A stretch of DNA of 64,000 bases from Eunapius fragilis (lineage: Eukaryota; Porifera; Demospongiae; Spongillida; Spongillidae). Below are positions 1-64,000 of the stretch, piece by piece; position 1 is the first letter of the stretch, and every line of letters begins with the position of its first letter. Location of the stretch: assembly GCA_963681505.1 (NCBI GenBank), contig OY811972.1:7890720-7954719 (forward strand), written 5' to 3'. The notes below the pieces were generated by a model. It was not told the DNA's origin, did no database searches, and worked only from the letters and a program-made list of their open reading frames with translations. The position numbers and the translations under genes are program-made.

Positions 1-1700
1 CATCTTACCACTTTCATATAATAAGCAAAAAATGTATGTCTTACCCCACCCCATCCCGCCTCCTCTATCCTTATACCACACCAAGCTCAATCCATGTATG
101 TGTGTGTGCATACTACTAGTGTTGGTCAGAACAGTAAAAAATAGTGCATGTAAGGAATGGTTTTTACTTTTTAATTTTTGCACATGAAATGCATGGGAGG
201 AATTATATAATAAATGCCACAAGCCTGAGCTGTAAATGCTTTGAGATTCTAACAACTGAGGGGATTATATATATACCACATGTTGCATTGGAAAGGATCC
301 TGACAACATATCATCAGAGCTGGTGTGATTAACAACATATCAGACATTAACAACTTTGAAGTATAAAACAGTGGAATAGTATATGTAAATCAAGTAGTAA
401 TATTAATATGACTGATCCTATGAAATAAATAATAATCAGTTTATTTAGTTTTACAAATACAGTACAGCAGGATATTCATACACAGGTTCACTATAATATA
501 AATGTACAAATGATACCTGCTCTGACATACTACAGTAGGATAAATGAAACAAATAGCTATAGACCATAGTACCCCTATATACTACATCTTGCATGATTGC
601 TATGTGAAAGGACTCAGATGACAATGAATTGATATTATTGTATTTCACACAGACAGTTATAGGACAGTTTTTACCCTTCTGGCTAGTTTTTCAAGTTTTC
701 AAATTTTTTGATTTTTCTTGAACGCCAATGAGCTTCTATCAAATGGTTCTTACGCATCCTAAATGGGACTATCCATTACAAAGTTATTAAGCAATGAATT
801 TATAATTAGCCATACATTTCAATGCGAGCGTTGCTTTTCTTTTGCTTGTCCTGGAAACTTTGAAAAAGTACCACAAGGGTGATTTTGCTGGACACTGTCC
901 CATATAGTGTATAAATCAGTACTTAGAATCTAATTACTTCTCAGAATACATGCGCTGTTGGAACACATACATGCGCGACTAGTATATATATATGTATATC
1001 GATCCGATTGTACTCTTCAATATACATGTTACATGTATAGTCAGAAATCAGAACTCCGATCATGCTATACCGCCACGTTCATTTATGCTGCAGATCATCG
1101 CGACCTGAGCCTGTTTCTATTTTTGTAGTTGGGCTCAAAGGACTCAGATTTAAGCGAAGTATAATTTTGAACTTGCTTTATAGCTTGATTTGGGTATGGC
1201 CAGTCGAATCACTGGTGACTCAGGAATGATATAGACTGGGTTATTAACTTTACAAGCTGTATATGTTGTCATGCCTCGTTATTATGATGCCACGCCCTCT
1301 TTACTTACAACACAAGGTTGGATACAGACCCACTTGTGATATAGCCCGATTCAGTGAGGGAAGAACATCAGAGTAGTTTTTTTTCGCATTCAGCAAGCCG
1401 TGAAGCAACGGCAGTTTAAAGACTAAGAGGGTATGGCAAATTAATGCCTCCAAGCGTGCCCGTCGTAATTGATAATATTGTTCGTATACCTTTGTGTGAA
1501 CGAAACTAGCTGAGTCAACAAAGAGCCCTGCATGTCTGAATAATAATGTGGTGAAGCAAATATTATATAGATCTATATTGGTTGTTTACAATATGACAAT
1601 ATTGTCTCTAACATGTCATATACGGTATAGTGTGCGTATGTGTGACTCAAATGCTCGTAATAGACCTTGGGCCTTTCAATTTTACTGTCTATATATACGA
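1..1700. other. AT-rich region without a recognisable gene
   Basis: I see no coding region with homology or splice structure on either strand. The only structured item is the short inverted-repeat element at 662-901. A purine- and pyrimidine-rich stretch around 1260-1450 has no open frame of interest. Confidence 0.5.
662..901. mobile_element. Short inverted-repeat element (MITE-like)
   Basis: The left end reads GGACAG...ACCCTTCTGG. The right end, read on the other strand, is GGGACAGTGTCCAGCAAAAT followed by CACCCTT, so the termini are imperfect inverted repeats of about 25 nt. The interior (atcaaatggt, cttacgcatcctaaat, aatttataattagccatac) recurs at 10470-10660 and 23680-23870, inside the large intron of both GTPase gene copies. 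No ORF; non-autonomous. The family is not identified. Confidence 0.5.
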
Positions 1701-1723
1701 ATTAATGATTTTGGCGCGCAAAA

Positions 1724-1816
1724 ATGGCTGGTGACTCTCCTTGCATGGCTGGTCCTAGACCTGAACAGGACTCGGTAACTTATCTCGATCATTTTTCTGC
1801 TTTGTTCCTTTGCGAG
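1724..1816 (+). CDS. Candidate orphan first coding exon (unidentified)
   Basis: ATG at 1724 opens a 31-codon frame starting MAGDSPCMAGPRPEQDS, ending in GAG directly before a good splice donor (gtatga). The sequence is more GC-rich than its surroundings and in good start context (aaaATGG). I find no matching downstream exon and do not recognise the peptide. It could be a first exon of a gene whose remaining exons are lost or beyond my recognition, or chance. Confidence 0.25.
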
Positions 1817-3056
1817 GTATGACCTCTACCAACACGGTAATGTACTATTTGAATGTCCTCTTCGTATTCTTATTTGCGTGCGTAAATTATGTGATCTAGG
1901 TTATGTGACACAATCAGATTTACTTAACTTCTACGAGCTTTGAGTCACATGCTTCTACTTGTGATGCCTCGAGTGCTGAAAAAGGTATGCCGCAAATCAA
2001 TCGTTGGACGTTGCTCTGTTTGCTTATGTTACTTAACCTGTTTTACGCGCAAAAGGAAAGGAGTAACTTGCTGTGTCACTTGGTAGAACAAAAGGTGGTA
2101 ACCCAAAGGTTAGCATTTTTTTTTCTATTTGTTGCGCATGTGAGTTATGCCTGTTGCATTAATCAGAGAAGGGGTACATCCCCCTCGTTGGAATGCCATA
2201 TGAAACATCTGAACCATCGCGTAAGTGGTCGTTTGAACCGTCATATTAAAACTTTGCTTTTGCTCTTATACATATCCATGGAAATCGGCAATGATTTCGA
2301 CATAGTCTCCTAGCAGCTGCGTCCTCCGCGTGGCCATGCAAGCTGCAGCGCAGGGAACTACAAGTACGTTTTTATATTTACTCGCCTGCCAAAGTTTGTT
2401 TTACTTTACTGCAGCTTTGGGAAAGCCACTCAAAATACTCATCAGAGGCTGAATAAGCAACGCGTGTTCTGGGCTCTCCGATCGCCGCCTACGCCTTGTG
2501 CGCTTCTGAGAACATTTCACTCTTTTTTGTTTGGCAATGTGTATTGTATATTGTAATTAAAATCCTGAAGAATGCGAGTCAAGTGAACAAAAAAAGGCGG
2601 GCTGAATACACGAGAGTAAGTAGGTTGAAGAAAGCGGTATGTGTAGCCATGTAATGTTCGGACAGTGTAAACAAGTATCTGCGGAATCGGTTGAAACAAC
2701 AAATGTAACCACAATAGAATACTCCTAGTTATACACCGGGTACTCATGTTATACATACACGAATACACACCATACTCATGTTAGACATACGTTATACTGC
2801 ATGTGTATTCTATTGTTATACAAAAATGCAGCGTATATAGTATCCATGCACCTTGTGTGTATAACATGCGTACACGAGTGTATTGCGCGTGTATAACAAA
2901 ATAATTCATGCGTTATACGGTACTGCATAACTTCAATTTTCCACAGTGCTGTATGTGGTCTGAAACGTGGCAGCTTAATAGCAAGAGTACTGTTAGCTGA
3001 AAGAGTAGATCTACGTACAGGCAAAAGCACAATTGCTCTCAAGGAAGTAGTGTATG

Positions 3057-3358
3057 CAGGGGCGGATCCAGAATTTTTTTGCGAGGGGGGCAAAGGGGAG
3101 GGGCTTTAATAATCATGGTTTGGGCGTGGCTACGAAATATTGCGCGTAAGAGAGGAAGATGTACCCGGGGTCTGGGGCTTCGCCCCAGCCGCTTTTTACT
3201 GTTATCATGTTACTTCGGCGCGTTTTGTTGTATTTGTATCATCAGGACGTAAGACACCGCCCCTTGTAGCTATGAATATTTAATTTCTAACTTGGCGGGT
3301 GGGGGGAAAACCCAGTTTCCCCCCCCCCCCCCCCCCCCCCCCCGCGTATCCGCCCCTG
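3057..3358. mobile_element. 302-bp MITE with CAGGGGCGGAT termini
   Basis: The element starts CAGGGGCGGATCC and ends in the inverted motif (GTATCCGCCCCTG). It is flanked by a 5-bp direct repeat GTATG (3052-3056 and 3359-3363). It carries a poly-C tract of about 24 nt next to the right end and a small internal GGGGC/GCCCC hairpin near 3175-3190. A decayed relative with the same right end lies at 62212-62513. It has no coding capacity. Confidence 0.65.
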
Positions 3359-3368
3359 GTATGCTACA

Positions 3369-3439
3369 TAGTTGGGCGTAGCCCGGCCTTCGCGTATTGG
3401 CGGAAGGCCAATACGCGAAGGTCGGGCTACGCCCAACTA
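3369..3439. repeat. Near-perfect 32-nt inverted repeat (hairpin)
   Basis: The arms 3369-3400 and 3408-3439 are reverse complements with a single mismatch, around a 7-nt loop (cggaagg). The arms contain TTGGGCGTAGCCC and TTCGCGTATTGG. The hairpin lies 10 nt right of the MITE end, so it is outside that element. It is GC-rich and would be very stable in RNA or single-stranded DNA. Function unknown. Confidence 0.7.
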
Positions 3440-3947
3440 CACACTACACAGGTGTATACGTATTTAATCGTTGTTGTTTATCAAAGTACTATACTACCTG
3501 CAGCATATACTGTATGTGGATGTATACTTGAATGTTCTCCCCCTAGCTAGCTTAACCTAGGCAGTTGGGAGCTGGTGGGCTCCGACAGCCGTGTACATGT
3601 AAAAAGTAACCTGTCCGATTTGAGACCCGACCGGTCCTTCAAAGATGACGTAGGGTCTTAGAAATATTTGTTAAATAATTAAATGGTTTATGCTTCAAGT
3701 TACATGCCTCTTGGTTGTGAAAGAAACATTATTTTAGCGATTTCTACTCTTTGAAAGCTTTGTACATGATTCCGAGATGTTTGATTTTACCATTGTAATA
3801 ATATCTTGACAGAAAAGAATTGCTTTCCATCTTGCTGAGCACTATTGTATTGCTACCTACATAATATGATTACATTGTGTCCTGGTGTTACTTTTAACTT
3901 CTAAAATCGGTGGTTGTCGCGCTGCATCGATTCATTTTCCAAGTTGA

Positions 3948-4993
<1,046 letters not shown>

Positions 4994-5740
4994 TGAAGTT
5001 GCTTCTGTGTTGTTTACTACTATATTCTTGTTGCTGTGTATTGACCTTGAGCCGTATGTGTATACAATGTTTGCCAGAATTGAGTGCAATTTTAAGTTGT
5101 TTTTACTGTTAATGCATGCTTTGTGTTACATACACACCCGGCTTGAAAATTGGAGGAAGTGCCACGGGTTATAGGGTTAATGCATGCTTTGTGTTACATG
5201 CACACCCGGCTTGAACATTGGAGGCAGTAGTACCACATGGTAGAAATTCTGCAGATTACAAGGTGTTAATCAAACTACTGTGTAAACTTCGAGCCACGTT
5301 CGAACTATTATGTAACTCTTTCCAAAATGTATAGTCTTGACTGCCGCTACTAGCCAGCTGCTTTGCAACATATATGTACATATCGCTTGTTAGATATATT
5401 GTGCACCACACATAGGAATGTCACCATATGTAGATTGTGTATATGTGCATGGTGTTCAGTTTCAAACTTAATACTTAGATATAGCTTTTCTGATACTACT
5501 AGTGGGCCCAAAAAGTGTAGTTAAAACTGGGAGCAGGAGTCTACCTAAAAACTAGCTATATGCTCTGCTTCTAATGGTTCTACATGAGAAGATTTAGGAG
5601 ATGTCCTAGCTAGTTGAGAACTAGTGAGTGAGGTTCTCCGTTGGAGAATGCATGCGGTAGCTATATATAGGTTTTGAAGGTGTAGGCTTCAAATGGTATG
5701 CACTTGCAAGGAGGACCTGCATCTCGATCATCAATAACCA
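4994..5740. other. Downstream of NACA, no gene seen
   Basis: This is 3' flank of NACA. It holds a partial tandem duplication (5108-5157 repeated at 5176-5226, 68-nt offset, sharing TGCATGCTTTGTGTTACAT and CACCCGGCTTGAA). I see no open frame with meaning. Confidence 0.5.
5108..5226. repeat. Two-copy tandem duplication, 68-nt period
   Basis: The segment beginning gttaatgcatgctttgtg and including acacccggcttgaa and attggagg occurs twice in direct orientation, with only a few substitutions. It lies just 3' of the NACA stop codon. Confidence 0.7.
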
Positions 5741-5745
5741 CTTAC

Positions 5746-5830
5746 CTGGATCATTCTCATCCACACCTGCTTGTATGGACTTGACAGAGCCAACAAATGC
5801 CTGTACTGGGTTATCTGCCAGTCCTGTGCA
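5746..5830 (-). pseudogene. Roco-type GTPase exon fragment (third paralogue)
   Basis: On the minus strand the frame reads TGLADNPVQAFVGSVKSIQ then AGVDENDP, ending at a gtaagt donor. It matches TGIADNPVHAFVGSVKSIL of the two full GTPase exons (7535-9617 and 20768-22858), in the part just after the P-loop. The upstream P-loop is not recognisable, because the sequence before it runs into a poly-C tract (5883-5906). It lies downstream of the Death-domain exon of copy 1, so it is the remains of another family member, not part of that gene. Confidence 0.6.
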
Positions 5831-6177
5831 AACAAAACTGGTGGCCCTTCCACTTTGGGAGACCTCCCTCCCTCAGGTGATGCCCCCCCCCCCCCCCCCC
5901 CCCCCCTTCCCACATAGTATACCTCGTATCTCATGAAGAAATTACAAATACGTGTACATGATGCAAGTAATGAAAACATTCTCTATGAGAACATGGTGGC
6001 ATATAGGATTGGAAGGAAATAGTGGAGTAAAAAGGAAGTAAAGAAGGGTTTAATAATAAATGTCAGTAGTCCTATTTTTGCACACAAACATAATGGGCAT
6101 TCAAGTAACTAATAACCATTACATTTAATTACATACACATACAGACTAAAACAGTGATTGCAAGGTACTACAGTTAT

Positions 6178-6449
6178 TTAGTTCTCATATGTAAAAATTT
6201 TTCTGAGGACATCCACCAGAGTAGACCAGGTCACAGGCTTTACACCCATGCCCTGAAGCCATCGTTGGAGAATGGCCATGTTGATTCTCTCAGCATTCCA
6301 ATGGTGTTCCATCTCCAATGCTGGCACAATGGCTCCATTTGCATCATTCAGTAGAAATATACCAAAATTTTGATACCTTACACCAACTTCAACAGCTACA
6401 TTGACCTTCCTAGCAGACAAAGATAATAGTTCTGGCATGGTGGGTGTTC
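6178..6449 (-). CDS. Death-domain terminal exon of copy 1
   Basis: An acceptor (ctcctccag) precedes 6449 and the exon ends at a stop at 6178. The frame (MPELLSLSARKVNVAVEVGV, NFGIFLLND, NAERINMAILQRWLQG, PVTWSTLVDVLRKI) has the six-helix Death-domain pattern with the conserved W/L core near the C-terminus. The exon needs a phase-1 donor, which the linker exon 7114-7191 supplies. It differs strongly from the Death exon of copy 2 (18488-18768), so it is not a simple allelic copy. Expected role: homotypic Death-Death interaction in a cytoplasmic signalling complex (inference from the domain). Confidence 0.75.
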
Positions 6450-7113
6450 CTGGAGGAGGGGCAAACCGTCATTACCCTGACTAATCATAACAACAATGCT
6501 TAGGTGTATGTATATACGCACAACATGTTATCCCATACACAACATGTGGCCCTCCATCATAAGTGTCTGCTCAATAATTGCAAGGGGGGGGGGGGCACAC
6601 AAGACAAGGTGATTTGCCCCCATCCAACGCGAAATGTGGAGCCTTTCGGTGCCATGCTCGAAAAACAAGAAAACTTTATAAAGATATAATAGGGTTGTGG
6701 CAGTGATAAAGAACCACCCAACCTAGTAACATTTTCCAGGAAGGAGCATGAAAGTTGATGCGTGCAATTAAAATGTACTTGCAATTAAAAATTCAGGCCA
6801 CTGTAACTCCATGATGGACAGACTAATTTCCAGTGCATAAGAAAAAAGTTGTAGAGGGCATAAGTGTCTCTTAGAATAAGAAATCATTTGAAAACTTAAA
6901 AATATATAATGAAATTAGCTAATGAAATTAATTAGTTGGGATAAGTGGGGTGGGTGGATGGATAGCCCCATGCATCAAGCAAACGCCTATACAACCATGG
7001 TTCCCCATACACAAACTGATTGCCCATACATTAACACGTGGTCCCCCCCCCCCCCCCCTGCCCCCATACACAACATGTATGCCGAACACTTTGGCTATTC
7101 ATACATGACTAAC

Positions 7114-7191
7114 CTTCCAACTGTGGAATTACTTGGACCACTAGCTCTGACAATAGCTGGGAAGAAGAGGAGGCAGCCATGGAAGGCAACA
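7114..7191 (-). CDS. Linker exon between GTPase and Death domain (copy 1)
   Basis: This 78-nt open segment lies between a good acceptor (tctcttgcag) and donor (gttagt). The frame LPSMAASSSSQLLSELVVQ then VIPQLEG is in phase 1 on both sides. It therefore fits between the GTPase exon (phase-1 end) and the Death exon at 6449. No equivalent is visible in the intron of copy 2, where the GTPase exon joins the Death exon directly. Inferred from splice sites and phase. Confidence 0.5.
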
Positions 7192-7534
7192 CTGCAAGAG
7201 AAAGGAAAGGTTACTCTTAATAGCCTCCCTCTAGTAAGGATAACACCATCATTATAGGATTTAGGATCTACAATTGCTTAAGGGATCAGGCATCATGATA
7301 CATGTAATAGTATTGTGTGGAATGTGTTTGCAGTCAAGTGTAGATAATGGGCATATCGTAAAGAAGGGAAACGATTCATATATTCATAAGGAAGTTAACT
7401 GGCTTTGGGGCTATGCAATTTATCCATAGCAGTATTCATTATCAAGATTGCAGAATACTTCCGCATTGCTAAAGAAGGTTTAGTTACACTTTATAAAGAA
7501 AGTGAAAAATCGATAGGATGTACTTTCAACATAT

Positions 7535-9617
7535 CTGATGTTCCTTCCTTTCTAATCCAATCAGTGTGGCCACTGGTTAGAGTCATGTCCCAAGAACAAC
7601 GTGTACAGGATGCTCGGGTTGGGTCTTCATCATAAGGAATAGCTGCACTTTTACAGGACTTAATGGAGCATATAAAACCATCTTTGAGTTCCTTCCCACC
7701 ACTGTATTTGATAATATTGGCACATTCCATAACACCCATATGGATAAGCTTTCTAATTTTAGGGCATACTGTTGTGCGAACCCCATCATTAAGATGTACC
7801 TCTATGTAGGACACTGAATCAATGATGGTGAACCTAGCAGGATACTTCCTGCACTTAAAAGAAACACAATTCCTATAAAGACAGGCTGGGACTTTGTTAT
7901 TTTCAACTAATAAACACTCCTTGTGTTGTAAGAAAGCTACCAAGAAACTGAATAATCCATGTGGTGCAAATTCATAAGGAGAACAGACCAGGAGAGGATC
8001 TGGTCCTTGGTGGGTACTGATCTTGTCAAGATTCAAAGGATCTAAAAGGGCAGGCATCAAGTAGCCACTAACATTTTCTAAGGGAACCATGATAAAGAGA
8101 TGGCACATCAATTCTGTGAAATGCCTAACTGTAAAAACACCATCAATGAAATGTCTTTGAAATTTCTGATGAGAGAGAAATTCATTACGGACTATAGCGT
8201 GATCCCTGAAGTTAACACACCAATCATTTTTTGCGCCTTCACTAGTGAATGATTCTGGCACATTATGACCTGCCAGCTCATGTTTGCACTGCATGGACTA
8301 GGGCTGTGATGATCTTCAGGAAGACCTGAGGATCAGACAACACCACTTCCCTAAGACCTGGTACTTCATGGTACCAAAGGAATAGGTTATACTTGACCAT
8401 ATGGAGGAGAGCTGCCTCCAAGCCTTTCTCGTCCATATCTAACCTTTGAGCCTGCTGTAAACACTTCTTCAGGCTCAAAACACCTTGTGGAGCAGATGCT
8501 CTTATCTGCATCTCCAGAACAAACCACTTTAATGGCAGAAGACGGTGATTGTCCTTACTGCAGTTAGCTACAATTGATCGACGTAATTTATGAGCAACCT
8601 CTTCATCTTCTTTCTCAGGAATTTTACTATTGACCCCCCAAATTGCTTCAACTCCTGTTTTCTGGATAAGAAATTCTGAATTTGCCACACGTTTAATGAT
8701 TTCTTCTTTCTCTATCTTCGTCTCAGAGCATTTTTGTTCCTCATCTCTGTGTGTACCCATAACAAACAGGTAAGGATGGGAACCCCTGGTGTTAGTTGCG
8801 AATGCTCTCATACACTGCTCTAGCACCTGCTTATGGGAGGATGGAGATGTGTATGGTTTGCCTACCGGCTGACTGTTCTGCCCATAGAAATAGATCTCTG
8901 GGCAGTGGTCTAAGCTCTCTGAAAGGTTTACAGCAAAGATAATTGCCGACACATCTTGGATAAAGGCTGGTAGGATATCAAGGAACTGGGGCTGACCACC
9001 ACTGTCAATGAACTGGACCAAGGTCACTTTAAAATGCAATACATTCTTACCTATAGCTTTTTTGAATGCCTCAATAAACCGACTACTAATTACACCAGCA
9101 GCTGGGTTATCATTGAACCTATCCTCCATAGGGAGGTCTGACGATATCTCTTGGTGCTGAATAGATGGAGGTAATACAGGCTCAATAGATGAAGGTGATG
9201 GGACCTTGACATCTACATGTAGCTTTGATAATGGGTCAGCCAACCTTGATGGTTGCTGATGTGCAGCTGGATGAGGAGAAGCCTGAGTTGCTATAGAAAC
9301 TGAAGCTGAAATAGGGGAAGGCTCATTCTGGTAGGCATTTATAAGAACCTGCATTAGCTTGGATTCATCCAAAACCTCCCAGTTGCCAGTATCTTTCTCA
9401 TCCACCCCTGCTAGAATAGACTTGACAGAGCCCACAAATGCATGCACTGGATTATCAGCTATTCCTGTACTAACACGACGTTTATCTGTGTTCTCCGACA
9501 GAAGGAGCCACTTGAGGTGGGTCTTCCCCACACCTGCTATCCCAAGCACCAGACATTTGATAATGGATATATTTACTGAACCTTCCTTCATAGCTTCTTC
9601 AAACAATTGTGTTGCAT
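7535..9617 (-). pseudogene. Roc/COR-like GTPase exon, copy 1 (frameshifted)
   Basis: This is one large exon encoding a Roco-style GTPase: P-loop GIAGVGKT, G3-like DSGGQ, and G4-like THRD in VMGTHRDEE. A COR-like region follows (FAPHGLFSFLVAFLQ), then a Cys-rich C-terminal part. The 5' acceptor is tatag before 9617 and its polypyrimidine tract is a poly-C run. Compared with the intact copy at 20768-22858, copy 1 has a 4-nt insertion near 8290-8294 (tttgcactGCATggac) that ends the frame after ALVHAVQT. The 3' donor is changed from GTATGT to ATATGT (exon end 7535), so the copy is very probably dead. A sequencing error could explain one lesion but not all. Confidence 0.85.
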
Positions 9618-11131
9618 CTATAAATATTGAGGGGGGGGGGGGGGGGGGGGGGTTAAATACATGCAGATTTCAATTTTTGATGAAGTAAAAATTTGGATAT
9701 CAATAAGACCTGGACAACACATATAACACATGTAAAACCAGTTGTCACCTTTCTTTTAATGCCCCACCACCCAACACCTGGTCATTTGCAACAAAAAAGT
9801 AGTGGTGCTACAACATAATTTAGAAAAGCCGCCACCTGAACGATGCATCAGAGGGTCATGATACATGCATGTACCACTTGTTGAGGTGTACACATCAACT
9901 TCTTACACTCCACTCAATGGCAAAAACCCTCCTTTCAACATGCTGTGCTTAGACCATATTAAGAACAGCTAACGATACAGTAACAGGCTGATACCTGTGC
10001 TTGACTTAAACAATGGTACATACACAAACACATAAATTACAGCAGTAAAACAGGTTAGACAAGTCAGTTACATGTTTGGTGCAGTTATAGCTTTGGCCAT
10101 TCATAAATATTTCATTTCACCACAAATGCAAACCTCCTCTACCGTGCGTTTCACTTTATCCTAACATCATTTGGGACACTGTCCAGCAAAATCACCCCTT
10201 GACCAGAGCCTTGGAATGCATTACCGTAGTGCATAATGGGTAGCACCACATTATTAACTAGGGAACAATTTTTAATAACGTTGCCACTCCTTTGGCACAG
10301 CAGTATACTAATATTCTTTGTGTTTATAACTTATCATCGTTTACAGCCTTAAACCACAAGTGTATTTTTATCTCTTAGAAAATGGTTTTGGGGAGCCATT
10401 TTTGTGCTGTAAAGTCTTCACTGTCATTGTTATTGACACAAAAAGGACGAATGGGAGAGTGTCCAGCAAAATCACCCTTCTGGATAGTTTTCCATGTTTT
10501 CATTTTCCGTGAACTCCAAAGAGCTTTTATCAAATGGTCCTTTCGCATCCTAAATTTGACTATCCATCATAAAGTTATTAGGCACTGAATTTATAATTAG
10601 CCATACATGTCAATGCGAGTGTTACTTTTCTTTTGCTTGTCCAGGAAAATATGATAAAGTATCATAAAACTTAAAAGTAGGCTTTCTTTACATGTACATG
10701 CAGTTAACTGTTAAGGGAAAGTATCTCTCCCAATGTCTCATGCTGTCCTGGTGCAGGTCAATATATGGCCCATCATCATGCCATACATCACCATTTGGCT
10801 ATTTTATGAATTATACTTACAATAAATATTACGCTAGACTATTAAATCGAATTTTGATGCCAACATTTCATACACCGCTTAGTTATAGACTTCACACATG
10901 ACTTAATGATCCACCAGCACATTACTTCAAGCTACTACAATGTCTTGATGGTCTGACATATTTAGAGTCAGCTGAGTCATGTATCAATGCAATTGAGATA
11001 TGTGATACTAACAAGCAGTGTTTGCTACATGTACAAATAGCAGGAGTACAGTGTACATGAACATAAAACTAAGTTTGATTGGAATATACATGCATAATGC
11101 TGAAAGACAACAGGTGACATGGTCAACGTAC
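9618..11131 (-). other. Large intron of copy 1 (between NHR exon 3 and GTPase exon)
   Basis: No coding exon is seen. It contains a 20-nt poly-G run at about 9633-9652 (poly-C on the coding strand, just upstream of the GTPase acceptor). It also has pieces of the TCCAGCAAAATCACCC inverted-repeat element (10171-10200 and 10450-10660). The same layout occurs in copy 2 at 22859-24332. Confidence 0.7.
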
Positions 11132-12626
11132 CAGCAAGCAGCTTTCTCTGCTGATCAGGAGCACTTTTATCAGCCATGACATGAAGGGGACTTCCCCCAC
11201 TCCAAAGTGTCAGTGGTCTTAGGGATACCTTCACACACTGACCATACAGGTCCACCAAACCATACACACCCATGGGGACAGTGCAGGGAAGTGTGACCAT
11301 GTGGGCACCATTAATGAAGAGGTGCAAGGTACCAAAATTTGTGTACAGCAGTCCAACTGTGTCCCCAACCTATAGGTCATGGAAATTGATTTCATCAGGC
11401 AGTTGATCCACTTCCTGGTGATATTAATACATATGTAAGTGTTGGCATGAGGTGCATGTATTTATATGAACCAGTTCATTCATTGCAGATGTACTATTGA
11501 TACACATCTAATGCATGTCAAAAAACATTTCTTAAATGCACAGGTACATGAACATGTGGAATAATTGGTGATTAAGTACATAGTATCACTACATGCTTAA
11601 TATAACATGTATTTTGTGCCCTGTAGTAATACAAGGTGTTTCTCGATCCCTTATGAACTTGGCAAGAGGATCACACTCAGAATGCTACCCAATATATTTG
11701 GCACCATCTTTCTATTGCTATCCAGAGGGAGCCTCATATTGACCAGCTAGTGAATAGTTTGCACGTTCTATACATACATACAATAACCAATGAAACGTAT
11801 AATTGTAATACAATGGCGGCATGGACTACTCTATAGCACGCACAACAGATGCACACATGTACATGAACTAAACAGTGTCATACCTGCTCTCCAGCATACA
11901 GAGCTAAGGATGGTTTGTCATTAACTGATGATGTCACAATAAAACTTTGTCCCAACAACTGCTTTACATTGTCCACAGAAACCACCTGTGCTGTACTTTG
12001 TGTAGTGACTCCAATGGACAGAGAGCCACTCCATTTGGAGTCCACCTCCATAATCTCCACCTATTGATGTGTAATCAGTATGCATTGGACAATATCAATT
12101 GTATGAAATATGCACACACTTGCAGTGTTAGCAATTGCCAGAATTGCATGTATGCATCTGTACACATGATGTGCAAGAAAGGCACCAACAGGATAAAATA
12201 AAGCCACACAAAATCAGAAATACTGTACCAACAAATAAGATATTTTCCCCCCACAAACCAAGAATAATAAACATAGATAAGTGCAGATATATTTATACAG
12301 GCATGTGAAATGAACACTGTAATATGTACAGTATAATTCAATGTCATCCCAAGGTCAATTGTATACCCAGGTGTAAAATCTAAAGCAGCCAAGATAACAT
12401 GCACGAAAGTCACAACACTCACAACTGAGGCACCACATGTCAGTGAGGGACAACAGTATGTGGTGACAATGTCTAAACCTGTCATCTCACCTGAAAGATG
12501 ACATCACTAGGAAGAGGAGCAGAAGTAATTACAATGCCTCTTGAGTTGTTATTAAATCTGCAGGCCACTTGTCCTCCATGTTCAAGTCTGATATTGCCAC
12601 CATGTGTGGAGGCAAATGTGACCAAC
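11132..12626 (-). pseudogene. Neuralized homology repeat (NHR) domain exons, copy 1
   Basis: Exons 12626-12491 (136 nt), 12060-11884 (177 nt) and 11414-11132 (283 nt) encode the NHR fold in order. They read LVTFASTHGGNIRLEHGGQ, then VDSKWSGSLSIGVT, then LHLFINGAHMVTLP and VYGLVDLYGQCVKVSL. NHR domains are SPRY-like protein-binding modules of Neuralized-type ubiquitin ligases. In exon 3 the codon AAG of copy 2 (HDLKVGDTVG) is TAG here at 11370-11372, a premature stop. The exon ends in phase 1, matching the GTPase exon. Confidence 0.85.
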
Positions 12627-12970
12627 CTATTGAGAGGGAATATTGGAGGGAAGAGAGAGGGGAGGAGATAGAGTGGAGTGTGAAGGATCATGAATACATT
12701 TGGTGGTACAAATGTTTACTCTTTCTGTTCCACTGGCTGCTTTATCTGTAAACAGACAAATATACATTTCATAATGACATGTAATCCAGACCAAACACAT
12801 AAAAATCATATGCCATGGAAGCATATATCTCCTAATTCAAAAGCAACAACAGTGCTCCTCCCCATACTTGTAGTATCCTTACCTCTTATCAAGATTATCT
12901 GCAGCTCCCACCACTATTAATATTGTTATGAATTAGCAGTGTATTGCAACTACTGTATTTGATTGTCTGT

Positions 12971-13016
12971 GTACATACATGTACATACATGTACATACAT
13001 GTACATGTATTGTGCT
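12971..13016. repeat. Short TACATACATG tandem array
   Basis: Decamer-like repeats of gtacatacat run into catgtacatgtat. It borders the segment that is inverted between the two gene copies and may have helped that inversion (inference). Confidence 0.7.
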
Positions 13017-13119
13017 GCAGGGTGGTTCATTAGTCCTTTTGTGTTGCCATGGTGACCTACATGCATACTGCACTGCCTATTACCTCATCCCCAGACCACA
13101 CATAGCCCAGGCTACTCAC

Positions 13120-13161
13120 CTCTGAAGGCTTCAGGTTATTCTGTTCAGTTAGGCCATCATC
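13120..13161 (-). CDS. Small linker exon DDGLTEQNNLKPSE (copy 1)
   Basis: A 14-codon exon with a good acceptor (cttcag) and donor (gtgagt), in phase 0. A near-identical exon lies at 14479-14520 (DDGQTKQNNLKPSE). The counterpart in copy 2 (about 26315-26337) keeps only its first half because a small inversion cut it. It probably links the ankyrin repeats to the NHR domain. Its phase does not fit NHR exon 1 directly, so another small exon must lie between. Confidence 0.5.
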
Positions 13162-13688
13162 CTGAAGTAGTACATGGGAATATTACATCATTGATGGTAT
13201 AGAACAACACATGCAACATTTGGTGCTCATGAAAACACTACAAATATGGTTTATTTCATACATGTACATGTACATTATGTGTATATGTATGTCTATTGAG
13301 AAACACAAGGATTTAATAGGATGTGATTTTACAATGGAAAAAAAATGTTTCTGACTACTACTCCGTTGGCATGATATTTGAACCTATTTGCGAAAAACCA
13401 TTCACATTACTTAAGAATGCCTAGTCCTAGGCGGGATATGATACACAGCTCAAGTGTATGGATAGTGGATGGATTGGTGAGATTTGCAACCTTCCATGAT
13501 GATCCTGGCATGCATGAGAGGCGCTCACATGTACATGTAACCGGCCAGTGAAATTCAGGCGAAATTTGAACCAGAGCGAAAAAATCACGATATATTCATG
13601 CAAAAATTGATGCTATCCAGATAATTTTAATTGAATCACACACCTACATCCCTAGCACATGAACCCTCATCATTACTAAATTGAGGCA

Positions 13689-14057
13689 TCATTGGAGGAA
13701 CCTCCAGGCTGCACACCACGTTTCGTGTGCTGAGACCGCAACGCCTCCATCCGGCTCGTCTAGGGAGATCGGCATCATCGGCTCGATTGATGCTCGGGAG
13801 GTAGACATCTTGGAACTCACCAAACCCTGCGTAGCCAGTTTTATAACGTAGTAGTTGACATGCTGCCTCTCGACTAGCCAGTGCTGCGCTGCTAATCCGG
13901 GTGACTCAAATCGTCCTTCAAGGTACTCGTAGGCTGCCTTCAAAGCAGCGTATCCAGGAGAATATTTAGGTATCACGTAAGACATGATGGCTCCCCCACC
14001 CCGTGGGCTCCTTCTAGACCCCTCTGCAGCTGCCCCCTCTCCGCCGTTACCCTCCAT
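13689..14057 (-). CDS. GC-rich ORF of unknown function, possible first exon
   Basis: ATG at 14057 opens a 122-codon frame: MEGNGGEGAAAEG, then SYVIPKYSPGYAALKAAYEY, LEGRFESPGLAAQHW and VNYYVIKLATQGLVSSK, with a stop at 13689. GC content is clearly higher than in the flanks. It lies upstream, on the same strand, of the linker and NHR exons of copy 1, so it could be the N-terminal exon of that gene with a donor before the stop. I could not fix a donor whose phase fits. A longer in-frame start at 14159 exists but is AT-rich and 5'UTR-like. I do not recognise the family. Confidence 0.4.
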   Translation of the reverse strand: MEGNGGEGAAAEGSRRSPRGGGAIMSYVIPKYSPGYAALKAAYEYLEGRFESPGLAAQHWLVERQHVNYYVIKLATQGLVSSKMSTSRASIEPMMPISLDEPDGGVAVSAHETWCAAWRFLQ

Positions 14058-14478
14058 GACGCCGCGTTTTTCGGCTAGGAAGACTAATTTAACAATTAAA
14101 TAAGAACTTTTTGGGCGCCAATCCTTTGTTTTATGCGCATGTGTTTCCCATGTGGCCAATTACTTATAGTCTTGGGATCCGTTAATCTATTACCTACATA
14201 CAGAAAAAAGTCCGATGGCCAAATCTCGTTCCTATCCCGAGATATGATCTTGTTTTTTCGGAAGCGGTTCAAATTAACTCCGCGCGGTTCAAATATCATT
14301 ACCACAGAGTACTTTTTAATATCAATATTTTATGGCAAAATACAAACATAAAACTTATACACTGTACTAAAATTCAAGGGCCATAGAAACCAAAGCATGA
14401 GCCTACTATTTGCCTCATTAATACATGTACATGTAACATACATGTACAGCTATTTACCTCAGATCACAGCCTACTCAC

Positions 14479-14520
14479 CTCTGAAGGCTTCAAGTTATTC
14501 TGTTTAGTTTGACCATCATC
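14479..14520 (-). CDS. Second copy of the DDG linker exon
   Basis: This 42-nt exon encodes DDGQTKQNNLKPSE with donor gtgagt and a cag acceptor. It is a near copy of 13120-13161, duplicated together with some flank (catcctgatgggaatatgta). It may be an alternative or orphan exon. Confidence 0.45.
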
Positions 14521-14875
14521 CTGATGGGAATATGTATATCACTGATGGTATACAACAACACATGCAACATTTAATTTTAAAATCATTGAGTTATTGTTAT
14601 TGAATAATTACAACAATAATACATGAAAGGAATAAATGCACATTTATTATTATATACACTAAAGTAAGTCCTTCAACAGTCATGTTAAAGTAGATCATTA
14701 TTATTTTACATGTACATGTACATATAAGCACCAGTATATGAAAATAAACATAGATATCATGGCTTCAGCTCTGCATAACACCAATACAAGCATACACACA
14801 AACAAGGCGAGGCTTCGTGTATACATGTACATGTACATACAATGTACATGCATGTACATGCACACCTTATCTAAC

Positions 14876-14955
14876 CTTGCTCCCATGAATCTTCAGTACA
14901 TCAATTATTTCCTTGTGACCCTTCTTCACTGCTATGTCCAGGGGTGTTGATGCAA
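14876..14955 (-). pseudogene. Ankyrin-repeat exon remnant (copy 1)
   Basis: On the minus strand it reads STPLDIAVKKGHKEIIDVLK then IHGSK, ending at donor gttaga. It is homologous to the copy 2 exon 27077-27157. The acceptor found in copy 2 (cttcag before GATGGG) is replaced by unrelated sequence, so this exon is probably not spliceable. Confidence 0.65.
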
Positions 14956-14956
14956 A

Positions 14957-16640
14957 TACGAAAATGCACATGTACATGAGTGATATACATGTATGCATGT
15001 CATCTGTCATGTGTGAATGGATCATCAATAGTTGTACACATTTCATACATGACCATTAACACATTATTGAGTTAGTAGACCATAAATTAATTTAGTGGGT
15101 CAATATGGGAAATCTCTGAGCAATCTTTATCATTTTATATGCCCGGCAGTTTTGAAGAGCTTATTTTCTTTGAGGGAAAACATCTCATTGATCATGCTTT
15201 GCGGTATGCCAGTACCGCTCAAGTTCATACTGGTGTTGCAAAGGACATGCATGTTCGAGTGTATTACGTACGAGTGAGATACTTCTACTTGCAATAATGA
15301 TAAAACGGCACGAGCAAACAAGATAGAAATAAACACATAAGTGGCTTTGCGAGTAATTTATGTAGTGGTGTTTTAATTGACTGACGTAATGTGTTGTCAC
15401 GTGACTAGCTGGACTAAAGTTAATTTGAGAAGTCCCTGTGTACTGAGTAACTGTATTTGCTGAAACCCTAAGGCAGCGCCCTCGCAAACGCCTACTACTA
15501 CAATTTAGATGCCCTTGAACAATGTGTGCCAGTGTAAATTTAAGATACTGTTCATTTCAGTCACATGCACTGTTAATTATTGGGTGCAATAAAATTGCTG
15601 AACATTTATAAAAGGCTAAACAAAATTAACTATTGGCCAATTGGCCTAACAAGTTCCATTTCATAAATTATGCTCTTAGTAACAGTTTGAAAATGTAATA
15701 ATATTTAGGTACATGTACAGTATGTGCATGTGTATGTGTAGAGTGGATTGTACAGATATAATGAGTTCATAAGGCTGAACAATAAAATGTTAAAACCATG
15801 ACATGAACAAGTGATACATGTATAATAAACACATAGCAGCTACACTGAGTGACAAGAACGACAAGGGTCTTAGAATCAAAAGTATCATGGGAGTTGAGAG
15901 ATTGTATACTAGTAAGGCCACCTTGAAATGGCATGTTGATTACAAGATCTATGTATAATACACGGCAAAAAACACAATGGAATCATAATAATTAAATTGA
16001 CTGAACCATTCAAACTTTATGTACATAGAAAATATTGCCAATATGTTAAAGAAACGATACATTCATGTACATGTGGCATAAAATAAGAGGTCACTAGTGT
16101 CCACTTTGGGATAAAAACCACCAAGAAGGCACATGGTAATGTAACTGTAAATGCTATTACATTAGTTTACAATTAGCACTATGTCATTAATGTGCAATGT
16201 TAAGCTTCTAGCATAAATACTTTTTTACTGTTCATTCATGTCACTTCAGTCTTATAATGACAGATTAACCGCATGCCTACATGTACATGTAGGTGAAAAA
16301 TTTGATTTTAACCTACATGTAGGCTTATTACTACTGGCCATTAGCATCACTGCTAGGAGATGATAATTGATTGTAATTTCCGTTTGGATCTTGTTAGTCA
16401 TATAACAACACGTATAAGCAAGCTGGATGGCGAAAGGTATAAAATCAGAGCAAAAATTACATGTTCTATGATGTTTGTTTGCAGCAAGATGTGGTGTTGT
16501 ACAAGGGTCAAATGAACAGGAAGGACTTGTGCACCATTGTTGGGTTGTGTTCAAAAATTGTGTTCAGGGTGAGCTGGGCTTGGTGGCACATATTAGTGAT
16601 GTTATGTAGGGCTACTTATGGTGCATCAATTATTGCTCCA
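14957..16640. other. Non-coding stretch
   Basis: No convincing exon. Part of it (16080-16160, around GGCACATGGTAATGTAACT) belongs to the repeat that precedes several ankyrin exons (39700, 47255, 47755). 16273-16324 contains an inverted repeat GCCTACATGTA...TACATGTAGGC. Confidence 0.4.
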
Positions 16641-16655
16641 TGAACAGTTCAAAAA

Positions 16656-16886
16656 ATGGACTTGGAAGCAACATTTGCTGCTGGAACATTACAGCTAGAG
16701 AAAGAAAATCAACGGTGTCATTGGCACAGCCTGTATGCCTTGCAGAGGACTACATGTAGCAGGTTTGTCAGCCTAGTGAAAGCAGCACACAAGCAATTTC
16801 CAAAAGCGAGAGCACCAGTGATAAGGAACATGGAGACCTCTGTGTTATGCGAACAACTGTTGAAGGATGTCTGTATATGGCAGTAG
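16656..16886 (+). CDS. Unidentified short ORF
   Basis: This 76-codon frame starts MDLEATFAAGTLQLEKENQ and has a basic middle (VSLVKAAHKQFPKARAPVI). Its composition looks protein-like, but I recognise no family. It sits in sequence that interrupts the ankyrin-associated repeat, so a decayed mobile element is a reasonable guess. No splice context was established. Confidence 0.25.
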   Translation: MDLEATFAAGTLQLEKENQRCHWHSLYALQRTTCSRFVSLVKAAHKQFPKARAPVIRNMETSVLCEQLLKDVCIWQ

Positions 16887-17455
16887 TATGGTATGACAGG
16901 AAAATGAGCTAGTACATGTACAAGCCAAACCACAGATACTGCAAATCCTGCTTACAAGAAGCCCTATCTGCAGCAAATAGAACAGATGCATCATCATTTG
17001 TTGTGTACTAAAAGGAGGTGGAGGGACCTGCTGTTGACCTGCTGTTGTAGAACAGTACTTTGTTTGGGCACATGCAATAGATGTCAATGTTGCTCGGTGA
17101 CAGCGATGCTTGGAGCTCAAGCAGCATTGACACACATATGTCATTGACACACATATGTTGTGGCACCGTAACTCTGCCACTAATACTGAAACAGATAGAT
17201 GCTTTTCTTGGCATTCCAGTACTTTCATCCAAAAGGCTCAGGGTGAAATCATACCAGTTTGCAAGTGGATAAAATGATGCTTTAATTACTCGTCATGTGG
17301 ACAACATCACACTTCGAAACATCATGTAGTTGTTATACAATTTGTGCCTGAAGTGTAAATACACTGCAGTGTGTGTAGTCCATACCTCAAATTTTTGAGT
17401 TACAAAGTATGCTTGTTTATGTTTGTATTGTGTAGTCCATTAAAACTTCTCAAAC

Positions 17456-17524
17456 CGCTTACCCTAACCCTAACCCTAACCCTAACCTTAACCCTATAGG
17501 ACCCTAACCCTAACCCTAACCCTT
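17456..17524. repeat. Interstitial telomere-type repeat (CCCTAA)n
   Basis: Two runs of ccctaa units are separated by a degenerate ccttaaccctatagga. Both sides carry the same motif: AACTTCTCAAACCG at about 17444-17457 and AATTTCTCAAACCG at about 17528-17541. The telomere array is thus bracketed by a short direct duplication of its flank. Confidence 0.85.
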
Positions 17525-17547
17525 TAAAATTTCTCAAACCGTTTACA

Positions 17548-18110
17548 TTTTTGCACTTCCGTGCGCATGCCTACATGTAGTCGGCTAACTTACCCATTGT
17601 CAATGAAATTGTTATACAACAAACAAATTGCCAGGGTCCTTAAGATGCAGTATATTTGATTGTCACAGAAAAAAGAAGTCTGATGTGTTTCCTACTTAAT
17701 GTATTGTACATGTGCACCACTATGGCAGTTCCTATTCTTACCCATCAACTACTGCAATATGCATCACACGAATAGTCATAAGAATGAATAAATTAAAGCT
17801 CTATCTCCACTGCTATACATGTACATAATTTTGACACTTTTTCAAATCCAAACATACAGGTACGAGTCAAGTCCTATGTGTAAGACAACTTTAAGACTTG
17901 TATAAAATAAATGAAGAGACATCAAATGCATATGCAGTACTTGATGTGTCTCAAACATGGCTGGTAATAACCATCAACCAGTAAAATGTACATGTACAAG
18001 TGTGATGGAACATTCAAATACTGCATGCCACTGGTAGAATGTTTATTTGTACATGTACCTACAGCGTAGCACATATATCCCTTTATCCACTTTACAACAG
18101 ATGAATTAGA
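17548..18110. other. Non-coding stretch
   Basis: No gene is seen. The right end (18060-18120) belongs to the repeated sequence preceding ankyrin exons (tatccactttacaac, gaattagaacatcac). Confidence 0.4.
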
Positions 18111-18118
18111 ACATCACT

Positions 18119-18184
18119 TACATCAGATCTTGCTATATTCACTCCAGCACCAGCTCCCAACAAGGTCTGTACTACATCATGATC
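18119..18184 (-). pseudogene. Truncated ankyrin-repeat exon
   Basis: The minus strand keeps the 3' part of the standard 102-nt ankyrin exon (VVQTLLGAGAGVNIARSD, then gtaagt). At about 18184 homology stops and unrelated sequence follows, so the 5' half and acceptor are missing. Confidence 0.7.
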
Positions 18185-18487
18185 TTAGTCAGTAGGTAAT
18201 CTGGTAGAGCACATGTGACATTATAAATCCTGGTAGGTGATTCCAATACATTGGCACCATAGTTACATGCCACAGACCACACTTTTGCCCATGGTGTACA
18301 AAACATCATTATATGTAAATACATGTACATCACAATACACTATCATATATACATGTCATAAATGTCTACTTATAAACTAGAAATGCACCTATATACAGTC
18401 TCAGCTAGAACACCATGTCATACAGCACACCAACATTACACAAGATAGACCCATGTTACTAACACACTATTGCTACCTGTAAATATG

Positions 18488-18768
18488 CTATGGTACAGGA
18501 GTACACAATGTCTTTGTCTTTAATTGTTCAGCCAGGACCACATGGTCACAGGATGAGAGGGCATCAATCAGCTTCTTCCAGGAGCATGACGTGTCTGATT
18601 CCAACCAGAACTGAATAAGATGGCGTCGGCAATCTGCAACTTGTCCACGATTATTAATATCAATTTCTTCTATCTTTGTAAGACTAATATTTAGTTGGAT
18701 TCCCAGTGACTTCCAATCCACCACATCTTTAAGAGCACTGAGTATATTTTTATGAGTAAAAGTGGAAT
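18488..18768 (-). CDS. Death-domain terminal exon, copy 2
   Basis: Acceptor cttcag precedes 18768 and the stop TAG is at 18488-18490. The exon begins with two bases completing a phase-1 codon, exactly what the GTPase exon (end 20768) leaves. The frame STFTHKNILSALKDVVDWKS, LGIQLNISLTKIEEIDINN, CRRHLIQFWLESD, SWKKLIDALSS has the Death-domain helix pattern with the typical W...LIDAL motif. It forms the C-terminus of the fusion protein. The intron before it holds the large minisatellite. Confidence 0.8.
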
Positions 18769-21700
18769 CTGAAGAGAAGAACATACAGTCATGGACCATG
18801 AATATGACTTCCCTCTTCCCCAATCCAAACGTTGTGCTCAGGATGACAAACAAGTCTTCTCCCCTTCCCATAAACACGATACACAACAAGTGGCCCCCTA
18901 TACCCACAAGTGGCCCCCTATACACAACATGTGGCCCCGGGGCTATACACAACATGCGGCCCCCTATACACAACATGTGGCCCCGGGGCATTACACAACA
19001 TGCGGCCCCCTATACACAACATGTGGCCCCGGGGCATTACACAACATGCGGCCCCCTATACACAACATGTGGCCCCCTATACACAACATGTGGCCCCCTA
19101 TACACAACATGTGGCCCTCTACACACAACATGTGGCCCCCTATACACTACATGTGGCCCCCTATCCACAACAAGTGGCCCCCTATACACAACATGTGGCC
19201 CTCTATACACAACATGCGGCCCCCTATACACTACATGTGGCCCCCTATACCCACATGTGGCCCCCTATACACAACATGTGGCCCCGGGGCTATACACAAC
19301 ATGCGGCCCCCTATACACAACATGTGGCCCCGGGGCATTACACAACAAGTGGCCCCCTATACACAACATGTGGTCCCCTATACACAACATGTGGCCCCCT
19401 ATACACTACATGTGGCCCCCTATACACTACACTGTACATGTGGCCCTCTATACACAACATGTGGCCCCCTATACACTACATGTGGCCCCCTATACACAAC
19501 AAGTGGCCCCCTATACACAACATGTGGCCCTCTATACACAACATGCGGCCCCCTATACACAACATGTGGCCCCTATACACAACATGTGGCCCCCTATACA
19601 CAACATGTGGCCCCTATACACTACATGTGGCCCCCTATACACTACATGTGGCCCCCTATACACTACATGTGGTCCCCTATACACAACAAGTGGCCCTCTA
19701 TACACAACATGTGGCCCCCTATACACAACATGTGGCCCCCTATACACAACAAGTGGCCCTCTATACACAACATGCGGCCCCCTATACACAACATGTGGCC
19801 CCTATACACTACATGTGGCCCCCTATACACAACATGTGGCCCCTATACACAACATGTGGCCCCCTATACACAACATGTGGCCCCCTATACACAACATGTG
19901 GCCCCCTATACACAACATGTGGCCCCCTATACACAACATGTGGCCCCCTATACACAACATGTGGCCCCTCAATACACAACATGTGGCCCCCTATACACAA
20001 CATGTGGCCCCCTATACACAACATGTGGCCCCCTATACACAACATGTGGCCCCCTATACACAACATGTGGCCCCCTATACACAACATGTGGCCCCTTATA
20101 CACAACATGTGGCCCTCTATACACAACATGTGGCCCCCCATACACAACAAGTGGCCCCCTATACACAACATGTGGCCCCCTATACACAACATGTGGCCCC
20201 CTATACACAACATGTGGTCCCCTATACACAACATGTGGTCCCCTATACACAACATGTGGCCCCCTATACACAACATGTGGCCCCCTATACACAACATGTG
20301 GCCCCCTATACACAACATGTGGCCCCCTATACACAACATGTGGCCCCTCAATACACAACATGTGGCCCCCTATACACTACATGTGGCCCCCTATACACAA
20401 CATGTGGCCCCCTATACACTACATGTGGCCCCCTATACACAACATGTGGCCCCCTATACACAACATGTGGCCCCTTATACACAACATGTGGCCCCCTATA
20501 CACAACATGTGGCCCCTTATACACAACATGTGGCCCCCTATACACAACATGTGGTCCCCTATACACAACATGTGGCCCCCTATACACAACATGTGGCCCC
20601 CTATACACAACATGTGGCCCCTACATGAGGCCCCCTATACACAACATGTGGTCCCCTATACACAACATGTGGCCCCCTATACACAACATGTGGTCCCCTA
20701 TACACAACATGTGGTCCCCTACTAGTTTTGTAGCAGGTTACACTTTACAAAGAAAATGAGAACATACCTGGTGTTCCTTCCTTTCCAAGCCAATCGGTGT
20801 GGCCATTGGTTAAAGTCATGTCACAAGAACAACGTGTACAGGATGCTCGGGTTGGGTCTTCATCATAAGGAATAGCTGCACTTTTACAAGAATTACATGT
20901 AATGGAGCATATAAAACCATCTTTTAGTTCCTTCCCACCACTGTATTTGATAATATTGGCACATTCCATAACACCCATATGGATAAGCTTTCTAATTTTA
21001 GGGCATACTGTTGTGCGAACCCCATCATTAAGATGTACCTCTATGTAGGACACTGAATCAATGATGGTGAACCTAGCAGGATACTTCCTGCACTTAAAAG
21101 AAACACAATTCCTATAAAGACAGGCTGGGACTTTGTTATTTTCAACTAATATACACTCCTTGTGTTGTAAGAAAGCTACCAAGAAACTGAATAATCCATG
21201 TGGTGCAAATTCATTAGGAAAACAGACCAGGAGAGGATCTGGTCCTTGGTGGAAACTGATCTTGTCAAGATTCAAAGGATCTAAAAGTGCTGGCATTAAG
21301 TAACCATTAACATTTTCTAAGGGAACCATGATAAAGAGATGGCACATCAATTCTGTGAAATGCCTAACTGTAAAAACACCATCAATGAAATGTTTTTGAA
21401 AATTCTGATGAGAGAGAAATTCATTACGGACGATAGCGTGATCCCTGAAGTTAACACACCAATCATTTTCTGTGCCTTCACTAGTGAATGATTCTGGCAC
21501 ATCACAGCCTGCCAGCTCATGTTTGCACTGGACTAGGGCTGTGATCATCTTCAGGATGACCTGAGGATCAGAGAACACCACCTCCCTAAGACCTGGTACT
21601 TCATGGTACCAAAGGAATAGGTTATACTTGACCATATGGAGGAGAGCTGCCTCCAAGCCTTTCTCATCCATATCTAACCTTTGAGCCTGCTGTAAACACT

Positions 21701-24700
21701 TCTTCAGACTCAAAACACCTTGTGGAGCAGATGCCCTTATCTGCATCTCCAGAACAAACCACTTTAATGGCAGAAGACGGTGATTGCCCTTACTGCACTT
21801 AGCTACAATTGATCGACGTAATTTATGGGCAACCTCTTCATCTACTTTCTCAGGAGTTTTACTATTGACATCCCAAATTGCTTCAACTCCCGTCTTGTGG
21901 ATAAGAAATTCTGAATTTGCCACACGCTTAATGATTTCTTCTTTCTCTATCTTGGTCTCTGAGCACTTTTGTTCCTCATCTCTGTGTGTACCCATAACAA
22001 ACAGGTAAGGATGGGAACCCCTGGTGTTAGTTGCAAATGCTCTCATACACTGCTCTAGCACCTGCTTGTGGGAGGATGGAGATGTGTATGGTTTGCCTAC
22101 TGGCTGACTGTTCTGCCCGTAGAAATAGATCTCTGGGCAGTGGTCTAAGCTCTCTGAAAGGTTTACTGCAAAGAGAATTGCCGACACATCTTGGATAAAG
22201 GCAGGTAAGATATCAAGGAACTGGGGCTGACCACCACTGTCGATGAACTGGACCAAGGTCACTTTAAAATGCAATACATTCTTATCTATAGCTTTTTTGA
22301 ATGCCTCAATAAATCGACTACTAATTACACCAGCAGCTGGGTTATCATTGAACCTATCCTCCATAGGGAGGTCTGAAGATATCTTTTGGTGCTCAATAGA
22401 TGGAGGTAATACAGGCTCAATAGATGAAGGTGATGGGACCTTGACATCTACATGTAGCTTTGATAATGGGTCAGCCAACCTTGATGGTTGCTGATGTGCA
22501 GCTGGACGAGGAGAAGCCTGAGTTGCTATGGAAACTGATGCTGAAATAGGGGAAGGCTCATTCTGGTAGGCATTTATAAGAACCTGCATTAGCTTGGATT
22601 CATCCAAAACCTCCCAGTTACCAGTATCTTTCTCGTCCACCCCTGCTAGAATAGACTTGACAGAGCCCACAAATGCATGCACTGGATTATCAGCTATTCC
22701 TGTACTAACACGACCGGTGTGTTTATCTGTGTTCTCTGACAGAAGGAGCCACTTGAGGTGTGTCTTCCCCACACCTGCTATCCCAAGCACCAGGCATTTG
22801 ATAATCGATATATTTACTGAACCTTCCTTCATAGCTTCTTCATACAATTTTGTTGCATCTATAAAAATGGGGAAGTTAAGTACATGCAGATTTCAAAATG
22901 ACACCCAACATTCTTGATGAAGTAAAAATATGGATATCAATAAGACCTGGGCAACACATATACCACATGTAAAACCAGTTGTCTCCTTTCTATTAATGCC
23001 CCACCGCCCAACACATGATCATTTGTTGTAGTAATGCAACAAAAAAGTAGTGGTGCTACGACATAATTTAGAAAAGCCTCCACCTGAAAGATGCATCAGT
23101 GGGTTGTGATGATACATGTATATGTACCACTTGTTGAGGGGTGCACATCGACTTCTTACACTCTGCTCAATGGCACAAACCCTCCCTTCAACATGCTGTG
23201 CTTAGACCATATTAAGAACAGCTAACGATACAATAACTGAAACAATGGTACATACACAAACACATAAATTATAGCAGTAAAACAGGTTAGACAAGTTAGT
23301 TACATGTTTGGTGCAGTTAGCTTTGGCCATTCATAAATATTACATATCACCACAAATGCAAAACTCCTCTCCTAACTACCGTGCGTTTCACTTTATCCTA
23401 ACATCATTTGGGACACTGTCCAGCAAAATCACCCCTTGACCAGAGCCTTGGACTGCATTACCATAGTAATGAAGAGGTATAATGGATAGCGATAACTAGG
23501 GAACAATTTTTAAAAATGTTGCCACTCCTTTGGCACTGCAGTATCTTACAGCCCTTAAACCACTGTAAGTGTATTTTTATCTCTTAGAAAATGGTTTTGG
23601 GTAACCATTTTTGTACAAAGTGTTCAATGTTATTATTATTGACACAAAAAGGGCAAATGGGACAGAGTCCAGCAAAATCACTCTTCTGGATAGTTTACGT
23701 TATCAAATTTTTTCATTTTCCGTGAAGTCTAAAGAGCATTTATCAAATGGTCCTTACGCATCCTAAATTTGACTATCCATCATAAAGTTATTAGGCACTG
23801 AATTTATAATTAGCCATACATTTCAATGCGAGCGTTACTTTTCTTTTGCTTGTCCAGGAAAATTTGATATAAAGTATCATAAAACTGAGAAGTACATACA
23901 GGTTTCTTTACATGTACATGCATGCAGTTAACTGTTAATTAATAGTATCTCTCCTAATGTCTCATGCTGTCCTGGAGCAGGTCAATATATGGCCCATCAT
24001 CATGTTATACACAATAGAACATTCAGACTCTTAAGTCGAATTTTGATGCCAACAATTCATACACCGCTTAGTTATTGACTAGATCCACCAGCACATTACT
24101 TCATGCTACTGCAATGTCTTAAGCACATTCTCATCATTAATCCTGATGGTCTGACATATTTAGAGTCAGCTGAGTCACTTCTCAATGCAATTAGGATATG
24201 CAAAACCAACAAGAAGTGTTTGCTACATGTACATGTACATGTACAAGTAACAGGACTACAGTGTACATATACATAAAACTAAGCTCCAATGCAATACACA
24301 GGTCTAAACAACAAATGACATGGACAGCTTACCAGCAAGCTGCTTTCTCTGCTGATCAAGAGCACTTTTATCAGCCATGACATGAAGGGGACTTCCCCCA
24401 CTCCAAGGTGTCAGTGGTTTTAGGGATACCTTCACACACTGACCATACAGGTCCACCAAACCATACACACCCGTGGGGACAGTGCAGGGAAGTGTGACCA
24501 TGTGGGCACCATTAATGAAGAGGTGCAAGGTACCAGAGTTTGTGTACAGCAGTCCAACTGTGTCCCCAACCTTTAGGTCATGGAAATTGATTTCATCAGG
24601 CAGTTGATCCACTTCCTGGCGATATTAATACATATGTAAGTGTTGGCATGAGGTGCATGTATTTATATGAACCAGTTCATTTGTACAATTGATATACATC

Positions 24701-27700
24701 TAATACATGTCAAAAAACATTATTTAAATGTACAGGTACATGCCCATGTGGAATAATTGGTGATCAAGTACATAGTATCACTAAATGTTTAATTTAACAT
24801 GTATTTTGTGCCCTGTAGCAACACAAGGTGTTTCTTGATCCCTCCCTCTCCCTTAAGAACTTGGCAAGAGGAACACACTCAGAATGCTACTCAATATATT
24901 TGGCAGCATCTTTCTATTGCTATCCAGAGGGAGCCTCATATTGACCAGCTAGTGAATAGTTTGATTCACATACATGTACATGTACATACATACAATAACC
25001 AATGAGACGTACAATTTTCTGTTTAATACAATGGCGGTACATATGGACCACTCTATAGCACGCACAACAGATGTACACATGTACATGAACTAAACAGTGT
25101 CATACCTGCCCTCCAGCATACAGAGCTAAGGATGATTTGCCATTAACTGATGATGTCACAATAAAACTTTGTCCCAACAACTGCTTTACATTGTCCACAG
25201 AAACCACCTGTGCTGTACTTTGTGTAGTGACTCCAATGGACAGAGAGCCACTCCATTTGGAGTCCACCTCCATAATCTCCACCTATTGATGTGTAATCAG
25301 TATGCATTGTATAATATCAATTGTATGAAATATGCACACACTTGCAGTGTTAGCAATTGCCAGAATTGCATGTACTGTATCTGTATACATGATGTACTAG
25401 AAAGGCACCAACAGGATAATATAAAGCCACACAAAATCAGATATACTGTACCAACAAATAAGATATTTCCCCCCCACAAATCAAGAATAGAAAAAATAGA
25501 CGAGTGCAGATATATTTATACAGGCATGTGAAATGAACACTGTAATATGTACAGTATAATTCAATGTCATCCCAAGGTCAATTGTATACCCGGGTGTATA
25601 ATCTAAAACAGCCAAGATAACATGCACGACAGTCACAACACTCACAACTGAGGCACCACATGTCAGTGAGGAACAACAGTATGTGGTGACAATGTCTAAA
25701 CCTGTCATCTCACCTGAAAGATGACATCACTAGGAAGAGGAGCAGAAGTAATCACAATGCCTCTTGAGTTGTTATTAAATCTGCAGGCCACTTGTCCTCC
25801 ATGTTCAAGTCTGATATTGTCACCATGTGTGGAGGCAAATGTGACCAACCTATTGAGAGGGAAGAGAGAGGGGAGGAGATAGAGTGGAGTGTGAAGGATC
25901 ATGAATACATTTGGTGGTACAAATGTTTACTCTTTGTGTTCCACTGGCTGCTTTATCTGTAAACAGACAAATATACATTTCATAAAGACATGTACTCCAG
26001 ACCAAACACACAAAAATCATATGCCATGGCAGCATACATCTCCTAATTCAAAATCAATAACAGTGCTCCTACCATACTTGTAGTATCCTGACCTCTTATC
26101 AAGATTACCTGTAGCTCCCACCACTATTAATATTGTTATGAATTAGCAGTGTGTTGCAACTACTTGACTGTCTGTGTACTTACTGTGTCTGTGTAGTGTG
26201 CATGGGTTGTGTGTGGTCTGGGAATGAGTTAGTAGTCATTGCAGTATGCATGTAGGTCACCAAGACAATACAAAAGGTCTAATGGACCACCCTGCAGCAC
26301 AATACATGTACATGTTGTTCAGTTAGGCCATCATCCTGAAGTAGTACATGGGAATATGTACATCATTGATGGTATACAACAACACATGCAACATTTGGTG
26401 CTCATGGAAACACTACATGTATACCATCAGATGTCTTTATTTTATCTTCAGTGCCTATTGACAAAACTTGGATTAATAGCACATGATTTCAAAATGGATT
26501 CTATTTTCTTATGTCTCTGCGTTTAATCATAGCCAAATACATAATTAAAAATATAAATTATACAGTGTTACGTACATATCATACAAATAACACGTATACA
26601 CTAAAATTCAAGGGCTATGGCAGACAAATCATGGGCCTGCAAAGTCTGAGCATTTTGCCTCATAAACTTAACCAACAAATGGCAATTTACAGCTCATGTA
26701 ATGAAGTTAATGAAGGTTGATGGTTGTCTGCAGCAGACAACTAGTACTTTTCAGACTTCTTATTGAAATCAGTTATGTTAGACGTACATTACATGGAGGT
26801 CACAAGTGAGTCACACAAGCAAGTAATTACATGTAAACAAGGGTTATGCAAAAGCACCTCACAGTACAATGTGGTCAACAGTGATACAGTTATAGATGAT
26901 ACATGTTGGTCTGGCAAAATGTACATAGCAAATTATCTAACATATTTAAGGAACTATGACAGTATAATAAGGTTGATATTGCAGGGATTATTTAGCTTGA
27001 CACACCTGAGTACCAAACATCACACCAGCACACACATTAGGTGTCTATGTACATGTACATGCACACCTAACCTAACCTTGCTCATGTTAAGCTTCAGTAG
27101 TTCAATTATTTCCTTGTGACCCTTCTTCACAGCTATGTCCAGGGGTGTGCTCCCATCCTGAAGACCATACATGTACATGTACATGAGTGATATACATGTA
27201 CTTATGCATGCTATCATGAGTGAATGAATATCAAAACACCTGCTAATACTGACATGCAATAAACTAAAAATATGTCTTTGACTACATGTACATGTACATG
27301 TCCATGTTACAGTCCTCCTGAGTATAACCATTTAAATTTGAATACATGTACATTGTGGCAAATAAAATATTAATACCACATCTCTTGTGGAATAAAAATC
27401 TATTCAAGCCCATGCAGTGTACATGATGTAACCATAAAAATATACCTATAACTAGGTCCAACAATGAATGTGTCACTAAGATTACATAATTCTACAATAC
27501 AGGAAGTGTGTAAAATAATTCAGAGGTAACAACAAGAGTACTATACTACATCAATATACATGTACATGTATCCTGCAACAAGTCCTCACCACACCACATC
27601 CCTCCATACACTCATTAGTTCACACCCCGTCACCCCGTCACATCTAAACATAACTTACCATACTGTAGATGACCATGGCCATTAATTTCCCCAAAACGTT

Positions 27701-27881
27701 TCATTCTATTCTACATCATGTTAAAAGTACCAGTACATGCTGACCACTACATTGTAAATGGAGCAGATGATTTCATACTAACCTTATTAGCCTGATTGAT
27801 ATCAGCTCCTGCTTCAATGAGTTTGTTTACTACTTCAAAGTGTCCATTGAAACTTGCTGTCCACAATGGACTCCGACCATT
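18488..27881 (-). CDS. ANK-NHR-Roco-Death protein gene, copy 2 (intact core)
   Basis: Exons on the minus strand: ankyrin 27881-27783 and 27157-27077; NHR 25849-25714, 25282-25106 and 24615-24333; GTPase 22858-20768; Death 18768-18488. The joins NHR2-NHR3 (phase 0), NHR3-GTPase (phase 1) and GTPase-Death (phase 1) all keep the frame, and no stop interrupts them. Further ankyrin exons in the same orientation lie upstream to 51.5 kb and may belong to this gene or to sister genes. The linker exon between ANK and NHR is broken by a small inversion, so the exact ANK-NHR join is unresolved. Architecture suggests an intracellular sensor or adaptor: ankyrin and NHR bind partners, the GTPase switches, Death recruits effectors (inference). 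Confidence 0.75.
18879..20720. repeat. 21-bp minisatellite, about 88 units
   Basis: The unit is ccccctatacacaacatgtgg, with variants (acatgcgg, cacaacaagtgg, ctctatac, cggggctatac). 21 bp is seven codons, so each plus-strand frame reads a fixed heptapeptide (PPIHNMW, PLYTTCG or APYTQHV). Units that lost a base shift between these frames. No unit carries a stop in any plus frame, which explains the long spurious ORFs. The array fills most of the last intron (18769-20767) of gene copy 2. Single units occur in the matching intron of copy 1 at about 6533-6553 and 7062-7080. Confidence 0.95.
20768..22858 (-). CDS. Roc/COR-like GTPase exon, copy 2 (intact)
   Basis: A 2,091-nt exon, open throughout (697 codons), between acceptor tttatag and donor gtatgt. 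From the reading-frame start: P-loop GIAGVGKT at residues 22-29, a conserved TGIADNPVHAFVGSVKSIL segment, and a low-complexity Ser/Pro/Ala insert (about 98-155). G3-like DSGGQ lies at 203-207 and G4-like THRD near 287-290. A winged-helix/COR-like region follows (AALLHMVKYNLFLWYHEVPG; FAPHGLFSFLVAFLQ), then a Cys pair motif (CNSCKS...CTRCSC). The large insert between P-loop and DSGGQ is unlike small Ras proteins. COR regions dimerise Roco proteins. The NHR exon joins upstream and the Death exon downstream in frame. Confidence 0.85.
20774..26165. repeat. Segmental duplication, copy 2
   Basis: Partner of 7541-12957. Differences are mostly single substitutions and small indels. The major ones are the minisatellite expansion just outside the left edge and an inverted 115-bp segment just outside the right edge (26200-26314). 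Confidence 0.9.
24333..25849 (-). CDS. Neuralized homology repeat (NHR) domain exons, copy 2
   Basis: Exons 25849-25714, 25282-25106 and 24615-24333 match copy 1 in length (136, 177, 283 nt) and splice sites. The domain reads LVTFASTHGDNIRLEHGGQ, VDSKWSGSLSIGVT, INFHDLKVGDTVGLLY, LHLFINGAHMVTLP and VYGLVDLYGQCVKVSL. All three exons are open; the codon that is TAG in copy 1 is AAG here. The NHR fold is a beta-sandwich that binds peptides or lipids in Neuralized proteins. No RING domain is seen here, so ligase activity is not implied. Confidence 0.88.
26200..26314. repeat. Inverted 115-bp segment relative to copy 1
   Basis: The reverse complement of this segment matches 12999-13112 (GTGACCTACATGCATACTGC, CAGACCACACA and CTGCAGGGTGGT in the same order). 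In copy 2 it is flipped and abuts the linker exon (ttcagttaggccatcatcc), removing that exon's 3' half and donor. Confidence 0.85.
27077..27157 (-). CDS. Ankyrin-repeat exon (copy 2)
   Basis: This 81-nt exon encodes DGSTPLDIAVKKGHKEIIEL then LKLNMSK. Acceptor cttcag, donor gttagg, phase 0. It covers the TPL...GH..I...LL core of one ankyrin repeat and ends with a non-canonical tail, as expected of the last repeat before a linker. Confidence 0.75.
27783..27881 (-). CDS. Ankyrin-repeat exon, 33 residues
   Basis: A 99-nt exon in phase 0, NGRSPLWTASFNGHFEVVNK then LIEAGADINQANK, a canonical ankyrin repeat. Acceptor attag and donor gttagt. It is the next exon upstream of 27157-27077 on the minus strand. 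Confidence 0.82.
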
Positions 27882-27969
27882 CTAATACAAGAGTGATCAA
27901 TGTAAATTACTTATTAATGACCAGTCCTTTGTGTTTTACAAGTAAAGTACATGTATGCATACTTCAATA

Positions 27970-28376
27970 TATAAGCCCAAACAACAATGCATGCTACATT
28001 TCATAATGTGTACAGATAGTGGACCATCTCCTTAGTTGACTGACCTGGTTAGTCAGCTGAAGTACATGTAAATTTGCCAAACAATGTCTGGCTGACACAA
28101 CTATATACATTAACTAAGTCAACTAAATTGATTAGTAAATTGCTGTGAATGAACAAAACCATTGTGTTGTTAAGTCATCTAAGTGGTTTGTGGTATATTA
28201 GGAAGCTCATACCATTGACACTGCACAATGCACTAAAAGATCTTACTTGCATGTGGTATTTGTGGCTGGCATACACTATCAAAGAAACACTTGAGGCATA
28301 AATGAAAGACAAATAAACCTCAGTGTTAATAGCTGTTGGATGATAGTTATGTAACACACGTACCACCACTTACATT
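27970..28376. repeat. Direct repeat, left copy, flanking a transposon-like ORF
   Basis: It is nearly identical to 28905-29325 (GTGTACAGATAGTGGA, CTGACCTGGT, AACAATGTCTGGCTGACACA, TGAAAGACAAATAAACCTCA). The repeats bracket the ORF 28385-28930 in direct orientation. Confidence 0.85.
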
Positions 28377-28384
28377 GTAACTAC

Positions 28385-28950
28385 ATGGCCAGGTGTGCAA
28401 AAAAGCTTGTAGCAGAAAAGGGTATACTTTCTACACCCAATCTAAAACACGGCAGGTGCCTTCCTGCAGCAACTGAGAACCTTGTTAAAGCTTTTTATCA
28501 TAGTGACAACATAAGCCGAGTTATGCCTGGAAGAAAGGACTATGTATCAGTTATGACTGCAGAGGGTAAACGAGAACATTGCCAAAAACGGTTGCTACTC
28601 TGCAATCTGAAGGAATTATATGAGCAATTTAAGACACTTAACCCAGGTATAAAAATTGGCTTTTCTACCTTTGCCATGCTAAGGCCTAGAGAATGTGTCT
28701 TAGCAGGTTCCAGTGGCACACATTCAGTTGTGTTTGTTCACTGCACCAAAACGTAAAGCTCATGTTTTATGGTAGCAAAATAGCTACACTCTCTGAAGGA
28801 GCCATCTCACATTATCGACATTGTTTAGCTGCCATTATGTGCAACCCACCAAGAATTCAGTGCGATTTAGGTAAATCTACGTGTACGTACATCTACACAG
28901 TTCAATTTAAGTCCAAACAACAAATGATTGTGCATGCTACAGTTCATAAT
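28385..28950 (+). pseudogene. Transposon-associated ORF of unknown function, frameshifted
   Basis: The frame opens MARCAKKLVAEKGIL and runs through VMPGRKDYVSV, KRLLLCNLKELYEQFK, KIGFSTFAMLRPRECVLAGS and SGTHSV. A single missing base near 28728 then throws it out of frame. In the next frame it continues CVCSLHQNVKLMFYG and ATLSEGAISHYRHCLAAIMC. I recall similar proteins as repeated, uncharacterised ORFs in cnidarian and sponge genomes, without an assigned enzymatic role. The Cys/His-containing CVCSLHQNVKL block looks like a conserved core. It is flanked by about 400-bp direct repeats. Confidence 0.6.
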
Positions 28951-29325
28951 GTGTACAGATAGTGGAATGTCTCCTCTGTTGACTGACCTGGTCAGTCAGC
29001 TGAAGTAAATTTGCCAAACAATGTCTGGCTGACACAACTAAATGCATAAATTCGTTAACTAAGTCAAATTGATTTGTACATGTGTACATGTAAATTGCTG
29101 TGAATGAACAAATTGTGTTGTTAAGTGGTCTAAGTGTTTGTGGTATATTAGGAAGCTCTTGCCATTGATACTACACAATTCACTAAAAGATCTTACTTGT
29201 ATGTGGCATTTGTGGCTGGCATACACTATCAAAGAAACACTTGAGGCATAAATGAAAGACAAATAAACCTCAGTGTTGATAGCTGTTGTATGATAGTTAT
29301 GTAACACACTTACCACCACTTAGTA
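28905..29325. repeat. Direct repeat, right copy
   Basis: Partner of 27970-28376; the differences are a few substitutions and short indels. Together they give the unit repeat-ORF-repeat. Confidence 0.85.
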
Positions 29326-29329
29326 ATAT

Positions 29330-29725
29330 AAGCCAAGTTAAAAAATAAATATGGCTGCCACATCATTAAACGCATGCGGTTCTCAGGGTTATCTATATAT
29401 TAACAAAAAAGCGAAATATTAGTCTTCCCTTATTTTAAAAAACTTCTACATAAATCAGAATTTTTAAATCAGCGCTTTACTATTTAACCCTTTCACAACC
29501 CACATAACTTATTATTAAATACGGGTTCCAATTAAGTTCGATGTTAATTATGTCTGTATCAGACAAAAAAGGTATGAGCTTTCCAAGTTGAACTTTATCT
29601 GGAAAAATTAATTATTCAGGACAGCATATTTCGTAAGCCATTCAAGTTATTAATGTAATAAACGGTAAAAGCAACATTCATCCAAAGACAAACAAATATG
29701 AGTAAATGCATCATGATCTGAAGAT
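29330..29725. other. AT-rich non-coding stretch
   Basis: No ORF, repeat or splice structure that I can support. Confidence 0.5.
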
Positions 29726-29727
29726 GT

Positions 29728-30128
29728 GAAGCACGCTCCCACACAAAGTCACAGTGGAATGACCCACACCTGAGTAACGTGCACATATCTGTGAAGGATT
29801 ACCTTAGGCCAACGTAAGGCTTGCGCTCGCCGAAAGGTATAGCACAACCGAGGTATAGCTTAAACACGAATAAATCACGATCACATCAAAAACAAGGAAC
29901 CAAGACTGAACACATACACCGCCTTTTATAGACTTTCCATGCGCACAGCATGAACCCCGATTAGTCTGCGAGGGTACAAGAGCATCCGGAACTTTACCAC
30001 AGTACTAAAATGGGATTAACGTAACACCTATACAAGCGACTACAATACCTATTCTCAAGAGTCTCACGGCACAGGTACAAGTCACACCTATGAAGTCACT
30101 GGAAGATCCCATGATCCCTCACAACTTC
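29728..30128 (-). mobile_element. Possible solo LTR or promoter-like block
   Basis: Read on the minus strand, this starts TGTGAGGGATCATGGG and has a clear TATA box (TATAAAAGGCGG, complement of about 29919-29930) mid-way. It ends with a TG...CA-compatible terminus near 29728. Length about 400 bp, no ORF, GC content above its flanks. These are features of an LTR (U3-R-U5), but I found no target-site duplication and no partner LTR, so an ordinary promoter is an alternative. Confidence 0.35.
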
Positions 30129-30296
30129 TTTAATCTCGATAGCACACCTTGTGTGTACATGTATGTGTTGTGGGAGGGGGGGGGTAGGTAGCAATTTTAT
30201 TAATGGTGCATTTAGCCATTTGCCACTGCATCCTTATAACATACCTCCATACCCTCATTAGTCCATATACATCTCTCCACAACTAACATCACCTAC

Positions 30297-30398
30297 ATTA
30301 GATGCTGCTATATTCACTCCAGCACCAGCTCCCAACAAGGTCTGTACTACATCATGATGACCCTCCTGACTTGCCATAAACAGTGGAGTTGTATTGTT
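30297..30398 (-). CDS. Ankyrin-repeat exon (102 nt)
   Basis: NNTTPLFMASQEGHHDVVQT then LLGAGAGVNIAASN, with acceptor atcag and donor gtaggt. It has 34 codons, phase 0, and is a member of the amplified ankyrin exon family. The donor differs from the gtaagt of its relatives but is usable. Confidence 0.78.
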
Positions 30399-30810
30399 CT
30401 GATAAGGAGAGAAGGAACAAAGGCATCACAGATGCACACAAGAAGGGAGAACAGTTTTAAAGTGTATATGAAGAAGAGAAGTGAATGAGAGAGAAGTACA
30501 GAGGGAGAAGGTGTACGTTGGGAGGGAATAGAAATGACAACAATATGCATGCATGCCAGCATGTTCATGGAACACATGGGTTTGTGGTATTAGGGTAAGG
30601 ACTGAGGTCATGGGCCTTGACCTGGGTAGGGTAATTAATAATATTCAACACGCCAAGTGCCAGCTGAGGTGGAGGGGAAGTTTACATGTACATGGAAAGT
30701 ACACTATTAAACCATCCACAGAGATGTACAGAGATGTATAGAACTGTAGACATGTCAAGCTGCATGCTGTGTGTATGATCAGCTGCTTAAGATATACATG
30801 TATGGCTGCT

Positions 30811-30836
30811 GATTAGGGTTAGGGTTAGGGTTAGGG
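30811..30836. repeat. Short telomere-type insertion (TTAGGG)
   Basis: tagggttagggttaggg units interrupt the sequence tatggctgctgat...catacagtgtag. The same sequence at 45063-45085 reads straight through (ctgctgatggtcatacag), so this is an insertion at a known empty site. Confidence 0.9.
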
Positions 30837-30930
30837 CTCATACAGTGTAGTCAGCCAAGAATGGCTATCTAATACTATAATTTCCAACGTACGTACGTCC
30901 GCGTAACTCATTAATATACTCGGCCTAGCG

Positions 30931-30974
30931 CCTATTGGTTGCTAGGTATGTATGCGTACCTAACAACCAATAGG
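30931..30974. repeat. 18-nt inverted repeat (hairpin)
   Basis: The arms CCTATTGGTTGCTAGGTA and TACCTAACAACCAATAGG are complementary with one mismatch, around an 8-nt loop. No known class. Confidence 0.6.
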
Positions 30975-31809
30975 AACGACCACCTCCCACAAAGGTACAT
31001 ACTGTAGCAACGTGTACTTAGCGACCATGCCTGCCACAAAACCTACATGCCTGTACAGGTAATAATGTGATCACATGCAGAAAGAATAAAAGCAACGCTA
31101 TTGTGGTTCACTCTCAACTCTCATCGTACAGGCCGAGAACATGTAGTTACTATCTGACAATAATAATTCCATGAAGTATTTGTATTGCGCGGGCATGTTA
31201 TAGAGGTTGCATAATAACGGTATGTTAGAACAGGTGATAGATTATGTATGCAACATTGGGTAAAACAGCCGGTAAAAAAAAGAGGAGCTAGGAGGTAGAC
31301 CAACTGTTCATCAGGCAAACGAATAGCGAGATGAATAACAGCGTGACAAATAATCAACCCGTGATTTTTCACGAGGACACGCTAGTGTGATATAAGTTCC
31401 CATCCAAATGCCATTATTACATGGCATTTGGAGTGCCATGGGGGGGGGGCAGGGATATGAGGGAGTAAGCTGTGTTTGAGGACATTGCAGGGATTTACAT
31501 GTATCTGACCCACCCTCTACCCAGGTGCCCGCAACTTTTGGGCTTACCCACTCGTAAAAATTATATTGGATGGTACCGCTTTTTATAGTTAATTCCACTT
31601 CTCACCAGCGGTGCAGGCATGATCTTTCAATGTGCGGAAATCAATTTGTGTATTCTGTTGTTTATACATGTAACTATTACTACACTATGAACTGATTGCA
31701 CACAATTGAATTCTGGCATGTGACATACATGTATAACTTCCATGGTTGACAAACCCACCCATGCCCAGTTGCCTATCCACCCATCATAAATAAAAGAAAG
31801 ATAAATCCT

Positions 31810-32440
31810 GCATTGTAGGTGTCCTAACGTGCACACCATGTGCTGTTCATTTTAACTGTTATGAGATTGTTCCTTAGCTCTGGAAGAGCACTTTTATGTG
31901 TGAGCAGGATACATGTAGCAAGGTTTTTTATTACTATGTACTGATAAGGTATTACAAAGGATGAGTGGTGTATCTACACCCCACACCATCTATCTGCTTT
32001 GGTACCACCACCTCTTCAGTTCCCTCCACTGATTATTTGAACACACTCCTCATATATTGCTTATCTAACCAACAGCACAAGTATCAATTCTCTTCATATT
32101 TTATAAATCTACAGGTAAAGTACAGAGTGTGGATGGAGAACATGTGTACAAGCTGCTCTTGTTCTAAACATACATGTAGTTTAAAAGCTTTATTCCTACA
32201 CATCAAGGGTTGTGATAACCTGTGCTTGGTTGGTACACTTTTATCAATCACCTGCCCCTTAACTGAGATAAATTTGGGGCTCTTTACATTAAGGTATGCC
32301 ATAAAACTTTCTATGGGCAGATGATGTGAATTCCAATTGGGTGATGGCTGACCAGCATCCATCAAAGGGTGGTAGAGACAGCATGTACAGCTTTGGGTGG
32401 ATGTGCTATGGCTATGTGCCCCAGAGTAATAATTTAGTTC
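31810..32440. repeat. Amplified block segment, copy A
   Basis: It begins gtcctaacgtgcacacc and runs to the next ankyrin exon. It is almost identical to 34385-34990 and shares its first part with 51868-52145. On the minus strand it holds a frame (ending near 32084) with FMAYLNVKSPKFISVKG and ACVLEQEQLVH-like content that stays open in copy B as well. Whether it is coding is uncertain. Confidence 0.8.
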
Positions 32441-32469
32441 ACACCCTGTCACATCTATACATCACTTAC

Positions 32470-32571
32470 AACAGATCTTGCTATATTCATATCAGCACCA
32501 GCTCCCAACAAGGTCTGTACTACATCATGATGACCCTTCTGACTTGCGATATACAGTGGAGTTGTATTGGT
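32470..32571 (-). CDS. Ankyrin-repeat exon (102 nt)
   Basis: TNTTPLYIASQKGHHDVVQT then LLGAGADMNIARSV, with acceptor taccag and donor gtaagt. It lies 2,173 nt from the equivalent exon at 30297, which sets the length of one amplified module. Confidence 0.8.
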
Positions 32572-32854
32572 CTGGTAAGGAACAAAGGCATCACTGACAC
32601 ACATACAAGTAATAGGAGAACAGTTTGAAAGTGAATGTGAAAATGAGTGAATGAGAGAAGTACTGAGGGAGAAGGTGCATGTTGGGAGGGTGTAGAAATG
32701 ACAACATCACCACATCAATTTGTATATGTTGCAGTATGTATACTGTACCCATGTTGGTACACATGGGTTTGTAGTATTAGGGTAAGGACTGCTGTCATGG
32801 GCCTTGACCCACCATAATCTTCATGTACATCTATAATTAATAATATAATATTAA

Positions 32855-32905
32855 TCATGATGGCCCTTCTCACTTGCCACAAGAAGTGCAGTTGAATTGC
32901 TCTGG
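32855..32905 (-). pseudogene. Degenerate half ankyrin exon
   Basis: The minus strand shows an acceptor-like taccag, then SNSTALLVASEKGHH, before homology fails. It lies immediately after the full exon at 32470-32571 and is a broken duplicate. Confidence 0.55.
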
Positions 32906-33269
32906 TAATGGGAAAAAGAACAGGCAGTGGAACCCCAGGTCCAGAACGACTCAAAGAGGGTACCAGAACCCCAGGGTGGTGCTCAGAAGCATAAGCAGGT
33001 CCAAGAGTCGGAACCAGAGACGGTACCAGTATCATGAAAGATGGTAAGCTCACGGAACGACCAACCCACACGATGTTTGTCCACAGCATAGGAGTGCCAG
33101 AAAGGATGAACTGTTAGCAAAAATTTGGAGCTGTGGGAAAGCCTGATCATGAGAGTGGAGGTTTGTCAACTTCAGAAAACTGACAAAAGGATATGCAGTC
33201 ATCTAAGGATTGACATCTGAGGACTCCCTCAAACATCCAGTAAAGGGGCAGTCAGGAAAGAGTGAAAGG

Positions 33270-33560
33270 AGGAAACAGTTGGTCGTTCCCAAAAAATGCT
33301 GAGAAGCAGCACAGAAGCTGGTGCACAAAATTCCAATGGTAGAACACCAGAAAAAGATGAACTAGCCAGCAGTTTCTACTGGCCAATATTTACAAGGATA
33401 AGGCCAACATTAGTCACAACTGTGCAACATGTCAGAAGGCTTGCAACTGAAGAGGACAGCCTGTTCCACTCATCCCACTACCAATCATGTTGGAGCCCGT
33501 TCCATGGACATCGTTGGGCCCTCTACCAAGGAGTAGTAAAGGGCACAAATAGGGTTAATT
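33270..33560 (+). pseudogene. Ty3/Gypsy-type integrase remnant
   Basis: In mixed frames the plus strand shows QLVVPKK, then a FYWP block with a degraded HHCC zinc-binding region (TVQHVRR), then MDIVGP, the start of the integrase catalytic core. Frames shift several times and contain stops, so this is an old fragment. No LTRs are visible at its ends. The order and spacing match the integrase of Gypsy-class LTR retrotransposons. Confidence 0.6.
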
Positions 33561-33669
33561 GTACCACCCTAAATACCTTACCTTCTCACATTGAGATACC
33601 ATTTCCCATATATATTTTCCACAACTCTATTACACAAAATTGCAGTATATTTGTATACCCTATGTAGTT

Positions 33670-34380
33670 CCGTTTATGAAATATGGCCACTCGCATAATC
33701 AATTATTTTGATCACCTTTGTGAGTTTGAAAGAGCAGTACTTGTACTTATAAGTGGTTATGCATGGGTCATCTTATTTTGTATCAGACAACATTTGGGTA
33801 TTAGAAGATGTACCTATTGGCTATGATACATATTTAAGTGTGCTTAAGGGGTTAAAGTATATCATGAATTTTAATGAGATTTTTTTGAAAGACAGCTCTA
33901 ATAACATGTACATGTATGACGGATGGTGCAACTTTCATTAAAAATTATTCTTCATAGTTGAGATAAAAACAATCAAATATAACTTTAATGAAAACGGAAA
34001 AAGGTTGCCACCAATCACATTATCCGCTTATGTTTTTCGATAGACATGAAATGGAATATGCAAATTTATGGAAACTCAAGGTGTATAGATTAATTTTTAT
34101 TTGATAGAAACCTCTATAATGCAGCTGTTGTTCACAGTGATATCAGGACATTTGCTGCTACCATGAAAGGCAAAACCTTGTGTACAACAAGGGGAGTGGG
34201 CTGAACTACTCAAGGTTAATGGAGTGTGTGCTCAATCAGCTACTGAAGATACATGGCTGCTGGTGGTCATAGTCAGCCAAGAATGGCTATGGGATACCAC
34301 CCAAATGTTGTCATGACATGGTGATTGGAGTGTCATGGGGAGGGGGGGGGGAGGCAGGGATATAAGAGATGGAGCTGTGT
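33670..34380. other. Non-coding stretch
   Basis: AT-rich with no supported gene. The last 120 nt (from about 34260) rejoin the amplified ankyrin block (agccaagaatggctatg, gtcatgacatggtg). Confidence 0.45.
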
Positions 34381-34384
34381 TTGA

Positions 34385-34990
34385 GGACATTGTAGGTGTC
34401 CTAACGTGCACACCATGTGCTGTTCATTTTAACTGTTATGAGATTGTTCCTTAGCTCTGGAAGAGCACTTTTATGTGTGAGCAGGATACATGTAGCAAGG
34501 TTTTTTATTACTATGTACTGATAAGGTATTACAAAGGATGAGTGGTGTATCTACACCCCACACCATCTATCTGCTTTGATGCCACCACCTCTTCAGTTCC
34601 CTCCACTGATTATTTGAACACACTCCTCATATATTGCTTATCTAACCAACAGCACAAGTATCAATTCTCTTCATATTTTATAAATCTACAGGTGAAGTAC
34701 AGAGTGTGGATGGAGAACATGTGTACAAGCTGCTCTTGTTCTAAACATACATGTAGTTTAAAAGCTTTATTCCTACACATCAAGGGTTGTGATAACCTGT
34801 GCTTGGTTGGTACACTTTTATCAATCACCAGCCCCTTAACTGAGATAAATTTGGGGCTCTTTACATTGAGGTATGCCATAAAACTTTCTATGGGCAGATG
34901 CTGTGAATTCCAATTGGATGATTGCCGAACAGCGTCCATCAAAGGGTGGTAGAGACAGCATGTACAGTTTTGGGTGAATGTGCTATGTGC
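34385..34990. repeat. Amplified block segment, copy B
   Basis: Near-identical partner of 31810-32440. Just after it (about 35010) DIRS-like sequence begins. Confidence 0.85.
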
Positions 34991-35501
34991 CCCAGAGTGG
35001 ATCGTTGATTTAAAATGGGAAGGGTATGTGATACCATTCTACTTCAAACCTACGGCGTATACAAGGACAAATCAGCAGTCGACGTGGGTGAACACATGAT
35101 TTGTGGACCTTGCTGTTGCTTAGCTGCTCAGTGGGGGTTACGTCCAGACAGTAAGTGCTAGACCACATATTTGCAGCCCACTGTCAGAAAAAGTGCTTGG
35201 TGCTTAACCTGCATCATGTGAACCAGTTAGTATGGAAACAGAAATTTAAGTATGAAGACTTGCGTATTGCCATGATGCTTTTCAGATCAGGTGAGAATAT
35301 GATTTAAAGTCGGGTTACCACCATGTGGAGGGGTGGAGGTGCATTGTAAGTACTTGGGTTTTGATGGACCATGTGTTCTCTAAACTTATGCGATCCTTGG
35401 TTAAGCTATGGCGATCTAAGGGGTTAAAAGCAGTGATGTAGCTGGACAATGGCATATGTGCAGTTAAGGGTAAGATAGAGGCCAAAAAGGCCAGTGCATG
35501 G

Positions 35502-36002
35502 GTGAGGGATGCTTTTGAATGTGCGGGTTTGGTTGTGCATGAGGGTAAGTCAGTTTGGTTCCCGTCACTTAGCACAGCGTGGTTGGGATTCAATGCAGAC
35601 CTGGAACGGGGCTGTGTTTCGGTTCCAGAAGCTAAGTTGGCAGTGTTGCGTGCCATGTTGCAGATCACTGGGGTAGCCACACATCTGAATGCACGGTTTA
35701 TAACTAGTTTGGTTGGCAAGATTATTTCCAAGGGGTTGGCTTTGAGGCCAATGTCTAGGATTATGACTAGGAGTTTGTATGTCTTGCTGTGGTCCAGACA
35801 TGCATGGTGTGAGCACTTAGAGATCAACCGAGGTGTGCAGCGGGAGTTAGAGTTTTGGAAATCATCTAGTTGTGTGGCCCAATATAATGCCCAGCCTATA
35901 TGGCTTAGCCCTCCAGCCGCTAGGTTGGTGTATTCGTATGTGAGTGATACTGGCTATTGGGGGTATTCAGTGGAGCACGGCCTGCATGTTGCACTGCACT
36001 AA
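35502..36002 (+). pseudogene. RT/RNase H region ORF of the DIRS-like element
   Basis: This 166-codon open frame is the best preserved part of the element (VVHEGKSVWFPSLSTAWLGF; RSLYVLLWSRHAWCEHLEI; ELEFWKSSS; SDTGYWGYSV). The frame upstream carries stops. It matches the region following the RT thumb in DIRS-group elements. Confidence 0.65.
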
Positions 36003-36111
36003 TGCACTTACATACACATGTGTAGACTGACTTACACACATGTATCCACACATACGTATGAGTTATGTTGAAGCCCTTATATGGAAGGAGATATATTCCT
36101 GCCTGCTATGA

Positions 36112-36340
36112 CTGGGCCTCTGGGAGTGGCCAGTGAGTGTCGATGGGTGTGGCCAGTGAGTGAGGGTTGGTGGGTGTGGCCAGTGAATGTAGAGTTGTGT
36201 TGCTGATGCTGAGGGCCTCTGGGTGTGCCAGTGAGTGTGGAGTTGTGAGGATCAATGTGTGTGGCCAGTAAGTGAGGGTCAAGGATGTGGCCAGTGAGTG
36301 TGGAGCTATGAGTGGGGGTTATGGGTGTGGCCAGTGAGTT
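36112..36340. repeat. Degenerate minisatellite, GTGTGGCCAGTGAGTG core
   Basis: About eight imperfect units containing gggtgtggccagtgagtg with variable spacing (18 to about 50 nt). It lies between the RNase H and recombinase parts of the DIRS-like element. Confidence 0.7.
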
Positions 36341-36787
36341 CTTAGTGTCAGTAAGACGGAACATGGTGTGCTGGTGTGCTATAGTCAAGTCTACTAGTGT
36401 AGAATGGTGATCAAACTGCATATAGTAGTTCAATTTCTTGTTAAAGCTTTTACTTGAACTTGAATTTTCCCCCCAAAAATACATTCGATGCAAGTACAGA
36501 GATCGAATGTCAGTGTTAGCGAGTCATTCGTGTGCGAGTGTGGTTGGATGGCGCTGTACCTGGGTGCCTTCAAGAGATGGAAACGTGTTGAGTCGTGAGC
36601 TGCAACAGACGAGGCAGTGCAAGCACTGGTGCCTGGCTGCATCAGGTGGCTGGTTTGCCATCAGTGAGGGATGCACCATTAGTGCAGGTGACACTGGCAG
36701 GGCTCAGGAGTGGAATGGTGGGGCCAAAGATGTGCAAGGAGCCTGTCACTGCAGATATGTTAAGGGCAATGGTAGACTTGGTGGGGC

Positions 36788-37588
36788 CATAGATTATAGA
36801 ATACAGGGATTGGAAACGCTAAAGATTACGGGATTCATCCGCATTTCACCATTCCGTAAATTATGTACTCTGGCCAGGGCACTTTTGTGAGCTTTGCCGA
36901 GAAAATAGTCAGTACATTTGAGAAAATTGTGCCCGATCCGGCTATTCAAAGGGTAAAAATACGTTTAACAATAAGAAGAGGCATTTGTGGAGCAATTCCA
37001 TTCAACACGAGCTTCGACCGAAACGAACTTGCGAGCCATTTGCTCCTACAACACATGCACAACACAGAAGAAATTCTGATCACGCCACTCAATATGCATT
37101 TCTGATTCAATATATGTCCTCAAATATTCTAGAATCCTGATCACTTTTCTGGGAAAAGTACACAAAAAGTACGCTTTTTGGATATCATTATATGACGATT
37201 TACAATGCCAGAACCCTTTGCAGGGACTCCAGAACATTACTACGCCACACTACCAACTACATAATCTATATGGGAACTCCCAAAGTGGATATATAATGTT
37301 TCCTGTGTCCAGGAAAATGCCACAACCACTACCCGATCACGTGGTAGCTACAATCGCTCGCTGGCTCAACTGAAACTCTGTAAAAAGAATAGTTAAAGGA
37401 TTCTTTGATGTCAAAGAGGCTGTCCTCACACACAGTTATAGGCTAAACAACGCCGAAAGAAGCTCTCTACGGAACAGCTCGCACGCCCACCAAAGGATTC
37501 GATGCGAAGCACGGTCATGTAACGGAACGTGACGTCACGTCACGTAAATGTATATACCGTTTCCAATCCCTTTATTCTATAATCTATG
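36788..37588. mobile_element. 801-bp inverted-repeat DNA transposon, nested in the recombinase
   Basis: Left end CATAGATTATAGAATACAGG; right end is its inverted match (CCCTTTATTCTATAATCTATG). The inverted repeats are about 31 nt, with one mismatch. The flanks carry a direct duplication GTGGGGC (36781-36787 and 37589-37595). Removing the element rejoins the recombinase homology (DLVG before, PSLSDIRLLVLCLVAFAGFM-like after). No transposase is visible, so it is non-autonomous. The 7-8 bp target duplication would suit hAT-like elements (inference). Confidence 0.8.
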
Positions 37589-38179
37589 GTGGGGCAGGAA
37601 CCATCATTGTCTGATATCAGACTGTTAGTACTATGCCTGGTGGCATTTGCTGGTTTTATGCACTGTGATGAGTTATTAAAGTTGCAGTGCTCTGATATTG
37701 CATTTGGCAATTCAAAGAAAGCATGACCATAAAAATAACGTTTAGCAAGACAGATCAGTACAGGGAGGTACAGGGACACCTATATACCCGGTAGCCATGA
37801 TGGAGAGATATTTCAGCATGGGTGGTTTATGTACATTTACACAAGAGCATGGCAAAGTGCTTTGGGCAAAAGGTGGGCAGCGATTGAGTAAATCAGTGGG
37901 TGGGGGATGAGCTACAAAAGACATACAGTGTAGAGAGTTGCTACTAGAGAAGACAGAACAGTTGGGTATGGACCCAAGTGTATTTGGCATAGATAGTCTG
38001 TGGGCAGGTGGTGCCACTGCTGCAGTGAGGGCTGGTGTGGCCCATCACTTATACAAGAGGCATGGCCGCTAGAGGTCACAATCTGCCAAGGATGGTTATG
38101 AAGGATGCACTGGAAACTCGTTTGTCGGTTACTAAGCAGTTGGGAATATAACTCCCAACTGGTCAGCCCGTTCTTTGTT

Positions 38180-39110
38180 TGTCTATTGTGTCTTATTAAG
38201 ATGATGTGCACAGGTGACGCTACAACTATGGTTATGTGAAATGGGACTGTGATACCACAGTTTTGTGCAGTGTTAATGCAATGATGTGTTTGGTCAAATA
38301 AGGAGATTACCTAAACGGATGACAGATAAGCCTGGAGTACTACATGTATGACACCGAGGGAGTTCTCTGTGAATTGTGCTTTATGTGGCTGGGTAGTGCT
38401 AGATAGCACATTTTTGTGTACATGTATGGGGCAGTAAAAAGGTCTTGTTCTGTATTCGTAGTGTATAATTGTAGCGATTTTGACCTGTATTGGTCTAACT
38501 TTGGCCCAACTTCATTTCATATGAATAGCACCATAAATGTGTCAACTAGTAGTACGCTGTTTAAACTATGACGTACAAACGATGATGTATTCGTGCATGA
38601 AATACGTCTGTCACGGGTATTTGCTAAAATGGTTTACATGTACATGGTTCTAACCTACTGTTTACACAAGTATACTTAGAAATTGTTCAGTGATTAGATC
38701 CACATAGATGAATAAGATTTAACCACAAATTCTTTTGAACGTTGATACCTATCACCTCGATAAGCACTATACATTACTCACATTCTTATTCTACCCTCAT
38801 TTATTGTGCCATCTCATCTCTTTGAGTGGGCAGGGACAATTAAAGTGACCAAGTTTTTAGTTGTGGCCAGAATATTACAGCTGCACGCTATGAATACCAT
38901 GCACGCTAACAGTAGAGCAGCTGAAACCTTCAGCACACAACAAAGCGTCATCGTTCAATACGATCTGCATGTAAAAAACGACAACGTTGAATATATGTAC
39001 ACGTATGTGCAATTTTCATAATTTTTATTAATGGTACATGTAGCCCTTTGCCACTGCATCCTTATAACATCCCTCCATACCCTCACTAGTCCATACATGT
39101 ACATGTATAC
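38180..39110. other. Non-coding stretch
   Basis: No gene is seen. A segment near 38315 (GATGACAGATAAGCCTGGAG) recurs at 45568, so part belongs to the dispersed block. Confidence 0.45.
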
Positions 39111-39137
39111 ATCTCTCCACAACTAAACATCACTTAC

Positions 39138-39239
39138 ATCAGATCTTGCTATATTCACTCCAGCACCAGCTCCCAACAAGGTCTGTACTACATCATGATG
39201 ACCATTCTGACTTGCCACATACAGTGGAGTTGTATTGTT
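39138..39239 (-). CDS. Ankyrin-repeat exon (102 nt)
   Basis: NNTTPLYVASQNGHHDVVQT then LLGAGAGVNIARSD, acceptor taccag, donor gtaagt, phase 0. It is the least altered member of the exon family and serves as its reference. Confidence 0.85.
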
Positions 39240-40158
39240 CTGGTAATGAGAGAAGGAACAAAGGCATCACAGATGCACATGCATGTAAGAAGGTGAGAAA
39301 TTTGAAAGTGAATATGATAAAGAGGAGTGAATGAGATAAGTACCGTGGTAAAAGGTGCATGTTGGGAGGGTGTATAAAGAACATCAAAATCAGTCCAACG
39401 TGTAACTAAAGTGTGTGGGTCAATGGCATTTGGTTAATTTAATTAATTTTATCAGCCCAGTTACAGTTGAAGATTCCAGAAGTGTATTTTTTTGCTAATC
39501 ATTGTAACATGTACATGTAGCTGATGTGTAGGGTGATATGATGGCATTCTAATTCCAAACTGAAAGTACATGTAACAAGTACATTGCATTGACAACATTA
39601 AACATTTAATGAGTATGTTGAACACATACATGTATACATGTGGCGTACATAAAGAATAAAATAAGAGACCACTGATGCCAATGAGGGATAAAAATATCAG
39701 CCACAAAGAAGGCACATGGTAATGTAACTATAAATGCTATTACATTTGCATGTGTAGGATTGTATCATTACTGTGCAGTAGGTTGCTCATTGTACAGTAC
39801 CTATGCTTGTACTTTTGCTTGTACCTGGCTACATTGATGTGGATATACATGTAAATACTTTGACATTGTTTTCATTGTATTCTACCTGTGTAACAAGTAC
39901 ATGTACAGTTAAAAATCTGTTTAATGTCCATGTACCTTAATGCATGTTCTACCTTCGTCCTATGTGTAGGAAAATAATAAATCATGAATGATTAGTTATA
40001 TTTCAATGTTGGAGAAACTTTACTACAAGTGAAATTTTTAAACATGAAATTCGATTTCTTCAGGTACAGTGTACATGTAACTAGTATATTTCAGCAAAGT
40101 ACCTATCATATTTCTCCATTTATCCACTTTACAACTGATGAGTTAGAACATCACTTAC

Positions 40159-40260
40159 ATCAGATTTTGCTATATTCACTCCAGCACCAGCTCCCAACAA
40201 GGTCTGTACTACATCATGATGACCATTCTCACTTGCCACATACAGTGGAGTTGTATTGTA
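40159..40260 (-). CDS. Ankyrin-repeat exon (102 nt)
   Basis: YNTTPLYVASENGHHDVVQT then LLGAGAGVNIAKSD, acceptor taccag, donor gtaagt. The preceding about 460 nt (39700-40158) match the sequence before the exon at 48959, so the duplicated unit includes the intron. Confidence 0.85.
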
Positions 40261-40519
40261 CTGGTAAGGAGAGAAGGAACAAAAGCATCACAGATGCACA
40301 TAAGAAGGGAGAACAGTTTGAAAGTGAATATGAAGAAGAGAATTGAATGAGAGAAGTACAGAGGGAGAAGGTGCATGTTGGGAGGGTGTAGAAATGGCAA
40401 CATCACCAGATCAATTTGCATGCATGCCAGCATGTTCATGGAACACACGGGGTTTGTGGTATTAGGGTAAGGACTGAGGTCATGCCACAATCTACATGTA
40501 CATGTATACTGATAGGGTA

Positions 40520-40693
40520 ATTAATAATATTCAACATCTCAAGTGCCAGCTGAGGTGGAGGGTAAGTTAACATGTACATGGAAAGTACACCATTAAACCA
40601 TCCACAGAGATGTACAGAGATGTATAGAACTGTAGGCATGTCAAGCTGCATGTTGTGTGTATGATCAGCTGCTTAAGATATACATGTATGGCT
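40520..40693. repeat. 174-bp direct repeat, left flank of the YR retroelement
   Basis: It matches 44894-45067 at about 170 of 174 positions (ATATTCAACATCTCAAGTGC to TACATGTATGGCT), same orientation and same length. Element sequence starts immediately after it. Confidence 0.9.
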
Positions 40694-40699
40694 AATGAT

Positions 40700-41826
40700 A
40701 CGGACAGTGCTGCGAGGCTTTCATGAGGCGTGCGGATATAACGAAGGAACGCCGCACTATGCCATCTGCCCAGGGTTTGGATCATGGAGTCTTCAATACC
40801 CGCTTTTGCAGCTGTTGTGGCGGCCCCGATGCGGAAACTGTGGCCCGCAAACTGATCACTGGGGAGACCTGCTGCCTTCATGTAGTCTCTCAGCTGTGCA
40901 ATGAAACGGGGCTTGGTGATGGGCTTCTTCTCCCCGTCAATGAAGAAATACCCTGGTGAATCGCCCCTGCAGTTAATGAATTTTATTATGGTAGTTACCG
41001 GGCATAGTAGACAACCAGTGCGCCCCATGAGGATATCAGCTCCTGCGCTGAATTGATCGCACTTTGACCTCTTTAAGTGGATTTTAACCAAGGTAGTGGC
41101 TGCCTTGCTGTCGAGGGCAACATCTCCCCAGGAAAGATGACTTGCCGAACTGTACTCGGCCTCCAACCCAATCAGTAACTCACCGAGGCGGAATAAATCA
41201 AAGAATGCCAAGGTGGCAGTAGCCCAGAACGCCAGTTTGTCTGGTTCAGAGACCGGTGCACCTAGCACAGCATGGATCTGACGTAAAACGGCAACGGTGA
41301 TTGGCATGTGAATACATGGTGTGCGATTCCCTGACGCCCTGCCGTCCAGTACCCTCTTCAACACTGGCAGTGTGGATTCCTCCCGCGGAGGCGGCAGCCC
41401 CAGGGACAGCTGCATGCTGCGGACAGCCGAAAGGTACACCTTAATCATCTGAGGTGCCAGCTCATCATTCGCCAATTTAGTGGAGAAGTAGCAGAGCAAC
41501 TTCTCGGTCACTGGGAAAGGATCAGAAACATTGTATTGCATGCAAAACGAGTTAAAACGTCTCAATGCGCAGTTGTAGGACCGGTGCGTGGATGCGGTGA
41601 GGCCATTGTGAAAGTATCCCTGAAGCGACGCGTCCAGTTTCGTGACGTCCAATCCCCCTGACGTGTCAAGCAGGATCTCCAGTAGCTGGGTAGGAACTTT
41701 TACCTGCTTGCTTCTGAGTGCTGGAACCTTACACAGGAAAGAGGACAGGTTATTGCGGAAAAGATCATCGGTTAGATCATTCGCCTTAGTAGGTATATAC
41801 GAGGCCGATAATTCAATATTAGGCAT
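40700..41826 (-). CDS. Tyrosine recombinase (YR) of the retroelement
   Basis: The first residues (IELSASYIPTKANDLTDDLF) are the tail of the RNase H domain. They are followed by a SAM-like core-binding part (STHRSYNCALRRFNSFC) and a catalytic domain. The catalytic set is present: Arg in FFDLFRLGELL (about residue 213), Lys in VKIHLKRSK, His-x-x-Arg in HSFRIGAATT (about 329), His in LGRWHS and Tyr in FLRYIRTP (about 363). A recombinase of this kind joins circular cDNA to the target. The frame runs into the flanking 174-bp repeat, so the native C-terminus is unclear. Confidence 0.88.
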
Positions 41827-41837
41827 TAATTTAAACC

Positions 41838-41908
41838 ACAGGAAAGAGGACAGGTTATTGCGGGAAAGATCATCGGATAACCCTAACCCTAACCCTAACC
41901 CTAACCCT
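41838..41908. repeat. Telomere-type insertion with local duplication inside the element
   Basis: 41838-41877 (ACAGGAAAGAGGACAGGTTA...) duplicates 41733-41772, and is followed by five CCCTAA units (41878-41908). The insert separates the RNase H C-terminus from its tail, which resumes at 41826. Read on the minus strand the array gives an RVRVRVR stretch. Confidence 0.9.
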
Positions 41909-41911
41909 GTA

Positions 41912-42342
41912 CGACGCTTCGATGAAAAATAGGCAGCGCAGCATGTGCATTAGCTGTGGCTGTTTACTCGACCTTGAACAAAGTACTGCGATGACTGCTT
42001 GATTATCACAGTGGCAGAGTACCTTCTGGGCCTGCCAGCGCCTGCCCCACACAACCACCGTGAACATGATCGGCAGCAGTTCTTTTATCGTGATTGCTAG
42101 GGGCGAGGACTGTTCGTCCCACTCGATCTGGAACCACAAGTTGGTGGTATGGGCGCCGCACCCCATGACCCGGAAGCATCAGACGCAAACTCCGATGTGG
42201 GTCCTGCAAGTAGGTACGAGACCCCTTTCCATGGTGCTATAAAGTCTGTCCACCACTGTAGATCGGAGTGGAACTCTCGATTGAGCCGGATTCGATGGTG
42301 CGCCTTCTTGTGCTGTTTAAGCAAGTCTATCATTCTCCTCAA
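41912..42342 (-). pseudogene. RNase H region of the YR retroelement
   Basis: Two overlapping frames carry one domain: FHSDLQWWTDFI, FASDASGSWG, then after a frameshift near 42160 GCGAHTTNLWFQIEW, ITIKELLPIMF, VLCHCDNQAVIAVL and MLRCLFFIEA. Catalytic acidic positions (SDAS, KEL, CDN) are present. The upstream junction to RT is also frameshifted. Confidence 0.75.
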
Positions 42343-42392
42343 GAAGGAATGACCGGGACGAACGACTTTGCAAGCATGGTTTAGAGTGCCAA

Positions 42393-43451
42393 TTAGTCCT
42401 TCTTCGAACAGGATTTCCGGTCTCCCCAGTCAATTAGGAGGGACTGTAGACACGCCAGTTTCTTCGGTGGAAGGCTCAGCTGGCCTGTTGTTGTATCGAT
42501 CATGATGCCCAAGAACGTTACCCGGGTCGCTGGACCCTCAGTCTTATGCTCGGCCAGTGGTATCCCGAGTTCGGTGCATGCCTGCCGCAACACGGTTAAG
42601 GATCTCGCACACTCGTCGGAATTAGGCGACCTGAGAATAGTGAAGTCATCCAAATAATGAAATAAGTGGGCGATCCCCCGCAACATCAGATACCACTCCA
42701 CTGCATCAGCCACAGCGTTGAATATTTTTGGCGCCTACCGGAGACCAAACGGTAGCATTGGATCCGCCAAAACCTGGCCCTTCCATTCCATGCCCAAAAG
42801 TGGGCGATCGTCTGGGTGAACCGGCACCAGACGATATGCTGCCTCGATGTCGACCTTTGCCATAAGTGCACCCTGGCCTAATCCAGTGACTGCTGTAGCT
42901 ACGTCGTCGACCAATGTGTAGCGGAGGGAACAGAGCTCGGGATTGATACCGTCATTCACACTTTCCCCAGGTGGGTAGGATAGGTCTGTTATCAGGCGCC
43001 ATTTCCCGGTGGTGTGGCCCTTGGGAATAACGCCGAACCTGTTAATGTGGACAGTGGAGTGACATATGGGGTCCAGCGGTCCCAGCATCCTGCCCAGCTT
43101 CAGTTGCTCTGAAACGTACCCCTGAACGATATTGGGGTGTTCGAACGAGGAGAACATGTTGGTGGTGGCACTTTTGAGCCGTCGACTGCGCACGAAGCCA
43201 ATCCGGAACCCCACCCTTAAGCCTGAGCAGATGGATGTAGCAAAGTCTTTGTCTGGGTGTCTGCGGAGGGGAGCTTCCCACGCGGTGAGATTCAGTGGGG
43301 TGCGACCACCCTCGAACAATTCGGCGTGAGGTGACGGTAATGAGGTGCACGATTGCAACACCATGAGATCACGAATGTATGGGTAGGCCGTAGCGCCTGC
43401 AAAAAAGTGAACGACCCACCGTAAAGTATAATCGGAATAGCAATGGACCAT
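42393..43451 (-). pseudogene. Reverse transcriptase of the YR retroelement, one in-frame stop
   Basis: RT blocks in order: RFGVIPKGHTTGKWRLITDL, VDDVATAV, AKVDIEAAYRLVPVHP, LPFGLR, then a TAG codon at 42735-42737, then APKIFNAVADAVEW and HYLDDF (the polymerase YxDD box), followed by VTFLGIMIDT. The frame is the same on both sides of the TAG, so a single substitution separates it from a continuous RT. The N-terminal part of the ORF contains the gag-pol spacer. Confidence 0.85.
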
Positions 43452-43548
43452 TAAAAGCTACTATGTACATTGCAGACCTGACAAAGCAGGTGTTCATACC
43501 CAATGGGTGGAGGGCAAACATGGACGGTACAAGTATGCACGCATACAA

Positions 43549-43567
43549 TATATATATATATATATAT
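43549..43567. repeat. (TA)n microsatellite
   Basis: About nine TA units lie between gag and RT on the retroelement. Confidence 0.9.
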
Positions 43568-43666
43568 GATGTCCACGCATGCACTGGTTACACAAATATA
43601 CTAAGGACGTGGCGGCCAGGAGCGGTCACGACCGTTGCGATCCTCTCGCCGGGTATTCTTCGAGCA

Positions 43667-44350
43667 TCAAAGCCATGGGTGGGGACCAAGGCACTCGCGG
43701 CACATGTGCTGGTATTTGCAACGGTCATACCGACACCTCCCGTCGTTGTAATTTTGACAGATTGTGTCCTTTGCCGCCGAGTGCGAGTGTGGGCTCGCTG
43801 GCCTGTGAACTTGGTCGAGAATGTCCGGATTTGACGGGTAGGCACGGAGGTCGTGCGTTTCACTGAGGCAGTAGCGACACTGCAGAATGACCTTGGCGCG
43901 ACCAGTGAACGCCTCGCTGTAGAGCCGCGAATTCACCACCGACCAGTTAAGATCTTTGCTGGCCAGGGCCTCCTGACGATACTGGCGATCGTAGGCCACC
44001 CACGTGGTGCCTTCGAAGTTCCTGGCTGCGCGAATGATAGCCGATTGGTAGGCCCACATCTCGGCGGCTTTGGTGGGGTGTTTCAACGACAAAACCGAGG
44101 CCAGCCGCGCAAATCCCTCCAGCCACACGGTGATCTCCGCAACAGGCGCGCAACGGACGAGTCTGCGTGACAACGGATGGGTGTCGGTCCCCGTTTGGGA
44201 ATCATCCTGCCATGCGACTGGTAACATGTCCGCCATATTCACGAATTCGAATTTGAGGATACGTTTGACAAGCTGAGCTGGTATCCCTGCGATCGGGTCG
44301 AACGACGGTGCCTGATTTGACGACACAGGCGCTGTGCTCGATGACGACAT
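43667..44350 (-). CDS. Gag-like protein of the YR retroelement
   Basis: 227 codons starting MSSSSTAPVSSNQAPSFDP. The first 170 residues are helical (VAEITVWLEGFARLASVLS; MWAYQSAIIRAARNFEGTTW). A C-terminal Cys/His cluster (CQNYNDGRCRYDRCKYQHMC) resembles a CCCH-type zinc finger in gag proteins of DIRS/Ngaro elements. It is intact and would package element RNA (inference from position). Confidence 0.75.
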   Translation of the reverse strand: MSSSSTAPVSSNQAPSFDPIAGIPAQLVKRILKFEFVNMADMLPVAWQDDSQTGTDTHPLSRRLVRCAPVAEITVWLEGFARLASVLSLKHPTKAAEMWAYQSAIIRAARNFEGTTWVAYDRQYRQEALASKDLNWSVVNSRLYSEAFTGRAKVILQCRYCLSETHDLRAYPSNPDILDQVHRPASPHSHSAAKDTICQNYNDGRCRYDRCKYQHMCRECLGPHPWL

Positions 44351-44465
44351 CTGAGATTAACTCTCGCCTGAGAGTTGTGGAGCAAACGTCGGCACGTCTA
44401 TAGTGGACGTCGCGGGCGCCGTACCTAACTAGTGCGGAGAAAGATATATACACCTATGCACACCT

Positions 44466-44741
44466 CTAATCACATAAAAATAAAAAAAAACACGTTAGGT
44501 ACAGATCGTGAGCACGCCCAGGCGACAACAAACCGCGGAGAGATGGCATCAATAATGCGCCCCTTCTATCAACCCAACTATCGCGAAGCCACCGTTTCGA
44601 CTTACTGGACGACTGCGAGGACTGAGGCGCTCCCTTCGTCATGGCGGTGGACAGCCAAGCCAGCTGACGCTCGTTAAAGAGAGGGTCTTCAACGCTGTAT
44701 TTTGACCCGGTCGTCATTTCGGGAGCGGATTTCTCACCCAT
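44466..44741 (-). CDS. Small ORF upstream of gag
   Basis: MGEKSAPEMTTGSKYSVEDP, FNERQLAWLSTAMTK and KRWLRDSWVDRRGALL. It lies at the 5' side of the element and in the same GC-rich composition, so it is probably part of the element (leader ORF or first gag exon). No independent family recognised. Confidence 0.4.
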   Translation of the reverse strand: MGEKSAPEMTTGSKYSVEDPLFNERQLAWLSTAMTKGAPQSSQSSSKSKRWLRDSWVDRRGALLMPSLRGLLSPGRAHDLYLTCFFLFLCD

Positions 44742-44893
44742 CGTTAAGTTTAAGCTTTCTCAAAAAGAAAGAGTCAATGCACGCGGCAGACTGAGGAACA
44801 CGTGTGCCAGGCGCATGCGCTCCAGCCCATATGTAGCCAATGTAGGCGTGGCCGCTCGCATCGGTTAACCGCATTTAACTACCTTAAACTCTA

Positions 44894-45067
44894 TTTAATA
44901 ATATTCAACATCTCAAGTGCCAGCTGAGGTGGAGGGGAAGTTTACATGTACATGGAAAGTACACCATTAAACCATCCACAGAGATGTACAGAGATGTATA
45001 GAACTGTAGACATGTCAAGCTGCATGCTGTGTGTATGATCAGCTGCTTAAGATATACATGTATGGCT
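44894..45067. repeat. 174-bp direct repeat, right flank of the YR retroelement
   Basis: Partner of 40520-40693. Further single copies of the same host sequence occur at about 30637-30811 and, truncated, at 51695-51735, without any element next to them. Confidence 0.9.
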
Positions 45068-45312
45068 GCTGATGGTCATACAGTGTAGTGAGCCAAGAAT
45101 GGCTATGTGACATAAGTTCTCACCCAAATGTCGTCATTACATGGTGTTTGGAGTGCCATTAAGGGGGGGTGGGGGTGGGGGTGGATATAAGAGATGGAGC
45201 TGTGTTTGAGGACATTGCAGGAATTTTTCTGACCCATCCTTTACCCACCCATGACTTTTGGGCTTTACCCACTCATATTGGATGGTACTGCTTTATATAG
45301 TTAATCTCAGCG

Positions 45313-45358
45313 AATGATGACCTTTCTCACTTGCCACACACAGTGGAGTTGTATTGTT
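45313..45358 (-). pseudogene. Truncated ankyrin-repeat exon
   Basis: The minus strand has the acceptor taccag and NNTTPLCVASEKGHH, then homology ends at about 45313 without a donor. Confidence 0.7.
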
Positions 45359-45851
45359 CTGGTAAGGAGAGAAGAAACAAAGGCATCAATATTGTGGAGT
45401 AATACATACAGAGTTGGGGACATGGGGTGGGTGGTATGACCTCCTGGGCTTTATAGAAAATGATGTGAAAGTGTCTGGAGATTTTTATTTACACTCCACA
45501 GCCACACCCATACAAGTAGTCAAACCAGATGGTGACTTGTTTGCAAAATGAGCAGATTTCTTTAACGGATGACAGATAAGCCTGGAGTACTATGACACCG
45601 AGGCAGTAGGTGGACTTCTCTGTGAATTGTGTTGCATGTGGCTGGGCAGTGCAAGATAGACAGTTTTTTCCCCACATTATGTATGTGGATTTTCCTATTG
45701 AGGTTTTCCACAGGGATATTTCCTTAAGGAGATGTGGGCTCATCAATATAGGTTTGTTATAAGCCCGTTGCCCAGCATTGTGTGTGGTGTTGTTGTGTTG
45801 GCAGCCCGATGTTGTTGTTGTTATTAGTGTTGTTTTTGTTTGGTGTTATGT

Positions 45852-46934
45852 TTGGAGTATTGGTCTGTGTGCTGTGTACCATTCCAGCCTATTGGAGTAT
45901 TGGTCTGTGTGCTGTGTACCATTCCAGCCTATTGGAGTATTGGTCTGTGTGCTGTGTACCATTCCAGCCTATTGGAGTATTGGTCTGTGTGCTGTGTACC
46001 ATTCCAGCCTATTGGAGTATTGGTCTGTGTGCTGTGTACCATTCCAGCCTATTGGAGTATTGGTCTGTGTGCTGTGTACCATTCCAGCCTATTGGAGTAT
46101 TGGTCTGTGTGCTGTGTACCATTCCAGCCTATTGGAGTATTGGTCTGTGTGCTGTGTACCATTCCAGCCTATTGGAGTATTGGTCTGTGTGCTGTGTACC
46201 ATTCTAGCCTATTGGAGTATTGGTCTGTGTGCTGTGTACCATTCCAGCCTATTGGAGTATTGGTCTGTGTGCTGTGTACCATTCTAGCCTATTGGAGTAT
46301 TGGTCTGTGTGCTGTGTACCATTCCAGCCTATTGGAGTATTGGTCTGTGTGCTGTGTACCATTCCAGCCTATTGGAGTATTGGTCTGTGTGCTGTGTACC
46401 ATTTCAGCCTATTGGAGTATTGGTCTGTGTGCTGTGTACCATTCCAGCCTATTGGAGTATTTGTCTGTGTGCTGTGTATCATTCCAGCCTATTGGAGTAT
46501 TGGTCTGTGTGCTGTGTACCATTCCAGCCTATTGGAGTATTGGTCTGTGTGCTGTGTACCATTCCAGCCTATTGGAGTATTGGTCTGTGTGCTGTGTACC
46601 ATTCTAGCCTATTGGAGTATTGGTCTGTGTGCAATGTACCATTCCAACCTATTGGAGTATTGGTCTGTGTGCTGTGTACCATTCCAGACTATTGGAGTAT
46701 TGGTCTGTGTGCTGTGTACCATTCCAGCCTATTGGAGTATTGGTCTGTGTGCTGTGTACCATTCTAGCCTATTGGAGTATTGGTCTGTGTGCTGTGTACC
46801 ATTCCAGCCTATTGGAGTATTGGTCTGTGTGCTGTGTACCATTCCAGCCTATTGAAGTATTGGTCTGTGTGCTGTGTACCATTCCAGCCTATTGAAGTAT
46901 TGGTCTGTGTGCTGTGTACCATTCCAGCCTATTG
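45852..46934. repeat. 40-bp minisatellite, about 27 units
   Basis: The unit joins ATTGGAGTATTGGTCTGTGT and GCTGTGTACCATTCCAGCCT. Most units are identical, with a few single-base variants (attctagcct, atttcagcct, attgaagtat). 40 is not a multiple of three and no plus-frame unit contains a stop, so all three plus frames stay open and interconvert. The long ORFs here are products of the repeat. Confidence 0.97.
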
Positions 46935-47335
46935 TGTCGTATTAAGTTGGTGTGCACAGGTGAGGCTACACCAATTGTTATGTGATAAGGAACTGTGGGG
47001 ACACCATGTAAGGGGAATGTTCCCACATTGGGGTATGGGATTTTGCCCCAGAACAATCTATTTCCCTATACAGATGGGTTTTGGTCATTGTCCCACCACT
47101 CAACAACAGCATTCATCACCTCCATATGCTCATCTGACTTTGGACATTTCATTGGTATAGAAATTACATTTTGAACACATGTACATGTAGCATAAAGTAT
47201 AAAATAATAGACCACTGATGTACAATGTGGGATAATAATATCAGCCACAAAGAAGGCACATGGTAATGTAACTGGAAATGCTATTACATATACAGGTGTA
47301 GGATTGTATCATTACTGTGCAGTAGGTTGCTCATT

Positions 47336-47722
47336 GTACCATTACAGCCTATTGGAATATTGGTCTATGTGCTGTGTACCATTCCAGCCTATTGGAGTAT
47401 TGGTCTGTGTGCTGTGTGTACATGTACCATTCCAGCCTATCGGAGTATTGGTCTGTGTGCTGTGTACCATTCTAGCCTATTGGAGTATTGGTCTGTGTAC
47501 CATTGCAGCCTATTGGAGTATTGGTCTGTGTGCTATGTACCATTCCAGCCTATTGGAGTATTGGTCCGTGTGCTATGTACCATTCCCACCTATTGGAGTA
47601 TTGGTCTGTGTACTGTGTACCATTTCAGCCTATTGGACTATTGGTCTGTGTGCTGTGTACCATTCCAGCCTATTGGAGTATTGGTCTGTGTGCTGTGTAC
47701 CATTCCAGTCTATTGGAGTATT
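47336..47722. repeat. Second, degenerate array of the same 40-bp minisatellite
   Basis: About ten units with more variation, including shortened ones (tggtctgtgtaccattgcag) and one with an inserted gtgtacat. It is separated from the main array by about 400 nt of ankyrin-block sequence. It interrupts ...ggttgctcattgtac..., which reads uninterrupted at 39779-39795. Confidence 0.92.
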
Positions 47723-48014
47723 GATGTGCAATGTGGGATAAAAATATCAGCCATTAAGAAGGCACATGGTAATGTAACAGTAAATGCTATTTCATTTGCA
47801 TGTGTAGGATTGTATCATTACTGTACAGTAGACTGCTCCTTGTACAGTACCTATGCTTGTACCTTTGCTTGTACCTGGCTACATTGATGTGGATATACAT
47901 GTAAATGCTTTGACATTGTTTTCATTATATTCTACCTGTGTAACAAGTACAAGTACAGTTAAAAATTTGTTCAATGTCCATGTACCTTAATGCATGTTCT
48001 ACCTTTGTTCTGTA

Positions 48015-48687
48015 CAGTACCGGCCATAATAAAAGTCACGTTCCGTTTTAGTGCTACGATCGTAGCACTAAGATATGGCTTCTGGTTTCGTTTTGTTTTG
48101 GCATCGTAGCTATTCTTCAAATATGATTAACACAAAAGTTGTTAATCGCTAGCGTTTTTGAAATGTTAACAAGCCGTTCGCATTGCTTGATTGGTTGTAG
48201 AACATCGCTTGGATGGACATTCTGCAACAGCGCTCGCGATCGGTTCAATTAAGTGTGGCTAAAGTTAAAAGCGGTCTCATCTGTTGTATGACGTCATCCA
48301 CTTATCCCTTCAAAGGGAGGGAGGATTTTGGGAACTCAAAGAAGACGTATAGAAGAAGTACATGTAGCGGTCATAGCGAGCGATTTTTACTGTAGGGGCG
48401 GAGGCATAATTACTTAAACGTATTTAGTAAAACGGATCTTCCGAACGAATGCGCTTGTTCAGTTTTATACGCTACGTTAGAATTCAATCCTTTCAGCGAT
48501 CTACGCAGCGTCATCGTTTTGTTACCGCGTACGTTACTATAAAACCGGTGTAAACGGAGTTGTGCACTTCGCGGACTAGTTAACACGTACATAAGATCAT
48601 CGTTTTATCTTAGCGTTCTAAAAAGACTGCACAGTGCTACGATCGTAGAACTAAAACGGAACGTGACTTTTATTATGACCGGTACTG
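48015..48687. mobile_element. Tc1/mariner-like MITE, complete (673 bp)
   Basis: Ends CAGTACCGGCCATAATAAAA and its inverted copy; the inverted repeats extend about 55 nt (through GTGCTACGATCGTAGCACT). It is flanked by TA on both sides (48013-48014 and 48688-48689). The same host sequence at about 39960-39972 lacks the element and has a single TA (ccTAtgtgtagg). No transposase. TA target plus CAGT termini point to Tc1/mariner. Confidence 0.88.
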
Positions 48688-48958
48688 TATGTGTAGGAAA
48701 ATAATAAATCTTGCATGATTAGTTATATTTCAATGTTGGAAAAACCTTACTACTAGTGAAATTTTTGAACATGAAATGCAATTTCTTCAGGTAACTAGTT
48801 TTTATTATATTCAAGTTCAGCAATGAAAATAATAATGAGTAGAGTGGGCCTTGGGTTTTGGTCATTGTCCCATGTTTATTTGTAAATCATCATACACAGT
48901 ACCTATCACATCTCTCCATTTATCCACTTTACAACTGATGAATTAGAACATCACTTAC

Positions 48959-49060
48959 ATCAGATATTGCTATATTCACTCCAGCACCAGCTCCCAACAA
49001 GGTCTGTACTACAACATGATGACCATTCTCACTTGCCATAAACAGTGGAGTAACATTTCG
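48959..49060 (-). CDS. Ankyrin-repeat exon (102 nt)
   Basis: RNVTPLFMASENGHHVVVQT then LLGAGAGVNIAISD, acceptor taccag, donor gtaagt. More diverged at the start than its relatives, but open and with intact splice sites. Confidence 0.8.
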
Positions 49061-49106
49061 CTGGTATGGAGAGAAGGAACAAAAGCATCAATATTGTGGA
49101 GTAATA

Positions 49107-49675
49107 CAGTAGCGGCCAAAATAAAAGTCACATTTCGTTTTCGTGCGACGGTCATTGCACTAAGATATGGCTTCTGGTTTCGTTTAGTTTTGGCATCGTA
49201 ACAATTCTTCAAATACAAAAGTTGTTAATCGCAGCAGTTTAGACGCGTTTTAAAAACGTTCGCATCGCTTGATAGGTTGTAGAACATCGCTAGGACGTTC
49301 CGCAACAGTGCTCAGTTCGATTAATTAAGTGTGGCTAAAATTAAAAGCTCATCTGTTATTATGACGTCGTAACCCTTCAAAGAGAGGAGACGTATCAAAA
49401 TAGCGAGCGATTTTTACCGTTGGGGGAGGGGCATAATGACTTAATGGTATTTCGTAAAACGGTTCTTCTGAACGAACGCACTTGTTCAGTTTTATATGCT
49501 ACGTTAGAATTGCTTTGCTCAATCCTTTCAGCGATCTACGCAGCGTCATCGTTTTGTTACCACTATAAAACCAGTGTAAACGGAGTTGTGCACTTCGCGG
49601 AATTGGTTAACACGTACATATGCGTCATCGTTTTATCTTTAAAGACTGCACAGTGCTACGATCGTTGCACTAAAA
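49107..49675. mobile_element. Second Tc1/mariner-like MITE copy, right end truncated
   Basis: It starts CAGTAGCGGCCAAAATAAAA after TA (49105-49106) and follows the same interior as 48015-48687 with deletions (gatatggcttctggtttcgt, tcagcgatctacgcagcgtc). It stops inside the right inverted repeat at ttgcactaaaa, where DIRS-like sequence begins. Confidence 0.8.
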
Positions 49676-51230
49676 ACAGCAGTCAGCGTGGGTGAACACA
49701 TGATTTGTGGGCCTTGCTGAGCTGCTCAGTGGAGGTTACATCCAGACAGTAAATGCTAGACCGTATACTTGCAGCCCGCTGTCAGAAGAAGCGCTTGGTG
49801 CTTAAGGTAGTTGCACCCATAACGTGGTTTCTTTGGAAAAAAAAGTTGGTAAGATCCTCCTTATTGTTTAAGATATGCCACCTTGATATCATTTGGATAA
49901 GTAACGTATTTAACCGAGCGCAATGCTTTAAACTTTGGCATCCGCCATCTTGTAATTCGCGCACGCATGCACAGTTTGAGTCCACCATGTATTTTGGGGT
50001 CTGAATTATTAAAATACGTCATCAACAATTGGTAGTTCTGTTCAAGTACCGTATATAATTCGGAGAAAATCCACCTTATTGCTTAAGATATGCCACCTTG
50101 ATAGCATTTCAATAACGCGCAGAAACACTAGCACCGCTTGTTTTACGAGCACCTTGAAATACGAACGGCAAAAACTCTTTTTCCTGTATATTCAGGACAA
50201 CAGACCTTATGATCATGTGTTGAGCATATTATTACGATAGGAGCTAAGCACCAAGAAGAGCGTACGTGTAGGAAAATATCTTGTCCTTGTTTTCAAAATA
50301 AGTTACTTTTTTCTAAATAGCCGAAAACCGAAAATCTATCTAATTCAATTTCAAGGTACAAATATGGCGTCCAGGGATGCGTAACTTTGTTAAAAATTGC
50401 TGTAAATATGTGGAAAAGGATAGTAACTTTATCGATGCACCAAAAGGACAATTAAGTAATGAAGAACGTGTATTCACGATAAAGTAGCTGTTCTGGAATG
50501 CCCAGCATGAGTAATCCATGAATAGCCCAATTAGTTCACCCTGAAATGATGGTTAGTTCAAGCTTTGGCACAAACCTACTGCTCCGTTTGGAAACGAATG
50601 CACCAAACGAAAGAAGATATTATTTCATATTTATCCTCCTAATTTGGTGATTTCTAAGCACTACAGTTTTCAACAAACCAATTATAAAGTTTTATTCTTA
50701 GAATATTTGTACTACTTTTACTGCTCATCTAATAACTGTCAAAATGATACGGTCCTCTAAGATGCTCTCAGGCTACAAGCTAGTATGATTTTTTTTCAAA
50801 ATCCAGGAGGGTACCCTATCACCTTAACCTGCATCATGTGAACCCGTTAGTACGGAAACAGAAATTTTAGTACGAAAGTCGGGTTACCACCATGTGGATG
50901 TGGTGCAGGTACATCGTAAGTACTTGGGTCTTGATGGAAATTGTTCTCGGTGCAGCCTTTTGGTTTGTCGTCAGCACCATATGTGTTCTCTAAACTTATG
51001 CGACCCTTGGTTAAGCTATAGCAATCTAAGGGGTTAAAAGCCGAGATGTACCTGGACGATGATGCATGCAGTTAAGGGTAAAATAGAGGCCGAAAAGGCC
51101 AGTGCAAGGGAGAGATTTGGTTGAACACGAGGGTAAGTCAAATGTGCAGATAATTATAATGCTCAGTTGGACAGTTTTGCATGCCCAGGAATGGAGGCAG
51201 TGGATGCATTCACTGTTCACTGCGGTGAAG
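49676..51230 (+). mobile_element. DIRS-like retroelement fragment (second copy of the 35-kb family)
   Basis: 49676-49805 matches 35077-35206, and 50824-51120 matches 35203-35510, including the RT region (SGYHHVDV-like; MYLDD at about 51042). The two halves are separated by the TTAA element at 49806-50823. Frames are broken, so it is inactive. Confidence 0.75.
49806..50823. mobile_element. 1,018-bp element with TTAA target duplication
   Basis: It is flanked by TTAA at 49802-49805 and 50824-50827. The paralogous sequence at 35201-35212 (gtgcttaacctg) has a single TTAA and no insert, an exact empty site. The left end is GGTAGTTGCACCC, and the right end read inversely is GGTGATAGGGTACCC, so terminal similarity is short. 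An internal motif (ttaagatatgccaccttgat) occurs twice (about 49868 and 50086). No ORF above 90 codons. TTAA use suggests piggyBac or Kolobok type (inference). Confidence 0.85.
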
Positions 51231-51357
51231 AGAATAATTGGTTGTGCCCCCCAACTGGGCTGGTGGTTAGAGTGATTAGACTGCTACCAACCACTGTGCT
51301 AAGATACCCTCATTAGTCCATATACACTCTCCGCAACTAAACATTACATGTACTTAC

Positions 51358-51459
51358 ATCAGATGTTGCTATATTCACTCCAGCACCAGCTCCCAACAAG
51401 GTCTGTACTACATCATGATGACCCTCCTGACTTGCCACATTCAGTGGAGTTGTATTGTT
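51358..51459 (-). CDS. Ankyrin-repeat exon (102 nt)
   Basis: NNTTPLNVASQEGHHDVVQT then LLGAGAGVNIATSD, with acceptor taccag and donor gtaagt. It is the most upstream ankyrin exon recognised in the window on the minus strand. Confidence 0.82.
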
Positions 51460-51867
51460 CTGGTAAGGAGAAGGCATCACAGATGCACATAAGAAGGGAG
51501 AACAGTTTGAAAGTGAATATGAAGAAGAGAAGTGAATGAGAAAAGTAGAGGGAGAAGGTACATGTGGTGAGGGTATAGAAATGGCAATATCACCAGATCA
51601 ATTTGCATGCATGCCTGCATGTTCATGGAACACATGGGTTTGTGGTATTAGGGTAAGGACTGAGGTAATAGGCCTTGACCCACCACAGTCAGTAGGCTGT
51701 GTGTATGATCAGCTGCTTAAGATATACATGTATGGCTACTGATGGTCGACAGCCAAGAATGGCTATGTGATATATATGTAATTTCCCACCCAAATGTCGT
51801 CATTACATGGTGTGTGAAGTGCCATGGGGGGGGGGGGGATGGAATTAAGAGATGGAGCATGTTTGAG

Positions 51868-52145
51868 GACATTGTAGGTGTCCTAACGTGCACACCATGT
51901 GCTGTTCATTTAACTGTTATGAAATTGTTCCTTAGCTCTGGAAGAGCACTTTTATGTGTGAGCAGGATACATGTAGCGAGGTTTTTTATTACTATGTACT
52001 GATAAGGTATTACAAAGGATGAGTGGTGTATCTACACCCCACACCATCCATCTGCGTTGACGCCACAGTTTCCTCCACTGGTTATTTGAACACACTCCTC
52101 ATATATTGCTTATCTAACCAACTGCACAAGTATCAATTCTCATAA
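51868..52145. repeat. Amplified block segment, copy C (truncated)
   Basis: It repeats the first half of 31810-32440 (gtcctaacgtgcacacc to aagtatcaattctc), then diverges at 52143. Confidence 0.85.
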
Positions 52146-53570
52146 CGATCCAGATGAGTCGCTATAGAGATACATGTACAGCCATTGACGAGGGCATAAC
52201 TGTCTCATGTACATGTATGCTGTTAGTATCAGGACCTACGTTAGTAGGTCCTATGTAGGATTTGAAGTGTGAAGAATATGATTAGCAAAATACCCGATGC
52301 ACCGTAGAATCAGTTGGCCTTTAGCGAGCGTATTGGATACAACCGTCGATTACCTACAATGTGCAAAACTGCCGACGCTTATAAAGCTCAGACAACAGAG
52401 ATAACACTTGCTTGTTCCCACTCTCGAACCTTACAAACGGTTTCTCCTTCCGAATCTGATAAGATAAGATTTGCTTGGATAAGAGGTTTATTGCATTGCA
52501 TCTTTGTCACGATTGAAGTATAATGTTAGCTGTTATGCGGAAGCACGAGAACCAACAAGTTAGAAACTTAATGTCGAGTTGGATTTGTTTTTTTATGTTA
52601 ATAACGAGAGTTATGCTTGATACAAATTTCAATCTCTAGCAAACTTAGTTTTGTTAGTATATCCCACAACAGATTTTATCGGCCTTTGGAAGACATAAAA
52701 GTGGGCGGGAACATGTGGCTGAACACGTTCTATATTTCATATAGTGCGCTACAGTTTATACTACACAGCCAAATTCAAAATGTAAAGTATTAACCTTGCT
52801 GATGTCATCATTCCCGTCACTGACTGATGTAAAAATTGTACCAATCATGGTAAAAGCATCAACTCGTTACATGGTTGTTGGAATTACATGATCCAATAGT
52901 GATACATCAACAATGATAAGTTGTCGATATCAGTACCGCATCTATATAGTATCTTCCTCGTGTCAAGAAGATGCCTATGCCTAGGCACGTGTCCTTGGGG
53001 AACTGTCGTCATACAACCCTCCGTAGAGTGTATCATCTCGCTTTGGGTACGCGTGTATGTGGCTGTGCACGCGCGCAAGTACATAGTGCACAGCCACACA
53101 GCCACACAGCTATACATAGTGTGAGAGTGATTGGGGACGCACGCGCGTACGCGTACGTAAGTGTACGTGGACGGTGTGTGACGGCTATAGTATATAGGTT
53201 AATGCATGCATGTATGTGTTGCTTGTGCACGCTATAGTGTCGAGTCCAACCAAATCCTTAATTGCGTGGTGTGTGTGCATGTGGAGGGAAAAAATCACTT
53301 AACGAAAGGCGTCTTCGATAACAATGGTACGGCTATTAGTGCTTGCTCTCTGGTTCGGTCATTGCTTGAGAGGGGTAGTATGGGCCATGAAAATGCTTCC
53401 TTGTTTGAGTATTGGTTAGTTCTATATAAAGCGCAGGGTATATTATCTTAGACGTTTGTTGTTCCTATAGGCAAGGAATCAAGAAAAAGCTATGTAAGTC
53501 TGCAGCTATACGCAGCTTGTATTATGTTGTAACTGCCTTATTCAATGCCAGTACGTATTGGTGTATACAA
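52146..53570. other. Non-coding stretch with a local hairpin
   Basis: No supported gene. 53058-53098 has a 13-nt inverted repeat (TGTGGCTGTGCAC / GTGCACAGCCACA). 52224-52246 has a shorter one (GGACCTAC / GTAGGTCC). Frames at 53206-53451 are open but unrecognised. Confidence 0.4.
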
Positions 53571-53572
53571 TG

Positions 53573-55490
53573 GAGGCCTACGATGCATACCTTCTAACTA
53601 CCGTCTTGATAGTTTCAGTGGTACTATTCATCATTTGTGACAATCCACAAGCATCAGAGCTGTGCAACCATCTTGGAAGTCGTGCTCTAAAATATTGTCA
53701 CATCTGTATGGTAAGTCTTTTTTTTTTTACTTAATGTTTAGCTTGATATTTATAATCATGCAGACACACAGGAATGAGACTCCTACTCATATTTGTGAGC
53801 TAAGGACAAGGGAGCGCCTAGGCTATGTTGTGGATACAGGAAATAAGCTCTTGCCTTTCTGAAAGTGCAAAGACTGGGCTACACAAAGAGTACGGATTGA
53901 ATGAAAGTCCAAACCCACTTCTACATATGATAAGTGATAATTTAAAGTAAGTTGCACCAGATATAGCATATGTATAATCTCTAGCTTATTCATCTTTACA
54001 CTTTGTGATGTAACTCAGGTACTTGCCTGTTGAAGTGCTACACACTCTGCTCCAGACCTGGGTCCATGTAAATATTTGTTGCAAGAACTTAATGCCTGCA
54101 CTCTCAGAACACCAGAAGCAAGAGATACTCGCCAAGATAGCAGCCTTTAACACATCTGGTTTTGCTGCCAAGATGTATGGTAATGTCTGCCGATAATATC
54201 AGTCATTTGTTGGCCATGACTTTAAGGCTTGGTCACAAATGGCAGTCTTTATCTTGGTTCCTTACCTCACTAAAGAGCAGAATGAGGTCTTGTTGTGCTA
54301 TTCTAAGGTAACCACAGGATCAGGTGTGCATGCATGCACTCTTTATTCAAGTTAAATTTTTTTCCAGGTGTTTAAAATTGTTTATTGCAATTTTTTTTCA
54401 CCGTCTCAAAGAGGTGAGTGCCAATCAATTTGCTAGGCCTTTGTCAATAGTGTCAAGCTACACATGCCACATCTGCTACAGAAACGAAAGGTTCACTTGT
54501 TTCTGCACATAACTGAGTGCATGACCGACATCAGCTTTCAATGCAGAGAGGTACCACTTCAGTATGTATAAAGTAATATAACTATATATGCCTGTATGTT
54601 CTACCAGGTGTGAATCATTCAATGCAAAAGTTAGAGAGCAAAATATATTTAGTAATCGATGTGCTCCAAGCCATGACATTGCCAACCATTTTGCCAACCT
54701 CCAACACATGCGCTATATTGCAGATAGAGGTTACTATGGTTTGAATGATGAAATGTATGTACTGTAATAAATAAAATAAAATGTGTTTGATTTCATACAG
54801 GTGTGGACAAGTACTTAAAGACCTTTATACATCAGTGTGCACGAATATTTTAATTGCATATCAAGAAGTGACAGGGCCATATACATGCCAGGATCACCAC
54901 GCTTGGTATGTGGTATGTCAAGCATTACAACAAGGTACAAAAGAAGTGCATTCACAGGCTTGCCTCAGATCAAAGAATGTTGCTATTAAGACAGTCACGC
55001 TACCAGTAGTTGGGTGTAAACCAGGCACAGTGCACTATCTACTTTCTTTGCCACTACCCTTCGTCATCGACTTGAATGGTTGCAGCCTCAATACAGAAGT
55101 TGTTTGTTATCGTGGTGTGATTTCAAGTACACAGCAGTTGGTGCATACTAAAGATTATGTGGAATTGAACATACCAGGTATGCTGTAATATTTATGTGTG
55201 CAGCAAATAATCATTCTGTATGTCATAGATCTTCAAGTATGGTGTTTTGCTAACTTCGTGCAAATCATCCTCAGAAGATGCATTTTGCATGATTCAAGGA
55301 TTCAGATCCTTGAACCATGGTGGTCTGCAGATACTGAACGAGTGGGATTGTCATATGTTTGAGCTCTCCAAACAAATCTTCACCACTCAAAGCACTAACA
55401 TCCGTCGGGCAGTTTCCTTTGTCCACTCTTGTTCACACACCTGCAAATTTGAAGACACAACAGCTGCTACTGTGCTTTTGGAATGAAAAG
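53573..55490 (+). pseudogene. Tnp2/CACTA-like transposase, degenerate, multi-exon
   Basis: Successive open pieces with splice-like borders give one protein: SELCNHLGSRALKYCHICM (donor gtaagt at 53711), HRNETPTHICELRTRERLG, YGLNESPNPLLHM, YLPVEVLHTLLQTW (from about 54020), KQEILAKIAAFNTSGFAAKM and YQSFVGHDFKAW. It continues VFILVPYLTKEQNE-like, VFKIVYCNFFSPSQR, KLHMPHLLQKRKVHLFLH and CESFNAKVREQNIF. These blocks match the transposase of CACTA/EnSpm-related elements (Tnp2 and its fungal/animal relatives). A TAA in frame after GNVCR, a TGA near 53860 and frame changes show it is dead. No terminal inverted repeats found. Confidence 0.7.
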
Positions 55491-55908
55491 AAGTCTCAGC
55501 AAAGAGAATTGTCTAGAGACACGATGAAACAAACTATTATTACTGTTATAGTATATTTTGTATGTGTCCGTAATGTTTATGTAACGAAATTTGAATTCAA
55601 ACCATATATGGTAATTGTAACCTTTGACATTGTTGATCAATACTGTAACATGCTGTGGAACAGCATGTTATCAAGGTTGTTACAAGTTGTTATCAGGCTA
55701 TGACTGACTGTACAGTTATTGGTACAGTTTTGAACATCTTTCATGTTCACGACCGATATCATCTCGTTCTAACAACAATGTTATCATCCTTATACCAAGC
55801 GCTGTATCAACCTTGTATCAAGGCTCAAGAATTGGCTGTAGTATTCAATTTTTGTCACGGTTGTACGGTGTACCAGAAGCTTGACATGTCTGGTTTGTTT
55901 TCTTCAAA

Positions 55909-56445
55909 ATGCCGTCACGTCGATCGCGAGAAGAAAAGAATTGTGCAAAGAAGATCACAAAGTTAAATGATGACTGTTGTGTTGGCAAGTCGCAAGATAT
56001 TGAGGAGCGTCACAGTTTTCATGAAGCGCATGAAAAAAAGACTTGCGACAGGAAGCGCTACAAAGCCGATCCTGAGAGTAAGAAGGATAGCATGAAGGCC
56101 CAATACTGGCTTGATTCAGAAAGTAAAAAGGAGAGCGCGAAGGCCCAATACTGGCTTGATCCGGAAAGTAAGAAGGAGAGCGTGAAGGTCCAATACTGGC
56201 TTGATCCTGAAAGTAAGGAGAGCACGAAGGCCCAATACTGGCTTGATCCGGAAAGTAAGAAGGAGAGCGTGAAGGCCCAATACTGCCTTGATCTGGAAAG
56301 TAAGAAGGATAGCGTGAAGGCCTACTATGATCAAAATCGAGAACTGATTTTAGCCTCCAAACAAGATCAATATCAGGCAAATCCAAAGGCCAAGAGAGGT
56401 ATCTCAAGGATAAACAGCCGCAGGAAAAGAAATCCTATGAGGTAG
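55909..56445 (+). CDS. Charged tandem-repeat ORF (15-residue repeats)
   Basis: 178 codons starting MPSRRSREEKNCAKK. Residues about 52-140 contain seven repeats of YWLDPESKKESVKAQ with small variants (one unit is one codon shorter), then a basic tail (ISRINSRRKRNPMR). Repeats of this type occur at the N-terminus of Helitron-encoded helicase proteins in some invertebrates (recollection, unchecked). Location just upstream of a PIF1 helicase fragment supports that link. Alternatively a separate structural repeat protein. Confidence 0.5.
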   Translation: MPSRRSREEKNCAKKITKLNDDCCVGKSQDIEERHSFHEAHEKKTCDRKRYKADPESKKDSMKAQYWLDSESKKESAKAQYWLDPESKKESVKVQYWLDPESKESTKAQYWLDPESKKESVKAQYCLDLESKKDSVKAYYDQNRELILASKQDQYQANPKAKRGISRINSRRKRNPMR

Positions 56446-56580
56446 GAGTTTTTGGAATGTTTGGGTGCAATATGTCCTACACGCAAGGGACTGATATATT
56501 GTATCGTGTGCGTGTGTTCTTGCGAGTAGTCTGCGAGTTATATGTAGATAGGAAAAACGAATAACGCCCACAATACATAT

Positions 56581-56786
56581 GGGGCAGTGCAAGAGAAAAT
56601 TGGGCTTTTGCATTTTTTTTTCAAATTTAACAGTTTTTGGATACAGGTTAGCGCTCTCAGTTCTTACGCATCCAAAATTGAATAGTGTATCATAGGGCTA
56701 CAAAGCGCTGGATTTTTACGTATCAATGGCAAGCATTACTTTCTTTTATTGTCCTACATAAGCCCAAATTTCTATTGCACTACCCC
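56581..56786. mobile_element. 206-bp MITE
   Basis: Left GGGGCAGTGCAAGAGAAAAT, right end inversely GGGGTAGTGCAATAGAAATT, i.e. 27-nt imperfect inverted repeats. It is flanked by ATAT on both sides. Its interior resembles that of the 662-901 element (cttacgcatcc, tacgtatcaatgg), so both may belong to one superfamily. Confidence 0.7.
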
Positions 56787-57069
56787 ATATACTCCATACC
56801 TTGCGCGTGAATAATTCATGCTTTAAAATTTGGTAATAGAATCATACCTCACTCAGAATAACAAACCTAAATTTAACGAGGGTGCGCATATAATATCTAA
56901 ACCATAAAATATTCATATTTAACTTCTGTTTTTCTATTCTTCTCCCTTTAGATACTCTCTGTTTGAGCCTAGTCCTAGTGTACAGGTTACATACATGGGT
57001 AAGCTAAATATAGCCCTTCATAACAATAGCTCATTACTTTGTTTACACATCTGTAAACATTTGGCATCA

Positions 57070-57978
57070 GTGCGTGGAGTATGACGAGTTGATCATTAAC
57101 CAGAGGCAGAAAGAAGATATCGAGTTTGGTTTGTTGTTAAATGATGTGAGAACAGACTCTCTATCAGCAAACACTATTGCCACATTAAAGAGTAGAGTGA
57201 TAACATGCACCCCTCTTGAAAAGTTCCAAGACCTTCAAAAGTGTGGAAAATCACCTCTGAGCCTGTTTTCTACACGGAAAGCTTGTGACATTTTCAATTT
57301 TGGCATGCTCGTAAACTTGGGTGTGGGCATTGTAGAGGTGCAGTGTATAGATGAGACTACAGGTTCAGCTGCAGCAGCTCTTCAAAAACTGAATCTAGGC
57401 TGTAACTTGACAGCAGGTTTAGAGGCTGTGCTGAAGTTAGCAGTTGGTGCAAGAGTGATGTTGCGTAGAAACTTCAGTACCATGGAAGGCTTAGTTAAGG
57501 GGGCCCTATTAATTCAATTGGCGTGGATTGCATCCATGTCATGTTTGACCACAACCCTGCAAAAGAATGCCAAATAAAAAGAGTGCGAAGCAAATTTCAG
57601 GTAATTCAGAAATGCCTTGTGTACCGAAAGCAGTTTCCTCTGATACTAGCATTTGCAGTGACCATCCATAAGTGTCAGGGTTTATCATTAGACTGTGCTA
57701 TCGTAGATCTCTCATTTGACCTATTTGCCACAGGTATGGCATATGTGGCGTTGTCTCGTGTAAGGACACTAGAAGGTCTTCACCTGGTAGCATTTGATCC
57801 AAAGTCAATAGAAGTCAGCTTGGAATGTATTGAGGAGGTCAACAGACTCAGAAAAACATTAACACGTGACCTACCATCTCTAAAGGTACCAGACAAACAA
57901 ACAGCTGATAAGCATAAGATTACTGGTTCGCTTAGTGTAGTTGACCCAAGCAGAAATGCCACCCAAACCTATGAGTGA
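57070..57978 (+). pseudogene. PIF1-like helicase C-terminal half (Helitron-type)
   Basis: Frame 57074-57577 carries YDELIINQRQKEDIEFG, LLNDVRTDSLSANTIATL, FSTRKACDIFNFGML and [21 protein letters not shown] frameshift near 57511-57530 follows, and frame 57523-57978 continues [50 protein letters not shown] and FDPKSIEVS. These are the last helicase motifs of PIF1/Rrm3 helicases (Q-G-x-T/S and VALSR motifs). The N-terminal ATPase motifs (Walker A/B) and any Rep nuclease are absent, so the element is internally deleted. A long tail with SELKKPP...KLDDGSC repeats follows (57941-58189). Confidence 0.82.
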
Positions 57979-58189
57979 GTTGAAAAAACCACCAACTACA
58001 TGTAAGAAGCGTAAATTGGATGATGGCTCTTGTACAAAACAAATACCAGTTGACCCAAGCAGTATTTTACCAACACTGCCGCCATCCAAACGTACGAGTG
58101 AGTTGAAAAAGCCACCACCTAAGAAGTGTAAATTGGACGATGGCTCTTGTAAAAAAACAAAACAAAAGAACACACGTGGTAGAACGTAG
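57941..58189 (+). pseudogene. Repeated basic tail of the helicase ORF
   Basis: 82 codons out of frame with the preceding piece by one step. Two copies of SELKKPP(TTC)KK-RKLDDGSC with spacer VDPSSILPTLPPSKR, ending KNTRGRT. It looks like a duplicated nuclear-localisation-like basic segment. Confidence 0.5.
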
Positions 58190-58354
58190 TGCCCCTACAA
58201 CCACTTGGTATGTGTTTCACTATAGATTTGAGATAGCAGCATGAAAAGTGTGCTCAACTAGGTCTTACTTTCCAGTGAAATCCATTCTGAAAAAGGGGGC
58301 GGGAGCGTTTTCTCTTAAACCACCCTGACCTAACCACTGTAGTTAGAATTGTAG

Positions 58355-58759
58355 GTCATCGATGGGAACTGTCTGTTTCGTTCTTTCTCCTACATAATAA
58401 CTGGGTCGCAAGACCAGCATTTTGAAATCCGCACAGCTATTGTTAGTCATATGAGGCGCATTGCTACCTATTTGGAAGAAGCACAGTGTGTTGACATGGG
58501 CAGTAGTGTACAAGAGTACATACATAACACACGTATAGATAAGGTCAATTCTTGGGGGACAACAAACGAAATGTCAGTACTGGCCCACCTGTTAAAGTGT
58601 AACATATAAGCTTTTTCAACCATTAACCAAAGATGGGAACCACGTTTTCCTTCCCACATTGATCCTGGAATCGTTGAAGATGTAACACAAAAATCAATGT
58701 ACATTCTTCATGTGAATGGTAACCATTTTGAAGTTGTGACATCTCAGCTGGCTGTATAG
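58355..58759 (+). pseudogene. OTU-family cysteine protease domain with one in-frame stop
   Basis: VIDGNCLFRSFSYIITGSQ is the OTU catalytic block (Asp-Gly-Asn-Cys, nucleophile Cys at 58370-58372). FEIRTAIVSHMRRI, VNSWGTTNEMSVLAHLL and a TAA at 58607-58609 follow. The same frame then continues WEPRFPSHIDPG, KSMYILHVNGNHFEVV (catalytic His) to a TAG at 58757-58759. OTU domains are known in Helentron-type Helitrons, and this one lies just 3' of the PIF1 helicase fragment. A start codon is not obvious, so it was probably the C-terminal domain of the helicase polyprotein. Confidence 0.78.
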
Positions 58760-58987
58760 ATGTGTTAGTATACATGTATATTGTCATCACCATGAGGTAC
58801 CCAATAAATGCAGTATTTATAGGAATGCTAGTGAAAAGCAAACAGCCATGCCACCATTTGTGTTGGTATCTTGAGGTCACAAGTTAATGTGATTTGCTGC
58901 TGTGTTCAAAGGGTTGAGTGAGTGATGTGCAAAAAAAAAATGAAAGCACACCTTCCTGCAGCAAGGTTGTCCTCCCCTGATCTGATG

Positions 58988-58991
58988 CACA

Positions 58992-59056
<65 letters not shown>
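58988..59056. repeat. (CA)n microsatellite
   Basis: About 34 dinucleotide units with one interruption (atac at 58997). The valine/cysteine-rich minus-strand frames over it are artefacts. Confidence 0.97.
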
Positions 59057-59058
<2 letters not shown>

Positions 59059-59299
59059 TCATTGTCACAATCAGGCAATTGGCTGTACATGGATTTAGTT
59101 GATTTCACCGTTTCTTTGCCTTTCTGTACCATTTGTTGATGACAGCATAATATGTGTATGTGTCTAAAAATCCCCAATGATGAAATGTGATCAATTTGCA
59201 TTGGAGTATATGTTTGCCAGCTTTGATACTCTCTGAGGGGATTTTTATACCACAATCACACTACACACTGGTTGTGTCTTGTGAATGTTGACTATTATA

Positions 59300-59960
59300 T
59301 TTTTACAGGGATAAAACCACATGCCTGTCAATGGATACCATGTATATGGTGGCCCAGCATGTGTCTTTAAACCATGCCATACAGGATGTAGCATCCATGG
59401 CTACTAAAACATGTTCCCTAGGTTCTCTGTGTAAACGTTGATACAAATATTTTATCTTACAGCTGTACAGTCTATAAAACCACATGCTTGCCTACTTCCA
59501 GTATGGATACCATATTTGGTGGCCCAGTATGTGTCATAGCTTCTATGGCTGCTAAAACATGCAGGACCATGATGATCTCTAATATTCAGCTGGAACCTAT
59601 TACATGCACCTCTCTTAAGAGCTATCTATCTGCCTCGCTTTGCAGGACTAACTAACTTCCTGCATGATTTCATGTGGTCTTAAACTTTGACACATATACT
59701 GTGGCTGCAAACCTGAACATGGAGCAATCCTTCCCTGGGTTCTCCAGTACATCATCTGGACTAATTACAGCTCTTTTAAGAGCTATCACTCTGACTAAGA
59801 GATTTATGCTTTGCAGGATTATCAAATGGCAAATGTGGTTGCAGCTGTGACTTGACTGCATGTAAATTAATGGAACTGTCTCTATAGGCCCTCACCCCGA
59901 AAAGAGGAATATGAGTTCACACAATCATATGTTATACTTATCTCACAATCCAATCCATAT
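59300..59960. repeat. Dispersed repeat, copy 1 (with internal duplication)
   Basis: It contains two related halves (59306-59470 and 59473-59640; shared ATAAAACCACATGC, TGGTGGCCCAG and GCTACTAAAACATG) followed by a segment (TTGCAGGATTA, GGCCCTCACCCCGAAAAGAG, CACACAATCATATG). It is repeated at 63010-63445. Non-coding. Confidence 0.75.
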
Positions 59961-59969
59961 ATCAGTTGC

Positions 59970-61600
59970 TGTTCTCTATACAAAACTGCTCTTAAAAATA
60001 GGCCTGCCTTCTTCCCATGTATATGTCTATATGTCATGTAATATATTGCTGTCTACAGCTGCATGGGGCATGTGAACAAATTTCTCTGTGTCAACATTTA
60101 TCTTGCAACTTGCATCCATAAAACCACAAGCCTGCCCCTTCCTGCATTTCATACCATATATGGTGGCACAGTGTGTGGTCTAAACCTTGTCATACATGGC
60201 TGTTTCCGGCCCATTCAATGTTGGACAATAAGACCTACGCCCCGAAATATTGAAACGATGGCATCATGCATCATGACCTAAACAAGCACTTTGTATTTTC
60301 GAGCTATATAAGGACTGTACTTGTTGCACTGACACGTAACAGCCATTTTAGTATAGACATGCCATTTATCTGTCCATCGTATAAATTTTGTGCCACAACT
60401 CTGTAGCGCACGCTAGGTATAGCGCTCGCAAGCCGAGTACCTCAATTGGGTATCCTCCACAAAGAACTGAACAGTGGACCACTGCCAATTTTCCTAGGAA
60501 AAAGCTAAGCGTGATTAGGTAGCGGAGGGTTAAGACTACCTAGATAGCGCATTGACTAAGTGCGGCCGGCTGAAATGATGGCGCTACAGATCATCAAATA
60601 TAGCTGATGTTACAAGAGTTTTTAATGCCGTGTCAAGCATAACAATAGGTATAGTCCTGAAAGTTCAAGCTTCGTTGATTGTGGTATTGCTGCCACATCT
60701 TTTGACACGATGTTGATAAGGTGCTCCATCACACACTGCATTGTAGTTCTGCAAGTGCATCTCTTATACCTCGGCATATGTTATTCTGTGCAATGATGCA
60801 TGGTATGCATACATGGATTTGACTCCTTGTTCTGCAAGCCGGAAGGAGACTGACTGAATCCTGCCACTTTTCCACAAACCTAGTGCATGTGATGAATATG
60901 ATGTTAACTAGGTCAATGGCATTAAGAGTTAAAGGTTATAAAGTCATGCAGCATTTACACTGGCATTCAATGTTCTGTTGATGTTGTTAAGGCAGTAAGA
61001 TTCAATGTTGTTGAATCAGATGTATTATTCGATAACTAATGTTCACAGCATGTGCATATACTTTATTGATGTTTCAAGGTGTCAGGTGTGAAACCTGGTA
61101 GGTGGTTGACAACTTTAGTGATGGAAATGCATGGTGTTTTGATATTCCAACACTTTGGAGTACATAGTGCCTGATTCAGTGCCTGATTCTGTGCCTGATA
61201 AAGATCAAGTAGAAACCTTTACACCTGCAATGTATAGTACATATTATTGTGTCTCTCCACCCTTGCAGAGGTCCAAGCTTGATCCATACTTCATCACTGG
61301 GCCAGCCAGGATTTAGTTGTCATGCAGGTGAGCCATAGCGAGTTGATTTATAAATATCATCTTATTTAAGCTATCCATGCACCCAGCAGCTTTTCCATCA
61401 ATAAATAGGTGTCTTCTTGTATCTTCTTTCTGCCAGAACAATGGCAGTAAAATGGAGAGCTATCTCAACCAGGCCCATTTGAGGTTTCTTGCCTCTGACC
61501 TCTCCCTGGATATATAGTTTGTAGTAGAAGCCCTATGTGCCATTTTAAATAACATGCATGTATGTATGTATAAGTAAGAGCAAAGTTGTTTTAGATTTTG
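59970..61600. other. Non-coding stretch
   Basis: 60063-60200 shares the ataaaaccacaagcctgcc / catatatggtggcac motif with the dispersed repeat; otherwise nothing recognised. The sequence near 60400-60600 is locally more GC-rich (a possible promoter), but no exon is supported. Confidence 0.4.
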
Positions 61601-61622
61601 GGTGTTGCACAGGTAATGCCAA

Positions 61623-61702
61623 GTGATTGCTAGGCCAGCTAGCTGTGATTGATAGGCCAGCTGTGATTGATAGGCCAGCTGTGATTGCTAGGCCAGCTGT
61701 GT
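61623..61702. repeat. 18-bp tandem repeat, four units
   Basis: The unit gtgattgataggccagct occurs four times, the first with a 4-nt extra (agct). Confidence 0.9.
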
Positions 61703-62211
61703 AATCCCTGACTCCACCGATGATGCCTCCTATTTTAATCACTGATCACTTAATAGATGATATGCACAAGGTTCACTCTGGAGACCTTCATTACAGTGTT
61801 GTCATGCTGACTGATGTGGTTGCTAAGGTTTGTGGATATTCCCTCACAGACATGCATGTAAGGAAGAGTCAAGCTATTCTTTGATTAGGTTTGTGCCATT
61901 GTTGATATTGCAAAACATCTAGGGTCTCAGATGCCATATACAGATCAGAACATCTGTAACTGATTCAAGCCTTGATGTGCCTGGAACATTCACTCTGCTA
62001 CAATGTTTTATACCAAGCTAGGTGTATAGGGTAATAGTGCTGTGTCATAACAATAGGGATGTATTATACAACTGCAAATTGATGCAGCTCCAGAGGCTTA
62101 GGCGCCTACCTCTGTATAAACATAAGCAAAGAGAGGGCACAACAAATACTATAGAATTGACACGGAAGTTTGTCACCTGCACAATGCATGTGAGTGCATT
62201 GAAGGTACCTC

Positions 62212-62513
62212 CCCCTCTTCTGCTAAGCAGCCCCCCCCCCCCCCTCCCCCGCTTTTCGTATCGGGCCTGAAGCAGACAGCACCCCCCCCCCCCCCTCCCT
62301 CTGCTTTTCGTATCGCGCCTGCAGCAGACAGCAACCCCCCCCCCCCCCCCCCCCCCCCCCCCAGGCTTTTCGTATTGGACCTGAAGCGGACACCACTACC
62401 CCCCCCCCGCTTTTCATATCGAGCCTGAAGCGGACACAGCACCCCCCCTCCGCATTTCGTATCGCGGGTCTCAACCCCCCCCCCCCTTTTGGAAAATCCT
62501 GTATCCGCCCCTG
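62212..62513. repeat. Poly-C-punctuated tandem repeats ending in a MITE terminus
   Basis: About five units of roughly 55-65 nt, each a C-run plus GCTTTTCGTATCG, GCCTGAAGC and GGACA. The right end (GTATCCGCCCCTG at about 62500-62513) equals the terminus of the MITE at 3057-3358. No left terminus is visible. Confidence 0.75.
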
Positions 62514-62519
62514 CCATAC

Positions 62520-63009
62520 CATGCAAGGCCTGAATACTGGTTTATGGTGTTCTTTTTGCTTGCTCTCTTAAAAGACATGCGTTTTTCACACTCTGCAATG
62601 CAGCTGAATGTGTTGGCAATGGTACTCCATCGTACGTGTCATGATTATTCATAGAAAACAGGCAGCCCGTTCAGGCCGAAAACAGCCGGCCGTGCTTAGT
62701 GGATGACATAAACTAACTGCTTGAAGCTTTCACATTGCCTGTATGTCAAACTTATATGTGGGAAAATTGGCAGCTACATGTAATTCGCGCATCTTTCATA
62801 CCTATTCGATCGTGCCGTACGTCATATGCCTATGAGCATGTATTAATTGGAAAGCGTAATTTATCGTTTCAGGTTTGTGTCTTGAAGCCAGATGATTGCT
62901 GGTACTACTGCATATGTTTATAATAACACCAAATGTAACCATCTTGCAAGGCACATCGTTGAACATATGGTGTCGATAATGACCCAATGATTTCTACACC
63001 ATATACCGT
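62520..63009. other. Non-coding stretch
   Basis: No supported feature on either strand. Confidence 0.4.
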
Positions 63010-63445
63010 AGCGCTCTAATTATCAAACTAAATGTCCAGCCTCAAACAGCCGTGCATAGCGTCTATGACTGCTAAAACATGCACAAGGACCCCCAATGGA
63101 TCCTCCATGATGTTCTCCTGTTTTCAGCTGGAACCAGTTACCTATTATATGCAGCTCTTTTTTAAAAGAGCTACAGCTTCAATTTGGATAAGTGATTTAT
63201 GCTTTGCAGGATTAACTAACTTCCTGCATGATTCCATGTATGGTGTCCCAGCATGTGACATCTCTATGGCTGCAAACCTGAACATCCTGTGTTCTCAAGT
63301 ACATCATCTTTACAAGATTTATCAAATGGTCAATTAGGGTTGCAGCTGTGACCTTGGGGTACCATGTAAATTAATGGCTCTGTCTATATAGGCCCTCACC
63401 CCGAAAAGAGGCATATGAGTTCACACAATCATATGTTATACAGTG
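63010..63445. repeat. Dispersed repeat, copy 2
   Basis: It shares TATGCTTTGCAGGATTA, ACTAACTTCCTGCATGATT, GGCCCTCACCCCGAAAAGAG and CACACAATCATATGTTATAC with 59300-59960, in the same orientation. Confidence 0.75.
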
Positions 63446-64000
63446 GAAATCGTGATACTTGTCGTTAAAATTTTTTGGGTGTGTTTTAATGTTAACTTGA
63501 TTTTTTAACATTAACTGTATGCAGCATTGAAAATCTGACAACACAGTGTTGTTGACCAAACATTTGTAAACAAGTACCGGAAATAAGTAAGTGTCACGTG
63601 ACTAACACGTCTGTTTGTTTTTGTTTTTAAGTGTCCCAGTCCAAAAAACGGATTTGTAGCATATTTCTCAGCTCTGAGGTAGCAGATCAACACAAAATTT
63701 GGTATATAAGAGAAAAACAAACCTGCCCAACGTTTGGCCGAGTCACATTTCAAACCCGGGAAATATTTTGTGTGTTTTCATGGGAGACACGTTTGTTTAG
63801 GTCGAAAAGCGTTTAGCATGCCGTTTTGCACAGAGGGCGTTATATGCGACAGTACATCGATTTGTATATCGAGGGATGGTTATTGCACCATAGACACCTA
63901 TGTTTACAACGTAACAGTTAATTTTACCGTCAAAACTCTGCTTGCAAACGTTGAAGCTTAGAAAACACGCCATTTTCGAGTGAACTCATTACAAATGTTA
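63446..64000. other. Non-coding end of the window
   Basis: Short open frames only, none with recognisable motifs. A gene continuing past 64000 cannot be excluded. Confidence 0.4.

Follow-up and report, generated by a model that had tools for sequence, protein, structure and literature searches.

The window, by which we mean the whole stretch of 64,000 nucleotides analysed from the sponge Eunapius fragilis, carries two units of NHR, GTPase and terminal exons, with ankyrin exons upstream (Table 1). Unit 1, hereafter the window gene, ends in a Death exon (DD-1), and unit 2 ends in a different exon (DD-2).

Table 1. Features of the two units in the window
Feature	Position	Strand	Basis or remark
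Unit 2, terminal exon DD-2	6196..6447	minus	tblastn 90% to DD-2 of L033
Unit 2, GTPase exon, type A, broken (two frames, a stop)	7539..9615	minus	
Unit 2, NHR exons 3-1	11133..12625	minus	
Unit 2, NHR exon 3	11414-11133	minus	in-frame stop
Unit 2, NHR exon 2	12060-11884	minus	
Unit 2, NHR exon 1	12625-12491	minus	
Unit 2, ankyrin exon	14876..14953	minus	tblastn 77%
Window gene, terminal Death exon DD-1 with stop codon	18488..18768	minus	Pfam Death, profile comparisons
21-bp satellite, 87 copies, in GTPase-to-Death intron	18879..20721	minus	TRF
Window gene, GTPase exon, 697 codons, type A	20768..22858	minus	starts with two bases, ends in phase 1; P-loop GIAGVGKT, DSGGQ, THRD, then COR-like region
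Window gene, NHR exon 3 (NHR3)	24333..24615	minus	ends in phase 1; Neuralized 1.7e-9, open frame alone
Window gene, NHR exon 2 (NHR2)	25106..25282	minus	AG...GT borders, joined-NHR Pfam match
Window gene, NHR exon 1 (NHR1)	25714..25849	minus	AG...GT borders, joined-NHR Pfam match
Ankyrin exon, 27 codons	27077..27157	minus	Pfam Ank 2.8e-5; phase 0 at first donor
Ankyrin exon, 33 codons	27783..27881	minus	Pfam Ank 8.3e-9
Span with eight more ankyrin exons or pieces (possible 5' part of the window gene)	30306..51459	minus	six-frame profile scan; pieces start at 30306, 32479, 32854, 39147, 40168, 45311, 48968, 51367

When spliced at canonical AG...GT borders, the NHR1-NHR2-NHR3-GTPase-Death exons of the window gene give a stop-free frame of 988 residues. 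Since phases fit by chance at about one in three junctions, we examined paralogues for recurring borders. Inspection of the flanks by eye revealed that the phase-1 acceptor and donor recur in the type B loci, where the GTPase exon is about 60% identical; the exceptions were L018 and L019, in which the match ends early, and L022, in which the donor is changed. The joining of NHR, GTPase and Death exons by splice phases, which the first-pass annotation had proposed, was thus upheld.

The joined NHR exons encode a complete Neuralized domain (Pfam 1.2e-32, 113.3 bits, profile positions 1-147 of 149). DD-1 scored 25.1 bits against Pfam Death, for which the cut-off is 22.6, and a profile of nine DD-1 members matched the FADD death domain in the PDB (1.1e-4). 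When DD-1 was compared by hhalign with 20 Death domains from this genome, the result was 98.4%; a reversed decoy gave 6.8%. The GTPase exon remained under the curated Pfam cut-offs for COR-A (17.7, cut-off 35.3) and Roc (13.7, cut-off 27), as did four of its relatives. Searching the PDB with the exon as a single sequence returned no match at E up to 1, and a 20-member profile returned insignificant matches only, the best being Nicalin (0.081) and LRRK2 (0.16). By hhalign the exon matched Roc-COR proteins of the same genome at 94.2% over 306 columns, running from DSGGQ through the COR region with the P-loop half outside the match, and six decoys (one reversed, five shuffled) reached at most 0.2%. 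In the longest open frames of 38 loci, we found the P-loop in 35, DxxGQ in 37 and a motif of the T/N-H/K-x-D type in 36; the Ras-like GTPase motifs (P-loop, DxxGQ, TKxD type) are invariant columns in alignment A1. The domain search suggested with the original description therefore recovered Neuralized, Death and the ankyrin exons and left Roc and COR below the Pfam cut-offs, and the Roco-like identity of the GTPase exon was borne out by the profile match to Roc-COR proteins. Splice phases, the same order in many paralogues and profile comparison together make it well supported that NHR, Roco-like GTPase and Death exons form one predicted gene.

Ankyrin exons do lie upstream in the same orientation, as had been described, but their joining to NHR1 did not hold at the first donor. 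The last ankyrin exon (27077..27157) ends there in phase 0, whereas NHR1 requires phase 2, and joining would need either an additional, undetected exon or the use of another donor 5 bases further along. Two diverged copies on contig C2 showed no match to the ankyrin exons of the window across the 3.8 and 4.7 kb that precede NHR1. It is plausible but unproven that the ankyrin exons belong to the NHR-Roc/COR-Death gene.

GTPase exons of this kind occur at 59 or more places in the genome; the number, merged from 65 matches with 64 of 232 candidates scored, is a lower bound. The family has about forty related copies, most of them along a single stretch of the chromosome-sized contig C2, and 40 of the places on C2 can be assigned to two types, A and B. 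A same-strand NHR exon lies upstream at 41 of the 59 places under a 12-kb rule, which had given 42 before we removed copy 9556942, whose NHR exon belongs to a neighbour; linkage to NHR and Death exons was counted with 89 of 92 NHR and 47 of 75 DD-1 matches. In 20 of the 21 type B copies carrying DD-1, it lies 69-220 bases past the GTPase match (142-193 bases in 16 of the 21; 69, 80, 80, 220 and 2412 bases in the others). Type A grouped with the copies at 1.3-2.1 Mb and on C20 with support 97/98 in a tree of 20 rows. Constraining A and B together in a tree of 15 rows gave a p-AU of 0.052, in a test picked after the tree was seen, and a sister relationship of the two types is not formally rejected.

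We rejected the notion that copies without DD-1 have no terminal domain, since DD-2 is present in the same phase in 9 of 10 A and B loci examined; in L017 it lies 2.0 kb away, beyond the flank examined. The COR-like half and DD-2 share one uninterrupted frame in L061 (940 codons) and L062 (607 codons). Against Pfam, DD-2 gave nothing over the cut-off, with Death appearing in two of nine members (best 0.013), and a PDB profile search with DD-2 gave no match. A profile of 23 DD-2 members matched the 20 Death domains at 89% by hhalign, with decoys at 1.6% or less, and matched the DD-1 profile at 67% (42% with smaller alignments). DD-2 counts are lower bounds, as 150 of 176 candidates were scored.

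The GTPase exon is under constraint. Its dN/dS against the window gene was 0.25-0.43 in all 14 comparisons (14 of 38 other loci), eight of them with type A copies, and 0.18-0.53 in six pairs within types. The pairs compared revealed no clear constraint on the other exons: dN/dS ranged from about 0.2 to above 1 for DD-1, with dN equal to or above dS in L026 and L030, and from about 0.3 to above 1 for DD-2, and dN exceeded dS for NHR3 in several pairs with very few changes.

Both GTPase types on C2 occur with both terminal exons (A/DD-1, 4 copies; A/DD-2, 7; B/DD-1, 21; B/DD-2, 6; neither, 2), as counted from 26 of 75 DD-1 and 32 of 150 DD-2 matches. The synonymous distance between the window gene and nine type B copies was 0-0.03 for NHR3, and that to four type B copies was 1.06-1.08 for the GTPase exon, a contrast that does not depend on whether A and B are sisters. 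The copies are therefore mosaics, in which the NHR part hardly varies but the GTPase and Death exons do, and from these sequence comparisons the latter two appear to have been exchanged like cassettes. The 21-bp satellite is confined to one intron, at the GTPase/Death junction. Among the 25 copies examined, it is expanded where a GTPase type is paired with its less common terminal exon. An exact two-unit pattern of it occurs 75 times in the genome, always on C2 beside GTPase or Death exons.

The statement in the first-pass annotation that no described protein has this order stood in part. The exact ankyrin-NHR-Roc-COR-Death order was not found in the literature passages, but DAPK1 and certain molluscan proteins come close. 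DAPK1 is described as having, behind a kinase, ankyrin repeats followed by ROC-COR and then a death domain (PMC4917528, in part); the ankyrin link of the window gene is a candidate, and the window family differs in having NHR before the GTPase and many copies. A simple pattern scan of every frame of the window gave no kinase-loop match, the 5' end of the gene not being fixed. In an Aplysia figure of TIR and COR proteins, the labels include NHR, ROC, COR, Death and TIR, here taken as labels without their assignment to single proteins (PMC9334734, in part), and passages on centipede and oyster report a neuralized domain in a Roc/COR-Death-TIR-like combination (PMC5094078). These molluscan and arthropod proteins resemble the window gene in combining NHR, ROC/COR and Death; unlike it they carry TIR, and those passages mention no exon exchange. 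Trichoplax ROCO genes join ROC-COR with CARD and death domains, according to passages of PMC4104024, but with no NHR described there, the word 'neuralized' being absent from that text. In the brown-algal ROCO family, passages describe expansion and shuffling of LRR exons (PMC11378527), that is, of the sensor repeats, whereas the sponge family keeps NHR almost unchanged and varies in its GTPase and Death exons. A sensor, an NTP switch and a death-fold adaptor are likewise combined in one chain in NLR and AP-GTPase conflict systems (PMC8195603, in part); the window gene differs from NLRs in being Roc-COR-like, not NACHT. The earlier single-locus observation is extended here by the array, by the mosaic pattern and by a second Death-like exon.

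On the basis of these results, we consider it probable (about 0.6) that the locus is one gene of a mostly C2-borne family encoding a predicted intracellular NHR-Roc/COR-Death protein, probably fronted by ankyrin repeats, which would work as a sensor-switch for immune or cell-death signalling and evolved by whole-exon exchange or replacement. The analogy of DAPK, Roco and NLR-type proteins leads us to infer an expressed protein whose NHR (and ankyrin) part would bind a ligand. GTP binding or hydrolysis by Roc-COR may then alter the shape of the protein or its dimer state, after which the Death domain would recruit a downstream death-fold partner, leading to immune or cell-death signalling. With whole exons exchanged or replaced by way of introns, one NHR type would come to stand with either GTPase type and either Death-like exon.

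The gene may be real and yet be no sensor in immunity or cell death; it would then act as a scaffold of the DAPK/Roco type that serves cytoskeletal or ubiquitin-pathway signalling, in an array produced by neutral expansion and ordinary gene conversion. Neuralized-type E3 proteins are known to carry NHR domains, ankyrin and Death domains occur in scaffolds too, simple homogenisation would account for the near-identical NHR exons, and clear constraint is lacking on NHR3, DD-1 and DD-2. We nevertheless regard a scaffold as unlikely, given a GTPase dN/dS well below 1 and the view, in passages of PMC8195603, that death-fold lineage expansions with varied architectures are typical of conflict and immune systems. 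An array of mostly decaying copies, with the window gene possibly non-functional despite its open frame, would agree with the stops and frame break of unit 2, the stops in several other GTPase copies and the 1.8-kb satellite filling one intron. It is improbable in view of the dN/dS of the eight type A copies and because, among the matches scored, 32 of the 48 copies with at least 53% identity have a GTPase match that runs for 660 residues or more without a stop. Hardly credible is a division into separate, merely adjoining NHR-GTPase and Death genes. The 1999-base satellite-bearing intron between GTPase and Death in the window would suit it, but the short gaps of type B keep the phase-1 border, and for DD-2 the uninterrupted frames of L061 and L062 argue against it.

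The mosaic could also have arisen by insertion or displacement, and not by exchange, if DD-2 together with the satellite came to lie behind a type B GTPase exon and ahead of an older DD-1, and the converse happened in type A; this is a possible account, if one to which we give less than even weight. Fragments of DD-1 lie further downstream in three of the six B/DD-2 copies, with 27 residues at a distance of 5.8 kb, 42 residues at 6.9 kb and 59 residues at 7.8 kb, and a DD-2 exon is found 11.1 kb downstream of one A/DD-1 copy (9381182). A recount over the A, B and 1.3-2.1 Mb copies used 49 DD-1 and 34 DD-2 matches from C2. DD-1 pieces, however, also lie on C2 away from any recognised GTPase exon, so that the downstream pieces may be unrelated debris, and insertion leaves unexplained the GTPase exon difference inside a near-identical NHR context.

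A bolder extension of the sensor-switch reading, which we hold to be rather doubtful, is that the array works as a combinatorial receptor system, the exchange of Death exons and possibly GTPase exons between copies being promoted, or at least marked, by the family-confined intronic minisatellite. If so, the family would couple an NHR input that scarcely varies to changing outputs, opposite to NLR and LRR-ROCO families, where the sensor varies, and such an array in a sponge might have a role in allorecognition or immunity. The usual view of receptor families is that they diversify at the sensing end. In this sponge family, the binding domain is almost unchanged, and copies that are otherwise near-identical differ in the switch and the signalling exon. 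Provided that they are expressed, the copies would provide natural two-by-two chimeras for the coupling of a Roco switch to Death-domain output, and a case of modular output-domain evolution in an animal genome.

When the NHR1, NHR2, NHR3, GTPase and Death exons of the window gene were joined across their canonical borders on the minus strand, they yielded a product of 988 residues without a stop, which confirms the claim of the first-pass annotation that these parts form one open frame. The proposed domain content was recovered directly for the NHR and Death parts. Joined NHR1-3 matched the Neuralized model over 1-147 of 149 positions (1.2e-32), and the terminal Death exon, DD-1, exceeded the Pfam Death cut-off, while a profile of nine DD-1 members found the FADD death domain in PDB at 1.1e-4. 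The GTPase exon contains P-loop, DSGGQ and THRD motifs, with a long and poorly conserved insert separating the P-loop from DSGGQ. Its Roc/COR identity came from profile comparison, COR-A and Roc being sub-threshold in Pfam. The profile of 20 family members matched six proteins from this genome at 94.2% with 306 columns aligned, and the decoys (one reversed, five shuffled) all gave 0.2% or less. This match extends from DSGGQ to the COR region and leaves the P-loop half outside; LRR, Roc, COR-A and COR-B were over the cut-off in both of the reference proteins scanned among the six.

The ankyrin part of the claim held for position and orientation, and failed for the splice phase at the first donor. 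Beyond the two ankyrin exons nearest to NHR1 (Table), eight more exons or pieces in the same orientation reach 51459. The first donor of the last ankyrin exon leaves phase 0, whereas NHR1 requires phase 2, so that joining them would require a second donor 5 bases further or an additional exon. Neither of the two exons nearest to NHR1 in the window had a match upstream of NHR1 in two diverged copies on contig C2, over 3.8 and 4.7 kb respectively.

Features of the window and of contig C2
Feature	Position	Strand	Remark
Ankyrin exon	27881-27783	minus	
Ankyrin exon	27157-27077	minus	last before NHR1
P-loop patch	22755-22815		
Partial ankyrin exon	18131-18181		
Unit 2	6196-14953		decayed gene copy
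GTPase-like fragment	5678-5857		past DD-2 exon of unit 2
Direct repeat, frames	31965-32324, 34542-34952	plus	about 2.6 kb apart
Open frame	35442-36002	plus	186 codons
L018	C2:16624348-16629267		type A GTPase locus
DD-1 pieces, examples	C2: 8591838, 9363011, 8078492, 9292838, 8202154		

A search of the genome with the GTPase exon gave at least 65 matches, which merged into at least 59 places; these are lower bounds, as 64 of 232 candidates were scored. Forty of the places lie on C2 and belong to type A, the type of the window gene (12 copies, at least 89% identity), or type B (28 copies, 57-64%). The remainder comprise six C2 copies at 1.3-2.1 Mb, one each on contigs C20 and C18, and 11 more distant ones (36-43%). 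By a rule of 12 kb or less on the same strand, an NHR exon was present upstream at 42 of the 59 listed places, or 41 after removal of one that belongs to a neighbour; by this rule the C18 copy had none, nor did any of the 11 distant places. Among the type A and B copies that have a terminal exon and lie at 7.7-9.95 Mb, 31 of 34 are on the minus strand. In both types the GTPase exon has a readable phase-1 acceptor and donor, except at L018, L019 and L022; at L018 the type A match stops at residue 639, beyond which the open frame continues into satellite-like sequence. Compared with the window gene, 14 of 14 copies had a dN/dS of 0.25-0.43 in this exon, and six within-type pairs had 0.18-0.53, low values indicating that the exon has mattered. 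DD-1, DD-2 and NHR3 had few changes, with dN reaching or exceeding dS in several pairs, so constraint is not visible in them.

DD-2 is another exon of the same phase, found in copies without DD-1. Pfam gave nothing over the cut-off for it. Its profile (23 copies) scored 89% against 20 Death domains from this genome (decoys at most 1.6%) and 67% against the DD-1 profile, or 42% with smaller alignments; judged by these sequence profiles, DD-2 appears Death-like, short of a proven Death domain. The 40 A and B copies comprised four A/DD-1, seven A/DD-2, 21 B/DD-1, six B/DD-2 and two with neither exon within 6-7 kb, a distance in which none of the 40 had two near-complete terminal exons. The listed places on C20 and C18 and the 11 distant ones, 13 in all, had DD-2 within 7 kb in 10 cases and DD-1 in none, and GTPase with DD-2 therefore looks like the older pairing. 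The C2 group at 1.3-2.1 Mb (six copies) included one with DD-2 within 7 kb and five with neither exon. Farther out, at 7.8-11.5 kb, a DD-2-like match appeared in three of these five; in two (L020 and L021), DD-1 was matched nearby at 26-30%. In L061 and L062, DD-2 shares a single uninterrupted frame with a COR-like half (at 26% and 31% identity), in which Pfam placed COR-B and Death below the cut-off for L062 and neither for L061.

Unit 2, the decayed neighbour of the window gene, still has its ankyrin and NHR1-3 exons together with DD-2 and a type A GTPase exon split over two frames; its terminal exon is thus not that of the window gene. The partial ankyrin exon between the window gene's Death exon and the ankyrin exon of unit 2 is probably part of the 5' region of unit 2. 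The fragment beyond its DD-2 exon resembles GTPase residues 42-103 at 56% identity. Elsewhere in the window, the two repeated frames encode nearly the same peptide, and the 186-codon frame may correspond to a segment of a reverse transcriptase/RNase H from a retroelement.

The family is a mosaic, in that divergence from the window gene differed from exon to exon. The dS of NHR3 was lowest in type B (0-0.03, nine copies), followed by one type-A copy (0.06) and two from the 1.3-2.1 Mb group (0.35-0.41), values that do not include unit 2, whose NHR3 contains a stop; for the GTPase exon it was 1.06-1.08 in four type-B and 0.06-0.09 in eight type-A copies; for DD-1 it was 0.06-0.10 in seven type-B copies. 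Three type-B copies were 92-100% identical across NHR3 and the first 140 bases or so of the following intron, after which the intron was unrelated, and their GTPase exon reached 97-98% only around the P-loop, with 40-86% elsewhere. Such an identity pattern is expected if the GTPase exon was replaced by way of its introns. The P-loop patch, 97-98% identical between A and B at the DNA level, reflects either conversion or strong constraint. A 20-row tree placed type A beside the C20 copy and the 1.3-2.1 Mb group, apart from type B (97/98), holding A and B together being not quite rejected (p-AU 0.052); the NHR3 tree (nine rows, bootstrap not settled) separated A and B from two 1.3-2.1 Mb copies at 100/100.

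Between the GTPase and Death exons of the window gene, the intron contains a satellite of 87 units, each of 21 bp. Allowing up to 4 mismatches per unit, we counted units in the 25 of 40 A and B copies with downstream flank in hand (1500 bases each, one of 767), excluding L018 because it lacks a terminal exon. At least 12 units were found in all four A/DD-1 and all four B/DD-2 copies, compared with 0-2 in all seven A/DD-2 and none in all ten B/DD-1 copies; since the copies share ancestry, these associations are not independent events. The exact two-unit pattern, which leaves diverged units uncounted, occurs 75 times genome-wide, all on C2 in nine places: four A/DD-1, four B/DD-2 and one next to a DD-2 exon without a recognised GTPase. 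One interpretation is that A/DD-2 and B/DD-1 predate the other two combinations, with the satellite array either a marker of the exchange or its cause. Insertion of DD-2 ahead of DD-1 is a second reading that agrees with the DD-1 pieces downstream of B/DD-2 copies, partial exons of 27, 42 and 59 residues lying at 5.8, 6.9 and 7.8 kb in three of the six. An extra DD-1 piece of 27 residues occurs at 3.1 kb in one B/DD-1 copy, and the A/DD-1 copy 9381182 is followed by a DD-2 exon at a distance of 11.1 kb. A short DD-1 piece (about residues 59-84) also occurs at a dozen or so C2 places, mostly away from a recognised GTPase exon.

Related combinations have been described. DAPK1 has ankyrin, ROC-COR and Death parts behind a kinase (PMC4917528), NHR, ROC, COR, Death and TIR are labels in an Aplysia figure on TIR and COR proteins (PMC9334734), a neuralized domain replaces kinase and SH3 in a related combination from one centipede and one oyster (PMC5094078), Trichoplax ROCO genes occur with CARD and death domains (PMC4104024), and LRR exons of ROCO genes are shuffled in brown algae (PMC11378527). 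The terms GTPase, ankyrin and neuralized were absent from the searched text of a sponge NLR paper (PMC12909245). Neither the exact order ankyrin-NHR-Roc-COR-Death nor an exchange of GTPase and Death exons was found in a search of open-access papers. By analogy with such families, the NHR would bind a ligand, the GTPase part would act as a GTP switch, and the Death domain would then recruit a partner.
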